Assembly (NCBI RefSeq): GCF_036231945.1
Contig: NZ_CP109599.1
Location: 868,001-932,000 of the forward strand
Length of the DNA: 64,000 nucleotides
Direction: 5' to 3'
Source: Streptomyces sp. NBC_01429
Lineage (GTDB): Bacteria; Actinomycetota; Actinomycetes; Streptomycetales; Streptomycetaceae
Below the pieces are notes generated by a model. The model saw only the letters and a program-made list of their open reading frames with translations, was not told the origin of the DNA and did not search any database. Shown here in pieces: positions 1-64,000 of the stretch (positions are counted from its first letter, which is position 1; each line of letters starts with the position of its first letter). The translations under genes were made by a program, and so were the position numbers.

Positions 1-51
1 GAAGATGAACTGAAGAACCGATCGCACCAACCGATGTGGAGGAGTGCGCAG

Positions 52-1692
<1,641 letters not shown>

Positions 1693-1734
1693 CGGGACGG
1701 GCGCGGGGAGGGCGCGGGGCAGGCGGCGGCGCGG

Positions 1735-2442
1735 TCAGCGGGGTTTCTCCGGATCCTCGCGGTCCTGGGGATCCTCACGCTCGTCGGAGTCCCCGGGCTC
1801 CGCGCGCTCCTCGCGCGCGTCGTACGCCGCACGTTCCGCGCGCTCCCTGCGGCGTCTGCGCAGCCCCCACACGGTCAGCGCCACGACCACGACCGCCACG
1901 GCCGCCGCCGCCGCGATCACCCCCACCCGCGACTCGATACGGGTGAACGCGGCCCCGGCGAAGTAGCCGAGCACCGTGCAGCTGATGCCCCAGCTCAGTC
2001 CGCCCAGGGCGTTGAACAGGAAGAACCGGCGGTACGCCATGTCCGAGAGGCCGGCGAGCGCGGGCATCAACGCCCGGAGGAAGGCGACGAAGCGGGCCAG
2101 GAACACCGCCACCGCGCCGCGTTCGCGGATCATCACGCGGGCACGGTCGGTCCGCTCCTGGCGTCTGCGCAGCGTACGGGTGGTCAGGACGCGGTCGCCG
2201 AAGTGGCGGGCCAACGCGTATCCCGTGCTGTCGCCGAGGACGGCGGCGAGCACCACCACCGCCGTCAGCCACCACAGGGACACCTTGCCCTGGCCCGCCA
2301 GGACTCCGCCCAGGATCGCGGCGGTCTCGCCGGGCAGGACGAAGCCGATGAACAGCGCGTCCTCGCAGAAGACGAGCGCGCCGACCACGGCGTAGATCAG
2401 GGGGCCGGAGAGCCCGTTCAGCCAGTTGGTGATCGTGTTCAT
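1735..2442 (-). CDS. DedA family membrane protein
   Basis: A 235-residue integral membrane protein of the DedA/SNARE-associated family, which is linked to undecaprenyl-phosphate or phospholipid flipping and envelope homeostasis. The FIGFVLPGET segment near residue 30, the family's re-entrant motif, and four or more hydrophobic stretches are visible. An Arg-rich hinge then leads to a highly charged C-terminal tail of about 40 residues rich in Glu, Asp and Arg. The ATG at 2442 begins MNTITNWLNG, a typical DedA N-terminus; the frame stays open upstream, but that stretch looks non-coding. Exact substrate unknown. Confidence 0.88.
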   Translation of the reverse strand: MNTITNWLNGLSGPLIYAVVGALVFCEDALFIGFVLPGETAAILGGVLAGQGKVSLWWLTAVVVLAAVLGDSTGYALARHFGDRVLTTRTLRRRQERTDRARVMIRERGAVAVFLARFVAFLRALMPALAGLSDMAYRRFFLFNALGGLSWGISCTVLGYFAGAAFTRIESRVGVIAAAAAVAVVVVALTVWGLRRRRRERAERAAYDAREERAEPGDSDEREDPQDREDPEKPR

Positions 2443-2591
2443 CCGGCGCGTCCTTCCGGGTCCGTCCGGACGATACCCGCCGCGAGGGCGCCGACCGGCG
2501 CGCGGACACGGCCGGGAACGCGGAACTTCGATCTTCGTCGGGACGGGCGGGGACAGGGACAGGGACGGGGGGGCGGGCGCGCGGCGGCCGC

Positions 2592-3371
2592 TCAGCCCCG
2601 GCCCGCGTGGATCGCCGCCTGGATCTGCTCGTACACCCGGGTGCGCAGCTCGGCGAAGCCCGGCTCGGCCCGGGTGGTGAGCTGGTTCCGGTCGGCCGGC
2701 AGGCCGATCGTCAGCTGTTCGCGTACCACCGTCGGTGAGGCGGACAGGATCAGGACCCGCTGTCCCAGGTAGACGGCCTCGTCGATGTCGTGGGTGATGA
2801 AGAGGATCGTCATGCCCCGCTCCCGCCACAGCCGGCGGACCAGATCCTCCAGTTCCGCGCGGGTCTGGGCGTCCACGGCGGCGAACGGCTCGTCCATGAG
2901 CAGCACTTCGGGTTCGTACGCCAGGGCGCGGGCGATCGCCACCCGCTGCTGCATGCCGCCGGAGAGCTGCCAGGGGTACGCGGCGCCCGCGTCCGCGAGA
3001 TCGACGGCGCGCAGGGCGTCGGCCACCAGCGCGCTGCGGCGCTCCTTGCCGAGCGACTTCTTCTGGCGCAACGGCAGTTCGACGTTGGCGCGCACGCTCA
3101 TCCAGGGGAAGAGGCTGCGGCCGTACTCCTGGAGGACGACGGCCATCGCCGGCGGCGGTCCGGTGACGCGCTCGCCGTTCAGGAGCACCTCGCCGGAGGT
3201 CGGGGCGAGCAGTCCGCCGACGCACTTGAGGAGCGTGGTCTTGCCGCAGCCCGAGGGGCCGACCAGGCAGCACAGCTCACCGGCGGCGACGGTGAACGTG
3301 AGGTCGCGGACCGCCTCGACCCGGCGGCCGTGCCCGTCGTAGATCTTCCGCAGGCCGCGCACGTCCAGCAT
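2592..3371 (-). CDS. NitT/TauT-type ABC transporter ATP-binding protein
   Basis: Cytosolic ATPase of an SsuB/TauB-like importer. Walker A is GPSGCGKTT near residue 40, the signature is LSGGMQQR, and Walker B is LLMDEPFAAVD; 259 residues is usual for the family. The ATG at 3371 has AAGGGA 6 bases upstream. An ATG at 3386, overlapping the permease stop as ATGA, would add five residues. It is the last gene of a four-gene minus-strand operon (binding protein, permease, permease, ATPase). Substrate not determined; sulfonate, nitrate-like or pyrimidine-type ligands are all possible for this class. Confidence 0.93.
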   Translation of the reverse strand: MLDVRGLRKIYDGHGRRVEAVRDLTFTVAAGELCCLVGPSGCGKTTLLKCVGGLLAPTSGEVLLNGERVTGPPPAMAVVLQEYGRSLFPWMSVRANVELPLRQKKSLGKERRSALVADALRAVDLADAGAAYPWQLSGGMQQRVAIARALAYEPEVLLMDEPFAAVDAQTRAELEDLVRRLWRERGMTILFITHDIDEAVYLGQRVLILSASPTVVREQLTIGLPADRNQLTTRAEPGFAELRTRVYEQIQAAIHAGRG

Positions 3372-3382
3372 GGGGTGTCCCT

Positions 3383-4159
3383 TCATGACGACCGCCTGGC
3401 CGCGCGCAGACCGTGGTACCAGCGCAGGGCCCGGCGCTCGACCAGCTGGAACAGCGCGGCCAGCAGGAACCCGAGGAGCCCCAGGACCAGGATCCCGCTC
3501 CACATCTCGGGGATCGCGAACCCACGCTGGAACTGGACGATGGCGAAGCCGAGGCCGTTGCTGGCCGCGAACATCTCGCTGATGACCATCAGGATGATCC
3601 CGATCGAGAGGGCCTGCCGCAGCCCCGCGAAGATCTGCGGGCCCGCCGAGGGCAGTACGAGATGACGCAGCCGGGCGATGCCGGTGACGCGGTAGGACCG
3701 GGCGGTCTCGGACAGCACGGAGTCGACGGCGCGGGCGCCTTCCACGGTGTTGAGGAGGACGGGCCAGACCGTGCCGCTCGCGATGACCACGATCTTCATC
3801 GTGTCGCCGATACCGGCGAACAGCATGATGACCGGCACCAGCACCGGCGGCGGAACGGCCCGCAGGAACTCCAGGACGGGTTCGGCCGTCGCCCGTACCC
3901 TGCGGTGCGTTCCGATCAGGACCCCGGCGGCCACTCCGGCGGCGGCCCCGATCGTGTAGCCGGCGGCCAGCCGGCCGAGGCTGGGCAGGACGTCGTGGGT
4001 GAGCCGGTCGGCGTTCCACACCTCCCCGAACGAGCCGAGGATCGTCCGCAGGGGCGGGAAGTAGACGCTGGTGCTGCCGGCCGAGGCGGCCAGCCACAGG
4101 AGCAGGAGCAGGGCGGGCAGCGCGACGGTGAACAGCGCCCGGCGCAGGGCGAGTCTCAC
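3383..4159 (-). CDS. ABC transporter permease (SsuC/TauC type)
   Basis: Inner-membrane permease of 258 residues, BPD_transp_1 fold, with about six hydrophobic helices. It carries the EAA-like cytoplasmic loop around ETARSYRVTGIARLRHLVLPSAGPQ, the contact site for the ATPase. It starts at a GTG (4159) that overlaps the stop of the preceding permease (GTGA), so the two are probably translationally coupled. Two permease genes in one operon suggest a heterodimeric channel. Substrate unknown. Confidence 0.92.
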   Translation of the reverse strand: MRLALRRALFTVALPALLLLLWLAASAGSTSVYFPPLRTILGSFGEVWNADRLTHDVLPSLGRLAAGYTIGAAAGVAAGVLIGTHRRVRATAEPVLEFLRAVPPPVLVPVIMLFAGIGDTMKIVVIASGTVWPVLLNTVEGARAVDSVLSETARSYRVTGIARLRHLVLPSAGPQIFAGLRQALSIGIILMVISEMFAASNGLGFAIVQFQRGFAIPEMWSGILVLGLLGFLLAALFQLVERRALRWYHGLRAARRSS

Positions 4160-5097
4160 AGGGCGGCCTCCCCGCGTACGGACTGGTGCCAGAACAGGGC
4201 CCGGCGCTCCACCAGCCTCGCCCCGAGGTTGATCAGCAGCCCGACCAGTCCGGTGACCACCACGAGGGCGTACATCTCGGGGACGGCCTGGGAGGTCTGG
4301 GCGACGGCGATCCGGGACCCGAGCCCCGGCGCGCCGATGACCAGTTCGGCGGTGACGGCGAGGATCAGGGCCACGGCGGCGGCCAGCCGGACGCCCGTCA
4401 TGACGTACGGCAGCGCGGTGGGCCAGAGCAGATGGCGGATCCGCGCCCAGGTGCCGAGGCCGTAGGAGCGGGCGGTCTCCTCGGCGACCGGATCGACGTC
4501 CTGGACGCCGTGCAGGACCTGGACCAGGACCTGCCAGAAGGCGGCGTAGACGACCAGGAGCAGGGTGGAGCGCAGGTCGGTGCCGTAGAGGAGGACGGCC
4601 AGCGGGATCAGCGCGACGGAGGGAATGGGGCGCAGGAACTCGACGGTCGAGGCCGTCACCTCGCGCAGATACGGTACGACCGCGATCACGGTCCCGGTGG
4701 CGAGGGCGGCGGCGGTGGCGATGAGGAGGCCGAGGGCCCACCCGGTGAGGGTGTCGCCGAGCGCCGACCAGAACGCGGGCTCGGCGGCCTCGGAGGCGAG
4801 GGCCCGCAGGACGCGGGAGGCGGGCGGGAAGAAGTCGGCGGAGACGGCACCGGCCCGGGACACGGCCTCCCAGCAGACGAGGAAGCCGAGGATTCCGGCG
4901 AGGCCGAGGAGGGCGTTGGACGGGCCGGGCAGGCTCTTGCCGGGGCCGGGGCCGAGTTCGGGTTGAGGTCGGGGGCCAGGGCCGAGTTCGGGTCCGGGTG
5001 CGGCGGTATCCGTGAGCGGGGCGCCGGTCCCGGACGGCGAGCCCTGGCCGGTCCCGGGCGGGGAGCCGACGCCGGGGCCGGGCGCGGCCGCCGTCAT
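4156..5097 (-). CDS. ABC transporter permease with Pro/Gly-rich N-terminal extension
   Basis: Second permease subunit (313 residues) of the NitT/TauT-type importer. The membrane part starts near residue 60 and contains the EETARSYGLGTWARIRHLLWPTALP loop that engages the ATPase. The first 55 residues or so are a low-complexity Gly/Pro/Ser run with repeated GPGP and ELGPGP units, absent from usual homologues; it may be a disordered cytosolic tail or read from expanded GC-rich repeats. The start ATG overlaps the stop of the binding-protein gene (ATGA). Confidence 0.9.
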   Translation of the reverse strand: MTAAAPGPGVGSPPGTGQGSPSGTGAPLTDTAAPGPELGPGPRPQPELGPGPGKSLPGPSNALLGLAGILGFLVCWEAVSRAGAVSADFFPPASRVLRALASEAAEPAFWSALGDTLTGWALGLLIATAAALATGTVIAVVPYLREVTASTVEFLRPIPSVALIPLAVLLYGTDLRSTLLLVVYAAFWQVLVQVLHGVQDVDPVAEETARSYGLGTWARIRHLLWPTALPYVMTGVRLAAAVALILAVTAELVIGAPGLGSRIAVAQTSQAVPEMYALVVVTGLVGLLINLGARLVERRALFWHQSVRGEAAL

Positions 5098-6053
5098 GGC
5101 AGCAGCTCGTCCGGATCGGGCGCCGACTTGAAGATCCCGTCCTTCTCGCCGAGTGCGGCCAGCGTCTCGATCGACGCCCGGTTGGGCTCCTGGGGCCAGT
5201 GCGGCAGCGTCATCGCGCGCAGGGTCGCCTCGGGGATCCGGGTGTAGGTGGTGAGGATCTCCCGTACCTCGTCGGGGTGGCCGGTGGCGTAGGCGAGCGA
5301 TTCCTTGGTGGCCGCCCGGAACTTCTCCACCAGTTCGGGGTTGCGCCGCGCGTACTCGGCGGAGGTGAAGTAGAGCGCGACGGTGAGGTCGGGGGCCACG
5401 TCGACGAAGTTGGAGGCGATGACCCTGCCGCCTCTGCCCTTGATGGTGGAGAGCGCGGGTTCGACCGCCCAGGCGGCGTCGACCTGGCCGCTGTCGAGGG
5501 CGGCGGCCATCTGGTCGAAGGCCAGCTCGACGAAGGTGACCCGGTCCGGGTCGCCGCCCGCCTTGCGCACCGACTCCCGTACCGAGGTGTCACCGATGTT
5601 CTTGAGCGTGTTGACGGCGACCTTCCTGCCGGCGAGGTCCTTGGCCGTCTTGAGGGCGCTGTCCTTGCCGACGGTGATGCCGCCGAAGTCCGCGCCGTCC
5701 CGGCCGGTCGAGGCGCCCCCGTTCGCCACCGCCCGCACCGGCACCTTGTTGGCCTGGGCGACCAGCAGGGAGGTCACGTTGGAGAAGCCGAACTGGAACT
5801 GGCCGCTGATCACGCCGGGCACGATCGCGGCGCCGCCCTGACCGGTCTTCAGCGTCAGGTCGATGCCCCGGTCACGGTAGAAGCCCTGTTTCTCGCCGAG
5901 GTAGATGGGGGCGACATCCACGATGGGGATGACGCCCACGGTGATCGCGGCCGAACCGTCGTCCCGCCGCCCGCCCGGGGAGTCCGTCGAACCGCAGGCG
6001 GTGAGGGGGGCCACGATCGCGAGGGCGGTGAGTCCGATGAGCAGACGACGCAT
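5094..6053 (-). CDS. ABC transporter substrate-binding lipoprotein (NitT/TauT, SsuA/THI5-like)
   Basis: Extracytoplasmic receptor for the importer. The N-terminus MRRLLIGLTALAIVAPLTAC is a lipoprotein signal with an LTAC lipobox (Cys20). The mature part begins with ITVGVIPIVDVAPIYLGEKQ and continues GFYRDRGIDL, the first lobe typical of SsuA/ThiY-like binding proteins. The ATG at 6053 has AAGGGG upstream. First gene of the operon, so its level probably exceeds that of the membrane genes. The ligand cannot be read from sequence. Confidence 0.92.
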   Translation of the reverse strand: MRRLLIGLTALAIVAPLTACGSTDSPGGRRDDGSAAITVGVIPIVDVAPIYLGEKQGFYRDRGIDLTLKTGQGGAAIVPGVISGQFQFGFSNVTSLLVAQANKVPVRAVANGGASTGRDGADFGGITVGKDSALKTAKDLAGRKVAVNTLKNIGDTSVRESVRKAGGDPDRVTFVELAFDQMAAALDSGQVDAAWAVEPALSTIKGRGGRVIASNFVDVAPDLTVALYFTSAEYARRNPELVEKFRAATKESLAYATGHPDEVREILTTYTRIPEATLRAMTLPHWPQEPNRASIETLAALGEKDGIFKSAPDPDELLP

Positions 6054-6156
6054 GAACACCCCTTGGGAGATGACCTGTTCGGACTGTTCGCGAATCGCAG
6101 AGTCATTCTCGGGGCGAACACGACTCGCGTCCAGTCCGCGACGGGGTGACGCGCTG

Positions 6157-6738
6157 TCAGGCCGGACGGGGCTCGGGGCGCTCCGAGGAGGAGGAGGAGG
6201 CGGGCCACTCGTCGGCGAGCACGGACCAGATCTCCTTGTCGTGCCGGACACCGCGGTACGGGTAGCGCTGCCGCAGCACCCCGTCGCGGGTCATGCCGAG
6301 CCGGCGCGCGGCCTCGGCGCTGCGGGTGTTGCCCGACGCGGCCCACCATTCGACCCGGCTCATCCCGCGCTCCCCGAACGCCCAGTCGATCAGCGCGCGG
6401 GACGCCCTGTTGACCAGGCCGCGCCCCTCCCCCGCCGCCTCCAGCCAGCAGCCGATCTCGCAGACCCCGGAGGCGGCGTCGAAGGTGGTGAACATGACGC
6501 CGCCGACCAGTGTGCCGTCCAGCCAGATGCCGTGGATCCGCGCCGTGTCCTTGGCCTGGTTGTCGGCGTACCGCTGGAGGACGGCGGTGGCCGAGGCCAG
6601 GTCGGTGGAGAACGTCGCCCAGGGGATCCAGGGGTCCACGTTGGGCCGGGCGCGGTCGATGTGGGCGAGGAACTCCGGCGCCTGCCAGGGTTCGAGGGGG
6701 CGGAGCAGGGCGTTGTCGCCCAGGGCGAGCGCGTACAC
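6157..6738 (-). CDS. GNAT family N-acetyltransferase (RimJ/RimL-like)
   Basis: A 193-residue acetyltransferase of the GNAT fold. RPLEPWQAPEFLAHI at the N-terminus and EIGCWLEAAGEGRGLVNRA (the acetyl-CoA pyrophosphate loop region), followed by NTRSAEAARRLGM, are typical of RimJ/RimL proteins that acetylate protein N-termini or small amines. The GTG start at 6738 gives the standard VYALALGDNALLRPL opening. The C-terminus ends in a Ser/Glu/Pro-rich tail. It is divergent from a TetR-type gene with a palindrome between them, so it is a likely target of that repressor. Confidence 0.87.
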   Translation of the reverse strand: MYALALGDNALLRPLEPWQAPEFLAHIDRARPNVDPWIPWATFSTDLASATAVLQRYADNQAKDTARIHGIWLDGTLVGGVMFTTFDAASGVCEIGCWLEAAGEGRGLVNRASRALIDWAFGERGMSRVEWWAASGNTRSAEAARRLGMTRDGVLRQRYPYRGVRHDKEIWSVLADEWPASSSSSERPEPRPA

Positions 6739-6776
6739 GGCGGTCTCTTTTCGACGCGGGGACTCACGGGAACAGG

Positions 6777-6796
6777 TACGTAACGAGCGTTCGGTA
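6777..6796. promoter_or_regulatory. Probable TetR-family operator
   Basis: A 20-bp imperfect palindrome TAC-N2-AACG-N2-CGTT-N2-GTA lies between the divergent GNAT (start 6738) and TetR-type (start 6812) genes. Its symmetry and length fit TetR-family operators, and its position would let the regulator control both itself and the acetyltransferase. Confidence 0.6.
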
Positions 6797-6811
6797 TGTA
6801 AGATAACAGCC

Positions 6812-7438
6812 ATGCCGCCCGCCCGAGGAGACCGCGAAGCCCGCCGTGAGGACGTCTCGGAGGCGGTGTGGCGCACGCTCGCCGACAAGGGGTTCGGCGG
6901 CCTGACGCTGCGCGCCGTCGCGGCCGAGATGGGCGTCTCGACCGGGATGCTCATGCACTACTTCCCGACCAAGCGGGCGCTGGTCGTCCACGCCCTGGAC
7001 GTCCTGGAGAAGCGCTCCGCCGAGCGCCCCCGGCGCGACCGGCCCACCGAGGGACTCGCCGCCCTGCGCGCGGTGCTGCTGGACGTTCTGCCGCTCACCG
7101 AGGACGGCACGGCCCGCAACCGCGTCTGGGTCAGCTCCTGGGACCTCGCCCTGGCCGACGAGGGGCTGGGCTCCGGCCAGGCGGAGCGTTACGCGCGCAT
7201 GCGGTCCGCGGTCCGGCCGCACCTCGATGCCGCGCGCGACCGCGGCGAACTGCCGGCCGCCGCCGACCTCGACCAACTCGCCGCCGCGGCAGTCGCGTTC
7301 ACGCACGGTCTGGTCGTCCAGGCCCTCTTCGACCCCGAGCGGTTCCCCGAGTCCGTACAGACCTCGCTGGTGGACGGGTTCCTGCGCGGGCTGGCCGCCG
7401 GGCCGGTTCGGGGCGGGACTCAGCGATCAGCGCGGTGA
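6812..7438 (+). CDS. TetR/AcrR family transcriptional regulator
   Basis: A 208-residue repressor-like protein. The N-terminal helix-turn-helix spans about residues 12-55, with LTLRAVAAEMGVSTGMLMHYF as the recognition region, followed by a helical ligand-binding domain typical of the TetR_C_6/BetI-like group. It is transcribed away from the GNAT gene, and a palindromic site sits just upstream of its ATG. Ligand unknown. The ATG at 6812 is used; the longer open frame upstream overlaps the divergent gene and is unlikely. Confidence 0.9.
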   Translation: MPPARGDREARREDVSEAVWRTLADKGFGGLTLRAVAAEMGVSTGMLMHYFPTKRALVVHALDVLEKRSAERPRRDRPTEGLAALRAVLLDVLPLTEDGTARNRVWVSSWDLALADEGLGSGQAERYARMRSAVRPHLDAARDRGELPAAADLDQLAAAAVAFTHGLVVQALFDPERFPESVQTSLVDGFLRGLAAGPVRGGTQRSAR

Positions 7439-7628
7439 CGCCGAGTTCCGGCGCGGGTACGCGAACCGCCTCACGGGCCCCGGCACCACGCCCTCCGCTT
7501 ACGCCACGAGAGTCCCATCATGTGATGCACACCACACGACAGAGGCTGGTGCGCGGCGTGGAGGACCCGGCCGTACCGGCCCCGAGGCCATGTCTCCATG
7601 TTGACATTCGGACGCGGTGCGGAACAGG

Positions 7629-7669
7629 CTCGAAGCCCGACGATCATTCTCGAAGCCCGACCGATCATT
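7629..7669 (+). repeat. Tandem direct repeat upstream of SDR gene
   Basis: Two adjacent copies of CTCGAAGCCCGA(C)CGATCATT, at 7629-7648 (20 nt) and 7649-7669 (21 nt), differing by one inserted C. The second copy abuts the GAGGAG ribosome site of a short reading frame. It may be an activator binding repeat or a local duplication. Confidence 0.7.
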
Positions 7670-7682
7670 GAGGAGTTGCGTC

Positions 7683-7730
7683 ATGCCCATGCGTCCTGCG
7701 GTGCGTCCGTCGAAGGTGTTCGCGTCATGA
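7683..7730 (+). CDS. Putative 15-codon leader ORF coupled to the SDR gene
   Basis: ATG at 7683 opens MPMRPAVRPSKVFAS and stops with the TGA at 7728-7730, which overlaps the SDR start as ATGA. GAGGAG at 7670-7675, 7 bases before the ATG, is the strongest ribosome site in this spacer and is better placed for the short frame than for the SDR. It is probably a translated leader that delivers ribosomes to the SDR gene. It could instead be chance. Confidence 0.45.
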   Translation: MPMRPAVRPSKVFAS

Positions 7731-8488
7731 GGCGGGTCCTGGTCACCGGGGCGTCCCGGGGTATCGGCCGGGCGGTGGCCCGCGCGTTCGCCGAACGCGG
7801 TGACCGCGTGGCGGTGCACTACGCGACGAGGCGCGACGACGGGGAGCGGACGCTGCGGGAGTTGCCCGGCGACGGCCATGTGCTGGTCGGCGGCGATCTC
7901 GCGGACCCCGAGGTGGCCCGGGGCATCGTCGACGAGGCCGTGCGGGCTCTCGGCGGAGTCGACGTCCTGGTGAACAACGCCGCGCTCGCGCCGGGCGCCG
8001 ACAACCGCCACGCGGTGGCCGACGTCTCCTATGCGGACTGGCGGGAGATCTGGCATCGCATGATCCAGGTCAACCTGTTGGGTGCCGTGAACGTGACCTA
8101 CGGGGTCGCGCGGCACCTCATCGACCGCGGTGAGCCGGGCAGCATCGTCAACGTCGGGTCCCGAGGCGCCTTCCGGGGTGAGCCCGACTTCCCCGCGTAC
8201 GGGGCCGGCAAGGCCGCGCTGCACGCTTTCGGGCAGTCGATGGCCGTCTCGCTGGCGCCGCACGGCATCTCGGTGACCTCCGTGGCGCCCGGCTTCGTCG
8301 CGACCGAGCGGCAGGCCGGCAAGCTGGCCGGCCCGGAGGGCGGGGCGCTGCGCGACCAGAGCCCCTTCGGCCGGGTCGGTACCCCCGAGGAAGTGGCGGC
8401 CGCCGTCCTCTATCTCGCCTCGCCGGAAGCCGCCTGGTCGTCCGGCACGGTGCTCGATGTCAACGGCGCCTCCCACCTGCGCACCTGA
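7727..8488 (+). CDS. Short-chain dehydrogenase/reductase (FabG-like)
   Basis: A classical SDR of 253 residues. TGASRGIG (residues 7-14) binds the nicotinamide cofactor, NNAA is the structural motif, and Ser-Tyr-Lys is visible as VNVGSR then YGAGK. The C-terminus ends SGTVLDVNGA. It probably reduces or oxidises a carbonyl/alcohol with NAD(P)(H); the substrate is unknown. Its ATG overlaps the stop of a 15-codon leader frame. It converges on the LuxR-type gene downstream. Confidence 0.9.
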   Translation: MRRVLVTGASRGIGRAVARAFAERGDRVAVHYATRRDDGERTLRELPGDGHVLVGGDLADPEVARGIVDEAVRALGGVDVLVNNAALAPGADNRHAVADVSYADWREIWHRMIQVNLLGAVNVTYGVARHLIDRGEPGSIVNVGSRGAFRGEPDFPAYGAGKAALHAFGQSMAVSLAPHGISVTSVAPGFVATERQAGKLAGPEGGALRDQSPFGRVGTPEEVAAAVLYLASPEAAWSSGTVLDVNGASHLRT

Positions 8489-8569
8489 ACCGTCGAGCCC
8501 GTACGCGAGACGCCCCGCCCGACCGACCGGCCGTCCTGCCGCGCCGCCCCTCCCCGGACGGACCGGGCG

Positions 8570-10453
8570 TCAGCGGGCTCCGGATCCACCGACTCCGGCT
8601 CCACCGGCTCCCGACGGCCCCGGGACGGTGTACGAGGGCGGCAGCCGGAACCGGCCGTCGGCGTAGGGGGACGGCGACAGGATGCGGTGCCGGCCGTCCT
8701 GGATCTGGTGCACGAGGTGGGCCTGGCCGATCGACGGGTCCGGAGTCAGCTCCGGATACGCCAGCGCGGCCTGCCCCGGATCGGCCAGGTAGTAGGCGCC
8801 GTTCACACCGCGGTGGATCGTGGTCCGCAGCGCGGTGGCGACCCGCCGGTAGTCCCGGGGATCGTCCACCCGCGACCATGCCCCGGCGATCATCCGCGCC
8901 CGGTCGTAGGCGATCCCGGCGTGCGAGCGGCCGGGCGCGACACCGTGCAGCACCCGGTAACGCGCCGCGAAGGAACGGCCGATGTGGTCGGCGTACGTAC
9001 CCGTCACCGTCGCCCACAGCAGCCCCTCGGCCAGCGGCCCCAGCGCCTCCCGGAAGCTCGGTATGGAGGGGGTGTAGAGGAGGTACGGCAGCACGGGCGG
9101 ACCGCCGTCGCGCAGCAGTTCGCGCAGGAACGCGAGGCTCCCGGGCATGAAGTAGTGGCCGACCAGGACCGAGGCCGGGGCCATCTCCCGTACCCGCCGG
9201 GCCACCGACTCCCACTCCGCCCCGGCCATGCCGATGCCCGACAGCACGGTGAGGGACCAACCGCCCTCCTCCACGGCCCGGTCCATCTCCCCCCGGCCCA
9301 GATCGCCCAGGGGCCACACTCCCTGCACCACCACCAGCCGGTTCGAATCGGGGCGCCACCGGCCGCTCTCCCGCAGCCGGGTCAGGAAGCGGACGTAGCC
9401 GGGGCCGTAACGCGTGTCGCTGGGACACACCTGGAACACACCGCCGTACCGCCCGGGGTCGTCCGCGACCCGCGCCACCATCGAGTCCAGTGTCGCCGCG
9501 TGGAGGTACGGACAGCCGTAGTCCGCCGCGATCTCGTGCGCCACGTCCTGCGGACCGATGTAGCCGGAGGTCAGCGCGTCGACCTCCAGGGCCACCAACT
9601 CCTCGAACGCCCCCCGTACCGAGGCCGGATCCGTCACCTCCACATCCGCGGTGACCACCTCGACCCGGCGGCCCGCGATCCCGCCCAGGTCGTTGATCTC
9701 CTCCAGCGCGAGCCGGGTCGCCAGCAGCATCTCCCTGCCGTCGTCCGCCGCCGGTCCCGTCAGCGGCAGGACCGCGCCCAGCAGCAGCGGGCGCCGGCGC
9801 AGCGGCCGGACCGGTCCCGGAACGGGCGCCGGTACGGGGGTGCCGCCCTGCGCGGCGACCGCGATCCGGCCCACCGCGAGACGTCCGAACGGCGCGCCCC
9901 CGCCGGGGAACGGCAGCCGGACCAGGCCCTGGTCCAGTGCGACGGCGGCGGCCGCGGCGCGGCTGGAGAGCTGGAGTTTGGTCAGCAGCCGGTCCACGTG
10001 GGTGGTCACCGTACGGGGGCTGGTGAACAGCCGCTCGCCGATCTCGTTGTTCGTGAGCCCGGCGACGATCAGGGTCAGGACGTCGAGTTCCCGCAGGGTC
10101 AGCCCGTACGGCGAGGGGTGACACGGTTCGATCAGGACACGGCCCAGCGGCCGGTCCCCCGCGTCGCGGAAGGGATCCACCCACACCCGGACCAGGCCCC
10201 GGGCCGTGCTGTCGGTCCACATGAAACCGATCCGGCCGGGCTCGGTCCGCACACACGCGCTGATCAGGTCGGTCAGCGCGGTGTGTGTACGGAGGAAGGC
10301 GACGGCCGGGTCCGGCGCGGCGGACGCGGCACCTGGGGCCCGCTCGGTGGCCTCGACCTGCCCGTCGGCCAGCACGATCGCGGTGGCCGGGGGTGTCAGA
10401 GGCGTGCCGTGGTGCCGGGGAGGAGGAGTTTTCTTCACTGTGGACACGGGCAT
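8570..10453 (-). CDS. LuxR-type regulator fused to a periplasmic-binding-protein (Peripla_BP_6) sensor
   Basis: About 627 residues with an unusual domain order: an N-terminal region of about 115 residues, a LuxR helix-turn-helix (about 118-175, GLTNNEIGERLFTSPRTVTTHVDRL), then from about residue 235 a branched-chain amino-acid/amide-type receptor domain (LGAVLPLTGPAADDG, LALEEINDLGGIAGRRVEVV). No signal peptide precedes the receptor domain, so it should sense a ligand in the cytosol as a one-component regulator. It follows the ribose-type ABC operon on the same strand and may control it. The ATG at 10453 has AAGGGA upstream; another in-frame start lies at 10549. Confidence 0.85.
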   Translation of the reverse strand: MPVSTVKKTPPPRHHGTPLTPPATAIVLADGQVEATERAPGAASAAPDPAVAFLRTHTALTDLISACVRTEPGRIGFMWTDSTARGLVRVWVDPFRDAGDRPLGRVLIEPCHPSPYGLTLRELDVLTLIVAGLTNNEIGERLFTSPRTVTTHVDRLLTKLQLSSRAAAAAVALDQGLVRLPFPGGGAPFGRLAVGRIAVAAQGGTPVPAPVPGPVRPLRRRPLLLGAVLPLTGPAADDGREMLLATRLALEEINDLGGIAGRRVEVVTADVEVTDPASVRGAFEELVALEVDALTSGYIGPQDVAHEIAADYGCPYLHAATLDSMVARVADDPGRYGGVFQVCPSDTRYGPGYVRFLTRLRESGRWRPDSNRLVVVQGVWPLGDLGRGEMDRAVEEGGWSLTVLSGIGMAGAEWESVARRVREMAPASVLVGHYFMPGSLAFLRELLRDGGPPVLPYLLYTPSIPSFREALGPLAEGLLWATVTGTYADHIGRSFAARYRVLHGVAPGRSHAGIAYDRARMIAGAWSRVDDPRDYRRVATALRTTIHRGVNGAYYLADPGQAALAYPELTPDPSIGQAHLVHQIQDGRHRILSPSPYADGRFRLPPSYTVPGPSGAGGAGVGGSGAR

Positions 10454-10703
10454 ATCCCCCGTCCCTTGTATGAGGACGGCCGCGGACGACGCGGCCCCGG
10501 CGCGGTGCCCGGACAGTCCCGGGACCGCAGTGTGATACGCGCTCATCATGCCGGGGACAGGCGCCGACCAACAGGGATATACGTAACAAACAGATAAGGA
10601 GTTGTTTCGGCCATCTTCCTGCCATCTTCACCCCCGCACCGGTCGCACGGGGGATCAGGGGATCCGGGCCTCCCGGGTCCGGGCTTCCGGGGCCGTGGGC
10701 GGT

Positions 10704-11750
10704 TCAGGTCCGTCGGCTGCGCAGCAGGGAGTCGAGCGCGACGGCCGCCACGACGATGGTGCCCTTCGCGATCAGCTGCCAGTGCTGGCTGATGTTGAGG
10801 CTGTAGAACACGTTGGTCAGCGTCGCGAGGATCAGCAGCCCCACCCCGGAGCGCCAGACGGCTCCCTCGCCGCCGCGCAGGGAGGTGCCGCCGACCACGA
10901 CGATGGCGATGGTGTCCAGCGCCACGGTCGCGCCGACATCGGCCTGGCCCACGCCGAGCCGGGAGGCGTCCATCATCCCCGCGAGCGCGGCCGTCACTCC
11001 GGTCATCACGTACGCGCTGCCCACCAGCCACGGCACCCGCAGGCCGGACAGCCGGCCCGCCTCCTCGTTGCCGCCGATGGCGTAGATGTTGCGCCCGTAG
11101 CCGGTCTGCGAGAGCAGTACGGCGCCGACGAGGAAGACGACCAGCAGGATCCAGATCGGCAGGGGCACCCCGGCGACCGCGGTGAGGGCCAGGTACTGGA
11201 AGGAGATGCCGTCCACGATGAACGGCGCCGAGTTGGAGTACACGTAGGCCAGCCCCGCGATCACCGAGGACATGCCCAGCGTCGTGACGAAGGGGTTCAC
11301 CTTCCAGCGGGCGATGATCGTGCCGTTCGCGGCGCCCACGGCGAACCCAGCCAGCAGGGCGCAGCCGCCCGCCAGGACGACCGACCCGGTGCTCTTGGTG
11401 ACCCCGGCGAAGACCGTGGCCCCCAGGGCGTAGGTGGCCCCGACGGAGAGATCGAAACCACCGGAGATGATCACGAACGTCATGGCCACCGCGATGATGC
11501 CCACGGCGGCGTTCTGCGTCAGGATGTCCTGCACGTTGGCGGGCTGGAGGAAGCCGGGGTACAGCAGGGTGGCGGCGAGGACGAGGGCCACCAGGACCCA
11601 CAGCATGCTGTAGCGCAGGGCGACCGCCCGGACGCGGGCGGCCCGGCCCGTACCCGCGGCGCCGTCGGCGGGGTGTTCCGGTCCGGCGGGCGCGCCCGCG
11701 CCGCCGGTGGGTGGTACGGACGGTGTGGTGGACACGGCCGGTGAACTCAT
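10704..11750 (-). CDS. Ribose/xylose-type sugar ABC transporter permease
   Basis: Inner-membrane permease of the RbsC/XylH class (BPD_transp_2), 348 residues. The GFDLSVGATYALGATVFAG segment and the IVVVGGTSLRGGEGAVWRSG loop are hallmarks of this class, with 8-10 hydrophobic helices. A Pro/Gly/Ala-rich stretch of about 40 residues precedes the first helix. The ATG overlaps the stop of the ATPase gene (ATGA), with GAAGGAG upstream. Together with the ATPase and binding lipoprotein it forms a complete importer, for a sugar or a sugar-like polyol or nucleoside. Confidence 0.93.
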   Translation of the reverse strand: MSSPAVSTTPSVPPTGGAGAPAGPEHPADGAAGTGRAARVRAVALRYSMLWVLVALVLAATLLYPGFLQPANVQDILTQNAAVGIIAVAMTFVIISGGFDLSVGATYALGATVFAGVTKSTGSVVLAGGCALLAGFAVGAANGTIIARWKVNPFVTTLGMSSVIAGLAYVYSNSAPFIVDGISFQYLALTAVAGVPLPIWILLVVFLVGAVLLSQTGYGRNIYAIGGNEEAGRLSGLRVPWLVGSAYVMTGVTAALAGMMDASRLGVGQADVGATVALDTIAIVVVGGTSLRGGEGAVWRSGVGLLILATLTNVFYSLNISQHWQLIAKGTIVVAAVALDSLLRSRRT

Positions 11751-13303
11751 CTGTCGGTCTCCTTCTCGTGAAAGCCCAGGCGTACGATGTCGCGCACCCG
11801 GAACCGGGGGGAGTCGGCGGGGATCTCACCGACCACCCGCCCCTTCGCGAAGACCAGGAGACGGTTCGCGATGGCGAGCACCTCCTCCAGTTCGGAGGAG
11901 GTCACGATCACGGCGGCGCCGTCGCGCGCGAGGCTGACCAGACTGGCCAGCACCTCGGACTTGGCGCCGACGTCGATCCCGCGTGTCGGCTCGTCGATGA
12001 GGAACACGCGCGGGGTGCGGGCCGCCCACTTCGCCAGCAGGACCTTCTGCTGGTTGCCGCCGGACAGATGGCGCACGGGGGCGTCCAGCCGGTCGGCGGC
12101 GAAGCCGAAGTAGCGGGTGAACTCCTCGGCCTCGGCGCGTTCCCGTCCGCGGTCGATACGGCCGAGCCGGGTGGGGCGGGTGACACCGACACTGACGTTG
12201 CCCACCGCGTCCATGCCGGGTACGAGCCCGTTCTTGCGGTCCTCGGGGACCATGACCACGCCGCTCCTGATGGCGTCCCGGGCGGAGCGCGGCCAGGGCA
12301 CGGGCTCGCCACCCAGGCGCAGTTCACCCGACGACGTACGGTCCAGGCCCGCCAGGGCCCGCATGAACGTGGTGCGGCCGGAGCCGACCAGTCCCCACAG
12401 GCCGACGATCTCGCCCTGGTGGACCCGGACGCCGATGTCGTCGACGATGCCGGGAACGGTGACTCCGGACGCCTCCAGCGCCGGGCCGCCCGGCTCGTGG
12501 GTGCCGCCGCGGGCGGTCACGCCGATCTCCCGTCCGACCATGGAGCGGATCAGCGCCTGCCGGTTCCACCGCTCCCGGGGCGCGGTCTCCACCAGGCGCC
12601 CGTTGCGCAGTACGGAGATGGTGTCGCTCAGCCGGAGCACCTCTTCGAGGTTGTGGCTGACGAAGACGATGGTCGTCCCCCGGGAGCGCAGCCGGTCCAG
12701 GATCCGGTACAGGATGTCCCGTTCGTGTTCGGCGAGCGCGGCGCTCGGCTCGTCCAGCAGCAGCACCCGGCCGTCTGCCTGGACACCGCGCATGATCTCC
12801 AGGATCTGCTGCTGGGAGACGGACAGGGTACGGGCGAGGGCGTCGGCCGGGATCGACACCTCGAAGTCCGCGCACATCCGCTCGTACCGGCGGCGCATCT
12901 CGCGGCGGGAGAGCAGCCCGTGCCGGGTGAGCTGGCCGCCGAGGAAGACGTTCGCCTCGGCGCTCAGCGCGGGCACCATGGTGAGTTCCTGATAGACCGT
13001 CACCAGGCCGAGCCCGCGCGCCTTGCGCGGGCCGCCGGCGCCCAGGACGGTGTCGAAGACCTCCACGGAGCCGGTGTCGGCGGCGAGCCGGCCGCTGATC
13101 ATCCCGAGCAGGGTGGACTTTCCGGCGCCGTTCTCGCCGACGAGGGCGTGTACGGCGCCGGCGGGGATCTCCAGGTCGACGTCGCGTACCGCGTACGTCT
13201 TGCCGAACACCTTGCCGACTCCCCGGCACACCACGGCCGGCGGGGGCGGCTGCGCCACCGGACGGGACGCGGCCGGACCGGACGCGGTGGGTTCCGCTGT
13301 CAT
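11747..13303 (-). CDS. Sugar ABC transporter ATP-binding protein (RbsA-like, duplicated ATPase)
   Basis: A 518-residue double ATPase. The N-terminal half has intact Walker A (GENGAGKST) and LLLDEPSAAL. The C-terminal half has the degenerate GLVGSGRTTFMRAL in place of Walker A, LSGGNQQKVLLAKW and LIDEPTRGIDVGAK, as usual in RbsA/MglA proteins. The ATG at 13303 is preceded by GAGGAG; a GTG 21 bases further up lacks a site. It sits between the binding-protein and permease genes, with 4-base overlap to the latter. Confidence 0.94.
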   Translation of the reverse strand: MTAEPTASGPAASRPVAQPPPPAVVCRGVGKVFGKTYAVRDVDLEIPAGAVHALVGENGAGKSTLLGMISGRLAADTGSVEVFDTVLGAGGPRKARGLGLVTVYQELTMVPALSAEANVFLGGQLTRHGLLSRREMRRRYERMCADFEVSIPADALARTLSVSQQQILEIMRGVQADGRVLLLDEPSAALAEHERDILYRILDRLRSRGTTIVFVSHNLEEVLRLSDTISVLRNGRLVETAPRERWNRQALIRSMVGREIGVTARGGTHEPGGPALEASGVTVPGIVDDIGVRVHQGEIVGLWGLVGSGRTTFMRALAGLDRTSSGELRLGGEPVPWPRSARDAIRSGVVMVPEDRKNGLVPGMDAVGNVSVGVTRPTRLGRIDRGRERAEAEEFTRYFGFAADRLDAPVRHLSGGNQQKVLLAKWAARTPRVFLIDEPTRGIDVGAKSEVLASLVSLARDGAAVIVTSSELEEVLAIANRLLVFAKGRVVGEIPADSPRFRVRDIVRLGFHEKETDR

Positions 13304-13337
13304 CTCTGGCTCCTCTCCTGACACGGCACGGACCGGC

Positions 13338-14480
13338 TCAGTACTCGGGGTGGAAGTCGCCGATGGTCGCCCGGGTGGCGAAGGGCGTGCCGGGCAGCGC
13401 GGACGACTCGGTGAGGTTGATGAAGTGCGGCACGTCCTCGCCCTTGACGTGGTCGGCCAGTGCCCGGATCGCCTCGATGGTCTCCTGCGCGGGCAGCATC
13501 ATCACGCTCTGCTCCAGGGAGCCCCGCTTCACCGAGTCCAGCGCCCAGGCGTCGCCGCCGAAGTCGTAGATCTTGACCTTCCCGGCGCGTTTCACACCGC
13601 TGACCGCCTGGACGACACCGCGGCTCATCCCGGAGAAGTTGGACATGATGACGTCGAGGTCCGGGTTGGCCCGCAGGATCGTCTGGGCCGCCGCCAGGCC
13701 CTTGGGCGTGGTGTAGTCGGTGGACTGCCGGGCCACGACCTTGAACCCCTTGTGCTTCGCGAACTCCTTCGCCGCCTCCTGGAAGCAGATGGTGTTGGCG
13801 TTGAGGTCGGGGCCTGAGATGAGCGCCACCTTGGCGCCCCCGGGGTTGTCCTTGATCACCTGGTCGACCCACGCGCGGTAGACGTCGAGGGTCTGGCCAC
13901 CGACATAGGTGACGGTTCCCGGCTCCCACGTCTTGTCACCCAGCTCGGTGGCACGGCCGCAGATCGGCAGGTTGAAGACGGAGACGAGGATGCCCTTGTC
14001 GGCGGCGTTCTTGGTGAGCAGCTTGCACACCAGGTTGCCGTCGTTCGGTTCGACGGCGAAGGCGTTGTACCGGCCGCTGGTCAGCGCCGTCTGTATCTGG
14101 TCGAACTGTTTCTGCGCGTCGAACTGCCCGTCGAAGACGTCGAGTTTCACCCCCAGCGCGCCGGCTTCCTTCTTGGCCGCCTTGATGGCCGCCTGGAGGT
14201 AGGCGTTGCTGGTGCCCGCCGAGAAGTAGGCGATCTTGAGATCGGAGACCTCGGCCGGGCCCTTGGCGCCCGTGGACGAGGCGCCGTCGGCGGTGGACGC
14301 GGCCTGGTCGGAGGGGACGGAACACGCCGCGGCGGTCAGTGTCACGGCGAACACGCAGGCGGCGGCCGAGAGGAGGGAGCGCGCGCCGCGCCGGGTGCGG
14401 GTGCCGGTGCCGGTGCCGGTGCCGGTGCCGGTGCCGGTGCCGGGTCTGCGCGCGCCGGAGCTCTTGAGAAGTCGTTCCAT
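13338..14480 (-). CDS. Sugar ABC transporter substrate-binding lipoprotein (RbsB-like)
   Basis: A periplasmic-binding-protein-like receptor of 380 residues, Peripla_BP_4 type. An unusual basic N-terminal stretch with alternating Thr-Gly (about residues 14-27) is encoded by seven perfect GTGCCG repeats. It precedes a hydrophobic signal and a lipobox TAAAC near residue 53. The mature part starts DLKIAYFSAGTSNAYLQAAI and contains IQTALTSGRYNAFAVEPNDG, typical of ribose-type receptors. GGGAGAACGACC precedes the ATG. The gene follows the deacetylase-like gene across a repeat-rich spacer. Ligand unknown. Confidence 0.92.
   Translation of the reverse strand: MERLLKSSGARRPGTGTGTGTGTGTGTRTRRGARSLLSAAACVFAVTLTAAACSVPSDQAASTADGASSTGAKGPAEVSDLKIAYFSAGTSNAYLQAAIKAAKKEAGALGVKLDVFDGQFDAQKQFDQIQTALTSGRYNAFAVEPNDGNLVCKLLTKNAADKGILVSVFNLPICGRATELGDKTWEPGTVTYVGGQTLDVYRAWVDQVIKDNPGGAKVALISGPDLNANTICFQEAAKEFAKHKGFKVVARQSTDYTTPKGLAAAQTILRANPDLDVIMSNFSGMSRGVVQAVSGVKRAGKVKIYDFGGDAWALDSVKRGSLEQSVMMLPAQETIEAIRALADHVKGEDVPHFINLTESSALPGTPFATRATIGDFHPEY
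14401..14442 (+). repeat. Hexanucleotide microsatellite (GTGCCG)7 in a lipoprotein gene
   Basis: Seven perfect head-to-tail copies of GTGCCG lie in the 5' coding part of the binding-protein gene and encode its Thr-Gly run. Because the unit is 6 bases, copy-number change would keep the frame and change only the length of the stretch before the signal peptide. Confidence 0.9.
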
Positions 14481-14652
14481 GGTCGTTCTCCCTACGGGGG
14501 TACGGGCGAGGTGACACGGGGAGCGCGGGGGGTGGGGCGGCCGGGGGAGCGGGCGCGGGGTGCGGTGTCTGCGGGGTGTGGTGCGTGCGGTGGGTTCGGT
14601 GTGTGCGGGGTGTGGTGCGTGCGGTGTGTGCAGTGTGTGCGGCGGGGCCCTC

Positions 14653-15495
14653 TCAGTCCTCGGTCCAGGTGTCGTAGATCTCGCTCAGACCGGCGAACCA
14701 GGTGCCCTCGTGACCGCGCATGTAGTCGATGAGCTTCTCGAAACCGATCAGGTTGTGCGCACGCGCGATGGTCTGCGGGTGCACGGTCAGCGCGAGCACA
14801 CCTGACGGCACATGCTGGTAGGCGTAGTCGAAGTGGTCCTTCCAGCGCTGGAACATCACCTCGCTGGAGCCCAGCCCCTGGTTGACGCCGGGGATGTACT
14901 CGGCGACGGGGAAGTCGTCGAGGAACCACGAGACGGGGAACTCCAGCAGCGGGCTCGGCGGACCGAAGCTGCTGCCCTCCTCCCAGCCCACGGTCACCGG
15001 CCGGGGGTGGTACGGCTCGAAGTCACGGCCCATCAGCGAGGAGTCCCACTCGAAACCGTTCTCCTCCAGGATCTGAAGGGTCCCGTCGGTGAAGTCCCAG
15101 GCCGGCGAACGGTATCCGCGCGGGCGGACCCCGACCAGCTTCTCGTGCTGGGCCAGTTGCGCGGCCATCAACCGCCGCTCGGTATCGAGGTCGAGGCTCG
15201 GCACCCCCTCGTGGTAGCAGCCGTGGGCGGCTATCTCGTGACCGGCGTCCACGATCTCCCGGAAGCGCTCGGGGAACGTCACCATCGAGTGCCCCGGAGT
15301 GCACCAGGTGGCCCGTACCCCGTACCGCTCGAAGAGGCTGATCAGCCGCGGCACCCCGACCTCGGCGCAGAACTCACCACGGGACAGATAGCTGGGGCTG
15401 CTGAGGTTGAAGGTGCCCATCCAGACGCTGTGCGCGTCGAAGTCGGCACCGATGGAGACGGCGAGGGTCTTGCCCTCGGGAAGGTGGAGAGGCAT
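14653..15495 (-). CDS. Polysaccharide-deacetylase-fold hydrolase (HpPgdA/cyclic-imidase-like)
   Basis: A 280-residue cytosolic protein of the NodB-homology (CE4-like) fold. AVSIGADFDAHS carries the metal-binding Asp, HGCYHEG a pair of metal-binding His, and GYRSPAWDF the third motif. There is no signal peptide, unlike true envelope deacetylases. This fits the HpPgdA-like/allantoinase-like branch, which includes metal-dependent cyclic imidases. The neighbouring nitrilase-family amidase supports imide or amide breakdown rather than chitin work. The start has GGAGGACGAC directly before the ATG. Substrate is inference. Confidence 0.82.
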   Translation of the reverse strand: MPLHLPEGKTLAVSIGADFDAHSVWMGTFNLSSPSYLSRGEFCAEVGVPRLISLFERYGVRATWCTPGHSMVTFPERFREIVDAGHEIAAHGCYHEGVPSLDLDTERRLMAAQLAQHEKLVGVRPRGYRSPAWDFTDGTLQILEENGFEWDSSLMGRDFEPYHPRPVTVGWEEGSSFGPPSPLLEFPVSWFLDDFPVAEYIPGVNQGLGSSEVMFQRWKDHFDYAYQHVPSGVLALTVHPQTIARAHNLIGFEKLIDYMRGHEGTWFAGLSEIYDTWTED

Positions 15496-15560
15496 GTCGT
15501 CCTCCGATGGGAGAGGGTGTGCGCGGGAAGAGGTGCCGGAGGCCGGGGGCCGGCCGTGGG

Positions 15561-16448
15561 TCAGAGACCGGCGAGCAGCTCGTCGGCGTAGTCGCGGTAG
15601 ACCGAAGCGCGGCGGCGCCGGTCGGTGTGGGTGGTGGCCGCACCCGTACGCCGGTTCTCGTGGAGCAGGTCGAGATCGAGCCGGGCCATGACGACGTCCT
15701 GGGTGTCCGGGGCGGCCTCGGCGAGCACACCGTCCGGGGCGAAGCCCGCGTCGCAGGGGCCGAGGACCGAGGAGCGGCCCCTGCCCGGGGACAGCGGAGC
15801 CCCGGGGTCGCCGGTGGTCGGGCAGTGCACCACGTACACCTGGTTCTCGATGGCGCGGGCCTGGGCGCAGTGTCTGACGCGCCAGAAACCGGCCGGGGTG
15901 AAGGTGTAGGAAGGGCTGACGATCAGGTCCGCGCCCTTGCGGGTGAGGACCGTCGCGACCTCGGGGATCTCCGTCTCGTAGCAGATGGAGACGCCGACGG
16001 TGACGGAGCCGACGCGGAAGGGCTCCAGCGCGTCTCCCTCGCCGGTCCCCCAGCCGGCTTCGGCCGGGAAGATATGGGTCTTGATGTGGCGGACGACCGA
16101 GCCGTCGGGGAAGAACACGAACGCCGTGTTGTGCACCCCGTCGCCGTCGGGGGCACGCACCAGGTGGGAGCCGGCGACGATGACCTGGCCCCGGGTGCGG
16201 GCCAAGTCCTGGAACAGGGCGCCGTAGTCGTCGGTGTAGTCCGCGATGCGGCTCAGCTCGCCGACGGGGTCGGCGCGCCAGCCGGGGCGTGCCGTGAAGA
16301 GGGCCGCCGTGAACAGCTCGGGCAGCACCACCAGGTCGGCGCCGTCCGTACGGTCGAGGAGGCCGCGCACCTGTCCCGCGAAGGCGCCGAATCCGTCGAC
16401 CTCGCGCATCTCGAACTGGGCCGCCGCGACGGTCAGGGAGTTACTCAT
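15561..16448 (-). CDS. Carbon-nitrogen hydrolase (nitrilase superfamily)
   Basis: A 295-residue cytosolic amidase. The Glu-Lys-Cys catalytic triad is visible: Glu in VVLPELF, Lys in HIKTHIF, Cys in GVSICYE. The family splits amides, N-carbamoyl amino acids and nitriles. It lies between an imidase-like gene and two SDR genes on the same strand, consistent with hydrolysis of a half-amide or carbamoyl product made by the imidase-like enzyme. The C-terminal RRRRASVYRDYADELL tail is typical of carbamoylase/aliphatic amidase relatives. Exact substrate unknown. Confidence 0.9.
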   Translation of the reverse strand: MSNSLTVAAAQFEMREVDGFGAFAGQVRGLLDRTDGADLVVLPELFTAALFTARPGWRADPVGELSRIADYTDDYGALFQDLARTRGQVIVAGSHLVRAPDGDGVHNTAFVFFPDGSVVRHIKTHIFPAEAGWGTGEGDALEPFRVGSVTVGVSICYETEIPEVATVLTRKGADLIVSPSYTFTPAGFWRVRHCAQARAIENQVYVVHCPTTGDPGAPLSPGRGRSSVLGPCDAGFAPDGVLAEAAPDTQDVVMARLDLDLLHENRRTGAATTHTDRRRRASVYRDYADELLAGL

Positions 16449-16526
16449 CTCGGATCTGTCCTCTCTGTGGTGGGCGGCACTGTGACGGGCGGCACGGTGA
16501 CGGGCGACTCTGTGGTGGGCGGCGGC

Positions 16527-17246
16527 TCACTGGGCGAGCAGCCCGCCGTCGATCACCAGGTCGGTACCGGTCACGTACGACGACTCGTCCGACGCCAAGT
16601 ACACGCATCCGTAGGCGATCTCGGCCGGCGTGCCACCTCGGCGCATCGGCGTGCCCGCCAGTACCGCCGCGTTCAGGTCGGCGGGCTGCGCGTCGGTCAG
16701 CGGGGTCTCGATCCAGCCGGGGATCACCGAGTTCGCGCGGATCGACTCGGCGGCGTACGTGATGGCCGCGTTGCGGGTCATGCTGCGCACCGCGCCCTTG
16801 GCGGCGTGGTACGCGTGGGTCCCCACACCGCCCACCACGCCCCAGGCCGAGGAGATGTTGATGAGCGAGCCACCGCCCGCGCGCCGCATCGCGGGGATCG
16901 CCGCCCGCATCCCGAGGAAGACACCGGTCTGATCGACGGAGATGACCCGGTCCCATTCGGCGAGGGTGAGGGTGTCGATGGGCTCGTAGGAGATGAGACC
17001 GGCGTTGTTGACGAGGATGTCGAGGCGACCGTGCGCGCTCTCCACACCGGCGACGGCCTCCGCCCAGCCGTTCTCGTCCGTGACATCGAGACGGATCTCC
17101 CGGACGCCGGGCACCGGTGGGTCCGCCACGGTCAGATCGGCGGATACGACCACGGCGCCCTCACGGACGAACGCCTCGGTGATCCCCCGACCGATCCCCC
17201 GGGAACCCCCGGTGACCAGGGCCACCTTGCCCGCCAAACGCCCCAT
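16527..17246 (-). CDS. SDR family oxidoreductase (copy B)
   Basis: A classical SDR of 239 residues: TGGSRGIG cofactor loop, NNAG, catalytic Ser in ISSAWG and the YHAAK active site, ending VIDGG. It is a close paralogue of the SDR at 17397-18140: they share GVFLGMRA, RSMTRNAA, YAAESIRAN, and the 15-residue YGCVYLASDESSYVT. Probably an NAD(P)-dependent sugar or alcohol dehydrogenase in the catabolic operon. GGAGAG precedes the ATG. Confidence 0.9.
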   Translation of the reverse strand: MGRLAGKVALVTGGSRGIGRGITEAFVREGAVVVSADLTVADPPVPGVREIRLDVTDENGWAEAVAGVESAHGRLDILVNNAGLISYEPIDTLTLAEWDRVISVDQTGVFLGMRAAIPAMRRAGGGSLINISSAWGVVGGVGTHAYHAAKGAVRSMTRNAAITYAAESIRANSVIPGWIETPLTDAQPADLNAAVLAGTPMRRGGTPAEIAYGCVYLASDESSYVTGTDLVIDGGLLAQ

Positions 17247-17280
17247 GATGTGCTCTCCAGTCCTACCGGCACACGGCCGG

Positions 17281-17396
17281 TCACAGTGCGGTGTGTTGTG
17301 GTGCGGTGTGATGAGGTGCGGTGCGGATGTGCTGTGGTGCGGATGTGCTGTGGTGCGGTTTCGGTGTGCTGTGGTGCGGGAAGGCGGCGCGCTGGG
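17281..17396 (+). repeat. GTGCGG/GTGCTGTG-type degenerate tandem repeats in SDR-SDR spacer
   Basis: The spacer between the two SDR genes consists of short degenerate repeats (GTGCGG, ATGTGCTGTGGTGCG and variants), about ten tandem units. Similar short GT/GC repeats occupy the spacers at about 14530-14650 and 16455-16525 in the same operon. Confidence 0.7.
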
Positions 17397-18140
17397 TCAG
17401 CGCGCCAGGAAACCGCCGTCGATCACCAGATCGGTACCGGTCACGTACGACGACTCGTCCGACGCCAGGTAGACACACCCGTACGCGATGTCCAGTGGCT
17501 CGGCGCCCCGGCCCATCGGAGTCGACGCGATGACGGCGTCGTTGAACTCGGCACTCTGCGACTCGGTCATGGGCGTACGGATCCAGCCCGGCAGCACCGC
17601 GTTCGCCCGGATCGACTCGGCGGCGTAGGTGACGGCCGCGTTGCGGGTCATGCTGCGCACCGCGCCCTTCGTCGCCTGGTAGGCGAGCGATCCGGGCACA
17701 GCGGCGGCGCCGTAGATCGAGGAGATGTTGATGAGCGAACCGCCACCGCGCCGCCGCATCGCGGGAATCACGGCCCGCATCCCGAGGAAGACACCGGTCT
17801 GGTTCACACCGAGTACGCGGTCCCACTCGGCGGCGTCCAGCTCGTGGACGGCTTCGTACGAGCCGACTCCGGCGTTGTTGACCAGGACATCGATACCGCC
17901 GTAGCGGTCCTCGACCACGCCCACGACACGGGCCCAGGCGTCCTCGTCCGTCACGTCGAGCCATTCGAACGCGACGGCCCCGGCACCATCCGCCCGGCCG
18001 TCCGGCGTCCCGGGTTCGGGCCGGATGACATCGGCGGCCACCACCGTGGCCCCCTGCGCGGCGAAGAGTTCGGCGATCCCCCGTCCGATGCCCCGGGCCC
18101 CGCCACTGACAAGTGCGATCTTTCCTTCCAAACGGCTCAT
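17397..18140 (-). CDS. SDR family oxidoreductase (copy A), first gene of the operon
   Basis: An SDR of 247 residues with SGGARGIG, NNAG, ISSIYG and YQATK motifs, and a C-terminus almost identical to the paralogue just downstream. GGAGAG lies 5 bases before the ATG at 18140. As the first gene of a minus-strand series (SDR, SDR, amidase, imidase-like, binding protein, ATPase, permease), its upstream region should hold the operon promoter. Two diverged copies suggest successive oxidation steps or different stereochemistry on one substrate. Confidence 0.9.
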   Translation of the reverse strand: MSRLEGKIALVSGGARGIGRGIAELFAAQGATVVAADVIRPEPGTPDGRADGAGAVAFEWLDVTDEDAWARVVGVVEDRYGGIDVLVNNAGVGSYEAVHELDAAEWDRVLGVNQTGVFLGMRAVIPAMRRRGGGSLINISSIYGAAAVPGSLAYQATKGAVRSMTRNAAVTYAAESIRANAVLPGWIRTPMTESQSAEFNDAVIASTPMGRGAEPLDIAYGCVYLASDESSYVTGTDLVIDGGFLAR

Positions 18141-18501
18141 ATTCGCTCTCCGTCCTGAGCCCCGCCCCGTGTCCGGTGATCCCGGTCGGGGGCTCGTGGA
18201 AGGACAGTAGGAGCGGCGGGCGGGCGCCACGTCCGTAGAAATGCTTACTTCCGTCCCTCCGCACCGGCTCGGAGGGACCTCGGCGCTCACGCGAGCCCCT
18301 GACGACGGCGGCCCCCGGCGGGTGGGCATGGGTGGCCGAGAGCGGGGCACACGAAGAAAGCACGACAGGGATCCGGTCACCGCCGATCGCGCGGACGGCC
18401 TGGATCTCACCCGCTCCGCGGTATGCGGCGGGCGGGAGGAGGGTGCTGCGAGTCAGGGCGAAGGCCCACAGCACCGAAGAGACGTGAAGATCGGAACCGA
18501 C

Positions 18502-18657
18502 ATGATTGTCCTTGGCGCCATTCTGCTCATCATCGGCCTGCTGGTCGGTATCTCGCTGCTGACGACCGTCGGCGGTGTACTTGTCGTGGTCGGCGCGGTC
18601 CTGTGGATCCTGGGCGCGAGCGGACGCACGATCGGTGGACGCAAGCACTTCTTCTAG
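18502..18657 (+). CDS. DUF6131-like small membrane protein
   Basis: A 51-residue protein consisting almost entirely of two hydrophobic helices (MIVLGAILLIIGLLVGISLL and a VGGVLVVVGAVLWILGA stretch) and a short basic C-terminus GRTIGGRKHFF. This matches the small Streptomyces DUF6131 family of unknown function. The ATG at 18502 is favoured because homologues start there; the ribosome site is weak. A GC-rich hairpin follows the stop. Confidence 0.75.
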   Translation: MIVLGAILLIIGLLVGISLLTTVGGVLVVVGAVLWILGASGRTIGGRKHFF

Positions 18658-19574
18658 ACGCCCCGCCCTGCGCGGGCCCTCCACCGCGGCCGCCCGGCCG
18701 ACGAAGAGCCCCGGGGCACTCGCCCCGGGGCTTCGGGCCATTCCTGAGGGAGCGACAGCAGTTGCTCGCTCCTGTCCCACAGCTGCCGGGAGATGTCCTT
18801 GTCGCGCGTCTGCGGGTGGTTGCGCTTCGCGGGCTTGCCCTTCTCGTAGTAGGTGCCGGAGACCCAGTCCGTACCGGGGCGGCCCTCGGCGAGCCGGACG
18901 AGTTGCCCGGCGGCCTTCGCCGGTGGCGTCATCAGCAGCCGGGCGACGCGGCTGCCGTACATGCGCTGCACGAAGTTGCCTGAGTTGGAGGCGAAGTTGG
19001 AGGCCACGGTGCCGGGGTGGAAGGCGGCCGCGGAGATGCCTCGGCCGTGGAAGCGGCGGTGCAGTTCCTGGGTGAAGAGGATGTTGTCCAGCTTGGCGGT
19101 GCCGTAGGCACGCTGCGGGGTGAAGTCCCGGTCGTGTTCGAGATCGTCCAGGACGACTTTGCCGAGCAGGCGCGCACCGGCGCTGGAGGTCTGGATCACC
19201 GAGGCCCCGCTGGTGGTGAGGGTGTCCAGGAGCAGGTGGGTGAGGAGGAACGGCGCGAGGTGGTTGACCTGGAAGGTCACGTCGAAACCGTCCACGGTCT
19301 TGGTGCGGTCACCGAAGATGCCGCCGGCGTTGTTGGCCAGCACGTCGATACGGGGATGGGCGCCGCGCAGATCGGAGGCGAGTGCGCGGACGTCCGCGAG
19401 GCGGCAGAAGTCGACGACGTGACGGTCGACGCCGAGTTCGTCGCCGATGGCGTTGGTCTTGCGCGGGGATCGCCCCACCACGACGACCCGGTGGCCGCGG
19501 CGATGCAGCTGCCGGGCGGCGTCGGCACCGACGCCGTCGCTCGCGCCGGTGATGACGATGGTCTTCGAGTCCAT
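18654..19574 (-). CDS. SDR family oxidoreductase (retinol-dehydrogenase-like)
   Basis: A 306-residue SDR: TGASDGVG cofactor site, NNAGG, TSSAGA and YGTAK catalytic segment. The FQVNHLAPFLLTHLLLDTL segment is typical of the retinol dehydrogenase/WW-domain oxidoreductase-like branch. The last 30 or so residues (after EWPEAPG) read through the hairpin at 18707-18732 and are Arg/Gly-rich; in an ancestor the protein probably ended earlier. Substrate unknown. Confidence 0.87.
   Translation of the reverse strand: MDSKTIVITGASDGVGADAARQLHRRGHRVVVVGRSPRKTNAIGDELGVDRHVVDFCRLADVRALASDLRGAHPRIDVLANNAGGIFGDRTKTVDGFDVTFQVNHLAPFLLTHLLLDTLTTSGASVIQTSSAGARLLGKVVLDDLEHDRDFTPQRAYGTAKLDNILFTQELHRRFHGRGISAAAFHPGTVASNFASNSGNFVQRMYGSRVARLLMTPPAKAAGQLVRLAEGRPGTDWVSGTYYEKGKPAKRNHPQTRDKDISRQLWDRSEQLLSLPQEWPEAPGRVPRGSSSAGRPRWRARAGRGV
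18707..18732. terminator. GC-rich hairpin, bidirectional terminator candidate
   Basis: Perfect 11-bp stem AGCCCCGGGGC, 4-nt loop ACTC, then GCCCCGGGGCT. It lies just past the DUF6131-like gene and inside the last codons of the convergent SDR frame. There is no U-tract, as is common for Streptomyces terminators. Confidence 0.7.
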
Positions 19575-19670
19575 GGATCACTCCTGGGGTCTGGAGGTGC
19601 CGAGCGCCCTGCGCCCGCCGTATGGTCCTGCTCCCCCGGGGCCGGGACCACACGCGGGCGGCGTGGCCGG

Positions 19671-19960
19671 TCAGGACGCGTTCCGCGGAACGATCCGCTC
19701 GACGCGGTCGCGCGTGGTGAACAGGTCGAAGTGCGCGTCGGCGAGGTCGGCCGGCGAGACGGTGGGGATGGCGGTGAGGTCCATACCGAGCCGGACCGCC
19801 TCCCGCTGCGCCTGGCTGCCCTCGACGACCCCCGCCACCAGGAGCAGACCGGCGTAGACGCCCTTGTCGGCGAGATCCTGGTTCAGGGCGTGCACCCAGT
19901 GCCGGGTGGCGGCGGCGACCTGCTGCTCGCGGACCTGTGCCCACCGGTGCTCGCGGATCC
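19671..19960 (-). pseudogene. 3' remnant of an SDR gene
   Basis: The minus-strand frame ending at 19671 encodes an SDR-like C-terminus (ALNQDLADKGVYAGLLLVAG, then VSPADLADAHFDLFTTRDRVE). The catalytic and cofactor parts are missing and the sequence upstream of about 19960 has no SDR character. The fragment therefore looks like a gene truncated by recombination. The end point is approximate. Confidence 0.6.
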
Positions 19961-20237
19961 ACGCCTGGGCGGTGACGTCCTGGTGCAACTGCTGTCCTGT
20001 GCTGCGGACGGCCGGCTGGTGCCGACCGCGGACGTCTCGCCCCGGCTGCGGCCGGACGCCAACACCTGGAGCCGACTGGTCGTTCTGCTGCCCGGGGCTG
20101 ATGTTGCCGCTGCCCTGGGCCAAGCCTTCCACGCCAGGCCGGGGTGCAGCTCCGGACTAAATTCCTCGTCAGGCCATGTCACGTTCAGCCAGCTTGGTTC
20201 CGTCGTGTTGGTGACCACCGCGACGAAAGGAAACAGC

Positions 20238-20693
20238 ATGCGCGCCTCGGCGAAAATCGCGGCCATGTGCGCCTCGGCAGTTCTCACTGTCAGCGCCGCT
20301 GCCACGGCGACTCCCGCCCAGGCGGCGGTGAGCGGGTTCAGCATCCGAAACGTGGCGACCGGCAAGTGCCTCACCGCCCCGGACTACAACCACTACCTCG
20401 ACCTGGTCACGTGCGACAAGAACCACGCCAACCAGCGCTGGGCCAACGTCGGTTTCCAGTTTCAGAACCGCTTCCCCGGTCTGGGTAATTGGTGCATGAC
20501 CGGCCAGGCTCATGAACAGCGCGTATACCTGCGTGCCTGCACCAGCGCGGAGACCAACTGGTCCGTGGCATCCCTGAGCGACAACGCGCGGACTCCGATC
20601 GGCAACTCCACATGCGGTTACCTCAAGTGGAGCAACAGCGCCGTCGCCTGCGGTGCCCGTAGCGGCACCATGACCTGGGTCATCGATTACTAG
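20238..20693 (+). CDS. Secreted ricin-type beta-trefoil-like protein
   Basis: A 151-residue exported protein. The signal peptide ends near ATPAQA|A at residue 33. The mature part resembles one ricin-B lectin repeat set: FSIRNVATGKCLTAP, then LVTCDKNHANQRW (a QxW-like motif), then GNWCMTGQ and RVYLRACTSAETNWSV. It has paired Cys residues. Carbohydrate or surface binding is likely, but no catalytic domain is present. GAAAGGAAA precedes the ATG, and a hairpin follows. Confidence 0.78.
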   Translation: MRASAKIAAMCASAVLTVSAAATATPAQAAVSGFSIRNVATGKCLTAPDYNHYLDLVTCDKNHANQRWANVGFQFQNRFPGLGNWCMTGQAHEQRVYLRACTSAETNWSVASLSDNARTPIGNSTCGYLKWSNSAVACGARSGTMTWVIDY

Positions 20694-20715
20694 CGTGTTG
20701 CGAAGGTAGCGTCGT

Positions 20716-20734
20716 CCGCCCGTAGAACGGGCGG
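20716..20734 (+). terminator. Terminator hairpin after the beta-trefoil gene
   Basis: 8-bp perfect stem CCGCCCGT, 3-nt loop AGA, ACGGGCGG, starting 22 bases after the stop codon. Confidence 0.65.
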
Positions 20735-20771
20735 CGGCGTCTGGTGCGTACGATCACAGGGCTGAGGATCA

Positions 20772-20803
20772 TTCCAGTACTGGATGTACTGGATGTACTG
20801 GAA
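20772..20803. repeat. Inverted and tandem repeat around TACTGGATG
   Basis: TTCCAGTAC (20772-20780) and GTACTGGAA (20795-20803) form a perfect 9-bp inverted repeat, and the unit TACTGGATG recurs in tandem within it. It stands alone in a 320-base spacer before the gene at 21056. Possible operator or recombination scar. Confidence 0.6.
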
Positions 20804-21055
20804 CGATACCGACAACGCAGCGAGCGTCCGTGCCAGGCGTCGCCAGGCAGGCGGGACTTTCGATACCAGCCCTGGGCGGGCGAGGTGAGACTGGAGAGCG
20901 TTTGTCAGTGGCTTCCAAGTGCGGTTGACGGCAGGGCACTCTGAACATGTCGCTAAGAATTGAGAGCACCGGAGTCGGCTCGGTGGTGTGCGGTCCGACC
21001 GGAGGGTGTGCGGAAGTCAGTGGAACGGTGCGCCGGAGTGGGGCATCATCCGCTC

Positions 21056-21418
21056 ATGGAGCGCGTCATCGATCTTGATCAGGCAGCCGCAGTAATCGCT
21101 GAGCGGGCTGTGCGATGGCTGGCGGCCGGCCGCGAGGTTGGGCAGGTGACGTGGCGGGACGGAACCGCGCCGTGGCCTCAGCGGCTTGAGACTGACAGAA
21201 CTCTCGTGAGTGATCCCGACTCCGTCGGCGTGCTCATCTCCGGCCCGGGGGACGCTGGGCTGTCCGTGGTGCTGTTCCGCGGCGGCTGGGCTGACGTGGA
21301 CTACTTCGACGGCCTCGACGACGGCGGACCGATACCGGCGTTCGATATCACATCGGCAGCAGCCTTCGGCACCCAGCTCGATCAGTGGGTACCGCGCGTC
21401 TTTGGAAACCTCGGCTAG
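21056..21418 (+). CDS. Conserved-looking hypothetical protein
   Basis: A 120-residue acidic cytosolic protein that I do not recognise firmly. It has a charged N-terminal helix (VIDLDQAAAVIAERAVRWLA) and a beta-rich middle (VGVLISGPGDAGLSVVLFRG, then WADVDYFDGLDDG). The size and composition resemble immunity-type or SUKH-like small proteins of Streptomyces, but that is only an impression. The ribosome site before the ATG at 21056 is weak. Confidence 0.6.
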   Translation: MERVIDLDQAAAVIAERAVRWLAAGREVGQVTWRDGTAPWPQRLETDRTLVSDPDSVGVLISGPGDAGLSVVLFRGGWADVDYFDGLDDGGPIPAFDITSAAAFGTQLDQWVPRVFGNLG

Positions 21419-21794
21419 CGCTGGCGATACTGTCCGTGGCGAACTTCGTGGACGACGTCGGTCGGACAATGTCGGTGGACTCAACCGTCTGCCGGGCCCA
21501 CCGGCACGCTGCCGGAGCCAGAAAAAAGGGCGCCCCACCGCTCGGAACCTGACGATCACGCACTCGGTCGTTCTCGCGGTGGCCCGAGTACCAAGGTTCG
21601 TCTGGCCAGCGACAGCCACGCACGACCCTTGACCCTGCACGTCACTGCCGGTCCGGTCAGGCCGGTGACGCACCCACTTTCAAGGCCATCATGGCCAGGA
21701 TCCGGGTTCCGCGCGGCGGACTTGGGAGACCGAGAACTCGGCCGACCTGCTGTCCGGGCCGTCATCCCTCAGCCCGCCGACCAGATCGGGCACC
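21419..21794. other. Non-coding/degenerate stretch
   Basis: About 375 bases without a gene I can support. Codon bias is inconsistent in every frame. It precedes a transposase remnant, so it may be eroded mobile-element sequence. Confidence 0.4.
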
Positions 21795-21935
21795 GACAAA
21801 GAGCGCAACACGGTTGAACGCCGCATCGCCCACCTCAAGCAATGGCGCGGTCTGACCATGCGAACCGACAAACTCGCCCTCGCCTACCAAGCTGCCCTCC
21901 ACTTCGCCGCCATCCGTATCTGGACCCGCAGCTGA
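21795..21935 (+). pseudogene. 3' remnant of an IS5-family transposase gene
   Basis: In frame from 21795 the DNA encodes NTVERRIAHLKQWRGL, then MRTDKLALAYQAALHFAAI and a stop at 21933-21935. This is the conserved C-terminal end of Streptomyces IS5-group (DDE_Tnp_4) transposases, where the catalytic Glu region reads NTVERxxxxLKQWRG. The first two catalytic Asp regions are absent, so the element is dead. Confidence 0.75.
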
Positions 21936-21995
21936 GCACGAGGATTGCCCCAGGCTGCCGCCTCCACGAGGAGGGCGGCACGCAAAGATGAGCGC

Positions 21996-22244
21996 ATGCA
22001 CGACCTTCTGAACTTCCTCCGCGCACGGAACGCGGAGGACAACCATGCCTACGCCTACGTGGCCCACACCTTCGGTGCCGAGGCACTGCTCGACAGTCAC
22101 CTGCCGATGCTCGACCTGATCGACCTGCTGGCGCGGGACTACAACACCGTGGACTCCACAGACTCCCGCAAAGCGGGACTCACCTACACCATTCGCGTCC
22201 TCGCACAGGCATACGCGGAACACCCCGACTACCGCCAGGAGTGA
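21996..22244 (+). CDS. DUF6221-like small protein
   Basis: An 82-residue cytosolic protein. The N-terminus MHDLLNFLRARNAEDNHAYA and the C-terminus TIRVLAQAYAEHPDYRQE match the ends of the DUF6221 family common in Streptomyces accessory DNA; the usual middle Cys-containing segment is reduced. Function unknown. It lies between a transposase remnant and a broken transporter gene. Confidence 0.65.
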   Translation: MHDLLNFLRARNAEDNHAYAYVAHTFGAEALLDSHLPMLDLIDLLARDYNTVDSTDSRKAGLTYTIRVLAQAYAEHPDYRQE

Positions 22245-22329
22245 CGTCCTTAACCGATGCGGTGCAGCTGCTGGCCGGCAGCCGCACCGCCAGCAGGGCT
22301 GAGCCGCGATCTGCTTGCTCCTCACGCCC

Positions 22330-23088
22330 TGACGGCTGGCACGTCCGGTGTGCAGATCTTGCACGTTGGCGGGGACGATCTCCAGCTCGGCGATGTACGG
22401 GGCACCGTCCCAGTGATCCGCCCAGCCGCGGTAGCGGGCGGTGCCGCCGGGGGTGAACGACACGTAGCTGAAGGGGCCGGAGCCGACCGGCTTGCGGAAG
22501 TCGGTCGTCCCGTCCGGGATGATCTCGGTTCCGGGACCGGCGAAGACGGTGGGGAACTCGAAGTTCGGCGCCTTCAGCACGAAGAGCACGGACCGCGTGC
22601 CGTCGGCCCTGCTCGCGGTGAAGTCGATCGCGGAGAGCAACACCTGCGAGGGCGAGCCATTCCCCAGGGTCGGCGGCGCGACGGTAGCTGTAGAGGACGC
22701 CCTTCGCGGTGACCGGCTTCCGGTCGTGGAACGCCGCATCGCGCAGGCGTACGCGCCACCGGGTGCCCGAGGAGTCGCTCTCCCACGACTCCGCGAGCCG
22801 CTTGCGCACCGACATGTCCTCCGCGTACGTAGCGAGTGTGTCGTAGAGGGCCTTCGCGCGGGCCCGGTCGACGAAGTTCGGCGCGACGTGCGGGTCGAGG
22901 GTCTCCTGGGAGCCGCCGGAGGTGAACGCGGCGCGGAACCGGTCGCCGCCTCCCCCGTCCTTGGTGTCACCGCCGCAGCCGCTCAGCAGGCCGGAACCGG
23001 CGAGCGCCAGGGCGCCTCAGGCCGCCAGCACACCGCGCCTGCCTGGTTGCGGTCGTCGCTCCGGCTGCGTCCGGGCATGCGTCGTCAC
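22330..23088 (-). pseudogene. Broken oligopeptide ABC substrate-binding protein (SBP_bac_5)
   Basis: From a GTG at 23088 the frame has a twin-Arg-like start and PGRRGVLAA, then a TGA stop (23017-23019) in the signal peptide. Past the stop it resumes GALALAGSGLLSGCGG and TLDPHVAPNFVDRARAKALY, as in DppA/OppA proteins. A frameshift around 22690 moves the reading to another frame (FELKAP-like VLKAPNFEFPTVFAG, then GSGPFSYVSF). Homology ends near ELEIVPANVQDL at about 22330, so more than half of the usual 530 residues is gone. Confidence 0.78.
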
Positions 23089-23523
23089 ATCGAGCCTCTC
23101 CGGGGTGTCCTCGCCCCAGTCGTCGGACCGGCGACGGGTCAGTTTCCTGGCTCCCGGATCGTCGCTCGCCTCCGCCTCCCGTCCGCGTACCGCGGTCAGT
23201 GGCGTGCGGGAGGTTCGCTTCCCGGTCACAGCGGCGGGACCGCGCGGATTCGCACCGGCTTCCTGGTCCCCGTCGCCTCGTGCCCTCATTGTGACGCACG
23301 CGGCGAGAGGCACCTCAACCCGGTGGGCCCCGCGCGACCGCCGCAACCCATCCGCGGCATCGCCGCTCCGGTCACCGCGACAACGCCGCGACCTCACACC
23401 TGGGTCAACGACGCGGCCGTCGGCCCCGGCTCCTCCTGGGGCCGGTACGGCTACGTCACCATCGTCGGGATTCGCCGCCCGGCCGAGCCGCCGACCGGGG
23501 CCGGCGGCTCGGTCAGGGGCGGC

Positions 23524-24471
23524 CTACCTCACCGGTGCGGTGGTGTCCACGTCCGGGAGGCCCAGCTTGAACCTTCCGAACTGGGCGCCGTCGCGGACCG
23601 CGAAGAACCGCTTGAGCTGGTCCTCCTCGTCGAACGCCTCGTCAAGGCGCTCCCGTACCCTGCGCAGCACCTCGCGCGGGCCCTCCGGGTCGCCGAAGCG
23701 CAGGAGTTCGGCGCACATGGCCTCGTCCTCGCGGAGCTGGTCCAGCAGCCAGCGGGCCAGGTCCATGCCCGTGGTGCTGGGGATCGAGCCGGTGATGTGG
23801 AGCGAGGGGCCCTCCTCGGTCACCGGGTCGTGCCAGTAGCCGCGCGGCAGGAAGAGGACGTCGCCGGGAGCGAGCACCAGGTCGTCGACGACCTCGGCGG
23901 GGGGCGTTCCCATCGCCGAGTCCCGTGCGTGCATGGAGAATTCGTTGCGCCCCAGGATGCGCCACCGCTTCTTTCCCCGGAGTTGGATGGCGAACACGTC
24001 GTGGTTGTCCCAGTGGGCGTTGAACCCGCCGGTGGGCTGCCAGGAGGCGTAGAGGTTGAACTCGAAGTCGCTGAGCAGTCTGCGTTCGAACGCCTCGGAG
24101 AGCTGGGACAGTCCGGGGTGGATCTCGTCCATGTACCGCATCGCGAGGGTGTGGCCGGTGCTCAGCGCCGCGCGGAGCTTCGCCGGATCGACGCGGATCC
24201 GCCGCCGTCCGCGCCTTGCCGCGCGCGCCTCCATGTAGGCGGTCTCGGGGAGTTGCTTGCCGTCACGCGACAACCGCAGCTGCGGGGAGCGGAGTTGATG
24301 CGTCTCCAGGATCTGGTTCAGGTCGTCCCAGCCGAAGAGGTCTGTGATCTTCTCCGCGGCACCGGGAAACACGCGGTGTTCGTGGTGGTAGACCCGCGGG
24401 AGGAAGTCTCCGGCGGTCAGTGTGGCGACGACGTCGTCCATCGCGTTCGAGAGGTCTCTCGGGTGTTCCAT
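23524..24471 (-). CDS. JmjC/cupin-4 Fe(II)/2-oxoglutarate oxygenase
   Basis: A 315-residue cytosolic protein of the ribosomal-oxygenase-like cupin_4 (JmjC) family. The Fe(II) ligands are visible as HWDNHDVF (His153, Asp155) and a distal His at about 214 in YWHDPV. GKKRWRI and LFLPRGYWH are the family's conserved strands. Such enzymes hydroxylate protein or peptide side chains. It lies at the edge of the lanthipeptide cluster, next to the SARP gene, so a tailoring role is possible but not shown. The ATG at 24471 has GGAGGAG just upstream. Confidence 0.83.
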   Translation of the reverse strand: MEHPRDLSNAMDDVVATLTAGDFLPRVYHHEHRVFPGAAEKITDLFGWDDLNQILETHQLRSPQLRLSRDGKQLPETAYMEARAARRGRRRIRVDPAKLRAALSTGHTLAMRYMDEIHPGLSQLSEAFERRLLSDFEFNLYASWQPTGGFNAHWDNHDVFAIQLRGKKRWRILGRNEFSMHARDSAMGTPPAEVVDDLVLAPGDVLFLPRGYWHDPVTEEGPSLHITGSIPSTTGMDLARWLLDQLREDEAMCAELLRFGDPEGPREVLRRVRERLDEAFDEEDQLKRFFAVRDGAQFGRFKLGLPDVDTTAPVR

Positions 24472-24670
24472 GGCTCCTCCGTGATTCGGCGTCGGCACTC
24501 GGGTTCGACGGTTGCGGTGTGTGCCCTCGCGTGCGACGCCGTGGGGCTGGTCATCGGTCAGGGAAGGGTGCGGGGACCGGCTGTTCGCCGGTGCGTCCGT
24601 CGGGCCTCCGGGGCCGCGGGTCCTCTTCTCACCGAAAGCGGCCGGCGGCTGTGCCGTCGGGCCGGGGTTC

Positions 24671-25558
24671 TCACCCGGCCTTCTCCCGGAAGGGGATCCG
24701 GGAGGCGGGCGTCGCGCAGAGCGGCAGGGCCTCCTGGTGCCCGGTGCCGGGTCCGTCGTCGCGGGCCCGGGGGCGGGCGGAGGCGGGGCGTACGGCCAGG
24801 CGCAGGGCTTCGTCGCCGTCCCAGGTGAGCGCCGCTCCCCTGATGGCCTCGATTCTCGGGGGCACGTCGAGGCCGAGGTCCTCGACCAGAACCGTCCCGC
24901 AGCGCTTGATGACGCTCAGGGCGCCTGCCGAGTCGCCCTGGACGCAGTGCACGGCCGCGAGGAGTTCCCACAGGCGTTGCCGGTACGGTGCTTCCGCGAT
25001 GACCGTCTCGATGCGGTAGGCGAGCATCTCGGTCCTGCCCGCGATGAGCAGCGCGGTGAAAAGGTCCTCGTAGGTGTCGAGGCGGCCGTTGCTCAGTCCC
25101 GTCGCGTGCGCGTCGAACCAGCGCGTCATGGGGAGGTCCTGGCCGAACGGGCCGCGCCAGAGGACCAGTGCGTCCTCGAGTACGGCGATGGCTCTGTCGA
25201 CCTCGCCCCGTGCCAGGCAGGCGCGGCCCTGCCGGGAGTCCTGGACGAAGGTGGGGAGGTCCACCTCTTCGGGTCCGGCCTCGATCCGGTAGCCGCTGCG
25301 GATGCCTCGGCAGGTCTTGATCCGGTGGCTCAGTCCCGGCATGGCCCGGTCGAGGTCGCGTCGCAGTCCGGTGAAGTGGCTGCGGATGTTCGCGCCGGCC
25401 GACATGGGCGGGTCGTCCCAGAGGAGTTCGGCGAGTTCCGTCATTCCGATGGGGTGTCCGGACCGCAGGAGCAGGGCCGTGAGAATCGCCCGCCGCGTGG
25501 GGGAACGAACCTCGACCGCTTCCTGCACCCGGAGGTGTCCCAGAATTCTGAACAGCAT
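24671..25558 (-). CDS. SARP family transcriptional activator
   Basis: A 295-residue antibiotic-regulatory-type protein: N-terminal OmpR-like winged helix (RILGHLRVQ to about residue 95, with SPTRRAILTALLLRSG) followed by a bacterial transcriptional activation domain (VDLPTFVQDSRQGRACLARG to about residue 250) and a disordered C-terminus. SARPs switch on secondary-metabolite clusters. Given its place beside the lanthipeptide genes, it is a likely cluster activator. The ATG at 25558 has AGGTGG upstream; a GTG at 25681 would add about 40 unlikely residues. Confidence 0.86.
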   Translation of the reverse strand: MLFRILGHLRVQEAVEVRSPTRRAILTALLLRSGHPIGMTELAELLWDDPPMSAGANIRSHFTGLRRDLDRAMPGLSHRIKTCRGIRSGYRIEAGPEEVDLPTFVQDSRQGRACLARGEVDRAIAVLEDALVLWRGPFGQDLPMTRWFDAHATGLSNGRLDTYEDLFTALLIAGRTEMLAYRIETVIAEAPYRQRLWELLAAVHCVQGDSAGALSVIKRCGTVLVEDLGLDVPPRIEAIRGAALTWDGDEALRLAVRPASARPRARDDGPGTGHQEALPLCATPASRIPFREKAG

Positions 25559-25681
25559 CGTGCCACCTATCCCTTCCATGGGAGCGGACAGCACGTATCC
25601 GTCAGCTGCTCCTTTCTCTCGGGAAAGGATCTCAGCAGAACGATGTAACGTCCTTTGATCGAGGTCATAATTGTCCCCCAC

Positions 25682-26327
25682 AATTCCTCAATATGATGAT
25701 CTGTTCACTGTGCCCGACGGCGGGCACACGGCCCGCGGGCGTTCGCGTCGTCGTTCGCGATCACAGGCCGCGCGAGGCGCCGGGCCTGGTCCGGGCTCCG
25801 GCGACCTCACGGTTCACGGCGCGCCCGGCGGTGCCTGGGCAGACGCGACGGCCAGAAAACATGCCTCGACTCCGATTCGTGTGTGCGCAACGGTCAGGGG
25901 GAGGAAGCCAGCCGGCGGCGCCCCCCTTCGCCGTCGCCGCTCCGCCCTCTTCCGGCAGGACCGGCGGCCGAAGAGAGGTAATCATTTGGGTATCCCGCCT
26001 GTCCGCATGCTCGAACTGTCAGGTAATTGCCGGGCAGCCTGTTGCCACATAGATCCGGGACATGACGGGACGAACCGGAACCGTGCGTGCCGGTCGTCCG
26101 CGACGACGGAGGTCTCTTTCGGCCAACTCCGTAGATACTCAAGGGACGGTGAGCGGAAGGAATGAGCCGGCGTCCGGAAGACACGCCCGGCGACACGAGT
26201 CGCTATCATGACGATCATGCAGGTTGTTGACAGGAGCGCCATCGAGAACACACCGGCTGTCATCGCCGAGTGAGGGCATGTGATCTGCGTGCGCTGGTTC
26301 TCAGGGCGACTCACGGGGGGAAACACC
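25682..26327. other. Divergent regulatory spacer between two regulator genes
   Basis: About 650 bases between the divergent SARP and TrmB/LuxR genes. Several frames are open, but none has a consistent codon pattern or recognisable protein. The ends are relatively AT-rich (around 25660-25700 and 26190-26250), as expected for promoters of both genes. Confidence 0.45.
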
Positions 26328-27320
26328 TTGACGGATGTGCTGACACTTGACCAAGAAACACTCCGGGTGTATCGCGCATTCCTGTTCCACAACGAACAGG
26401 ACGCGCATGAGCTGGCCCGACTGACCGACAGCGACGACGACAGCGTCCGGGCGGCCATAGAACGCCTCGTCGGCCTGTCGTTGCTCGCCCCGTCCCAGCA
26501 CTCCCCCGGAGGGCTGAGAGCCGTCGACCCGTTGCACGGCATGAGGGTCCTGCTCGAACGGGAGCAGGAGGAACTCGCCTGGCGGGAGCACCGTTTCAAG
26601 CACAACACGACAGTGCTCGACGCGATCGCGGCGGAGTACGCGGCCGCCGGGCGGTCGGCCCAGGTCGACGGCATCGAGTGGCTGCACCACATCGACGACA
26701 TCCGCACCCGTATCGAGGCGCTGGCGGAGTCGTGCGATCAGGAGAGCCTGGCGTTCCACCCCGCGGGGGGACTGACCGAGGAGTCGGTGAGGGCCGCCAG
26801 GCCCCTGAACGAGCGCGCGCTGGCCCGCGGGGTGCGCTTCCGCTCGATCTACATCGACAGTGTCCTGCGTGACCGGGTGACGAGATCGCACGCCCGGTGG
26901 ATGGCGGAGCACCACTGCGAGGTGCGCACCGCGCCGTCCCTGCCGATGCGGCTGCTGATCGTGGACACCACGGCCGCGGTGGTGAGCGGGCTGCCCGGTC
27001 AGGGCACGGGCGCGACGCTGCTGTTCAGGAACAGGCTGGTGGTGCTGGCCATGCGGGCGCTGTTCGAGGCGCACTGGGACCACGCGAGCCGGTTTCCGCA
27101 GGAGGCGGCTCCCCATGAGTCAGCGCTCGACGAGATCACGCCCCAGGAGCGCAGGCTGCTGGAGCTGCTCGCCGAGGGGCTCACCGACAGCACGGTGGCG
27201 CGGAGTCTGGGCATCAGTGTGCGCACGGAGCGGCGGAAGCTGGCCGCGCTGATGGAGCGGCTCGGTGTCTCCAGCCGCTTCGCGGCCGGTGTGCAGGCGT
27301 CGCGCCGGCAGTGGATCTGA
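26328..27320 (+). CDS. TrmB-like/LuxR-type helix-turn-helix regulator
   Basis: About 330 residues. The N-terminus has a TrmB-like winged helix (LDQETLRVYRAFLFHNEQDA, then LTDSDDDSVRAAIERLVGL). The middle is a PLD-like sensor segment (AARPLNERALARGVRFRSIY). The C-terminus is a LuxR helix-turn-helix (LTPQERRLLELLAEGL-like, DSTVARSLGISVRTERRKL). This architecture is common beside actinobacterial natural-product clusters. The start is uncertain: TTG 26328 follows GGGGGGAAACACC, and GTG 26280 or GTG 26336 are alternatives. Probably a second pathway regulator. Confidence 0.8.
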   Translation: MTDVLTLDQETLRVYRAFLFHNEQDAHELARLTDSDDDSVRAAIERLVGLSLLAPSQHSPGGLRAVDPLHGMRVLLEREQEELAWREHRFKHNTTVLDAIAAEYAAAGRSAQVDGIEWLHHIDDIRTRIEALAESCDQESLAFHPAGGLTEESVRAARPLNERALARGVRFRSIYIDSVLRDRVTRSHARWMAEHHCEVRTAPSLPMRLLIVDTTAAVVSGLPGQGTGATLLFRNRLVVLAMRALFEAHWDHASRFPQEAAPHESALDEITPQERRLLELLAEGLTDSTVARSLGISVRTERRKLAALMERLGVSSRFAAGVQASRRQWI

Positions 27321-27339
27321 CGGGACGGCTCTTCCGAGC

Positions 27340-27376
27340 GGCCGGTCGACCAGGTGCCCCGCGCGCGTGGTCGACC
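27340..27376. terminator. Long hairpin between convergent regulator and halogenase genes
   Basis: Perfect 11-bp inverted repeat CCGGTCGACCA (27340-27350) / TGGTCGACCGG (27366-27376). It is nested in a wider pair ACGGGAC (27318-27324) / GTCCCGT (27386-27392). It follows the regulator stop directly, and the convergent operon ends at 27627. Confidence 0.65.
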
Positions 27377-27626
27377 GGTCCGTCCGCGTCCCGTGTCCGT
27401 CATCGCCGTGCGCGGCGCGGGCGCGCGGGCCCTCGTCCTGGGGCCCGGCGCGGGCCGGTTCGGCGGGGTCGGCCAGGCGAAATCCGAGGCGGCCGTCGTC
27501 GTGGGGAGAGGCCGAAGCCGCGGGGACAAGGCGTGGTTCTCCATTCGGTCGGGCAGCCGGACGCCGCGTGGGGCGGCGCCGGGTGCCGGGGTTCCGGGGA
27601 GCCCGGATTCCGGGGTGCGGGCGCCG

Positions 27627-28970
27627 TCAGGGCGCCTTCACCTCCTGGGCGCGGGTGCGCTCGTCGTCGTCGGCGACGGTGTTCCCGCTCGCGGTGGTCT
27701 GCTCGTCCCACTCCTGGAGAACGTCCTCGACGTCCTCGACGCTCATCGGGTCGAAGTCGACGACGTCGGCGACGGCGTTCACTCCCGAGATCATCGAGAC
27801 GAACCCGACCCGTGAGCTCTGGGTGACCATCTTCCCGATCTCCCGTGCCCGCTCCTCGTACTCCTCGCGGAGCCGGGTCGGGTCCATGAAGAAGCGGACG
27901 TAGGCCAGGATGTCCTTGAACAACTGGCGGTAGAGGGAGTCGAACCGGTCCAGTGCCTGTTCCTCGCGGGTGCCGTCGGTGAGGGCGGCGTCGATCGCCC
28001 GCGCGGCCAGCCAGGCGCCCGAGGTGCCGAGCCAGACGCCGGAGGAGAAGAGGGGGTCGATGAAGGCGGCGGCGTCGCCGACGGCGACCCAGCCGGGGCC
28101 GTGGAAGGTGTCGCAGACGTGGGACCAGTCGCGGGTGGTGCGCAGGTCGCCGAGGGCTTCCACGTCGACCATCGTCTTCGCCACGTGGCTGCCGTGCAGG
28201 CAGTCGAGGAAGACGTCCCGCTGGGTGCGGCCGCCGCGGGTGCGTTCGGCGAGCTGCTCGGCCGGCAGCACGTAGCCGAGGCTCAGCTTGGTGTCGGAGA
28301 GCGGGATGCCCCACACCCAGCCGCCGCCCTGGATGGCCTCGACGAGGATGTCGTCCTGGTCGGCGATGGGGGTGAAGGAGTCGTAGTAGGTCCACACCGC
28401 GACGTTGCGCAGGTCCTCCTGCCAGTTGGTGCGGGTCAGTTGGCGGGTCAGTGTGCGGCCCTGGCCCGAGGCGTCGACGACGAAGCGGGCGGTGGCCCGG
28501 TGGGTCTCGCCGTCCTGTGCGTAGGCCACTCCGGTGACCCGGCCGGTCCCGTCCTGGAGGACCTCCGTGACCTGGGCGGCCTCGTGGACTTGGGCGCCGA
28601 GCTTGCGGGCGTTGTCGAGCATCAGCTCGTCGAACTCGCCGCGTGTGACGTGCCAGGCGTGGGTGAAGTGGCTGCCGGTGGCGGAGAAGGCCGCGGAGAA
28701 GTCGCTGCGCCAGGGCTCGGGGTCCCTGCCCCAGCGCAGGGTGATCCCGCTCTTGTGGCGGAAGCGGGCGTCGAGTTCCTCGATGAGGCCCAGTTCCTCC
28801 ATGAGCGGGGCCATGCCGGACACCATGGACTCCCCGATGTGGTAGCGGGGGAAGGTCTCGCGTTCCAGGACGAGTACGGTGTGGCCGGCCTTGGCGAGCA
28901 GGCTCGCGGCGGTCGATCCGGCCGGGCCGCCTCCCACGACGACGACATCGACGTTCTCGGTACGGGACAT
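27627..28970 (-). CDS. Flavin-dependent halogenase-like enzyme (lanthipeptide tailoring candidate)
   Basis: A 447-residue FAD enzyme. GGGPAGS (residues 13-19) binds FAD. GWVWGIP (217-223) is the WxWxIP signature of flavin-dependent halogenases. Lys73 in FRHKSGITLRWG sits where PltA-type halogenases keep the catalytic lysine. VGDAAAFIDPLFSSGV is the second FAD motif. Members chlorinate Trp, Tyr or pyrrole with FADH2, O2 and chloride. It is the last gene of the lanthipeptide operon. The alpha precursor has a Trp in its core while the beta cores have no Trp or Tyr, so peptide Trp chlorination (as by MibH in microbisporicin) is a reasonable inference. Confidence 0.84.
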   Translation of the reverse strand: MSRTENVDVVVVGGGPAGSTAASLLAKAGHTVLVLERETFPRYHIGESMVSGMAPLMEELGLIEELDARFRHKSGITLRWGRDPEPWRSDFSAAFSATGSHFTHAWHVTRGEFDELMLDNARKLGAQVHEAAQVTEVLQDGTGRVTGVAYAQDGETHRATARFVVDASGQGRTLTRQLTRTNWQEDLRNVAVWTYYDSFTPIADQDDILVEAIQGGGWVWGIPLSDTKLSLGYVLPAEQLAERTRGGRTQRDVFLDCLHGSHVAKTMVDVEALGDLRTTRDWSHVCDTFHGPGWVAVGDAAAFIDPLFSSGVWLGTSGAWLAARAIDAALTDGTREEQALDRFDSLYRQLFKDILAYVRFFMDPTRLREEYEERAREIGKMVTQSSRVGFVSMISGVNAVADVVDFDPMSVEDVEDVLQEWDEQTTASGNTVADDDERTRAQEVKAP

Positions 28971-29099
28971 GTGCGGTCGCCCTCTCTGCTGGCGGACTGT
29001 GGTCGGGGCACGGCGGGTGACGCGCGAACGCGTGTGTGGGGTGGGGAGGAGCTGATCCGGCGGACCGGCCGGGCGGGGTGACGCCCGGCCGGCCGCGCG

Positions 29100-30083
29100 T
29101 CAGGTGAGGGCGGCGTCGGGCGTCGGCGCGTCCTTCGCCCCACCGAGGAGTTGCAGGAGGTCGGCCGCCGCCGCCTTCGGTCCGTGCAGCTGCGCGACGC
29201 CCATGGTGTTGAGGACGACCTCGTCGACCCCCGCGGCGGCGAACTCGGCGAGCCGGTCGTGGAGGTGGTCCACACTGCCGTAGAGGAAGGCTCCCGCGTC
29301 CACGATCCGCGCGGCGTCCCGCGCGTCGCCGTGGTCGGAGACGGTGATGCCGGCCGTGCGCAGGGCGTCCTGGTAGTGGGGCGCCTTGAGGTGGTTCCCG
29401 CAGGTCGCCTCGGCCAGGGCGGTGGCGTCCCGGCCCTCACGCTCGACGGCGAGCGGCACGATGGCCGTGGTGCGCACGGCGCCTTCCAGCTTGCGGTCGG
29501 CGGCGCGCATCGCCGGGATCAGGGTCTCGCCGAGGTGGCTCGCCGGCAGCAGCCAGGTGATGGCGCGGTCGGCGACCTCGCCCGCGAGGGCCGCCATCTT
29601 CGGCCGGAGCACCCCGAGGCCCACCTCCACCGGGGGTGCCGGACGTTTCAGCAGCCGGGCGGCGACCGAGAAGTACTCGCCCTCGACCATGGCGTCGTCG
29701 CCCGCCACCAGGGCGCGCACGATCGTCGCGTACTCCCGGCAGGCCCGCAACGGACGGGTGTAGGGCCGTCCGAGCAGCGCGCTCTGGAAGGAGGTGGGTC
29801 CCGGGCCGAACCCGGCCACCACGGGGTGGCCGGTGGCGAGGGCGACCGAGCGCGCCTCGGAGGCCGCCTGGTAGGGCGACCGCATGGGCATCAGGGAGAC
29901 CCCGAAACCCATGGGCACGCGCACCCCGATCCCGGCGAGCCAGGCCGCCAGGTGGTGGGGGTCGAGGAGCAGCGACTGGCCCTGCCAGAGGCGTTCGGCG
30001 GAGGTCCACTGCACGAGGTTCGCGAAGAGAACCGCCTGCTCGGGCCGGGCCGGCACCACCGGCAGGAGGATCGAGTACTTCAT
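29100..30083 (-). CDS. Luciferase-like (LLM) flavin/F420 oxidoreductase, LanJC-like candidate
   Basis: A 327-residue protein of the bacterial luciferase-like fold, with MKYSILLPVVPARPEQAVLFANLV at the start, ATGHPVVAGFGPGPTSFQ in the middle and a VDEVVLNTMGV C-terminal strand. Family members use FMN or F420. In some lanthipeptide clusters, LLM enzymes (LanJC, for example LxmJ) reduce dehydroalanine/dehydrobutyrine to D-amino acids. Its place within the operon, between a small membrane gene and the halogenase gene, makes this the leading idea. It is inference; the cofactor is unproven. Confidence 0.78.
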   Translation of the reverse strand: MKYSILLPVVPARPEQAVLFANLVQWTSAERLWQGQSLLLDPHHLAAWLAGIGVRVPMGFGVSLMPMRSPYQAASEARSVALATGHPVVAGFGPGPTSFQSALLGRPYTRPLRACREYATIVRALVAGDDAMVEGEYFSVAARLLKRPAPPVEVGLGVLRPKMAALAGEVADRAITWLLPASHLGETLIPAMRAADRKLEGAVRTTAIVPLAVEREGRDATALAEATCGNHLKAPHYQDALRTAGITVSDHGDARDAARIVDAGAFLYGSVDHLHDRLAEFAAAGVDEVVLNTMGVAQLHGPKAAAADLLQLLGGAKDAPTPDAALT

Positions 30084-30089
30084 CGCGGG

Positions 30090-30257
30090 CTACCGCTTCC
30101 GTCGGCGTACCGACACGATCAGGGAGATGACTGCACCGGCCACCAGTCCGAGCACGGCACCGCCGCGGTTGTCCTGACTGAAGGCCACGGCGGCGATCAC
30201 GGCCCCGATGAAGAGGGGATACGCGGGGGCCATGCCGTTCTGCTTGTTCTGGTTCAT
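30090..30257 (-). CDS. Small membrane protein of the lanthipeptide operon
   Basis: A 55-residue protein with two hydrophobic segments (YPLFIGAVIAAVAF and AVLGLVAGAVISLIVSV) joined by a polar QDNRGG turn and ending in RRRKR. It is located between the second LanM gene and the LLM oxidoreductase gene, same strand, spacing 26 bases and 6 bases. Producer immunity or transporter accessory roles are possible; I recognise no family. Confidence 0.68.
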   Translation of the reverse strand: MNQNKQNGMAPAYPLFIGAVIAAVAFSQDNRGGAVLGLVAGAVISLIVSVRRRKR

Positions 30258-30283
30258 CTGTCGTTCTTCCTTGTCGCAGTGGA

Positions 30284-33130
30284 TCAACGCGGGACATCCG
30301 TGGGGGCGTTCCCGTGGCGTGGCCGCGGGGGCGGGGGCTCCGGGAGGCCGGAGGCCGTCAGCGCGACCGGTACGAAGGCCGGGGGCCGGCCGTCGAGTGC
30401 CCGGTTCAGCAGGAGGTCCGTGTGGCCGATGCCCGACCAGCCGAACATGTAGCCCAGCAGTGAGGTTCTCCCCGGGCAGCCGGTGTGGAACCCCCGTTCG
30501 CGGGCCGCCCGCGTCACACGGACGCGGTGGTCGGCCGCCCGGTCGAGCAGGGACGGGTCCCGCAGGAGCGTACTCGCCGTGATCAGTGACTGGATCACTC
30601 CGGCGGAGCCGTGGCACACCGACAGGTCCACGGGGCCCTGCTCGCGCAACGTGGTGGCACGGTCGGCGAGTTGGGCGAGGCGGCGGTCGGCGGGGGTTCC
30701 GGTGCGGCCCGCGGAGGTGAGGATCTCCGCGGCGACGAGCAGCAGTCCGGCACTGCCGTTGCACCATCCCGGTACGGGGGGTTGTTCGGCGTCGGTGAGG
30801 CGTTCGGTCAGCCACTGCGCGGACGCGTCGGTCAGGGCTTGGTCGCCCAGGTGCCTGCCGATGCGGGAGACGGCCCAGCGCATGCCGACATCTCCGTGGG
30901 CGACATCGAACCAGGGGCGGTCCAGGGGTTTCCGTGCCTGGCTGAGGACCAGGTCGCACAGGCCGGTGAGCCGGTCCTCGTCCAGCAGAGGCGGCCGGCC
31001 CGCTTCGAGGCGTGCCAGGACGGCCATGAGGAGTCCCGCGGGGCCGTTGGCGAGGTCCGTCTCCAGGGTGCCGGTCTCGGTCCGTTCCGGGATCCGCTCC
31101 AGCAGCCGGGCCGTCCAGACGGGGTCCTGGCGGTCGGGCCGGGTGAGCAGGTGGGAGGCGGCTCCGGTGAAGACGCTCTCGGGGGCCCGCAGCAGCGCCT
31201 CGTCGTACACGCCGAGGAGTGCGTCCAGGCCGCGTTCGGCGCTGCGGTGCAGTGCGCCGAGGTCCGGGTCCTCCCGCGCGGCGGCCTGGAGGAAGGTGAC
31301 GATCCCTCCGTTGTCGTGGAAGGAGAGGTAGTTGCCCGGCACGATGGTGGGGACGCCCCTGTCGGGTCCCACTCCCCCGATCCAGCCGCTCTGTGTGCCG
31401 TGCTCGTCCTGGTGGGTCACCCGGATGTCCTGGAGGATGCGGGCCACCCGGGGCCACCACGGCTCGTCGGCGGTGGTGTGCAGGACGGGGGCGAAGACGC
31501 TGCCGGCGGCCATGACGTCGGGGGCCGCCTCGGCGAGTTCACCGAAGCACTCCTCCAGGACGAACCGGTGGTAGGTGTCGCTCTGTCCGGCGTGGAGCAC
31601 GAGGCCGGCGCGGGCGAAGTCGGCCGGTGACGACGGGTGGGCGGCGTCCTGGCGGGCGGTGTTGGTGGCCAGCTCGGTGGAGTCGGCGCGGGCCGTGAAG
31701 TAGGGGACGTTGCCGGTGTCGAGCGCGGTGCGTTCGGCCTCGCCGGCGAACACGCGGGCCTCGGGGCTCAGATGGCGGGGGAACTGCTTCAGCAGTCCCA
31801 GCAGGCGTGCCGTCTCGCCGGGGTCGCGCAGGTAGCGCGGCTGGGTGGCGGCGTCGATGAAGCGTCCGTACACCATCGTCGAGCGGATCAGGCAGCGTAC
31901 GGGCAGGCCGGGGTGGCGGTCGAGGACGCCCTCGACGGTCCCGCGCCGGCGGACGGCGCCCAGCGCGTCGGTGTATCCGGCGACGATGTCGCGGTAGTGC
32001 CGTACGGCCGCCAGCCGCTCCTCGCCGAGCCGCGGCACGTTCTCCTTGTGCCGGTAGACGACGGGTTCCCAGCGCAGGCGCAGGGCGTCGGTGCCGGCGC
32101 CGTCGATCACGGTCCTGCGCAGTTTGCCGGAGACCTGTTCGGGGCCGACGCCGACGCCCGCCATGATCACGTCGATCGGGGATTCGGGGCGGACGTTGGG
32201 GACCAGCATGGTGGAGGCGACGGATGCCTCGACGTGGTTGATGAGGCGGTTCTCCAGGGAGTCGGTCCCGGTCCCGGCGCCGGGGCGCAGCATCATCTCC
32301 GTGTCGATCACGCAGGGGTGCTCCCCCGCGGCCAGCAGGTTCTCGTCGTGGAGGTCGGAGGCTCCGATGGCGCCGAAGAGGGCGCACAGCGCGCCGAAGC
32401 GGTAGAAGTACCGGGCGGGCTGGTCGGACTCGGTCATGGGGCGGGGGGTGACGAACCGCTGCCATCCGTGGTCGCCGACGGACAGCGACGCCGGTACGCA
32501 GCCGTCGAGGGAGTGGGCGAGGTGGGGGGCGGCCGCGGCGTAGAGGTCGCGGACGAAGTCGTCGGCCGCCAGGGTGCGGGGTTTGAAGACCAGTTTTCCG
32601 CCGCCCGCGAGCCATGCGGCCACGACGCGCCGGTTGTCGTTGTGCGGGTCGCCGCCGGTGGTGATGAGGGAGACGAGAGTGTCGTGGGCGTCCGCCAGCA
32701 GGCCGCTCGCCACGAGCCGCGCCCGGTCCTGGTGGAAGGCGGTGAACAGGTCGTCGTACGCGTCGAGGAAGTGGTCGAGGACCACGGTGAGGCGGCGGCG
32801 CAGCACCTCGTAACGGCCGAGGAGGTCGCGGCAGTTGCCGGGGTCGTCGAGGTGGCGGCGGAACATGCGGAGCGCCTCGTCGCCGTCGGCGGACATGGGC
32901 AGTCCCCGGGCTTCCCTGAACGCGTGGAACTCGCCGATCAGGACGCGCAGGGAGTGTCCCTCGACGGTGGTGACGAGGTCTTCCCAGATCTGGTCGGTGA
33001 GGTGCCGCGCGTGCTCGGGCGTGGCGACGCGGGAGAGGGGTTCGCGCAGTCGGTCCACGACCGCCTGCCGGGGTACCCGGTCGGTGTAGAACGGCAGGAA
33101 GTCGACGACTGCCACCTGTGGGTCGGTCAC
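30284..33130 (-). CDS. lanM: Class II lanthipeptide synthetase LanM (second copy)
   Basis: A 948-residue bifunctional enzyme. The N-terminal DUF4135 dehydratase/kinase-like domain shows KLVFKPR (179-185), SDLHDENLL (258-266) and DTE (276-278), which phosphorylate and eliminate Ser/Thr. The C-terminal LanC-like cyclase shows the zinc ligands in GWCNG and CHGSAG. It starts with a GTG overlapping the LanT stop (GTGA). In two-component systems one LanM usually serves each peptide. This one has only low similarity to the other LanM here, so it probably handles the other precursor class; which one cannot be told from sequence. Confidence 0.93.
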   Translation of the reverse strand: MTDPQVAVVDFLPFYTDRVPRQAVVDRLREPLSRVATPEHARHLTDQIWEDLVTTVEGHSLRVLIGEFHAFREARGLPMSADGDEALRMFRRHLDDPGNCRDLLGRYEVLRRRLTVVLDHFLDAYDDLFTAFHQDRARLVASGLLADAHDTLVSLITTGGDPHNDNRRVVAAWLAGGGKLVFKPRTLAADDFVRDLYAAAAPHLAHSLDGCVPASLSVGDHGWQRFVTPRPMTESDQPARYFYRFGALCALFGAIGASDLHDENLLAAGEHPCVIDTEMMLRPGAGTGTDSLENRLINHVEASVASTMLVPNVRPESPIDVIMAGVGVGPEQVSGKLRRTVIDGAGTDALRLRWEPVVYRHKENVPRLGEERLAAVRHYRDIVAGYTDALGAVRRRGTVEGVLDRHPGLPVRCLIRSTMVYGRFIDAATQPRYLRDPGETARLLGLLKQFPRHLSPEARVFAGEAERTALDTGNVPYFTARADSTELATNTARQDAAHPSSPADFARAGLVLHAGQSDTYHRFVLEECFGELAEAAPDVMAAGSVFAPVLHTTADEPWWPRVARILQDIRVTHQDEHGTQSGWIGGVGPDRGVPTIVPGNYLSFHDNGGIVTFLQAAAREDPDLGALHRSAERGLDALLGVYDEALLRAPESVFTGAASHLLTRPDRQDPVWTARLLERIPERTETGTLETDLANGPAGLLMAVLARLEAGRPPLLDEDRLTGLCDLVLSQARKPLDRPWFDVAHGDVGMRWAVSRIGRHLGDQALTDASAQWLTERLTDAEQPPVPGWCNGSAGLLLVAAEILTSAGRTGTPADRRLAQLADRATTLREQGPVDLSVCHGSAGVIQSLITASTLLRDPSLLDRAADHRVRVTRAARERGFHTGCPGRTSLLGYMFGWSGIGHTDLLLNRALDGRPPAFVPVALTASGLPEPPPPRPRHGNAPTDVPR

Positions 33131-35319
33131 GCTCGTTCTCCCCCCACCAGCGTTTCCTCCCGCTGGTCGTCTCCGTACAGGTCTGCGTACAGCCCGCCCT
33201 CGCCGAGGAGTTCCTCGTGGGTGCCGGACTCGGTGATCGTGCCCTTGTCGAGGACGTAGATGCGGTCGGCCGACTGCACGGTGGCCAGGCGGTGCGCGAT
33301 GACGACCTGGGTGGCCCCGATCTCGGAGATGACCCGCATGACGCGGCGTTCGTTGATGTTGTCGAGTGCCGCGGTGGCCTCGTCCATGACCAGGATCCGC
33401 GGGTTGCCGAGCAGGGCGCGGGCGATGGCGATCCGCTGGCGCTGGCCTCCGGAGAAGTTGGCTCCCATGTCGGAGACGAGGGTGTTGAACCCCATGGGCA
33501 GGTCGTCGACGAAGTCGAGGATGCCGAGGCGGTCGCAGAAGGCGCGTACGTGCTCCTCGGAGAGGTCCTTGCCGAGGGTCAGGTTCTCCAGGATGGTGCG
33601 GTTGTGCATGTGCACCTCCTGGGGGATGTATCCGATGGTGCGGCGCAGGGCGGTCCTGTCGTACTCCTCGATGTCGTGGCCGCCGAACTCGATGGTTCCG
33701 CCGCTGGGGCCGTAGAGCCCGCAGATGATGCGGCCGAGGGTGCTCTTGCCGGAGCCGGAGGGACCGACGAGGGCGACGCGTTCTCCGGCGCCGATCGTCA
33801 TGGTGACGTCCTTGACCACCGTGTCGCTGTGGCGGGTGAAGCGGAAGCCGACGTTCTTGAGGGTGATGGAGGCCGAGGCGGGTTCGGTGCGGGTGCCGCC
33901 GGGTGACTCCGGTTCCTCCTCGGAGATCTCCGCGAGCCGGGACACGTACCGGGACACCTCGTTGAAGGAGGTGTATGTCTGGAAGACGGAGCCGGCGAGG
34001 GAGAAGTACGTCGCGGAGATCGCCTGGACCGACACGGCGGCCCCGAGGGAGAGGCCGCCGTGGCCGACCAGGTAGAGGCTGAACAGCAGCAGGACCAGCG
34101 GGCCGAACATCTGGGTCGTGGTGGACAGTCCGGCTATGCGGCCCTGCTGGAGCCGCATGCGCGTCTTCATCGCGTCGAGGGAGTTGCTGTAGGTCTGGCT
34201 CCAGCCGGTCAGGAACTCCTCGGCGTAGCCGCCCATCTTGATCGCCGGGATGGAGACGATGGCGTCGAGCTGGGTGCCCTGGCTCTTGGCGAGGTAGGCG
34301 ATCTCGGAGTCGACGGCCTCGGTGACGCGGTACCGCGTCCGCATCAGGTACAGGGCGTTGAGCAGGAAGAGTCCGACGGCGACCAGGCCCAGGCGCCACT
34401 CCGTGACCAGCAGGTAGACGGTGACGCAGACGAGGGTGCCCACGTCGAGGACGCCCTGGGCCATCCGGGAGGAGATCAGGTCGCGGACCGAGGTGACGCT
34501 GTTGAGCCGGTAGATGAGTTCACCTGGCGGCCGGGTGGTGAAGAACTTGAAGGGCAGGTTGAGGAGCCGGGTGAACGTCTGGCTCATCAGGTCCTTGCCG
34601 AGCACGGCGACCAGCGAGGAGAGCAGCATGACGCGCGTCAGGTGCAGCAGGTAGTAGCACAGGGCGGCGGCGACGACGGCACCGAGCAGCACGGCGGAGT
34701 CCTCGAGGCCGTCCCAGTGGGCGTACCGGTCGACGGCCCAGCGGGTGAGGACGGGGATGCCGAGGACGGTGCCGTACCCGCTGAGCGACAGCAGGGCCAC
34801 CATGCCGATGCGTTTCTTCGCTTCCCTGGTGAGCAGCAGGAACTTGCGCCACTCGGCGAACGGCCTGGCGCGCTTGCGCTCGAACTCCTCGCCGGGCTCG
34901 GCCGCGAGGACGATCTCGGTGAAGCCCTTCTCGAGTTCCTCGCGGCTGATGCGGCGGCGTCCGACCGCGGGGTCCATGACGACCGCGGTGCGGCCGTCGA
35001 AGTTCTCCAGGACGACGAAGTGGTAGTTCTCCCAGTAGAGGATGACCGGTGAGGTGAAGTCAGCGAGGGCGGCCACGTTCCTGACCCGGTACGGCTTGAC
35101 GCGCATGCCGCGTGATTGCAGGAACTGCGCGAGCTGGCCGGCGGAGAGGCCGTCGCGGCCGGCCTCCATGACCTCGCGGGCGCTGACGATCTCCTCGGCG
35201 CGCCCGTGGTAACGCAGCAGGGCGACGCACGAGCAGAGGCCGCACTCCGTCTGCGTGACCTGGGTGACGGTCGGTACCCGGCGTGCCGTGGCGGTTTTCT
35301 CCCGGCGGGGTGTCGTCAT
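33127..35319 (-). CDS. lanT: Peptidase-containing ABC exporter LanT (C39/AMS type)
   Basis: A 730-residue single-chain exporter. The N-terminal C39 peptidase has Cys26 in QTECGLC, His100 in ENYHFVV and Asp116 in MDPAVG; it should cut leaders after GG or GA. A six-helix transmembrane domain (about 175-460) and an ATPase with GPSGSGKST, FSGGQRQRIAIARA and ILVMDEATAALD follow. It removes the leader and exports the modified peptides. The alpha and beta precursors here end their leaders in GA and GG respectively, matching this protease. The ATG at 35319 lies 2 bases after the upstream LanM stop. Confidence 0.95.
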   Translation of the reverse strand: MTTPRREKTATARRVPTVTQVTQTECGLCSCVALLRYHGRAEEIVSAREVMEAGRDGLSAGQLAQFLQSRGMRVKPYRVRNVAALADFTSPVILYWENYHFVVLENFDGRTAVVMDPAVGRRRISREELEKGFTEIVLAAEPGEEFERKRARPFAEWRKFLLLTREAKKRIGMVALLSLSGYGTVLGIPVLTRWAVDRYAHWDGLEDSAVLLGAVVAAALCYYLLHLTRVMLLSSLVAVLGKDLMSQTFTRLLNLPFKFFTTRPPGELIYRLNSVTSVRDLISSRMAQGVLDVGTLVCVTVYLLVTEWRLGLVAVGLFLLNALYLMRTRYRVTEAVDSEIAYLAKSQGTQLDAIVSIPAIKMGGYAEEFLTGWSQTYSNSLDAMKTRMRLQQGRIAGLSTTTQMFGPLVLLLFSLYLVGHGGLSLGAAVSVQAISATYFSLAGSVFQTYTSFNEVSRYVSRLAEISEEEPESPGGTRTEPASASITLKNVGFRFTRHSDTVVKDVTMTIGAGERVALVGPSGSGKSTLGRIICGLYGPSGGTIEFGGHDIEEYDRTALRRTIGYIPQEVHMHNRTILENLTLGKDLSEEHVRAFCDRLGILDFVDDLPMGFNTLVSDMGANFSGGQRQRIAIARALLGNPRILVMDEATAALDNINERRVMRVISEIGATQVVIAHRLATVQSADRIYVLDKGTITESGTHEELLGEGGLYADLYGDDQREETLVGGERA

Positions 35320-35321
35320 GG

Positions 35322-38300
35322 TCAGCGCCCTCCCGCGGTGAGGGTGAGCGGGCACAGGCGCAGGTCCCGGTCGATCCGGTTGAGCAGGTGCAGGGCGAGC
35401 CCGGCGCTGCCGACCATGAGGCTGTTGGTGTGCGCGTACCGGCTGTCGGGGTCGGCGGTCTTGCGGCGGAAGGTCTCGGGCCTGAGCCAGCGGCGTTCCT
35501 GCTCGCGCACCCGGGTGTGCAGCGGGGTGCCGTGCGGGCCCGCGATGTGGCGCAGGACGGCGTGGTTGCCGAGGTCGCCGTGGCACCAGGTGAGGTTGCG
35601 GCCGAAGCCGAGGCGGAGCGTGTTGTCGACCGCCTGGTCGCGCGGGGCGGTGACGTCGTCGGCGCCGGGCACGGTGGCGTAGGCGGACAGGGCCAGGGCG
35701 ACGCTGGTGGAGCCGTGGCACCAGCCGGTCGCGAAGGTCCCCTCGCCCGATCCGCGGGAGGACCAGTTCCGCTCGTCCGGGTGGTAGAACCCGTCGAGGC
35801 GCCTCACGAGGGTGCCGAGGACCGTCTCGACACGCGGCCGGTGGGCGGCGGGGAGCAGGCCGTGGGCGCGGGAAAGGGCGTGGACGACTCCGCTGATGCC
35901 GTGGGCGAATCCCGACTGGTCGAGGACCGAGCGGGCGAAGGGGCCGTCCTGCTGGATCTCCTGGGCGAGCAGGAGCGCGATCTCGGTGACCGCCTCGTTC
36001 TGCGCGGGGCCGAGGATGTCGGTAACGCAGTTGAGGACGCCGGCGAGTCCGCTGATGACGTCCAGCGGGAGGTTGCCCGTCCGCTCGGCGCGGATCTGGT
36101 CGAGGACCAGGGGGACGGCGCCCCGGGCGGCGTTCACCCAGTCGTCCTCGCCGCTGAGGCGGCCGGCCGCGGAGAGGGTGAACAGGATGCCGGCCATGCC
36201 GGTGTAGCCGCCGTATCCGGCCTGCTGGAGGCTGCGGGACTCGTAGCGGTGGGAGGCGAGGATGTCGGCGGTCGCGGAGAAGACCTGGCGGGCGGCGCCG
36301 AGGTAGCGGTCGTCGTCGAGGACGTGTCCGGCGGCGCAGAGGGTGAGGGCGATCCCGGTCCGCCCGGTGTAGAGGTCGTAGCCGAGGACGCCGGGGGGCC
36401 AGGGGCGGTCTGCCTCGGCGGACGCGAGCGGGCCGATCCAGGTCCTGGGCAGGTGGGCGAAGCGGTCGGGCAGGGAGGTCTCGACGAGGTCGTCGCAGAG
36501 TTCGCGCGCGAGGGCGAGGAGTTCACGGCGCTCGTCGGGGGCGGCGTCGGTGTCCGCGGCGGGGGCCCGGGTGTCCTGCGCGGGAGAGAGGTGGTTGTCC
36601 GGGAACTGCGCGGTGAACGCGGAGCGGATGAGGCGCAGTTGCTGGGCGAGGTCGCGTTCGCCGAGGCGGGCGGCCTTGGCGAGGGCGAGGTCGAGCGGGG
36701 AGTGGCCGAGCGCGGCGCCGACCTCGTGGGCGTCGCCGTCGCAGACGCGGGTGGCGGTGGCGCCGACGGTGAAGTAGGGGACGTCCCGTTCGGCCATCTG
36801 GCGCAGTTCGGAGACGATCAGCGGCCGGGCCGAGGTCTTGCTGGCGATGGCGACGCGCTTGAGCAGCGCGAGGTAGGTGGCCGGGTCGTCGAGCGCGCTG
36901 GGTCCCGTGGTCATGCGCAGGATCTGGGAGTAGAGCGCGGTGGGGTTGTGGACGTAGCGGATGCGCAGGCCCTCGGCGGTGGTGCGCAGCAGCGCGGTCC
37001 AGGTGTCGGGTGCGGCGAGGAGCGCGCGGTAGGTCCGGGTGAAGCCGTCGGCCATCTCGCGGCCCAGGCGCAGGATCTCCTGCTCGGTGCGCTCGCCGAC
37101 GACGGTCCTGCGGCCCTGGACGCCCTGGGGCCTGAGGGAGAGTCTGATGCGGTCCGTGTAGGGCGCGTCGAAGGTCACCTGCTTGAAGGGGGAGGTGCCG
37201 CGCCCGGGTCCGCCGAGGAATCCGAGGTCGACGTGGCCGCCGCGGTCCTTCTTCCGGCCGGCCATCACCAGGGGCAGGATTCCCACGCCGTAGACCGACT
37301 GCCCGATGGTGGTGTACGCGTTCCCCTCGGCTTCGGGGACCGGCCCGTCGTGGACCCGTTCCGGGTGGAGCAGGGTTTCGAGGTCCACCGGGACGGGACC
37401 GCGGCGGGTCGGCAGGATGTTCTCGAAGTGCATGTCGCGCGCGTTCAGCGCGTAGAGGACGGCGGCGAGTTCGCCGCTGTCGCGCATGAAGCGCTCGGAG
37501 ATGTCGGAGACGTCCTCGGTCTCGATGTGTTCGACGTATCCGTAGCCGTCGCGGGCGAGCGCCGTGGCGGTGACGAGCCGGGTGCCGAAGGACGAGTTGA
37601 GTTCGCGGGCGAGGCGGACGTAGGCGGCCTCGCAGGAGACGTCGCGGGGTTTGTAGACCAGACGTGCGCCGGACTCGAAGGTGAGGACGCAGACGGCGCG
37701 GCCGTGGTGGTGGGTGTCGCCCTCGGGGGTGCCGAAGGAGCGCAGGCGGTCGTCCGGTGCGAGGGCGAAGGTGTCGCGGAGGGCCTCACGGTCGGCGGCG
37801 ACCCGGGAGCAGAGCTCGACGACGGCGTCGACGGTGGAGGCCAGCACCACCGGGGTGAGGTCGCGCAGGACGGGAAAACTGAGACCTCCGGTGGCGGTGA
37901 ACGAGCCGCGGGCGGCCTCGTCCACGAAGTACCGGTAGCGCTCCTCGGAGCTGTCCCCCTTCAGGAGTCCCTGTTCGCGGGCGTGGTTGACGGCCGCGAC
38001 CAGCGGCCGGGTGCACGTCTCGCGGACGCGGATCTCGACCCTGCCGAGCAGTTCGATCAACGCGGTGCCGGGGTCGGCGAACAGACCGGGGAAGGCGCCC
38101 AGCGGATCTCCGTCCGCGGCGCCCGCCGCGATGGACCTGATCACGCGCTGGAACGGGTACTGCTCCGGCCGGGTCAGCCAGTCCTCGACGATCCCGGGCC
38201 GCTCGGACGCGGCGGCGGGCCGCTGCGGCTCACCGGCGACCACGGCGAGGACGTGGTCGTCGAAGGGCGCGAGCGGCGTGATGGTCTCACCGATCTCGGT

Positions 38301-38339
38301 CTCGTCGAACTCCGGGTAGAGGTTGATCGCAGATCTCAT
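35322..38339 (-). CDS. lanM: Class II lanthipeptide synthetase LanM (first copy)
   Basis: A 1005-residue dehydratase/cyclase. The dehydratase domain has ARLVYKPRDVS, NARDMHFENIL and PVDLETLL. The cyclase domain has Zn ligands in TGWCHGS and TWCHGDLGNHAVL. AAGGAC lies just before the ATG at 38339. It is the first enzyme gene after the precursors and the attenuator-like hairpin, on the same strand. It differs clearly in length and sequence from the other LanM (30284-33130), as expected if each modifies a different peptide of a two-component lantibiotic. Confidence 0.95.
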   Translation of the reverse strand: MRSAINLYPEFDETEIGETITPLAPFDDHVLAVVAGEPQRPAAASERPGIVEDWLTRPEQYPFQRVIRSIAAGAADGDPLGAFPGLFADPGTALIELLGRVEIRVRETCTRPLVAAVNHAREQGLLKGDSSEERYRYFVDEAARGSFTATGGLSFPVLRDLTPVVLASTVDAVVELCSRVAADREALRDTFALAPDDRLRSFGTPEGDTHHHGRAVCVLTFESGARLVYKPRDVSCEAAYVRLARELNSSFGTRLVTATALARDGYGYVEHIETEDVSDISERFMRDSGELAAVLYALNARDMHFENILPTRRGPVPVDLETLLHPERVHDGPVPEAEGNAYTTIGQSVYGVGILPLVMAGRKKDRGGHVDLGFLGGPGRGTSPFKQVTFDAPYTDRIRLSLRPQGVQGRRTVVGERTEQEILRLGREMADGFTRTYRALLAAPDTWTALLRTTAEGLRIRYVHNPTALYSQILRMTTGPSALDDPATYLALLKRVAIASKTSARPLIVSELRQMAERDVPYFTVGATATRVCDGDAHEVGAALGHSPLDLALAKAARLGERDLAQQLRLIRSAFTAQFPDNHLSPAQDTRAPAADTDAAPDERRELLALARELCDDLVETSLPDRFAHLPRTWIGPLASAEADRPWPPGVLGYDLYTGRTGIALTLCAAGHVLDDDRYLGAARQVFSATADILASHRYESRSLQQAGYGGYTGMAGILFTLSAAGRLSGEDDWVNAARGAVPLVLDQIRAERTGNLPLDVISGLAGVLNCVTDILGPAQNEAVTEIALLLAQEIQQDGPFARSVLDQSGFAHGISGVVHALSRAHGLLPAAHRPRVETVLGTLVRRLDGFYHPDERNWSSRGSGEGTFATGWCHGSTSVALALSAYATVPGADDVTAPRDQAVDNTLRLGFGRNLTWCHGDLGNHAVLRHIAGPHGTPLHTRVREQERRWLRPETFRRKTADPDSRYAHTNSLMVGSAGLALHLLNRIDRDLRLCPLTLTAGGR

Positions 38340-38376
38340 TGCTGTCCTTCTGCACGCGATGTGAAGTGCCCCCAAA

Positions 38377-38422
38377 GGCGGGGCGGAATGGACGCTTGAG
38401 GGCCGGTCCGTTCCGCCCCGCC
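38377..38422 (-). terminator. Hairpin between precursor genes and lanM (attenuator candidate)
   Basis: Perfect 12-bp arms GGCGGGGCGGAA (38377-38388) and TTCCGCCCCGCC (38411-38422), extendable inward by several pairs with one G-U. It lies between the last precursor stop and the lanM start, on the operon transcript. Such partial terminators keep precursor mRNA in excess over synthetase mRNA. Confidence 0.75.
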
Positions 38423-38446
38423 CGCTTACACCGACCTACAGGGCAC

Positions 38447-38608
38447 TCAGCAGGAGCTGGTGCACTTGGTGGTCGGGCAGAAGGCGACGCTGGCCGCCAC
38501 CGTCACCGCGACGGAGACCGGCGTCGTACCACCGGTGACATCGGCCTCGCTCAGCTCTATGAGCTCGGCCTCGTCGTACGCCCCGAGGACGTCCTTCTCG
38601 TTCTGCAT
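38447..38608 (-). CDS. lanA2: Lanthipeptide beta precursor, copy 2
   Basis: A 53-residue precursor. The acidic leader (MQNEKDVLGAYDEAELIELS, then EADVTGG) ends in a double-Gly cleavage site. The 26-residue core starts TTPVSVAVTV and ends CPTTKCTSSC. That ending is the signature of two-component lantibiotic beta chains (haloduracin beta, lichenicidin beta). Core Cys residues at 44, 49 and 53 can form (methyl)lanthionines with upstream Ser/Thr; the core has no Trp or Tyr. GGAAGGAAG precedes the ATG. It is too short for most gene callers. Confidence 0.92.
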   Translation of the reverse strand: MQNEKDVLGAYDEAELIELSEADVTGGTTPVSVAVTVAASVAFCPTTKCTSSC

Positions 38609-38643
38609 GATCTTCCTTCCCCACCCCTGGCAGAGGTCAGTTG

Positions 38644-38805
38644 TCAACAGGAGTTGGTGCACTTGGTGGTCGGGCAGAACGCGGCACTGGCCGCGATCGT
38701 GACCGCGACGGAGACCGGCGTCGTACCACCGGTGACATCGGCCTCGCTCAACTCGATGAGCTCGGCCTCGTCGTACGCCCCGAGGACGTCCTTCTCGTTC
38801 TGCAT
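38644..38805 (-). CDS. lanA2: Lanthipeptide beta precursor, copy 1
   Basis: A 53-residue paralogue of the downstream beta precursor with an identical leader and GG site. The core differs at three positions: Val36 to Ile in VAVTIAAS, Val41 to Ala, and Ser52 to Asn in CTNSC. The Cys pattern (CPTTKC, then C) is conserved. GAGGGAGAG lies before the ATG at 38805. The start-to-start distance to the other copy is 197 bases, and even the spacers are similar, so this is a recent tandem duplication. Confidence 0.92.
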   Translation of the reverse strand: MQNEKDVLGAYDEAELIELSEADVTGGTTPVSVAVTIAASAAFCPTTKCTNSC

Positions 38806-38833
38806 GGCTCTCCCTCGTCTGCCGTGGCAGAGC

Positions 38834-38998
38834 TCAGTTGCAGTTGGGCTGGCATTCCTTGGTGAGGGTGCACCAGCCGCCGCTGTTGCCCAGCGCGTCC
38901 GAGAGCGAGAAGGTGTTGGTGGTGCACGCGCCGTACGCTATGCCGTCGAAGTCCTGCTCTTCGATCTCCTCGAGGAGGGACAGGTCGCCCTGGTACAT
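38834..38998 (-). CDS. lanA1: Lanthipeptide alpha precursor, lacticin 3147 A1-like
   Basis: A 54-residue precursor. The leader MYQGDLSLLEEIEEQDFDGI ends AYGA, a GA-type site for a C39 protease. The core (residues 25-54) starts CTTNTFSLSDALGN and ends WCTLTKECQPNCN. It closely follows lacticin 3147 A1, including the mersacidin-like CTLTxEC ring that binds lipid II. The Cys residues are at 25, 43, 49 and 53. Trp42 is the only Trp, a possible target of the operon's halogenase. AAGGGAG lies 5 bases before the ATG. First gene of the operon. Confidence 0.94.
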   Translation of the reverse strand: MYQGDLSLLEEIEEQDFDGIAYGACTTNTFSLSDALGNSGGWCTLTKECQPNCN

Positions 38999-39159
38999 GG
39001 GGTTCTCCCTTGTGTGGTGGATGCGAGCCCCGAACTGTCGTTCGTGACCAGCGCCTGTACCGATCATCTGAGACCGACATTCGGCCGCCGCATCGCCGAC
39101 CGGGGAGAGTCCGCATCGCCCGCGCATAAGCTCCGCATGCCCGGACCGGGGCGGTGGTG

Positions 39160-39924
39160 TCAGGCGTCGCGGCGCCGCAGGGCCAGGTATCCGGCGAGCG
39201 CCGCGCAGGCGGTCCACACCGCGAGGACGCCGAGCCCCGACCAGGCGCCGAGCACATAGCCGTCGGGCACCTCGCGGTACAGGACCAGTCCGCCGGCCTG
39301 ATCGGGCAGGAACTGCGCGGCCTTTCCGACGCCGGGGATGTTGGTGAGGATCGTCGAGACCGTGAAGAAGAGCGGGACGAGGATGCCCATGGTGATCGCG
39401 GAGGAGCGCAGCAGGACGGCGATGCCCATGGTGAACAGGCAGAGCAGGGTGGTGTAGAGCACCGCGCCGGCCAGGGCGGTCGGCACACCGTCGGCGGTGA
39501 GGGAGACGCTCTCGTCGCCCATGGTGGCCTGGGCGAGGAGGAAGCTGGTGAACACCGCGGCGACGGAGACGACCAGCGCCGTCAGGCCGCCGGCGAGCAT
39601 CTTGGCCGCGTAGAAGACGCCGCGCCTCGGCACCGCGGCCAGGGAGCTGCGGATGGTGCCGGAGGAGTACTCGCTGGTGACGACGAGGACTCCGAAGACG
39701 ACGAGTCCGATCAGGCCGAGCCGCAGTCCGCTGAATCCGGTGGAGACCGGGTCGAAGGAGGCGGGGGCGGGCTTGTCCGCGTACTGGTGCCGCACGACGG
39801 CTCCGGTGAGCACCGCGAAGGCGAGGCTGAGGGCGACGCAGAGCACCAGGCTCCACGGCACGGAGCGCAGGGTGCGCATCTTGGACAGCTCGAATCCGAC
39901 GGCCGCGTTCAGGTCGTTGCTCAT
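39160..39924 (-). CDS. ABC-2 type permease (LanE/LanG-like self-protection candidate)
   Basis: A 254-residue membrane protein with six hydrophobic segments of the ABC-2 type; VVTSEYSSGTIRSSLAAVPRR is the usual first cytoplasmic loop. It follows the ATPase gene with an ATGA overlap and lies just upstream of the precursor genes on the same strand. Such pairs often expel lantibiotic from the producer's membrane (LanFEG role), though general drug efflux is possible. Confidence 0.88.
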   Translation of the reverse strand: MSNDLNAAVGFELSKMRTLRSVPWSLVLCVALSLAFAVLTGAVVRHQYADKPAPASFDPVSTGFSGLRLGLIGLVVFGVLVVTSEYSSGTIRSSLAAVPRRGVFYAAKMLAGGLTALVVSVAAVFTSFLLAQATMGDESVSLTADGVPTALAGAVLYTTLLCLFTMGIAVLLRSSAITMGILVPLFFTVSTILTNIPGVGKAAQFLPDQAGGLVLYREVPDGYVLGAWSGLGVLAVWTACAALAGYLALRRRDA

Positions 39925-40838
39925 CGCACTGCCTCCTGCTCGGCGCGGTACTCGACGGCGTCCGCGGTGAACTGCATGAACGCGTCCTCCAGCGAGGCGG
40001 TCCGCGGGCTGACCTCGTGGACGGCTATCCGGTGCTCGGCGGCCAGGGTGCCCACCGTCCTGGGGTCGGTGCCGACCGCCTCCAGCGCGCCGTCGGGTCC
40101 GGTGTCCACGTGGACACCGCGGGCGGCCAGCAGGTCGCGCATGCGCTCGGGTTCGGGTGTGCGGATGAGCACGTAGGAGCGGGAGTTGTCGGTGATGAAG
40201 GCGTCCACGGAGGTGTCGGCGAGGAGCCGGCCGCGGCCGATCACGATCAGGTGCTGGGCGGTCAGCGCCATCTCGCTCATGAGGTGGCTGGAGACCAGGA
40301 CCACCCGGCCCTCGTCGGCCATGCGCTTCATCAGGTCCCGGATCCACTTGACGCCCTCCGGATCGAGGCCGTTGACCGGCTCGTCCAGCAGCAGGGCACG
40401 GGGGGAGCCGAGGAGGGCGGCGGCGATGCCGAGGCGCTGCGCCATGCCCAGCGAGAGGCCCTTCGCGCGCTTGTCGGCGACGCTCGCGAGTCCGACGGCC
40501 TCCAGGAGTTCGTCGACGCGGCCGGGCGGGATGCGGTTGCTGCGGGCCAGGCCCGCCAGGTGTCCGCGCACGCTACGGCCGCCGTGCACCGCGCGGGCGT
40601 CGAGCAGGGCGCCGACGGTTTTCAGGGGGCGGGGCAGGTCCTCGTAGCGCTTGCCGTCGATGAGGACCTCGCCCGAGGTGGGGCGGTCGAGGCCGATCAT
40701 CGCGCGGATCGTCGTGGACTTGCCGGCGCCGTTGGGGCCCAGGAATCCGGTCACCCGTCCCGGCTCGACGCGGAAGCTGAGCGCGTCGACCGCCCGGGTC
40801 CTTCCGTACCATTTCGTCAGCTCTCGGACTTCGATCAT
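39921..40838 (-). CDS. ABC transporter ATP-binding protein (LanF-like)
   Basis: A 305-residue ATPase: Walker A GPNGAGKST, a Q-loop region, signature LSLGMAQRLGIAAAL, and Walker B ALLLDEPVNGLDPEG. The C-terminal extension (TASLEDAFMQF) is typical of ABC-2 exporters of the bacitracin/lantibiotic self-resistance type. Coupled to the downstream permease. Presumed producer immunity, from cluster context. Confidence 0.9.
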   Translation of the reverse strand: MIEVRELTKWYGRTRAVDALSFRVEPGRVTGFLGPNGAGKSTTIRAMIGLDRPTSGEVLIDGKRYEDLPRPLKTVGALLDARAVHGGRSVRGHLAGLARSNRIPPGRVDELLEAVGLASVADKRAKGLSLGMAQRLGIAAALLGSPRALLLDEPVNGLDPEGVKWIRDLMKRMADEGRVVLVSSHLMSEMALTAQHLIVIGRGRLLADTSVDAFITDNSRSYVLIRTPEPERMRDLLAARGVHVDTGPDGALEAVGTDPRTVGTLAAEHRIAVHEVSPRTASLEDAFMQFTADAVEYRAEQEAVR

Positions 40839-40965
40839 CGCACTGAATCTCCTGTGGTGAACGTTGTGTACAGGGAGGTGGGTACGGGAAAGGGACGGGC
40901 CGGTACCCCACGGCCCGTTCGGTCGCGCGTCCGCCCCCGGGCGTGCCCCCGGGGTGACGGGAGTG

Positions 40966-40996
40966 GTCGGCCGGCGGGGCGTGCCGCCGGGCCGAC
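40966..40996 (-). terminator. GC-rich hairpin downstream of the winged-helix regulator
   Basis: Arms GTCGGCCGGCGG (40966-40977) and CCGCCGGGCCGAC (40984-40996) with one bulge and loop GGCGTG, close after the regulator stop at 41005 and before the next operon. Confidence 0.5.
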
Positions 40997-41004
40997 GGGA
41001 GCGG

Positions 41005-41313
41005 TCAGTCGGCGGGGCGTGCCGCCCGCGCCGTCGCCGCGATCCGTTCGAGCGCCGCCGCGTGCCGCAGGAACGCCTCCCGCCCCTTCGGGGTGAGCCG
41101 GGCGAGGGTGCGCCGGACGCCCACCCCCACCTGCTTGCGCACCTCGACGTACTCCTCGGCGGCGAGGGCCGACAACTGCTTGGACAGGGCGGAGTCGCTG
41201 GAGCCGATCGCGTCCCGGATGAATCCGAACTCGGTCCATCCGGCGGGCGCCAGCAGGGCGACGATCGTCAGCCGCGGGGCCGGGTGCAGGAAGGCGTCGA
41301 AGTCGGCGTCCAT
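41005..41313 (-). CDS. Winged-helix transcriptional regulator
   Basis: A 102-residue DNA-binding protein: LTIVALLAPAGWTEFGFIRDAI, then SALSKQLSALAAEEYVEVRK as the recognition region, VGVGVRRTLARLTPKGREA as the wing. This is the MarR/HTH_34-like small repressor type found with ABC transporter operons. Its ATG overlaps the stop of the upstream membrane gene by one base (TGATG). It likely binds the three TACTTTC/GAAAGTA half-sites at 41849-41897. Confidence 0.88.
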   Translation of the reverse strand: MDADFDAFLHPAPRLTIVALLAPAGWTEFGFIRDAIGSSDSALSKQLSALAAEEYVEVRKQVGVGVRRTLARLTPKGREAFLRHAAALERIAATARAARPAD

Positions 41314-41819
41314 CAGATCCGCCGCTCGGCCCGGCGCCGCAGCCGCTCCTCCGCGTACCCCCGCGCGCGGGGTGCCACCAGCAGGCCGGCACCGACCACC
41401 ACCGCGGCGGCGACGGCGTGGGGTCCCGGTACGCCGCCCGAGGAGAGCGCCGCGGCCAGTCCCCGGAACACCGCGTACCCGGCGAGTCCGCAGACCAGCC
41501 CGATCAGCACGGCGCGAGGGGCCGGACGGTTGCGCACCGGGGCGCCGTAGGTGTGACGGACCACCAGCAGCGCCACCAGCAGCAGCCCCGGGAGCAGCAC
41601 CGCGCCGCCCCAGGGGTTGGGCAGGTCGTAGGAGGCGAAGGAGACGAACAGCAGCAGCGCCGCCGTCAGGAGCGTCGGGCGGGACAGCCCGAAGCGGAGT
41701 TCGGCGACGCCGGACTGCTCCTGGCGTCTGCGGATGTCGTCGAGCGCGGCGGCGGCATCGGCCGGCGTCACGGCCCGCTGGTCGGAGGGGTTCCTGTCGT
41801 GCTGGTCGTCGGACGCCAT
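41313..41819 (-). CDS. Four-helix membrane protein of unknown function
   Basis: A 168-residue protein with a charged N-terminal segment (about 40 residues, with DDIRRRQEQSG) and four hydrophobic helices (TLLTAALLLFVSFASY and others), ending in an Arg-rich cytosolic tail. It is co-transcribed with the winged-helix regulator and divergent from an ABC exporter. It resembles the membrane partner of small repressor/transporter loci; its role is unknown. Confidence 0.78.
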   Translation of the reverse strand: MASDDQHDRNPSDQRAVTPADAAAALDDIRRRQEQSGVAELRFGLSRPTLLTAALLLFVSFASYDLPNPWGGAVLLPGLLLVALLVVRHTYGAPVRNRPAPRAVLIGLVCGLAGYAVFRGLAAALSSGGVPGPHAVAAAVVVGAGLLVAPRARGYAEERLRRRAERRI

Positions 41820-41848
41820 CGGCCCTCGCTTCTTCCTGAGGAGCACTG

Positions 41849-41897
41849 CTACTTTCCTGTCGAGAAAGTAGCAGGTATTTTCCCAACAGGAAAGTAG
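41849..41897. promoter_or_regulatory. Three-half-site operator in the divergent promoter
   Basis: CTACTTTC at 41849-41856, GAAAGTAG at 41863-41870 and GAAAGTAG at 41890-41897. The outer arms extend to a perfect 12-bp inverted repeat CTACTTTCCTGT/ACAGGAAAGTAG, and the inner arms to GCTACTTTC/GAAAGTAGC. It sits between divergent starts (41819 and 41945), so one repressor could control both operons. Confidence 0.78.
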
Positions 41898-41944
41898 ACT
41901 CCGCGCACACATCGACGGCACAGGCAGGCAGAAGGGGGAAGGCT

Positions 41945-42910
41945 GTGAAGCCATTGGTTCTCGAGGGAGTGTCGAAGCGGTTCGGATCGCAACAGGCCCT
42001 GGACTCACTGACATTGACCGTGAGACCCGGGGAGATCTCCGGCTTCGTCGGGGGCAACGGGGCGGGCAAGACCACCGCCATGCGCATCGGCGTCGGGGTC
42101 CTCGCACCGGACCGGGGACAGGTCCTGTGGGGTGAGGCTCCGGTCGGGCGGCTGGAGTCGGCGCGGTTCGGCTACATGCCGGAGGAGCGCGGCCTGTACC
42201 CGAGGATGACCGTGGCCAGGCAACTGGTCTACCTCGGCGAACTCCACGGGCTCTCCCGCGCCGACGCCCGCGAGGCGATGCTCCGCTGGACCGAGCGGCT
42301 GCGGATCACACAGCACCGCGACAAGCGGGTCAACACCCTCAGCCTGGGCAACCAGCAGCGCGTGCAGCTGGCCGCCGCCCTCGTCCACGACCCCGAGGTC
42401 CTCGTCCTGGACGAGCCGTTCTCCGGGCTCGACCCGCTCGCCGTCGACGACATGAGCGACGTCCTGCGCGACAAGGCCGCGCTGGGCGTGCCCGTGCTCT
42501 TCTCCAGCCACCAGCTGGACCTGGTCGAGCAGCTCTGCGACCGGGTCGCGATCGTACGCGCCGGACGCCGGGTGGCCTGCGGCTCCCTGGCGGAGCTGCG
42601 GCCCGCGCAGGCGAGCGGCCAGGTGTACGTCGAGGTGGAGGGCGCCGGCGAGGACTGGCCCGCGGGGTGCCCCGCCGCCGCCGGCTTCAAGGCCCACCAG
42701 CAGGGCGTCCTGGTCGACCTCGCCGCGGGCCGCAGCGAGAACGACCTGCTGGTGGAGGCGGTGCGGCACGGCACGGTCCGGGAGATGCGGCGGCACGTGC
42801 CCAGCCTCGCCGAACTCTTCCGGGACCTGGTCGAACCGGGCGGTGACCCGCCAGCGCCGGACGCGGGCTCCGAGGACCGTACCGCCGAGATGGACGAGGT
42901 GACCGCGTGA
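41945..42910 (+). CDS. ABC transporter ATP-binding protein (NatA-like)
   Basis: A 321-residue ATPase: GGNGAGKTT Walker A, FGYMPEERGLYPRMTV, LSLGNQQRVQLAAAL signature, LVLDEPFSGLDPLA Walker B. The C-terminal segment HVPSLAELFRDLV is typical of Na+/drug exporters of the NatA group. GTG start at 41945, with a purine-rich site before it. Coupled to the permease by a GTGA overlap. Probably cluster-associated export or immunity, controlled by the winged-helix repressor. Confidence 0.91.
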   Translation: MKPLVLEGVSKRFGSQQALDSLTLTVRPGEISGFVGGNGAGKTTAMRIGVGVLAPDRGQVLWGEAPVGRLESARFGYMPEERGLYPRMTVARQLVYLGELHGLSRADAREAMLRWTERLRITQHRDKRVNTLSLGNQQRVQLAAALVHDPEVLVLDEPFSGLDPLAVDDMSDVLRDKAALGVPVLFSSHQLDLVEQLCDRVAIVRAGRRVACGSLAELRPAQASGQVYVEVEGAGEDWPAGCPAAAGFKAHQQGVLVDLAAGRSENDLLVEAVRHGTVREMRRHVPSLAELFRDLVEPGGDPPAPDAGSEDRTAEMDEVTA

Positions 42911-44082
42911 AGCGCCCCGGTTCCGAGCGGCACACGCCGCGCCCCGCCCGCGTCCGCCTGGTCTACGTCCGGGAACTGAGGGCGCGGATGATGACCAGGG
43001 GCTATGTCATCAGCCTGGCCCTGCTCTCCCTCATCACCTTCGGCCTGGTGATCGGCTTCAGCCTGATGGGGCACACCACCTCCGCCACCGTGGCCGTCTG
43101 CGGCACACCGGCCCCGGCCCTCGGCACCGCGCCGCCCGGCGTCCGGGTGACGTCCTGCGACGGCATGCCGCGGGCGCGCGGGCTCGTCAGGGACAACGAC
43201 GCGGACGCGGCGGTCGTCGTCGGCGCGGGCCGCGCCTCGCTGCTGACCCGCGCCGACACCAGCGATCAGGCACGGGCGGGCGCCGAGGCGCTGGCCAGGA
43301 CCTGGGCAGGCAACCAGGCCCTGCTCCGGCAGGACGTCGACCTGGGGCGGCTCGCGCGGGACACCGAGGCGGCGGCGCCCACCTCCGTGACCGTCGGGAA
43401 ATCGGTGGGCTCGCTCCAACTGGGCGCGGCGGCGAGCCTGATCATCGTGCTGTTCATGCAGATCGTCAATCAGGGTTCGGTGATCGCGCAGGGCGTGGTC
43501 GAGGAGAAGTCCACCCGGGTGGTGGAGGTGCTGCTCGCCACGCTGACCCCGCTGGAACTGCTCGTGGGCAAGGTCGCCGGGATCGTCACGGCAGGCATGG
43601 TGCAGGTGGCCGCGATGCTGGGGGCGGTGGTGGGGGCGCAGTCGGTGCTCTCCGAGCCGGCCACCGCGATGCCGGGGCCGCGGGCCCTGCTGGTGACGGT
43701 GCTCTGGTTCCTGCTGACCTTCGCCATGTTCGCCTCGCTGTACGCGGCGGCCGGATCGCTGGTGTCCAGACCCGAGGACCTCCAGGGCGTGCTGACGCCG
43801 GTGATGCTGCTCGCCCTGGCGCCGGTCGGCGCGGCGACGGCCGCCGCCGCCCAGCTCTCCGCGCCCTGGGTCTCGGTCGCGCAGTACGTGCCGCCGTTCT
43901 CCGGGCTGCTGATGCCGCTCAAGGCGTCCGTGGGCACGGTGACGGTGCAGGAGCAAATGGCCGCCGCGGGAATCCTGTTGGCCGTCACGGCCTGCTGCAT
44001 GGTGCTCGCGGCGCGGATCTACCGCAACTCGGTGCTGCGGGTGGGCGCGCCGGTACGGTGGCGCCAGGCGCTGGCCGCCTGA
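42907..44082 (+). CDS. ABC-2 type permease (NatB-like)
   Basis: A 391-residue membrane protein: first helix GYVISLALLSLITFGLVIG, a large external domain (about residues 65-170, with two Cys), then five helices including VEEKSTRVVEVLLATLTPLELLVGK (the conserved coupling segment of NatB/CcmB-type permeases). GTG start overlaps the ATPase stop. Forms the exporter with the previous gene; substrate unknown. Confidence 0.9.
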   Translation: MKRPGSERHTPRPARVRLVYVRELRARMMTRGYVISLALLSLITFGLVIGFSLMGHTTSATVAVCGTPAPALGTAPPGVRVTSCDGMPRARGLVRDNDADAAVVVGAGRASLLTRADTSDQARAGAEALARTWAGNQALLRQDVDLGRLARDTEAAAPTSVTVGKSVGSLQLGAAASLIIVLFMQIVNQGSVIAQGVVEEKSTRVVEVLLATLTPLELLVGKVAGIVTAGMVQVAAMLGAVVGAQSVLSEPATAMPGPRALLVTVLWFLLTFAMFASLYAAAGSLVSRPEDLQGVLTPVMLLALAPVGAATAAAAQLSAPWVSVAQYVPPFSGLLMPLKASVGTVTVQEQMAAAGILLAVTACCMVLAARIYRNSVLRVGAPVRWRQALAA

Positions 44083-44423
44083 CCCGGAACTCCTCCCGCC
44101 GGGAGGGACGGGCCCGGCGGGCGACCGCCGGGCCGAGGCCCTCCCCCGCTCGCCGCGTCCCCGATCCGTCGCGCCGCCTGTTCCGCCGTTGGGCCGCGCC
44201 GTCGCCTCCCCGTTCCGCCGTTGGGCCGCGCCGTCGTCGTCCGATCCGGCACGGTCGCCACCGCAACCGGCCTGCCGCCGCCCGACCCCGCGGGCCGACC
44301 CGGGCGGGCCCATCGGTGGGGGCGGGCCCATCGGTGGGGAGCGGCGCACGGTCCTCCTCCGCCCACCCCGTCGGACGGACCCCTCACTCTCCTCGTTCTC
44401 CTCATCCAAGGGCGGTAGACGCC
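44083..44423. repeat. Spacer with two sets of direct repeats
   Basis: GTTCCGCCGTTGGGCCGCGC and its next bases occur twice (44180-44204 and 44212-44236). A tandem 18-bp unit GCGGGCCCATCGGTGGGG occurs at 44304-44321 and 44322-44339. I see no gene in the 340-base spacer before the antiporter gene. Confidence 0.75.
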
Positions 44424-45707
44424 ATGAGCACCAGCCCGGACATCGTCCACCTCTTCACCGGGATCGCGGCCGCCGTGGCGCTCTCCCGGGTCGCCGGGCG
44501 GCTCGCCGTCCGGCTGCGCCAGCCACCCGTGGTCGGTGAGATCGCCGCCGGCGTCCTGATCGGCCCCACCGTCCTGCACGGTGCCGTCGGCGGGTTCCTC
44601 TTCCCCACGGACATCCGCCCGCTGCTCCTGGCGGTCGCCGACATCGGGCTTGCTCTCTTCATGTTCGGCGTCGGCCTGCACCTGCGGCCGGCGGAGCTGG
44701 CGAAGCAGTCGCGCGCCACCGCCGTCGTCACCGTGGGGGCCACGGTCCCCGTCTTCCTGCTCGGCACGGGGCTGGGGGCGGTGCTGCCGCCGGGAGGTTC
44801 CGGCGGCCGGTCGACCGCCTCCGTCGTGTTCCTGGGCCTCGCGCTCTCGGTCACGGCGCTGCCGGTCCTGGCCCGCATCCTCTCGGACCGGGGTCTGACC
44901 CGCACGCTGGAGGGCACCGTCGCCATGGCGTCCGCCGCGGTGGTGGACGTCCTCGCCTGGGCCGGTCTCGCCGCGCTCACCGCGGTGGTGTCGGACGGGC
45001 GGGCGATCGTCCTGCTGTTCGTGCCCTACCTGCTGTTCATGCTGCTCGTGGTGCGCCCGCTGCTGGCCCGCACCGCCCGGCGGCCGGGGCCGCTCGCGCT
45101 GATCGTCGGCGCGCTGCTCTCCGCCGCGGCGACCGAGGCCATGGGCATGCACCTGATCTTCGGCGCGCTCCTGTTCGGGCTCGTCGTCCCGCGCGACCAG
45201 GAGGACCTCGACGGCGGTGACGGAACCGGCGCGGGCCCTGCCGGGGCCCCGTCGGCGCTGGGCCGTCTGCGGGAGTCCGCCGAGCAGATCTCCTCGCTGC
45301 TGATGCCCGCCTTCTTCGTGCTCAGCGGTCTCTCGGTGGATCTCAGCCGACTGGACGTCCGCGGCGTCGGCGAGCTGGTGCTGGTCATCGCGGTGGCGGT
45401 GGTCGGCAAGACCGGCGGCACCTACGCCGCCGCGCGGATCGGGCGGCTGCCGGCGCGTTCGGCGGCGGTGCTGCCCGTCCTGATGAACACGCGCGGTCTC
45501 ACGGAGCTGGTGGTGCTGTCGATCGGACTGCAACTGGGGCTGCTCGACCAGGACATGTACTCGATCATGGTCGTGATGGCGCTGGTCACCACCGCCATGA
45601 CCGGCCCGCTCCTCGCACTCCTGGAACGCCGCACCCCGTCCGGGCCGCCGGAGCCGGAGGACGGCGACGCCGTCGGCCGCGAGGCCGGGAACCGCGCGCG
45701 GACCTAG
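44424..45707 (+). CDS. Cation/proton antiporter (KefB/NapA type, CPA2)
   Basis: A 427-residue membrane protein with about 12 helices: RQPPVVGEIAAGVLIGPTVL at helix 2, LGLALSVTALPVLARILSD, and the conserved AFFVLSGLSVDL and MNTRGLTELVVLSIGLQLG segments. No C-terminal TrkA domain. It exchanges Na+ or K+ for H+. Antiporter genes also occur in actinomycete lantibiotic clusters such as microbisporicin, so it may be part of this cluster, but it could equally be the first flanking gene. Confidence 0.9.
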   Translation: MSTSPDIVHLFTGIAAAVALSRVAGRLAVRLRQPPVVGEIAAGVLIGPTVLHGAVGGFLFPTDIRPLLLAVADIGLALFMFGVGLHLRPAELAKQSRATAVVTVGATVPVFLLGTGLGAVLPPGGSGGRSTASVVFLGLALSVTALPVLARILSDRGLTRTLEGTVAMASAAVVDVLAWAGLAALTAVVSDGRAIVLLFVPYLLFMLLVVRPLLARTARRPGPLALIVGALLSAAATEAMGMHLIFGALLFGLVVPRDQEDLDGGDGTGAGPAGAPSALGRLRESAEQISSLLMPAFFVLSGLSVDLSRLDVRGVGELVLVIAVAVVGKTGGTYAAARIGRLPARSAAVLPVLMNTRGLTELVVLSIGLQLGLLDQDMYSIMVVMALVTTAMTGPLLALLERRTPSGPPEPEDGDAVGREAGNRART

Positions 45708-45980
45708 GGCCTGCGGCCACTACCGAGGGTGGGGCGAGGCCGTCGTCTTAGGCCGCTGGTCCGTCACATCACGATCTACGGCTGGAGTACTCAGCGGCTC
45801 GATCCGCGAATCACTGACGCGGAATCAGGGGAAATCACGCTGAGCACATGCAATGGGCACAAGATGCGAGATTCAACCGTGCGTCACCAGCCGCCTGCGG
45901 AAAGAAGTCCGGGGAGTCGGCGATGCGGCGGGCCGGGCGGCCTCGTGAGGGCGCGGGGGGCCATCACGTACGCTCAACTG

Positions 45981-46601
45981 ATGGCGAAATACTTCGACGT
46001 GCACCCGGAGAACCCTCAGCGGCGCACCATCAGCAGCGTGGCCGACAGCATCCGTTCCGGCGCGCTCGTCGCGTATCCGACGGACTCCTGTTTCGCCCTG
46101 GGGTGCCAGCTCGGCAGCCGCGACGGCATCGACCGGATCAGGGCGATCCGCGACCTCGACGATCGCCACCACTTCACCCTCGTGTGCCAGAACTTCGCAC
46201 AGCTGGGGCAGTTCGTACAGATCGACAACGACGTGTTCCGGACGATCAAGGCGGCGACGCCGGGCAGCTACACGTTCATCCTCCCGGCGACCAGGGAGGT
46301 GCCGCGCCAACTGCTGCACCCGAAGAAGAAGACGGTCGGCGTCCGGATCCCCGACCACGTCGTCACGCAGGCACTGCTCACCGAGCTGGGGGAGCCGCTG
46401 CTCTCCAGCACCCTGCTGCTGCCGGGCGAGGACGAACCGCTGACGCAGGGCTGGGAGATCAAGGAACGGCTCGACCACGTGGTGGACGCCGTGATCGACT
46501 CGGGCGACTGCGGCACCGAACCCACCACGGTGATCGATTTCTCGGGCGGCGACGTCGAGATCGTGCGCCGGGGCGCGGGCGACCCGGCACGCTTCGAGTA
46601 G
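45981..46601 (+). CDS. L-threonylcarbamoyladenylate synthase family protein (Sua5/YciO/YrdC)
   Basis: A 206-residue YrdC-domain protein: DSIRSGALVAYPTDSCFALG forms the nucleotide-binding start, KKKTVGVRIPDHVVTQALL and EPLLSSTLLLPGEDEP follow. The YciO subgroup (about 206 residues) binds ATP/RNA, and some members make threonylcarbamoyl-AMP for tRNA t6A37. The Ser-x-Ser region and Lys-rich KKK segment match YciO more than Sua5. Another housekeeping copy probably exists elsewhere. The ATG at 45981 opens MAKYFDVHPENPQRR, normal for this subgroup. Confidence 0.9.
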   Translation: MAKYFDVHPENPQRRTISSVADSIRSGALVAYPTDSCFALGCQLGSRDGIDRIRAIRDLDDRHHFTLVCQNFAQLGQFVQIDNDVFRTIKAATPGSYTFILPATREVPRQLLHPKKKTVGVRIPDHVVTQALLTELGEPLLSSTLLLPGEDEPLTQGWEIKERLDHVVDAVIDSGDCGTEPTTVIDFSGGDVEIVRRGAGDPARFE

Positions 46602-46610
46602 GGGCGTCGT

Positions 46611-46820
46611 CTACCCGCCTCGCCGCCGGTCTGCGGGGGATTTGCCCCGGCCCATGATCTCGGCCCCGATGCCCTGACCCCAGGTGCTGGTGAGAGCGCG
46701 ATCGAGGGTGATCGGGTCGTCCACGGCGTCCACGCCGTGGACGACCCGCCCGTCGAAGCGCGCGAACAGCCACTCGGCGCCCCCGATGGGTGTGTCGATC
46801 GTGATCGTCTCTCGACCTGG
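46611..46820 (-). pseudogene. Remnant of a dihydrofolate-reductase-like (RibD C-terminal family) gene
   Basis: The minus-strand frame ending in TAG at 46611 encodes EWLFARFDGRVVHGVDAVDD, then PITLDRALTSTWGQGIGAEI and MGRGK. This is a central piece of DHFR/RibD-C family proteins. The N-terminal strand and the C-terminal two thirds are missing. The upstream limit is approximate. Confidence 0.65.
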
Positions 46821-47387
46821 ACCCGGATGCCGGCCGGCGCACAGCGATCTTCGATCTGCTGTGACAAGAGTTCTTCACGATGCAGAAGAACGCTGTGGGG
46901 CTCATTGCCCGTCGGAAGGTCGAGCCGCGCCTGCTCGAATCGGCTTTCATCGCGTTCCGCGCTGCGCTATATTCCGTACTCGTCTTCAGCGCCCTGCCCC
47001 CGTTCGGGCTCTGAGTTTCATCTTCACTCAACAAGTCGTACAGGGATTCCATTTTGGACTTCCGTTCGCACCGAATCGCAAAGGGATGGGGACCCGTGAT
47101 GGAGGCGAAGAGCTGGACCGGCTCGCGCGACACGTACTCGCCTCCCGCAACATCCGCCCCTCCTTGATCGCTTGGCAGCTCACGCACCTCTACCGCGCCG
47201 AGCACGGTACGCGCTATCGCGAAGTTGGCCTCCTCCGGCCCCACCGTGGAGTAGCTTCCTATTCGCACACCGTTTCGGCTCCGATTCGTCACGGGCTGAT
47301 CTCCTGAGAATGACGGAGAAGGTTCGGATGAAGACGGGCGGGTACTGATTCACCCCAACCGGTCGACGGAGACCGAAAGGACGCCCC
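46821..47387. other. Mixed spacer, no gene supported
   Basis: About 570 bases with lower GC around 46950-47060. A plus-strand frame near 47090-47300 reads LDRLARHVLASRNIRPSLIA, then WQLTHLYRAEHGTRYREVG, which looks protein-like and may be a fragment of a lost gene. I cannot name it and see no start. Confidence 0.35.
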
Positions 47388-47993
47388 ATGCCGACGTCAT
47401 GGAATCGACGCCTGATCACCATTCCGGCCGCCGTCGCGGTCCTGGCGGGTACGGCCGCCTCCGCCGCCACGGCGAGCGCGGGCATCGGGACCACCGCGCG
47501 TACGTCCACTTCCTGCCCGGTCGGCCAGGTCGGATCGGACCACGGAGTCCGGTGCGGTACGCCACCAGGGGACACACCAACAACGCCGCGACGTGCGGAG
47601 TCAGATGCCCCGGACCCGGCGAGGACCGGCCGGACAGGACATGGCGCGCCCCGAGCCGCAGCCGCCTGCCAGACACGCGAAGGGTCCGAGCACGTCGACT
47701 GGACCGGCATGTGGTTCGACCACGACGTGGTCTGCGACAACTCCCCCGGCGACGTCAGGCTGCAGTCCTTCGTGAACAGCCCGGTAGTCGGGAGGATTCA
47801 CACCACCCGCAGCTGGTTCGTGTGCTGGAAGACCGGAGACGGTGCTTCCGGCAGCGACAATTTCTGGTACTACACGCAGGGCGACGAAGTCGTCTCCCGG
47901 CCGTCCACCGCGGCATGGGGCTATCTGCCCGCCAGCATGCTGCAGTCGGACTCCCACCCCGTTCCCGGGCTGCCGAAGTGCTCGTGGGCATAA
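47388..47993 (+). CDS. Secreted paralogue 1, WYYTQGD family of unknown function
   Basis: A 201-residue exported protein. The signal peptide ends near ATASAG at about residue 31. A low-complexity Pro/Thr/Arg linker (about 50-90) precedes the shared domain (about 95-200): SWFVCWKTGDG, FWYYTQGDEV, WGYLPASML, PVPGLPKCSW. The paired Cys and the invariant WYYTQGD suggest a small SH3-like beta fold. Two paralogues follow in tandem; this copy has an extra linker. Function unknown. Confidence 0.8.
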   Translation: MPTSWNRRLITIPAAVAVLAGTAASAATASAGIGTTARTSTSCPVGQVGSDHGVRCGTPPGDTPTTPRRAESDAPDPARTGRTGHGAPRAAAACQTREGSEHVDWTGMWFDHDVVCDNSPGDVRLQSFVNSPVVGRIHTTRSWFVCWKTGDGASGSDNFWYYTQGDEVVSRPSTAAWGYLPASMLQSDSHPVPGLPKCSWA

Positions 47994-48020
47994 ACCGGAT
48001 GAGAAAGAAGGGCTGACACC

Positions 48021-48491
48021 ATGAAACCGGTCGGATGGAGCGTCGCTGTCCGTACAGCGCTCTCGTTACTCGTCAGCGTCGTCACGGCGATGACGGTCAC
48101 GGCACCGTCGGCGGTGGCCGTTGGCGGCCAGGACGCCCAAGGCATCTGTCAGATCAGAACCGACGTATCGCACACCGATCACGTCAACAAGACGTTCACC
48201 AAGGACCTTTACTGCGAGAACGTCACCGCCGACGTATACGTCAAATCGGAGAACTACGCCACCGTCAATGCCAAGCTCACCAGCACTCTGAGCTGGTTCG
48301 TCTGCTGGGAGACGGGCGAGCTTCACGCTGGGGGCAATCGCATCTGGTACTACACACAAGGCGACAAGATCCTCAACTGGCCCCTGCGCAAGGGCTGGGG
48401 CTACGTCCCCGCCTACCGGCTCACCACCACGACGGACCCGTTCCCTGGACTGCCCGCCTGCACCCCGGACAACGTGCGGGGAGACCGGTGA
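48021..48491 (+). CDS. Secreted paralogue 2, WYYTQGD family of unknown function
   Basis: A 156-residue exported protein: signal peptide to about AVAVGG (residue 35), then CQIRTDVSHTDHVNKTFTKD, LYCENVTADVYVKS, LSWFVCWETGELHAGGN, IWYYTQGDK, WGYVPAYRL, PFPGLPAC. It has four Cys, likely two disulfides. Same domain as both neighbours and very close to paralogue 3. The stop overlaps the next gene's GTG start (GTGA), so they are co-translated. Confidence 0.85.
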   Translation: MKPVGWSVAVRTALSLLVSVVTAMTVTAPSAVAVGGQDAQGICQIRTDVSHTDHVNKTFTKDLYCENVTADVYVKSENYATVNAKLTSTLSWFVCWETGELHAGGNRIWYYTQGDKILNWPLRKGWGYVPAYRLTTTTDPFPGLPACTPDNVRGDR

Positions 48492-48934
48492 AAAAGCGCC
48501 CGCGCCAAGGCCCCGCCGCGATCCTGGTCCTGACACTCGCAGCCGCGATGTGCGTCCCCACCGCTTCCGGCGCGGCCGCGGCGACGGCGACGCCGGCGGC
48601 GCGAACCTGTTACATCCGCGAGAACACGCCGCATGCGGACACTCTCGGGAATACCTTCACCAAGGATCTCTACTGCGAGAACGTCCCCGCCGATCTCTAC
48701 GGTCGTGCGACCCCCTCCGCTCCGCTGACCGGCCGCCTCAAGTCCACGACCAGCTGGTTCGTATGCTGGACTCTGGGAGACCCGCACCCTGGTGGCAACA
48801 ACGTCTGGTACTACACACAGGGCGACGAGATTGTTCAGCTCCCAGCCGTACAGGGGTGGGGCAACGTCCCCGCCAACTTCGTGTGGACATCTGAGGATCC
48901 TTTTCCGGGACTGCCACGCTGCCCTTGGCGATAA
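48488..48934 (+). CDS. Secreted paralogue 3, WYYTQGD family of unknown function
   Basis: A 148-residue exported protein: signal peptide to about GAAAATATPAA (residue 38), then CYIRENTPHADTLGNTFTKD, LYCENVPADLYGRA, TSWFVCWTLGDPHPGGNN, VWYYTQGDE, WGNVPANFV, PFPGLPRCPW. It starts at GTG 48488, overlapping the previous stop. With paralogue 2 it shares the TFTKDLYCENV block, which copy 1 lacks, so copies 2 and 3 are the younger duplicates. Confidence 0.85.
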   Translation: MKKRPRQGPAAILVLTLAAAMCVPTASGAAAATATPAARTCYIRENTPHADTLGNTFTKDLYCENVPADLYGRATPSAPLTGRLKSTTSWFVCWTLGDPHPGGNNVWYYTQGDEIVQLPAVQGWGNVPANFVWTSEDPFPGLPRCPWR

Positions 48935-48943
48935 CTACCCCAT

Positions 48944-49140
48944 TCAGTCACGTTTCAGGGCGGGCTCGCTGGTCCGGCGTCTGCGGTGACCTCCGTTGGA
49001 GACGGCCTGGTGCTGCCGCCTCGGGTGTGACCGACGCAGGCCGTGCGCGACTCTGCCGTTGTGCGGGGGGGGCCGACGGGTGGGGGCAAGGGCGAGGAGT
49101 TCGGGGATCTCGGCTCCGGTGTAAGGGATGAGCCCGTCAG
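48944..49140 (-). pseudogene. 3' remnant of a transposase gene
   Basis: The minus-strand frame reads FAPDGLIPYTGAEIPELLAL, then HGLRRSHPRRQHQAVSNGGH, then RRRR. This looks like the C-terminal end of IS701/IS4-type Streptomyces transposases, where an LxWSxWRRxHQ-type tail closes the protein. The rest is missing. Limits are approximate. Confidence 0.5.
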
Positions 49141-49504
49141 GTGCGAAGTGCCGGGCGTGTTCGTCGGCGCGGACAACGGCGGGCAGGCCGAGGAGTGGAT
49201 CTCCGGCATCCTCCAGGCCCGCCCGGACCGGTATCGCTCCGGACGTGGCCACGGTGCCCTGTCCGAGTACGGCACGAGCGATATGGACCTGGCCCTGCGG
49301 GACCTGGAACTCAAGACACTCGATCCCTCCCTCGCCGTCCGGCGCTGCCTCCACCCCGACATGACCCGGATCACCAACGCCGGCCACGCCCTCACCGCAC
49401 ACCTCGACCCCGTCCGCACGCCCCTCACCCTCGCCGTCCAACCGGCGGCAGGACGACACCGTGAGACCCCCTGGTCCCCAACTGGTCCCCAGGAAACACG
49501 GAAA

Positions 49505-49532
49505 GGCGGCACCGGATTTCTCCGATACCGCC
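49505..49532. terminator. Hairpin beside the tRNA gene
   Basis: GGCGGCACCGGA, loop TTTC, TCCGATACCGCC: 12 positions with two mismatches. Such hairpins often follow integrase genes at tRNA attachment sites. Here no intact integrase is left. Confidence 0.5.
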
Positions 49533-49553
49533 TACGACCTGCGAAAACACAAG

Positions 49554-49627
<74 letters not shown>

Positions 49628-49734
49628 ATGCCCGGTCCGCCGGAGGGTTTCCCGCCCGGTCCGACCACGCAGGAGTACATTACCTCACTCCTGGCAGCGG
49701 GCAGGACGCCACCCGGCGGGAGGACAATCGGCTG

Positions 49735-50238
49735 ATGAGCGAGAACGGGCGGGATCGGGACAGTGAGGGGCGGGCTCGTAGCGCGCGGCCCCGGGACGGG
49801 CTGGGGCGGCCGTTGCCTTATGGGGCCCAGGGGGTGGAGCGGCAGCCCGAGGGGGTGGTGCGTACGGCGCCGGAGACGTTGCGGGAGGCGCAGTTGCTGC
49901 TGGACCGGGGGCAGCCGTTCCACGCGCACGAGGTGTTCGAGGACGCGTGGAAGTCGGGGCCCGAGGAGGAGCGGGCGCTGTGGCGGGGGATGGCGCAGCT
50001 CGCGGTGGGGCTGACGCACGCCGCGCGGGGCAATACGACGGGCGGCGCGCGGCTGCTGCGGCGGGGCGCGGCGGGAATCGGCGCGTACGCGGATCCGCAC
50101 GGCCTCGATGTGGCGGGGCTGGCGGCGTGGGCCCGGGAGCTGGCGCGGCGGGTGGAGCGGACGGAGGCGGACGGGCCGGTGGACGCCGCCGGGGAGGCGC
50201 CCCGCCTGACCCGCCGGCCGGGCCCCCTCACTCCGTGA
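49735..50238 (+). CDS. DUF309 domain protein
   Basis: A 167-residue protein with the DUF309 core: REAQLLLDRGQPFHAHEVFE, then DAWKSGPEEERALWRGMAQL and AVGLTHAARGN. The family is a conserved small helical bundle of unknown function, common in actinobacteria. A 45-residue Arg/Gly-rich N-terminal stretch precedes it. GGGAGGA lies before the ATG. Its 3' end overlaps the convergent lutC stop by 11 bases. Confidence 0.88.
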   Translation: MSENGRDRDSEGRARSARPRDGLGRPLPYGAQGVERQPEGVVRTAPETLREAQLLLDRGQPFHAHEVFEDAWKSGPEEERALWRGMAQLAVGLTHAARGNTTGGARLLRRGAAGIGAYADPHGLDVAGLAAWARELARRVERTEADGPVDAAGEAPRLTRRPGPLTP

Positions 50239-50968
50239 GCAGGATGACCTCCAGCGTGCGCGGGCCGTGCACGCCCTCCACCCGGTCGAGTTCGATGTCG
50301 CTGGTGGCGGACGGGCCGGAGATCCAGGTCAGCGCGCGGGTCGGGTCGAGCCGGGGCATGGCCCTCGGTACGGAGCCGACGACCTGGTCCGGGACGCGTA
50401 CCACGCAGATGTGGTGGTCGGGGATGAGCGTGACACGGCGTCGTCCCTGGTCAGGGGCCGCGTCGAGGACCAGGGTGCCGGTCTCGGCGATGGCCAGGGC
50501 GCAGCCGGTGACGACGCTGTCGACCGTGTCGAGCTCCCCGGCGGTGATCGCCGGGTCGTCCGCGATCCGGGTGAGGCCGTCCGGTGTGCCGGCGAGCCAG
50601 TCGGGCGGCAGCAGCGGCGGGACCAGGAGCGTACGGGCGCCCCGTTCGGCCAGCAGTCGTCCGATGAGCGCGGGCAGTCCCGCGGTGTCGGTGCGGTGGA
50701 CGAGGGCGCGGTAGTCCGCGAGGTTCTCGGCGAGCAGGTCGACGGTGCGGCTCTCGGGCGTGTGCGTGTCGAGGTAGTCGCGTACGGGCTCCGGAGCGTC
50801 CGGGGCGTCGGCGACAGCGGTACGGATCCGGGCGAGGATCCGTTCCCGCGAGCCCGAGCCCCCGCCCGAGCCCGGATCGGCACCCGCTCCCCCGCCGCTG
50901 CCGTCGCCGTCCGGGCCTGTCCCCGTCCCCGTACCCGTACTCGTACCGGTACCCGTGACCCCGCTCAT
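50228..50968 (-). CDS. lutC: LutC/YkgG family lactate utilisation protein
   Basis: A 246-residue LUD-domain protein that works with LutA and LutB in oxidising L-lactate to pyruvate. LUD motifs are visible (SVVTGCALAIAETGTLVLDA, DHHICVVRVPDQVV, WISGPSATSDIELDRVEGVH). The first 40 residues are a Thr-Gly/Ser-Gly low-complexity run from GTACCG-type DNA repeats, extra to the family. It overlaps the LutB stop by 4 bases and ends 11 bases inside the convergent DUF309 gene. Confidence 0.92.
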   Translation of the reverse strand: MSGVTGTGTSTGTGTGTGPDGDGSGGGAGADPGSGGGSGSRERILARIRTAVADAPDAPEPVRDYLDTHTPESRTVDLLAENLADYRALVHRTDTAGLPALIGRLLAERGARTLLVPPLLPPDWLAGTPDGLTRIADDPAITAGELDTVDSVVTGCALAIAETGTLVLDAAPDQGRRRVTLIPDHHICVVRVPDQVVGSVPRAMPRLDPTRALTWISGPSATSDIELDRVEGVHGPRTLEVILLTE

Positions 50969-52407
50969 GTCCCACTGTCCTTACGGTCGTTCCCGCGGTT
51001 CTTCTTCCACCAGTCGCGGAACGGCTCCGGCGGCAGTTTCGGCAGGTCGCGCGCGTTGGTCCAGGCACCGGCGCCCGGCACTTTCGAGGGGTGCAGCCCG
51101 CGGGTGCGCGACGCGGCCCGCTCCCCCGCGGCCATGACGCGCGGATGGTCGAAGACCCAGCCCGCCGCCTTCATCGCCGCCTTCTCCAGCCGGTGGCCCT
51201 TGCCGCCCTGGTCCGCGACGCGCTCGCGCAGATGGACCAGGACCTCGGGGATGTCGATGGCGACGGGGCACACCTCGTAGCACGCTCCGCACAGCGAGGA
51301 GGCGTACGGCAGCGAGGCGTCGATCTCGCTCTCGGTGCCGCGGAGTTGGGGGCTGAGGATGGCCCCGATGGGGCCCGGGTAGACCGAGCCGTAAGCGTGG
51401 CCGCCGGCCCGCTCGTACACCGGGCAGACGTTCAGGCAGGCCGAGCAGCGGATGCAGCGCAGCGCCTGGCGGCCGACCTCGTCGGCCAGTGTGCCGGTGC
51501 GTCCGTTGTCGAGCAGGACCAGGTGGAAGGTGCTCGGGCCGTCGGTGTCATGGGTCCCGGTCCACATGCTGGTGTACGGGTTCATGCGCTCGGCCGTGGA
51601 GGAGCGCGGCAGCGTCTGGAGGAAGACCTCCAGATCCCGCCAGCTCGGCACCACCTTCTCGATGCCCACCACCGAGATCAGTGTCTCGGGCAGCGTCAGG
51701 CACATGCGTCCGTTGCCCTCCGACTCGAAGACCACGAGGGTGCCGGTCTCGGCGACCATGAAGTTGGCCCCGGACACACCGACCTTGGCGCGCAGGAACT
51801 TCTCGCGCAGATGCAGCCGCGCGGCCTCGGCGAGTTCGCCGGGGGTGTCGGAGAGACCTTCGGGGGCCGCCCGGCCCCAGGCTCCCATCCGGTCGCGGAA
51901 GATGTCGCGGATCTCGCCCCGGTTGCGGTGGATCGCGGGGACCAGGATGTGCGAGGGCCGGTCCTCGCCGAGCTGCACGATGAGTTCGGCGAGGTCGGTC
52001 TCGTACGCGGAGATGCCCTCGGCCTCCAGCGCCTCGTTGAGGCCGATCTCCTGGGTGGCCATGGACTTGACCTTGACGACCTCGCTCTCGCCGGTGGCCT
52101 TCACCAGGTCCGTCACGATGCGGTTGGCCTCGTCGGCGTCGGCCGCCCAGTGGACCACGCCGCCCGCCGCCGTCACCGACTCCTCCAGCTGGATCAGATA
52201 GCGGTCCAGATGGCGCAGGGTGTGGTCCTTGATCTGTTTTCCGGCCTCGCGCAGCCGGTCCCAGTCGTCCAGCTCCGCCACGGCCTTCGCCCGCTTGTCG
52301 CGGATGGTGTGGGTGGCGTGCCGCAGATTGGCTCGCAGCGTCTCGTTGCCCACGGCCTCCTTCGCCGCCACCGGGAACGCGGGCATCCCCAGATACGTAC
52401 CGCTCAT
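50965..52407 (-). CDS. lutB: Lactate utilisation iron-sulfur protein LutB
   Basis: A 480-residue LUD plus ferredoxin-type protein. The N-terminal LUD domain spans about 1-300 (VSGANFMVAETGTLVVFESE). Two 4Fe-4S motifs are seen (CIRCSACLNVCP near 315 and CGACYEVCP near 370), followed by a helical C-terminal domain (DUF3390). It passes electrons from lactate through the LutABC complex. It overlaps both lutA and lutC by 4 bases. Confidence 0.95.
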   Translation of the reverse strand: MSGTYLGMPAFPVAAKEAVGNETLRANLRHATHTIRDKRAKAVAELDDWDRLREAGKQIKDHTLRHLDRYLIQLEESVTAAGGVVHWAADADEANRIVTDLVKATGESEVVKVKSMATQEIGLNEALEAEGISAYETDLAELIVQLGEDRPSHILVPAIHRNRGEIRDIFRDRMGAWGRAAPEGLSDTPGELAEAARLHLREKFLRAKVGVSGANFMVAETGTLVVFESEGNGRMCLTLPETLISVVGIEKVVPSWRDLEVFLQTLPRSSTAERMNPYTSMWTGTHDTDGPSTFHLVLLDNGRTGTLADEVGRQALRCIRCSACLNVCPVYERAGGHAYGSVYPGPIGAILSPQLRGTESEIDASLPYASSLCGACYEVCPVAIDIPEVLVHLRERVADQGGKGHRLEKAAMKAAGWVFDHPRVMAAGERAASRTRGLHPSKVPGAGAWTNARDLPKLPPEPFRDWWKKNRGNDRKDSGT

Positions 52408-53123
52408 GACCAGGGCTCCTCTTCGGTCGACGCCAGGATCTCCGCGAGATGCACGGCGCGCGGGGCGGCGCCCTCACGGCTCAGGATGCCGTCGATGTGC
52501 ATGAGGCAGGAGTTGTCGGCGCCGCACAGCACCTCCGCGCCGGTGGCGACCGCGTTGTGGACCTTGTCCTGGCCCATGGCTGCCGAAACATCGGAGTTCT
52601 TGACGGCGAAGGTGCCGCCGAAGCCACAGCACTCGTCCGCGCCGGGCAGCTCGCGCAGCTCCAGCCCGCGGACCGACTCCAGCAGCTTTCTGGGCCGGTC
52701 CCCGAGCCCGAGCATCCGCAGTCCGTGACAGGACGGGTGGTAGGTGACGGTGTGCGGGAAGTACGCGCCGACATCGGTCACGCCCACCACGTCGACCAGG
52801 AACTCGGTCAGCTCGTAGGTGCGCGCCGCGAGGGAGGCCGCGGCCTCGTCGCCGATGCCGGGATAGTGCTTGCGGACCATGGCGGCGCAGGATCCGGAGG
52901 GGGTGACCACGTAGTCGTATCCGGCGAACACCCGGGCCATCCGCCGGACCAGCGGCTCCGTCTCCCGCCGGTATCCGGTGTTGTACTGGGGCTGTCCGCA
53001 GCAGGTCTGCCCCTCCGGGAAGTCGACTTCGACGCCGAGGCGTTCGAGGAGCCGTACGGTCGCGATGCCGGTGGACGGATACACGGCGTCATTGACGCAG
53101 GTGAGGAACAGGGCGGCGCGCAT
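52404..53123 (-). CDS. lutA: Lactate utilisation protein LutA ((Fe-S)-binding, CCG domain)
   Basis: A 239-residue protein with two Cys-Cys-Gly (CCG) domains: TCCGQPQYNTGYR in the first half and ADECCGFGGTFAVKNSDVS in the second, plus YHPSCHGLRML. These bind an iron-sulfur cluster of the heterodisulfide-reductase type. First gene of lutABC. The ATG at 53123 begins MRAALFLTCVNDAVYP, a typical LutA start; a longer frame to 53192 has no better site. No LutR-like regulator is seen within the window. Confidence 0.94.
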   Translation of the reverse strand: MRAALFLTCVNDAVYPSTGIATVRLLERLGVEVDFPEGQTCCGQPQYNTGYRRETEPLVRRMARVFAGYDYVVTPSGSCAAMVRKHYPGIGDEAAASLAARTYELTEFLVDVVGVTDVGAYFPHTVTYHPSCHGLRMLGLGDRPRKLLESVRGLELRELPGADECCGFGGTFAVKNSDVSAAMGQDKVHNAVATGAEVLCGADNSCLMHIDGILSREGAAPRAVHLAEILASTEEEPWS

Positions 53124-53237
53124 GGGCGGAGCATATGTCGGGCGCGGGGGCGTGGGGAAGTCCCCCCATGGAGGTGATGATGCGTCAGACATCGGATGGA
53201 TCAGAACCTTTCTCCGTACGGTGGCACAGCACGGCCC

Positions 53238-56200
53238 TCAGGAACGTCCCACGAAGTCCCAGGAGCCGTGACCCGCGCGGTAGAGCACGAAGCCGGGTTC
53301 GGTGCGCAGATACTCCGCTCCGGCCGGCGCCTTCACCTGTTCGCGCCGGTCCGCCGGGACGTGGACCTCGGCCGTCGCCCCGACCGGGACGCCCACCGTG
53401 AGCCGCAGGTCGCGGCCGATCTGCGACCAGGCCACCGATGCCGTCCCGCGCACCGTACGGATCGAGGTACGGGCCCAGCTGACCCCGGTGCGGCCGTCGG
53501 GGCGCACGGTGAAGGTGCGGTAGCCGGCGTCCCCGGGGCGCAGCCCCGCGACGTTCTCGTACAGCCACTGCGCGACCGTGCCCTGGAAGTAGTGGTCGCG
53601 GGAGCGTGAGTCGAGCGGCCACATCTCCCACATGGTGTCGGCGCCGTTGTCGAACCAGTGGCCCCAGCTCGGGTACGTGCGCTGGGTGGCGATCGCGTGC
53701 GCGACCTCGGGACGGCCGTGCGCGCACAGCACCCGGAGCAGCACGCTCGTGCCCAGCGCCCCGGTGTTGAGATGGTCGCCGCGCGCGGTGATGTCGGCGA
53801 CGAGGCTGTCGAGCACCGAGGCGTGGGCGCCGCTGGGGACCAGCCCGAAGGCCAGCGGGAGGGCGTTGGAGGTCTGCCGGTAGCCGGGGTCCTTCGCCGT
53901 GCTGTAGTGGCCGGAGGCGTTGAGGAAGGTGGCGTTGAGCGCCTCCTTGAGCCCGGCCGCGGCCCGCCGGTAGCGTTCGGCGGTCCCGTCGTGGCCCAGC
54001 AGTTCTCCCAGCTCGGCCGTCTGGGTCAGGGCGCGGTGCAGATACGCGGTCGCCGTCAGCCGGGTGTCCTCGGGCGGGTTGCCGCCGTAGCCGGGCGGCA
54101 GATAGTCGCCGAGCGCGGTGACCGCGAGACCGTCGCGGAGCCGCTCCAACTCCCAGTCGAGATAACGGGTCAGGGTCGTCCAGTGCTCGCGGGCCACCCG
54201 GTCGTCGCCGTAGATCCGGTACATCTCCCGTACCAGGAAGGGATATACGGTCGTCCACTCGGGGGACGGGCCCAGGTCACCGTAGCCCCAGCCGCCGCTC
54301 GGCACGATCACCGGCAGCTGTCCGTCGGCGTTCTGACTGTCCGCCAGGTCTCCGAGCCACTTGGCGAGGAAGCGGTGCACTCCGAAGGCGTACTCCATGA
54401 CGGGCGCGCCGAGCTGTGCGTCGCCCGTCCAGCCGTTCTTCTCGTACATGGGGGTGTCGGTGGGGATGCCGTGCAGGTTGTTGAGGAGGGTGCGGCGCAT
54501 CGCCCGGTCGAGCTGCTCGTAGAACGGCTCCGAACACTCGAAGCCGCTGACCTCGGCCACCTTCGTGTGGACGACCCGGCCGAGCACGTCGGACGGGCGC
54601 GGACGGCTGGGCACGCCACTGACCTGCACATAACGGAAGCCCTTGTAGGAGAAGGCGGGCTCCCACACCTCGGTGCGCCCGCCGCCGGCGCAGATGTACT
54701 CGTCGCGCTGGAACCGGCCGGGCACATGTCCGGTCTCGGCCTGCACACTGCCGTCGTCGGCCAGCCGCTCGCCGTGGACCAGCGAGACGACGGTGCCGGC
54801 CGGGGCCCGTACGCTCAGGCGGGTCCAGCCCGCTGTCGTACGGCCCATGTCGACCACGTACACACCGTCGCCCAGTTCGGTGATCGCGGTGGGGGTGAGG
54901 GTCTCGACGATCTCGATGGGGTCGTGCGGCTGGGCGCGCAGGGTACCCCCGGGCGCGCTCTGCGGCCGTGGGCGGCGCCAGGCGCTGTCGTCGAAGCCGG
55001 GCTTCGTCCACCCGGCGGGCGCCAGCCGGGCGTCGTAGGTCTCGCCCGCGTAGAGGGAGTTGGTGAGCGTGGGCCCTTCGGTGATGCGCCAGTCGGTGTC
55101 ACTGACGACGGTGGTACGGGAGCCGTCGGGGTGCTCGGCCTCCAGCCGGCACAGCAGCCGGGGTTCGCCGTGCCAGGGCGGCTGGTGCCAGTTCCAGACG
55201 TTGGGGGTGGTCATGCCGTAGAAGCCCCGGCCGAGGGTCACCCCGATCGCGTTGGCGCCGCGCCGGAGCAGCGAGGTGACGTCGTGGACGGCGTACATCA
55301 CCGTCTCGTCGTAGTCGGTGAAGGCCGGGTCGAGGACCTGGCTGCCGACGCGCTCGCCGTTCAACTCGGCTACGTAGTAGGCGAGTCCGCTGATGTAGAG
55401 CCGGGCTCGGCTGACCGGCTTGGACACGGTGAAGGCGCGGCGCAGCAGGGGTGCGGCGGCCTCGGGCGCGGCGATCGAGACGCCGCTGCCCCAGGGGCCC
55501 TGGCCGTACGGGGCGAGGACGGCAGCGCCGGGCCAGCCGCTGTCGTCGAAGTCCGGGCGCCGCCAGCCCTCGGGGTCGGCGTCGGTGGCCCGCCAGTCCG
55601 CTCCGGTGACCAGCTGCACACTGGCCCCCGCGGCGGTCTCGACCAGCAGCCTGACCAGCAGTCCCGCCGGGTTGACCGAGACGTTGCCCCGGTTGGTGGC
55701 GAGTGCGGCGAGGACGACGCGGGTGCCCGCCGACCGTACGGCCTCGGTGACATCGGCGATCCGGCCGGTCCGCCAGCCGTCGGTCCGCTCGGGGGCGTGC
55801 AGCACCTCGTGGCCGTCCAGCCAGAGGGTGAAGTCGTCATCGGCGGTGGCCAGCACGGTGGCGCGCGTGATGTCGGCGCCGGGGGGAAGTTCGAGGGCGC
55901 CGCGCAACCGGCATGGTCCGACAGGGGCGTTGGAGGTGGTGGCGTCCGGGGTCCAGATCCAGGAGGCGCCGGCGAAACCGGGCGGCGCGGCGGCCGGGTC
56001 GGCGCCTATCCACTCGGCCTCCCAGCGTTCACCGCCGAGCGCGCTCTCCCACCAGCCGGCCGTGCTCCACGGCGAGGCGTGCCCGTCGGCGTCCCAGACG
56101 CGGACCTGCCAGTGGCAGCGGGTACGGGGAGCGAGCGCGGGTCCCCCGTACGGGACGGCGACGCTGCGGTCGGAGTCGACCCGGCCGCTGTCCCACAGGA

Positions 56201-56552
56201 GCCCGCGCCCGGCGGCGAGGTCGCGCGGATCGGCGGCGGCCCTGATCCGATAGGCGCTCTGCCGTGCGCTCGGCCGCCCGCCGCGGCCCTGGCCACGGCC
56301 ACCGGAAGGGGCGCCGGTCGCCTCCAGTTCCCAGGAGAGCAGGGGACGGGCGACATCGGTGCCGAGGAGCCGCTCGGTGTACTCGACCGTCGCGGTCACC
56401 ACCCGCAGCGCGCCACCGCCGCCCTTGCCCGCCGGGCCCCCCGCCGCGCCGGACGCACCGGCCGGGGAGGCGGCCGCCGCCCCCAGCACTCCCGCCCCGG
56501 CCCCGACCACGGAGGTGTGCAGGAGACCTCGGCGTGTCCAGCCCATGCCCAT
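53238..56552 (-). CDS. Exported alpha-L-rhamnosidase (GH78)
   Basis: A 1104-residue extracellular glycosidase that removes terminal alpha-L-rhamnose. A Tat-type signal WTRRGLLHTSVVGAGAG opens the protein. The GH78 order follows: N-terminal beta domain (Bac_rhamnosid_N near 400-560), catalytic (alpha/alpha)6 barrel with DTPMYEKNGWTGDAQLGAPV (the acidic catalytic loop) and WGHWFDNGADTMWEMW, and a C-terminal beta domain. GAGGGAG lies before the ATG at 56552. A 12-bp palindrome TGAAACGTTTCA is 29 bases upstream. Divergent from a secreted GH87-like gene. Confidence 0.93.
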   Translation of the reverse strand: MGMGWTRRGLLHTSVVGAGAGVLGAAAASPAGASGAAGGPAGKGGGGALRVVTATVEYTERLLGTDVARPLLSWELEATGAPSGGRGQGRGGRPSARQSAYRIRAAADPRDLAAGRGLLWDSGRVDSDRSVAVPYGGPALAPRTRCHWQVRVWDADGHASPWSTAGWWESALGGERWEAEWIGADPAAAPPGFAGASWIWTPDATTSNAPVGPCRLRGALELPPGADITRATVLATADDDFTLWLDGHEVLHAPERTDGWRTGRIADVTEAVRSAGTRVVLAALATNRGNVSVNPAGLLVRLLVETAAGASVQLVTGADWRATDADPEGWRRPDFDDSGWPGAAVLAPYGQGPWGSGVSIAAPEAAAPLLRRAFTVSKPVSRARLYISGLAYYVAELNGERVGSQVLDPAFTDYDETVMYAVHDVTSLLRRGANAIGVTLGRGFYGMTTPNVWNWHQPPWHGEPRLLCRLEAEHPDGSRTTVVSDTDWRITEGPTLTNSLYAGETYDARLAPAGWTKPGFDDSAWRRPRPQSAPGGTLRAQPHDPIEIVETLTPTAITELGDGVYVVDMGRTTAGWTRLSVRAPAGTVVSLVHGERLADDGSVQAETGHVPGRFQRDEYICAGGGRTEVWEPAFSYKGFRYVQVSGVPSRPRPSDVLGRVVHTKVAEVSGFECSEPFYEQLDRAMRRTLLNNLHGIPTDTPMYEKNGWTGDAQLGAPVMEYAFGVHRFLAKWLGDLADSQNADGQLPVIVPSGGWGYGDLGPSPEWTTVYPFLVREMYRIYGDDRVAREHWTTLTRYLDWELERLRDGLAVTALGDYLPPGYGGNPPEDTRLTATAYLHRALTQTAELGELLGHDGTAERYRRAAAGLKEALNATFLNASGHYSTAKDPGYRQTSNALPLAFGLVPSGAHASVLDSLVADITARGDHLNTGALGTSVLLRVLCAHGRPEVAHAIATQRTYPSWGHWFDNGADTMWEMWPLDSRSRDHYFQGTVAQWLYENVAGLRPGDAGYRTFTVRPDGRTGVSWARTSIRTVRGTASVAWSQIGRDLRLTVGVPVGATAEVHVPADRREQVKAPAGAEYLRTEPGFVLYRAGHGSWDFVGRS

Positions 56553-56580
56553 AGCGGCTCCCTCGAATCGCGACGCGGAT

Positions 56581-56592
56581 TGAAACGTTTCA
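56581..56592. promoter_or_regulatory. LacI-type operator upstream of the rhamnosidase gene
   Basis: TGAAACGTTTCA is a perfect 12-bp palindrome with a central CG, the form typical of LacI/GalR-family operators. It lies between the divergent rhamnosidase (start 56552) and beta-helix (start 56838) genes. No LacI gene is in the window. Confidence 0.7.
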
Positions 56593-56837
56593 TGGCCCGG
56601 CAGGCATCGTAGGGCCGACCGAGTCCGCACGACAAGGGGTGCGCGTGGGGCCGGTGGTGGGCGCGCAGCGCGAGGGGAGTCCCCAGCGCCGCTCCCCACT
56701 CCGGCCATCTGTCGGCCACTCTGCTCAAGGTCGATGATTTTTAACTTCATCGTCGAATTTTGCGCAGATTCATAGACTTCTTGTGGTGCCACTTCTAGCC
56801 TTTTTGCGTCCGCGAGTCCCCACGAGCCGCAAGGACG

Positions 56838-59243
56838 ATGTCGGTGAACCTTCCCCCCGCACGACCAAGACCCCCTGGCCCCCTCGGAGTTCTCCGGGGC
56901 CGGCTGCTGCGCCGCGGCCTGGCCGCGTCCGTGTCCCTCGCACTCACGGTGGCCGGGACCGCCGCGGCCGTGGCGCTGTCCACCGCGCCGGCGGCGCAGG
57001 CCGCCGCGGTGCCCGCGCCCTCGCCGCTGGACGTACAGGGCCGGGGCGCGACCGTACCGTTCAAGGAACAGGAGGCGGAGTACGCCGCCACCAACGGCAC
57101 CCTGATCGGCCCCGACCGGCTCTACGGATCGCTGCCCTCGGAGGCCTCGGGGCGGCAGGCCGTGACGCTCGACGCGGTCGGTGAGTACGTGGAGTTCACC
57201 CTCACCGCCCCGGCGAACGCGATGTCGTTCCGCTACTCGCTGCCGGACAACGCGGCGGGGACCGGCCGGGACGCGAGCCTGGACCTGCGCATCGACGGAA
57301 CCTCGCTCAAGAGCGTGCCGGTGACCTCCAAGTACGGCTGGTTCTACGGGGGTTATCCCTTCAACAACAACCCCGGTGACACCAATCCGCACCACTTCTA
57401 CGACGAGACCCGCACCATGTTCGGCTCCACCCTGCCGACCGGTACGAAGGTCAGGCTCCAGGTCTCCTCGACGGCCGCCTCACCCACGTTCACCCTCGAC
57501 CTGGCCGACTTCGAGCAGGTCGCCGCGCCGATCGGCAGACCCTCGGGCGCGCTGGACGTGGTGAGCGACTTCGGCGCCGACCCGACGGGAGCCGCCGACT
57601 CGACGGCCAGGATCCAGGCGGCGGTCGACGCGGGGCGCACCCAGGGCAAGGAGGTCTACCTGCCGCAGGGCACCTTCCAGGTACGCGACCACATCGTGGT
57701 CGACAAGGTCACCCTGCGCGGCGCCGGCCCCTGGTACAGCGTGCTGACCGGACGCGACCCGGTGGACCGCAAGAAGGCCGTCGGTGTGTACGGCAAGTAC
57801 GCCTCGGCGGGCGGCAGCAGCCAGGTGACGCTCAAGGACTTCGCCATCATGGGCGACATCCGTGAACGTGTGGACGAGGACCAGGTCAACGCCATCGGCG
57901 GCGCGATGTCCGACTCGGTGATCGACAACGTCTGGATGCAGCACACCAAGTGCGGCGCCTGGATGGACGGCCCGATGGACAACCTCACCATCAAGAACAG
58001 CCGCATCCTGGACCAGACGGCCGACGGTGTGAACTTCCACTACGGCGTCACGAACTCCACGGTCACCAACACCTTCGTGCGCAACACCGGCGACGACGGT
58101 CTGGCCATGTGGGCGGAGAACATCCCGAACGTGAAGAACAAGTTCACGTTCAACACCGTGATCCTGCCGATCCTGGCGAACAACATCGTCACGTACGGCG
58201 GCAAGGACATCACGCTCTCCGACAACGTCATGTCGGACACCATCACCAACGGCGGCGGCCTGCACATCGCCAACCGCTATCCGGGCGTCAACTCCGGCCA
58301 GGGCACGGCGGTCTCCGGCACGATCACCGCCGCGCGCAACACCCTCATCCGGGCCGGGAACAACGACTTCAACTGGCGCTTCGGGGTCGGCGCGATGTGG
58401 TTCAGCGGGCTCAACGAACCGATCAACGCCACCATCGACATCACCGACAGCGAGGTCCTGGACAGCTCCTACGCCGCGATCCATCTGATCGAGGGCGCGA
58501 CGAACGGGCTGCGCTTCAACAACATCAAGATCGACGGCGCCGGGACGTACGCGCTCCAGATCCAGGCCCCCGGCACGGCATCGTTCACCAATGTCACCGC
58601 CACCCACATCGCCCAGTCCAACCCGATCCACAACTGTGTGGGCAGCGGCTTCCAGATCACCCGGGGCACCGGGAACTCCGGCTGGTACGCCGATCCGCCC
58701 GCCTGCACGGGGACCTGGCCCGACCCGGTGTGGACCAACGGCGGTGTGCCGGGCGGTCCCACGACTCCGCCCACCGACCCGCCCACCACACCCCCGACCG
58801 ACCCGCCGACCACGCCGCCGGCGAACGGGAACCTCGCCCAGGGCCGCCCGGTCACCGACTCCGGCCACGCCGACGTGTACGGCGCGGCCAACGCGGTCGA
58901 CGGCGACGCGAACACCTACTGGGAGAGCGTCAACAACGCCTTCCCGCAGTCCATCACCGTGGACCTCGGCGCGGCCCGTGCGGTCAAGCGCCTGGTGCTG
59001 AAGCTGCCGCCGTCGGCGGCGTGGTCCACCCGTACCCAGACCCTGAGCGTGTCGGGGAGCACGAACAACACGTCGTACACGACGCTCAAGGGCTCGGCGG
59101 GCCACACCTTCGATCCGGCCGGCGGGAACAAGGCGACCATCGCCCTCGACGGCACCCCGGCCCGCTATCTGCGGCTGACCTTCACGGCCAACACCGGCTG
59201 GCCCGCGGGGCAGCTCTCCGAACTCGAGGCGTACGCGGACTGA
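56838..59243 (+). CDS. Secreted GH87-like beta-helix protein with F5/8-type (CBM32) domain
   Basis: An 801-residue exported protein. The signal ends near APAAQA (about residue 54). A CBM35-like beta domain (about 75-235), a right-handed beta-helix (about 245-640, DVVSDFGADPTGAADSTARI to NCVGSGFQI) with FVRNTGDDGLAMW (the Asp-Asp pair used by GH87 alpha-1,3-glucanases), a PTTPPTDPP linker and a C-terminal discoidin/CBM32 domain (about 670-801) follow. It probably attacks alpha-1,3-glucan or mycodextran-type polymers. AAGGA precedes the ATG. Enzyme activity is inferred. Confidence 0.85.
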   Translation: MSVNLPPARPRPPGPLGVLRGRLLRRGLAASVSLALTVAGTAAAVALSTAPAAQAAAVPAPSPLDVQGRGATVPFKEQEAEYAATNGTLIGPDRLYGSLPSEASGRQAVTLDAVGEYVEFTLTAPANAMSFRYSLPDNAAGTGRDASLDLRIDGTSLKSVPVTSKYGWFYGGYPFNNNPGDTNPHHFYDETRTMFGSTLPTGTKVRLQVSSTAASPTFTLDLADFEQVAAPIGRPSGALDVVSDFGADPTGAADSTARIQAAVDAGRTQGKEVYLPQGTFQVRDHIVVDKVTLRGAGPWYSVLTGRDPVDRKKAVGVYGKYASAGGSSQVTLKDFAIMGDIRERVDEDQVNAIGGAMSDSVIDNVWMQHTKCGAWMDGPMDNLTIKNSRILDQTADGVNFHYGVTNSTVTNTFVRNTGDDGLAMWAENIPNVKNKFTFNTVILPILANNIVTYGGKDITLSDNVMSDTITNGGGLHIANRYPGVNSGQGTAVSGTITAARNTLIRAGNNDFNWRFGVGAMWFSGLNEPINATIDITDSEVLDSSYAAIHLIEGATNGLRFNNIKIDGAGTYALQIQAPGTASFTNVTATHIAQSNPIHNCVGSGFQITRGTGNSGWYADPPACTGTWPDPVWTNGGVPGGPTTPPTDPPTTPPTDPPTTPPANGNLAQGRPVTDSGHADVYGAANAVDGDANTYWESVNNAFPQSITVDLGAARAVKRLVLKLPPSAAWSTRTQTLSVSGSTNNTSYTTLKGSAGHTFDPAGGNKATIALDGTPARYLRLTFTANTGWPAGQLSELEAYAD

Positions 59244-59300
59244 CGACGCACACGCGCTGACACAGCGGCGCCGGGGCAGGCCCGCCCGGCCCGCCGGCAC

Positions 59301-59342
59301 CCGCCCCATGACCGGAGCGGACGACTCCCGGTCATGGGGCGG
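59301..59342. terminator. Long bidirectional terminator hairpin
   Basis: Perfect 15-bp stem CCGCCCCATGACCGG / CCGGTCATGGGGCGG with a 12-nt loop, lying between convergent genes ending at 59243 (+) and 59368 (-). Confidence 0.9.
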
Positions 59343-59367
59343 CTTGGCGTACGAGAACCGCCGGGGC

Positions 59368-59787
59368 TCAGCGCACGAGGACCGCCAGGATCATCTTGCC
59401 GCCGCCGGAGGCCGGGCGGACACTGACCCGGTCCGCCAGCCGCTGGACCATCGGCCAGCCGAAACCGCCGGACCTGCCGGTGAGGTCGGGGGTACGGTCC
59501 AGCGGCAGCACCGGGCTCGGGTCGCGGACCTCGATCTGGAGGCTGCGGCGGTCCGCGCGCAGCCGCAGAGAGGTGACCTCACCGGCGTGCCGCAGGGCGT
59601 TGGTCACCAGTTCCGAGACCACCAGGAGCAGGTTCTGCCGCGTGCGGTCGGAGGGCTCGGGACACAGCCCGGCGAGGAAACCGTCCGTCGCCTCCCGGGC
59701 CTCGGCCGCCAGCTCGGGCCGGCAGGCCCACTCCGTCGGGCCGTCGGGGATGTCGGACTTGTTGTCGCTCCTGAGCAAGTGGTGCAT
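59368..59787 (-). CDS. Anti-sigma-type ATP-binding protein (HATPase_c_2, RsbW-like)
   Basis: A 139-residue GHKL ATPase: N box LLLVVSELVTNALRHAG, G1 VRDPSPVLP-type loop, G2 SGGFGWPMVQRLAD. Such proteins phosphorylate STAS antagonists and bind sigma-B-like factors. The ATG at 59787 is chosen; a GTG at 59796 would add three residues. It is followed on the same strand, 109 bases upstream, by a STAS gene that is a likely partner. Confidence 0.9.
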   Translation of the reverse strand: MHHLLRSDNKSDIPDGPTEWACRPELAAEAREATDGFLAGLCPEPSDRTRQNLLLVVSELVTNALRHAGEVTSLRLRADRRSLQIEVRDPSPVLPLDRTPDLTGRSGGFGWPMVQRLADRVSVRPASGGGKMILAVLVR

Positions 59788-59895
59788 TGGGCTCACCCCG
59801 ATGGTTGGACGTCACGTGCCGCGATCTCTTCAGCGTCGTGTACCCCCGCGATCGATGCTGAAGAGTCCCGGGTGACGTCCGTCCGCCGGAGCCGC

Positions 59896-60285
59896 TCACT
59901 CGCCGCCGTCGGGAGCGAGCGCCTCCGACGGCTCGGCGGCCGCGAGCGCGTCCTCGACCGTGCCGTACACGGAAAGCGCCTGTTCGAGTCCGATGACCGC
60001 GAACAGGCGCTGGACGAAGGCCGACGGCTGGGCGAGGCGTAGTCTCGGTCCCAGGGAACCGTGGGCCTGGAGGAGCAGGTTCACCGTGGTGGAGTCCGCG
60101 AAGTCGACGCGGGACAGATCCACGACGACCGGGCCGGTGACCTTCTCCCCCGCCTCGGCCAGCGCGGTGCCGAGGGGCGCGATGTTCTCGACGTCGAGAT
60201 CACCGCTGACGGCGACGACCATCGCGTCGCCGACCTGTCTCTTGACCAGGCCTATGGCCTGACCTGCGCTGTAAGGAGGTTGCAC
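59896..60285 (-). CDS. STAS-domain anti-sigma factor antagonist
   Basis: A 129-residue STAS protein (RsbV/SpoIIAA type): VVAVSGDLDVENIAPLGTAL, then VVVDLSRVDFADSTTVNLLL, where the Ser/Thr pair in FADSTTVN is the usual phosphorylation site. GTG start at 60285 with AAGGA before it. Probably regulated by the adjacent HATPase proteins and the PP2C phosphatase at 61068. Confidence 0.9.
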   Translation of the reverse strand: MQPPYSAGQAIGLVKRQVGDAMVVAVSGDLDVENIAPLGTALAEAGEKVTGPVVVDLSRVDFADSTTVNLLLQAHGSLGPRLRLAQPSAFVQRLFAVIGLEQALSVYGTVEDALAAAEPSEALAPDGGE

Positions 60286-60449
60286 GGGGATCCTTCGAGG
60301 CTGGGTAGGAGAACAGCGGCACCAACGATAGAAGTGACAGTTGCCATTTGACAACATTCTCTGGTGCGCAACAATCTGTTCACGGCTTCCGCACAACTGC
60401 TCTGCGCGGAGAGTAACGTGTCGCTGCCAGGAAGTGGGGCCGAATGAAG

Positions 60450-60989
60450 CTATGCGCTGTCCGCCACATCGCTCCGCGCGGAGTCCGCGTCCGCGCCGGA
60501 ATCGGCACCGGCGGCCGGGGCGTCCTCCCGGCCGAGGCCGGCGAGGGCCGCCGCACGGAAGGCGCTGAGGCCCTCGGCCAGGGTCAGGACGTCGGAGGGG
60601 GCCATCCGCTCCAGTACGAGTCCGACCTCGCGGGTACGGAAGGCGCGGTACTCGTTCAGTACGGTGTGCCCGCGCCGGCTCAGCCGCAGCTCGACCTCGC
60701 GGCGGCTGATCGCGCTGGGCGAGCGGGACACCAGGCCCATGGCCTCCATCCGGTCGCAGAGCCGGGACACGGAGGACGGCCGCGAGCCGAGCGCGTCACC
60801 GAGGGTCCGCAGATTGGCGCCCTCCTGGTTCTCGATGACCAGAAGGGCCCGTAGCTGGGACGGCGGGACAGGCCCCGAGGGCGCGGCCTCCTGGCCCCGC
60901 CCCCACAGCAGCTCCAGCAGCTCCGAGGCCGCACTGGCGGCCTCGGCTACCTGATCGCGTCGGCGCGGTTCACCGGTGAAGCGGGACAT
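60450..60989 (-). CDS. MarR family transcriptional regulator
   Basis: A 179-residue winged-helix regulator: SQLRALLVIENQEGANLRTL, GDALGSRPSSVSRLCDRMEA (recognition helix), and the wing SPSAISRREVELRLSRRG. C-terminal tail rich in Ala, Asp and Ser. Divergent from the PP2C phosphatase gene 78 bases away; it may regulate it. Confidence 0.88.
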   Translation of the reverse strand: MSRFTGEPRRRDQVAEAASAASELLELLWGRGQEAAPSGPVPPSQLRALLVIENQEGANLRTLGDALGSRPSSVSRLCDRMEAMGLVSRSPSAISRREVELRLSRRGHTVLNEYRAFRTREVGLVLERMAPSDVLTLAEGLSAFRAAALAGLGREDAPAAGADSGADADSARSDVADSA

Positions 60990-61067
60990 CGATTCACCCT
61001 TTCATCCGGCGTGGGTTTTTGTCAGCCCGGACCGACCGCCCCTTGAAGAAGAAGGCTCGAACGACTC

Positions 61068-62258
61068 GTGACTCTACTCGCGGATGTGGAAAGAGCGGTC
61101 CGCACAGCGGCTCCGCACGCCTTGGTGGACTCGGTGCGTGACGCGATCACCGCCGCGTACGGCACAGCAACCGTACAGCTCTACCTGGCCGACTACGGGC
61201 TCACGGTGCTCCAGCCCGTCGACCCGGCGGAGCGTCCCGACGGGACGCTGTCGCTGCACAACACCCCCGAGGGCCGGGCCTTCGGCAGCCAGGAGCCGCG
61301 TGAGCAGCAGGTACGGCACGGGGACGCGGTGGATCACCATCTGCCGGTCACCGTCCGGGGCGAGCGGCTCGGCATTCTGACGGTCCGGCTGCCCGGCGAT
61401 CTGTCCACGCCGGACACGGTCGAGGAGCTGACGCAGGTGGCGGAGCTGCTCGGGCACGAGATCCTGGTGGCCGAGCGGGACACCGACCTCTACCGGCGGG
61501 CCCGGCGGGCGAGCCGGCTCACCCTGGCGGCCGAGATGCAGTGGCAGCTGCTGCCCGCCCGCGCCTGCACCGCGCGGGAGTACGCCATCGGCGCGCAGCT
61601 GGAGCCCGCCTACGCCATCCACGGGGACAACTTCGACTGGGCGTCGGACTCCGACGAGCTGACGCTCGCGGTGACCAACGGGATGGGCGAGGGCATCCAG
61701 GCGTCCCTGCTCACCAATCTCGCCGTGAACGCCCTGCGCAACGCCCGTCGTGCCGGGATCGGCCTCGCCGACCAGGCGTCGCTGGCGGACCAGGCGCTGT
61801 ACGCGCAGTACGGGGGCGCGTCCTATGTCTCCACGCTGCTGCTGCGGTTCGAACTCGACACGGGCCGGGTGGAAGTCGTGGACGCCGGTTCGCCGCAGCT
61901 GTGGCGCATGCGGGGCAGGGCCGTGGAGCGCGTCGACCTGGAGGCGCAGCTGCCCCTCGGCATGTTCGAGGAGTCGGAGTACGTGGCGCAGACCTTCCGG
62001 GTGCTGCCCGGTGACCGGCTGCTCTTCCTGAGCGACGGGGTATACGAGGCGCTCTCGCCGCAGGGCGAGGCGTACGGGGAGCGGGCGCTGGCGCGGGCGA
62101 TCGGCGCCAGCGGTCTGCTGCCGGCCGCCATGGTGCCGCGCGCGGTGCTGCGGGAACTGGCGGCCTACCGGGACGCCGAGTCGACGGACGACGCGCTGGT
62201 GCTCTGCCTGGACTGGTTCGGCAGGGACGGTGCCACCGGCTCCGGTCCGGGCGGCTGA
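61068..62258 (+). CDS. PP2C/SpoIIE-family phosphatase with GAF-like sensor
   Basis: A 396-residue protein: N-terminal GAF-like sensor (about 1-150), then a SpoIIE phosphatase (about 160-385) with AEMQWQLLPARA, GDNFDW, NGMGEGIQASLL, LLFLSDGVYEAL. It would dephosphorylate STAS antagonists. Several canonical Asp residues are replaced or shifted (GDNFDW in place of GGDWYD, and NGMGEG in place of DVMGHG), so activity may be weak. GTG start at 61068. Confidence 0.88.
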   Translation: MTLLADVERAVRTAAPHALVDSVRDAITAAYGTATVQLYLADYGLTVLQPVDPAERPDGTLSLHNTPEGRAFGSQEPREQQVRHGDAVDHHLPVTVRGERLGILTVRLPGDLSTPDTVEELTQVAELLGHEILVAERDTDLYRRARRASRLTLAAEMQWQLLPARACTAREYAIGAQLEPAYAIHGDNFDWASDSDELTLAVTNGMGEGIQASLLTNLAVNALRNARRAGIGLADQASLADQALYAQYGGASYVSTLLLRFELDTGRVEVVDAGSPQLWRMRGRAVERVDLEAQLPLGMFEESEYVAQTFRVLPGDRLLFLSDGVYEALSPQGEAYGERALARAIGASGLLPAAMVPRAVLRELAAYRDAESTDDALVLCLDWFGRDGATGSGPGG

Positions 62259-62273
62259 CGTCGGGCCGTGACG

Positions 62274-62741
62274 TCAGGCCGTGACCCGGCGGCGCTCCAG
62301 GTCGAAGACGGCCTGGACGCGCTTGCCGACCGGCACCCGCTCGGCGAGCAGCCCGTCGGCGATGGCGTGCACGATCTCCATCCCGTGCCCGCCCAGCCGC
62401 CCGGGATCGCGCTCGTAGCGGCACGGCAGGACCGAGCTGCTGTCGTACACGGTGACGATCACCTGCCGGGCGGTGCCCTCCAGCTCCAGCACGTACGGGC
62501 CGTGGCTGTGCCGCTCGGCGTTGGTCACCAGTTCGCTGACGACCAGCAGCAGATCGCCGCTCGTGCGCTCGCCCAGCGTGGCGAACCACTCGGCCTCCAG
62601 CTGCTGGAGGAACTGGACGGCGAGCAGTCTGGCGTCGGCGATGCAGCCGGGCTCGCCGCTGAACTGGCCGGCCCGGCGCAGTGACGCAACGGAGTCCGCG
62701 ATGGCCGCGAACCCCGTACCGCTGATGATCTGTTCGTTCAT
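62274..62741 (-). CDS. ATP-binding anti-sigma-type protein (HATPase_c_2)
   Basis: A 155-residue GHKL ATPase: LLLVVSELVTNAERHSHGPY (N box), VTVYDSSSVLPCRYE, and GRLGGHGMEIVHAIADG (G box). Similar to the protein at 59368-59787 but with a longer N-terminus. It converges on the PP2C gene, with its stop 15 bases past the PP2C stop. Probable member of the same partner-switching module. Confidence 0.89.
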   Translation of the reverse strand: MNEQIISGTGFAAIADSVASLRRAGQFSGEPGCIADARLLAVQFLQQLEAEWFATLGERTSGDLLLVVSELVTNAERHSHGPYVLELEGTARQVIVTVYDSSSVLPCRYERDPGRLGGHGMEIVHAIADGLLAERVPVGKRVQAVFDLERRRVTA

Positions 62742-62871
62742 AGTTCCTGCCCGCGCACCGGTGAGGGCGATCGCGGGACCCCCTTCTCCGATCCCCTTAT
62801 GCCCTCACACGCCGCGGGTATGCCCACCGGTTTCGTGAAAGGTGTCACGGTCTTCGCCCTCCACCGGCCTC

Positions 62872-63315
62872 TCAGCCGCGCCCGGGAAGCCGGACCACGC
62901 TGACGAAGAACTCGTCGATCTGGCGGACGGCCGCGATGAACTGATCGAGGTCGACCGGTTTGGTCACATACGCGTTGGCGTGCAGTTTGTAGCTGCGCAG
63001 GATGTCCTCCTCGGCGGAGGAGGTGGTCAGCACCACCACGGGGATCAGCGACAGCTCCGGGTCGGACTTGATCTGCTCCAGGACCTGGCGCCCGTCGTAC
63101 TTGGGCAGGTTCAGGTCGAGCAGTACGAGATCCGGCCGGGGTGCCTGCTGGTGGGCGCCGCGCCGGTAGAGGAAGTCGAGGGCCTCCTCGCCGTCGCGCA
63201 CCACGTGGAGGGTGTTGCGGATCTTGTTGTCCTCGAACGCCTCGCGGGTCATCAGCTCGTCCCCCGCGTCGTCCTCGACGAGCAGGACCTCGATGGGCTC
63301 TACGCGGTTGTTCAC
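62872..63315 (-). CDS. Response regulator, single receiver domain (Rcp1-like)
   Basis: A 147-residue CheY-like receiver: VLLVEDDAGDELMTREAFED (acidic pocket), LVLLDLNLPKYDGRQVLEQI (phospho-Asp in LLDLNLPK), VVVLTTSSAEEDI, and ANAYVTKPVD (Lys). No output domain. GTG start at 63315 overlaps the stop of the upstream histidine kinase gene, so the two are coupled. It belongs to the Rcp1 group that pairs with phytochrome-like or PAS/GAF kinases. Confidence 0.93.
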   Translation of the reverse strand: MNNRVEPIEVLLVEDDAGDELMTREAFEDNKIRNTLHVVRDGEEALDFLYRRGAHQQAPRPDLVLLDLNLPKYDGRQVLEQIKSDPELSLIPVVVLTTSSAEEDILRSYKLHANAYVTKPVDLDQFIAAVRQIDEFFVSVVRLPGRG

Positions 63316-64000
63316 TGGGCGGCTCCGTGCGGGGTGGTCGTCGGTGCGTCGTGCGGGTGGCCGGGCGGGGTGTGGGTCCCGGCATCCGGTCCCTCGGGCT
63401 CCCCGGACGCCTGCGGATCCGCGGATCCGGCCGGCTCCTCCGGGTCGTCCTCGGGCAGGGCGGGGAGCGTGAAGTGGATCCGGGTGCCGCCCTCGGGCAC
63501 CGGCTCCAGCCGGATTCCGCCACCGTGGAACTCCACGATCTTGCGGCAGAGCGCGAGACCGATGCCGGTGCCCTCGTACTCGTCCCTGGCGTGCAGCCGC
63601 TGGAAGATGACGAAGACCTTCTCCGCGAACTCGGGCGCGACCCCGATGCCGTTGTCGGTGACGGTCAGATGCCATTGGTCCCCTTCGCGCAGGCATCCGA
63701 CGGTGATCAGGGACGGCACGTCGGGGCGGCGGAACTTGACCGCGTTGCCGAGGAGGTTCTGCCAGAGCATGGTGAGCGTGGTCGGATCGCCGGTCACCTC
63801 CGGCAGCGGGTCCTCCCGTACGACGGTGACGTCCGACTCCTCGACGACCAGGGCGATGTTGCCGAGGGCCCGGTCGAGGACCTGGTCGAGTGCGACGCTC
63901 TGCCAGGCGTCGTGCACCCGTCCCACCCGGGAGAAGGTGAGCAGGTCGTTGATGAGGATCTGCATCCGTTTGGCGCCGTCGACCGCGAAGTCGATGTACT
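63312..64000 (-). CDS. Sensor histidine kinase (C-terminal part, runs off the window)
   Basis: The visible C-terminal 229 residues include the dimerisation-helix end (YIDFAVDGAKRMQILINDLL, TFSRVG), the N box WQNLLGNAVKFRRPD, G1 VTDNGIGVAPEFAEKVF, and G2 YEGTGIGLALCRKIVE. A Pro/Asp-rich tail ends the protein. The N-terminal sensor lies beyond 64000. It overlaps the response regulator gene by 4 bases, forming a two-component pair. Confidence 0.92.
   Translation of the reverse strand, partial: YIDFAVDGAKRMQILINDLLTFSRVGRVHDAWQSVALDQVLDRALGNIALVVEESDVTVVREDPLPEVTGDPTTLTMLWQNLLGNAVKFRRPDVPSLITVGCLREGDQWHLTVTDNGIGVAPEFAEKVFVIFQRLHARDEYEGTGIGLALCRKIVEFHGGGIRLEPVPEGGTRIHFTLPALPEDDPEEPAGSADPQASGEPEGPDAGTHTPPGHPHDAPTTTPHGAAQ

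Follow-up and report, generated by a model that had tools for sequence, protein, structure and literature searches.

A Predicted Two-Component Lantibiotic Cluster with a Candidate FAD-Dependent Halogenase in Streptomyces sp. NBC_01429

Introduction

Three short open reading frames (ORFs) in the genome of Streptomyces sp. NBC_01429 lie next to genes for two lanthipeptide synthetases (LanMs), a luciferase-like (LLM) enzyme and a FAD-dependent enzyme of halogenase type. This raises the question of which product is made from these peptides and what a halogenase could contribute to it. The analysis covers a window of 64,000 nucleotides, by which the whole stretch of DNA is meant, and related loci (L) and genomes (G), which are given by working number where needed. 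It is probable that the ORFs encode the precursors, one alpha and two betas, of a two-component class II lantibiotic of the kind represented by birimositide and lacticin 3147. Its maturation would involve two LanMs, a reductase of LanJC type and the FAD-dependent halogenase. New are the recurrence of a 20.6-kb block in two other species with different surroundings, a halogenase clade common to lanthipeptide clusters of class II and class V together with its apparent transfer, and a link between its presence and the loss of core cysteines in both classes.

Precursor Peptides

All three precursor genes are found on the minus strand at positions 38447 to 38998, where a previous sequence-only reading had placed them, with correct coordinates and strand and no reading error. 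The alpha precursor (38834–38998, 54 aa) ends in CTTNTFSLSDALGNSGGWCTLTKECQPNCN, which is also the core after predicted cleavage behind GA and contains four Cys, eight Ser/Thr and one Trp. The beta1 precursor (38644–38805, 53 aa) ends in CPTTKCTNSC, and the beta2 precursor (38447–38608, 53 aa), a near-copy of beta1, ends in CPTTKCTSSC. The core of beta1 after predicted GG cleavage is TTPVSVAVTIAASAAFCPTTKCTNSC, and that of beta2 is predicted to be TTPVSVAVTVAASVAFCPTTKCTSSC.

The earlier description of alpha as a lacticin 3147-like peptide with a CTLTKEC motif is borne out by a match to NCBIfam NF000539 (plantaricin C family; 4.8e-14, above cut-off) with the CTLTxEC motif in place. In the same way, the description of two LchA2/BrtA2-type betas ending in CPTTKCTxSC agrees with the sequences and with the matches of beta1 and beta2 to NF038161 (LchA2/BrtA2; 1.4e-21 and 1.5e-21, both above cut-off). 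The precursors were also said to lie on one strand just ahead of a LanM gene, and the start of LanM1 is indeed 107 bp past beta2. Family-profile matches, database homologues (36 proteins match alpha at E <= 1e-3) and dN/dS values of 0.06–0.51 for the three peptides against two relatives establish that these ORFs are more than chance reading frames. A second beta gene is also present in L037, L038 and L039; L040 and L026 have one beta alone.

Modification, Export and Predicted Immunity Genes

On the minus strand, the precursors are followed on their 3' side by genes for LanM1, a C39-type LanT, LanM2, the LLM reductase and the FAD-dependent halogenase. LanM1 (35322–38339, 1005 aa) and LanM2 (30284–33130, 948 aa) both match TIGR03897 above its cut-off, with 521 and 330 bits, respectively. 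LanT (33127–35319, 730 aa) combines a C39 peptidase domain (PF03412, 2.4e-27) with an ABC transporter (PF00664, PF00005). The starts of LanT and LanM2 were placed at 35319 and 33130, and the LanM2 start overlaps the LanT stop. The LLM gene lies at 29100–30083 (PF00296, 1.5e-24) and the halogenase gene at 27627–28970 (447 aa). All the parts named in the sequence-only reading, i.e., two LanMs, an LLM enzyme and a halogenase, are thus present by profile matches.

Both LanMs can be aligned to LicM2 and CylM with the motifs preserved, and by eye they retain the D-H pair, the K in V(Y/F)KPR, DxHxxN, the following D and the WC...CHG zinc motifs. The D-H pair, K, DxHxxN and Cys/CHG residues are presumably the catalytic ones. 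Mutated LanM active sites had been named as evidence that would speak against the cluster; the motifs are intact in both enzymes, so this objection fails. When each LanM of the window is compared with the opposite-type LanM of ten near loci, identity is 24–28% in segments. By sequence, the two LanMs of the cluster are thus only distantly alike, and the predicted dehydratase and zinc motifs are intact in each.

The LLM protein matches F420-dependent LLM families below their cut-offs, its best PDB match is the F420-dependent Mer (46 bits), and it is 39–45% identical to the LLM proteins of seven class V clusters. Its PF00296 domain, its lanthipeptide context and its kinship to other LanJ proteins suggest a LanJC-type reductase, for which reduction of dehydroalanine (Dha) to D-Ala is predicted. 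A Pfam scan of 13 block genes gave no flavin reductase.

Beyond the halogenase are genes for a LuxR-type regulator (26280–27320, plus strand, PF00196), a SARP regulator (24671–25681, minus strand, PF03704 and PF00486) and a JmjC_2 Fe/2OG oxygenase (23524–24498, minus strand, PF08007, 3.5e-26). On the 5' side of the precursors is an ABC pair with a predicted immunity role, consisting of a LanE-like ABC-2 membrane protein (39160–39924, minus strand, PF12679) and a LanF-like ATPase (39921–40838, minus strand). The best NCBIfam match of the ATPase is TIGR03740, the lantibiotic protection ABC family, with 179 bits and thus short of the cut-off of 310. A winged-helix regulator (41005–42087, minus strand, PF13601) and a second ABC transporter pair (41945–44082, plus strand, PF00005 and PF12698) follow. 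Eleven genes were tested against the relatives G192 and G282, with dN/dS values of 0.06–0.51 and no stops; these genes are intact and under purifying selection.

Distribution of the Cluster Family

A match to alpha is encoded in 14 of 392 Streptomyces genomes, its own genome counted. Ten of the other 13 belong to a near family with LanM1, LanT, LanM2 and LLM, in which alpha identity is 81–98%, so that the search for homologous clusters that had been proposed gave a positive result in ten other Streptomyces genomes. The remaining three are distant, with LanM1 at about 30% and no LLM match. When GTDB species genomes were scanned with eight aligned LanM1s, 34 loci were obtained, 32 of them actinobacterial with LanM1 at 38–87% and two remote. 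Two-component lantibiotic clusters of this type are an established actinobacterial family.

In the gene survey of these 34 loci, which holds best matches only and in which several stretches end soon after the LLM gene, a halogenase was observed within the fetched stretch in four loci: Streptomyces sp. SolWspMP-5a-2, Streptomyces sp. 1-11, S. thermodiastaticus JCM 4840 and S. olivaceus NRRL B-3009. By the same survey, no LLM was seen in 7 of the 32 actinobacterial loci (L047, L048, L050–L053 and L060). The alpha peptides of these LLM-free sister clusters are 40–53% identical to the window alpha or have no match.

The gene order in L024, L025, L027 and L029 is alpha-LanM1-LanT-ABC-beta-second LanT-LanM2-LLM. 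Since alpha lies beside LanM1 and beta beside LanM2 in these loci, LanM1 is likely the alpha synthetase and LanM2 the beta synthetase. The same four loci have two LanT genes, one by each LanM/precursor pair.

A Conserved Block and Its Limits

DNA similarity between the window and G192 and G282 is confined to a block of 20.6 kb at 23534–44151 (blastn, E <= 1e-10). The block starts at 23549 against G192 and at 23534 against G282, ends at 44151 in both comparisons and consists of four main pieces. Outside it, no match of at least 150 bp was found between the whole window and 55.6 kb of G192 or 59.7 kb of G282. One block is thus common to three species with surroundings that do not match. This pattern points to horizontal transfer of the block as a whole and gives cluster limits that are free of annotation. 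The second ABC transporter pair lies inside the block, and the LuxR gene is within it in G192 and G282.

These limits bear on whether the lantibiotic cluster includes the halogenase, JmjC and LuxR genes at all, or whether these form a neighboring pathway beside an ordinary cluster of birimositide type. No JmjC match was obtained at the S. olivaceus loci L118 and L119, and in G297 all three genes are on the opposite side of the cluster, as a separate pathway would allow. However, the relocated genes of G297 still adjoin the cluster, next to the immunity ABC genes, the block boundaries enclose all three genes in two differing neighborhoods, and no halogenase of at least 55% identity was found outside lanthipeptide clusters in two genome samples. 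A separate pathway is therefore considered very unlikely.

Outside the block, at 50965–53192, there are genes for LUD-domain/LutB-type and CCG-domain proteins, which are lactate-utilization-like.

Comparison with Known Systems

The cluster is supported by its sequences as a two-component class II lantibiotic of the lacticin 3147/birimositide type, for which synergy of the two mature peptides and lipid II binding by alpha are predicted. Among known systems, birimositide (brt, Streptomyces rimosus WC3908) rather than roseocin comes closest. In the excerpts of PMC7268733 used here, birimositide combines a lacticin-3147-like alpha with a luciferase-like LanJC, and its masses fit conversion of Ser to D-Ala. 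The window shares the lacticin-3147-like alpha, a beta of the LchA2/BrtA2 model, the luciferase-like LanJC and the actinobacterial host. One alpha and one beta are described for birimositide, whereas the window has two betas, and the word halogenase is absent from the main text (PMC7268733; comparison by the text of the paper).

Roseocin had been named as the actinomycete precedent. It is indeed a two-component actinomycete lantibiotic, but birimositide and the S. olivaceus cluster described below are nearer. According to excerpts of PMC10027976, roseocin (S. roseosporus) depends on a single promiscuous LanM, and two LanMs are found only in the Micromonosporaceae type of its family. Roseocin also has a disulfide in alpha and other precursor families than the window (PMC7268733, in excerpt). 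As nearest relative it was rejected on its one LanM versus the two of the window and on these other precursor families; the comparison concerns the single-LanM roseocin, beside which its family has a two-LanM type 3.

The combination of two LanMs, an LLM enzyme and a halogenase had been regarded as not previously described. This is only partly so. A lacticin-3147-like cluster of S. olivaceus with both precursors, two LanMs, a transporter and an sprOR homologue replacing ltnJ was reported in 2020, and sprOR homologues accompany canonical lanthipeptide clusters as well as a class V gene pair (PMC7794033, in excerpt); two LanMs with a luciferase-like gene are therefore already in print. With a halogenase, no such description was found in the open PMC library, and the main text of PMC7794033 does not contain the word. 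The S. olivaceus locus L040/L118, possibly from another strain than that of the excerpted PMC7794033, has the same genes and in addition a halogenase at 84% identity. S. olivaceus differs from the window in having one beta and, in L118/L119, no JmjC.

The cluster also resembles lacticin 3147 and staphylococcin C55 from Firmicutes in the alpha motif, in two LanMs of low identity and in the logic of Ser to D-Ala conversion. No halogenase is known from either system. Both have LanJA where the window has the LLM enzyme (PMC7268733, in excerpt). A likeness of another kind exists with NAI-107/microbisporicin, an actinobacterial lanthipeptide with the FAD halogenase MibH, in which the chlorinated Trp adjoins the presumed target contact (excerpts of PMC12615548 and PMC10373908). 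NAI-107 is not a two-component lantibiotic, however, and MibH is caught by a Trp-5-halogenase profile (PMC12871659, in excerpt), whereas the window enzyme is of the FasV/CndH/CmlS type. The class V clusters (lexapeptide, pristinin and rosin) are similar in having an LLM/LanJ reductase, and seven class V loci have the same halogenase clade; unlike the window, class V clusters rely on HopA1/APH-type proteins for dehydration and have a Cys decarboxylase. The main text of the rosin paper contains no halogenase (PMC12291118).

In the open PMC library, no description of a halogenase was found for either two-component or class V lanthipeptide clusters. Judged by that library, the cluster would be without precedent in two respects, as a two-component lantibiotic cluster that has a halogenase and as the source of a RiPP halogenase of FasV/CndH/CmlS type.

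The Halogenase Clade

The sequence and structure matches of the halogenase in the PDB go first to halogenases. Among 60 PDB sequences listed, where MibH is not among the rows, FasV scores 305 bits and the Trp halogenases score 24–34 bits. FasV is a halogenase by its PDB molecule name and title; in the open PMC library, a search on 8ZOP and FasV gave no paper that names FasV. The GxGxxG motif, the catalytic Lys, WxWxIP and the fold point to a flavin-dependent halogenase of the FasV/CndH/CmlS type, for which halogen transfer is predicted. A MibH-like RiPP Trp halogenase type was rejected on the difference between 24–34 bits for the Trp halogenases and 305 for FasV in the listed PDB matches. A QhpG/LodB-type peptide hydroxylase as closest relative was likewise rejected at 27.5 bits in the PDB comparison, despite profile matches.

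Hydroxylation was nevertheless retained as a rival, in which the FAD enzyme is a monooxygenase that hydroxylates or oxidizes a residue of one of the peptides. All 18 aligned rows share Lys73 and WxWxIP, the nearest relatives of solved structure are labeled as halogenases, and the peptidyl Trp dihydroxylase 7ctq reaches only 27.5 bits by sequence, which makes a monooxygenase unlikely.

Halogenase genes of at least 55% identity were found 12 times in two samples of 392 and 394 genomes (3 to 5 candidates per genome scored, own copy counted), five in class II two-component and seven in class V clusters. All lie within lanthipeptide clusters, a statement that covers 13 loci (the 12 genomes and L037) where the database lists 41 proteins of at least 55%. 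In the halogenase tree, the class II copies are nested inside class V, and the gene was apparently transferred from class V to class II clusters. The same clade in both classes poses a testable question, namely which common peptide feature the enzyme reads. A 45% homologue occurs twice on one 8.6-Mb contig of G105, in opposite orientation (G105:C1:59402/L089 and G105:C1:7654959/L093).

The seven class V loci with this clade (L095–L098 and L115–L117, in the genomes G263, G209, G163, G323, G545, G483 and G393) have a HopA1 neighbor and two to four precursors each. Six of the seven have one precursor with Trp and others without it. The halogenase-bearing class V loci may be two-component class V systems. 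Paired precursors as a special feature of halogenase clusters were rejected, with pairs also common in halogenase-free class V loci.

Loss of Core Cysteines and the Possible Halogenation Site

The cysteine content of the precursors differs with the presence of the halogenase. In class II betas, a Cys N-terminal to CPTTKC is found in 0 of 6 loci with a halogenase, in 21 of 23 with LLM only and in 5 of 6 with neither; L050 yielded no beta for this count, and L069 and L070 were omitted as remote. The corresponding class V figures, for an internal Cys, are 1 of 18 peptides from 1 of 7 loci where a halogenase is present, 36 of 38 peptides from 22 of 23 LLM-only loci, and 9 of 11 peptides from 6 of 8 loci that have neither gene. 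The class V count excludes 25 of 56 halogenase-free HopA1 loci that lack a pattern-recognized precursor (10 with LLM and 15 without), some of them stretches cut by contig ends. Fisher tests on loci, halogenase versus LLM-only, gave 5.9e-5 and 8.0e-5, with the loci being related rather than independent; independent events of Cys loss are therefore perhaps only two. No halogenase at E <= 1e-90 was found in the genomes of the 23 LLM-only class II loci, of which 16 were searched whole with all candidates scored and 7 lie within the 392-genome sample. The two genome samples, with the same query, served as positive reference for the 16-genome search. By eye, the beta of L067, TTTPACVAVSIAASAAF, compared with TTPVSVAVTVAASVAF of the window gives the appearance of a Cys to Ser replacement.

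This pattern of Cys loss favors the beta-type, ring-free peptides as substrate. The FAD enzyme would then act on the ring-free, Ser/Thr-rich hydrophobic stretch of beta and class V peptides, where halogenation stands in the place of a former thioether ring, for example at dehydroalanine/dehydrobutyrine or at the residue replacing the lost Cys. Flavin halogenases of dehydroamino acids, however, are not known. The loss of Cys in the company of the halogenase in both class II betas and class V precursors is in line with such a target, and as the tree puts the move of the enzyme from class V to class II, the enzyme should read a feature common to both. The link in both classes thus forms a concrete hypothesis. 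Against it are the relatedness of the loci, the Cys-less betas without a halogenase in Nocardioides L065/L066 and the LLM-free L047, the Cys-less class V cores without a halogenase in L168 and the LLM-free L195 and L202, and one class V peptide with a halogenase (G483) that has an internal Cys. A ring-free target is possible, if doubtful. The fuller scenario is rather unlikely; in it, a halogenase clade that is not of the Trp type serves two unrelated lanthipeptide classes, moved from class V to class II, replaced a thioether ring and halogenates the ring-free dehydrated stretch of the Cys-less partner peptide. In Nocardioides L065 and L066, LanM1 is at 38%, LLM is present and no genomic halogenase at E <= 1e-90 occurs.

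The other candidate site is the Trp of alpha. MibH, SrpI and ChlH act on Trp (PMC12615548, in excerpt). In the inner halogenase clade, each of 11 clusters (five class II and six class V) has a Trp-bearing core; the outlying member G393 lacks Trp in all four of its precursors. This was no longer treated as proof of the site once a control had shown Trp at almost the same frequency in clusters that lack the enzyme: in class V, 6 of 7 loci with the halogenase have a Trp-bearing core, as do 17 of 23 LLM-only loci with recognized precursors. In class II, alpha is near-identical whether or not a halogenase is present, and its Trp is retained in either case; class II is therefore uninformative on this point. 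By analogy with NAI-107, the one Trp in alpha, adjacent to the CTLTKEC ring, is marginally the likeliest halogen site, and the ring-free N-terminal half of beta is almost equal; the Trp is narrowly ahead because the chemistry of Trp halogenation is known.

Proposed Pathway

In the proposed pathway, LanM1 would dehydrate and cyclize alpha, and LanM2 would do the same for beta1 and beta2. LanT would remove the leaders (after GA in alpha and after GG in the betas) and export the peptides. The LLM enzyme is predicted to reduce one or more dehydroalanines to D-Ala. By the precedent of birimositide alpha and lacticin 3147 alpha, the obvious site would be Ser7 of the alpha core. The halogenase would next halogenate one peptide, by analogy with NAI-107 the Trp of alpha. 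On assumed cleavage sites and dehydration numbers, the calculated [M+H]+ values are 3039.264 for alpha with 7 dehydrations, 3041.280 with one D-Ala and 3075.241 with one D-Ala and one Cl; 2400.130 for beta1 with 8 dehydrations and 2434.091 with Cl; and 2369.124 for beta2 with 9 dehydrations and 2403.085 with Cl. Once exported, alpha would attach to lipid II and bring in beta, leading to pores, and the ABC pair at 39160–40838 would protect the producer. Among two-peptide antibiotics directed at lipid II, the combination of D-Ala with a halogen would be new as a tailoring set.

In addition, the JmjC oxygenase could possibly add a second, hydroxylating tailoring step. Bacterial JmjC (PF08007) homologues occur in RiPP-like contexts (PMC12710340, in excerpt). 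JmjC homologues of at least 81% identity were found in 4 of 382 genomes (own counted, 3 to 5 candidates per genome scored), all in halogenase-bearing class II clusters, and the other 12 are at most 42% identical. The JmjC gene of G282 is listed with a TGA in its stretch, and its pairwise alignment of 314 codons contains no stop.
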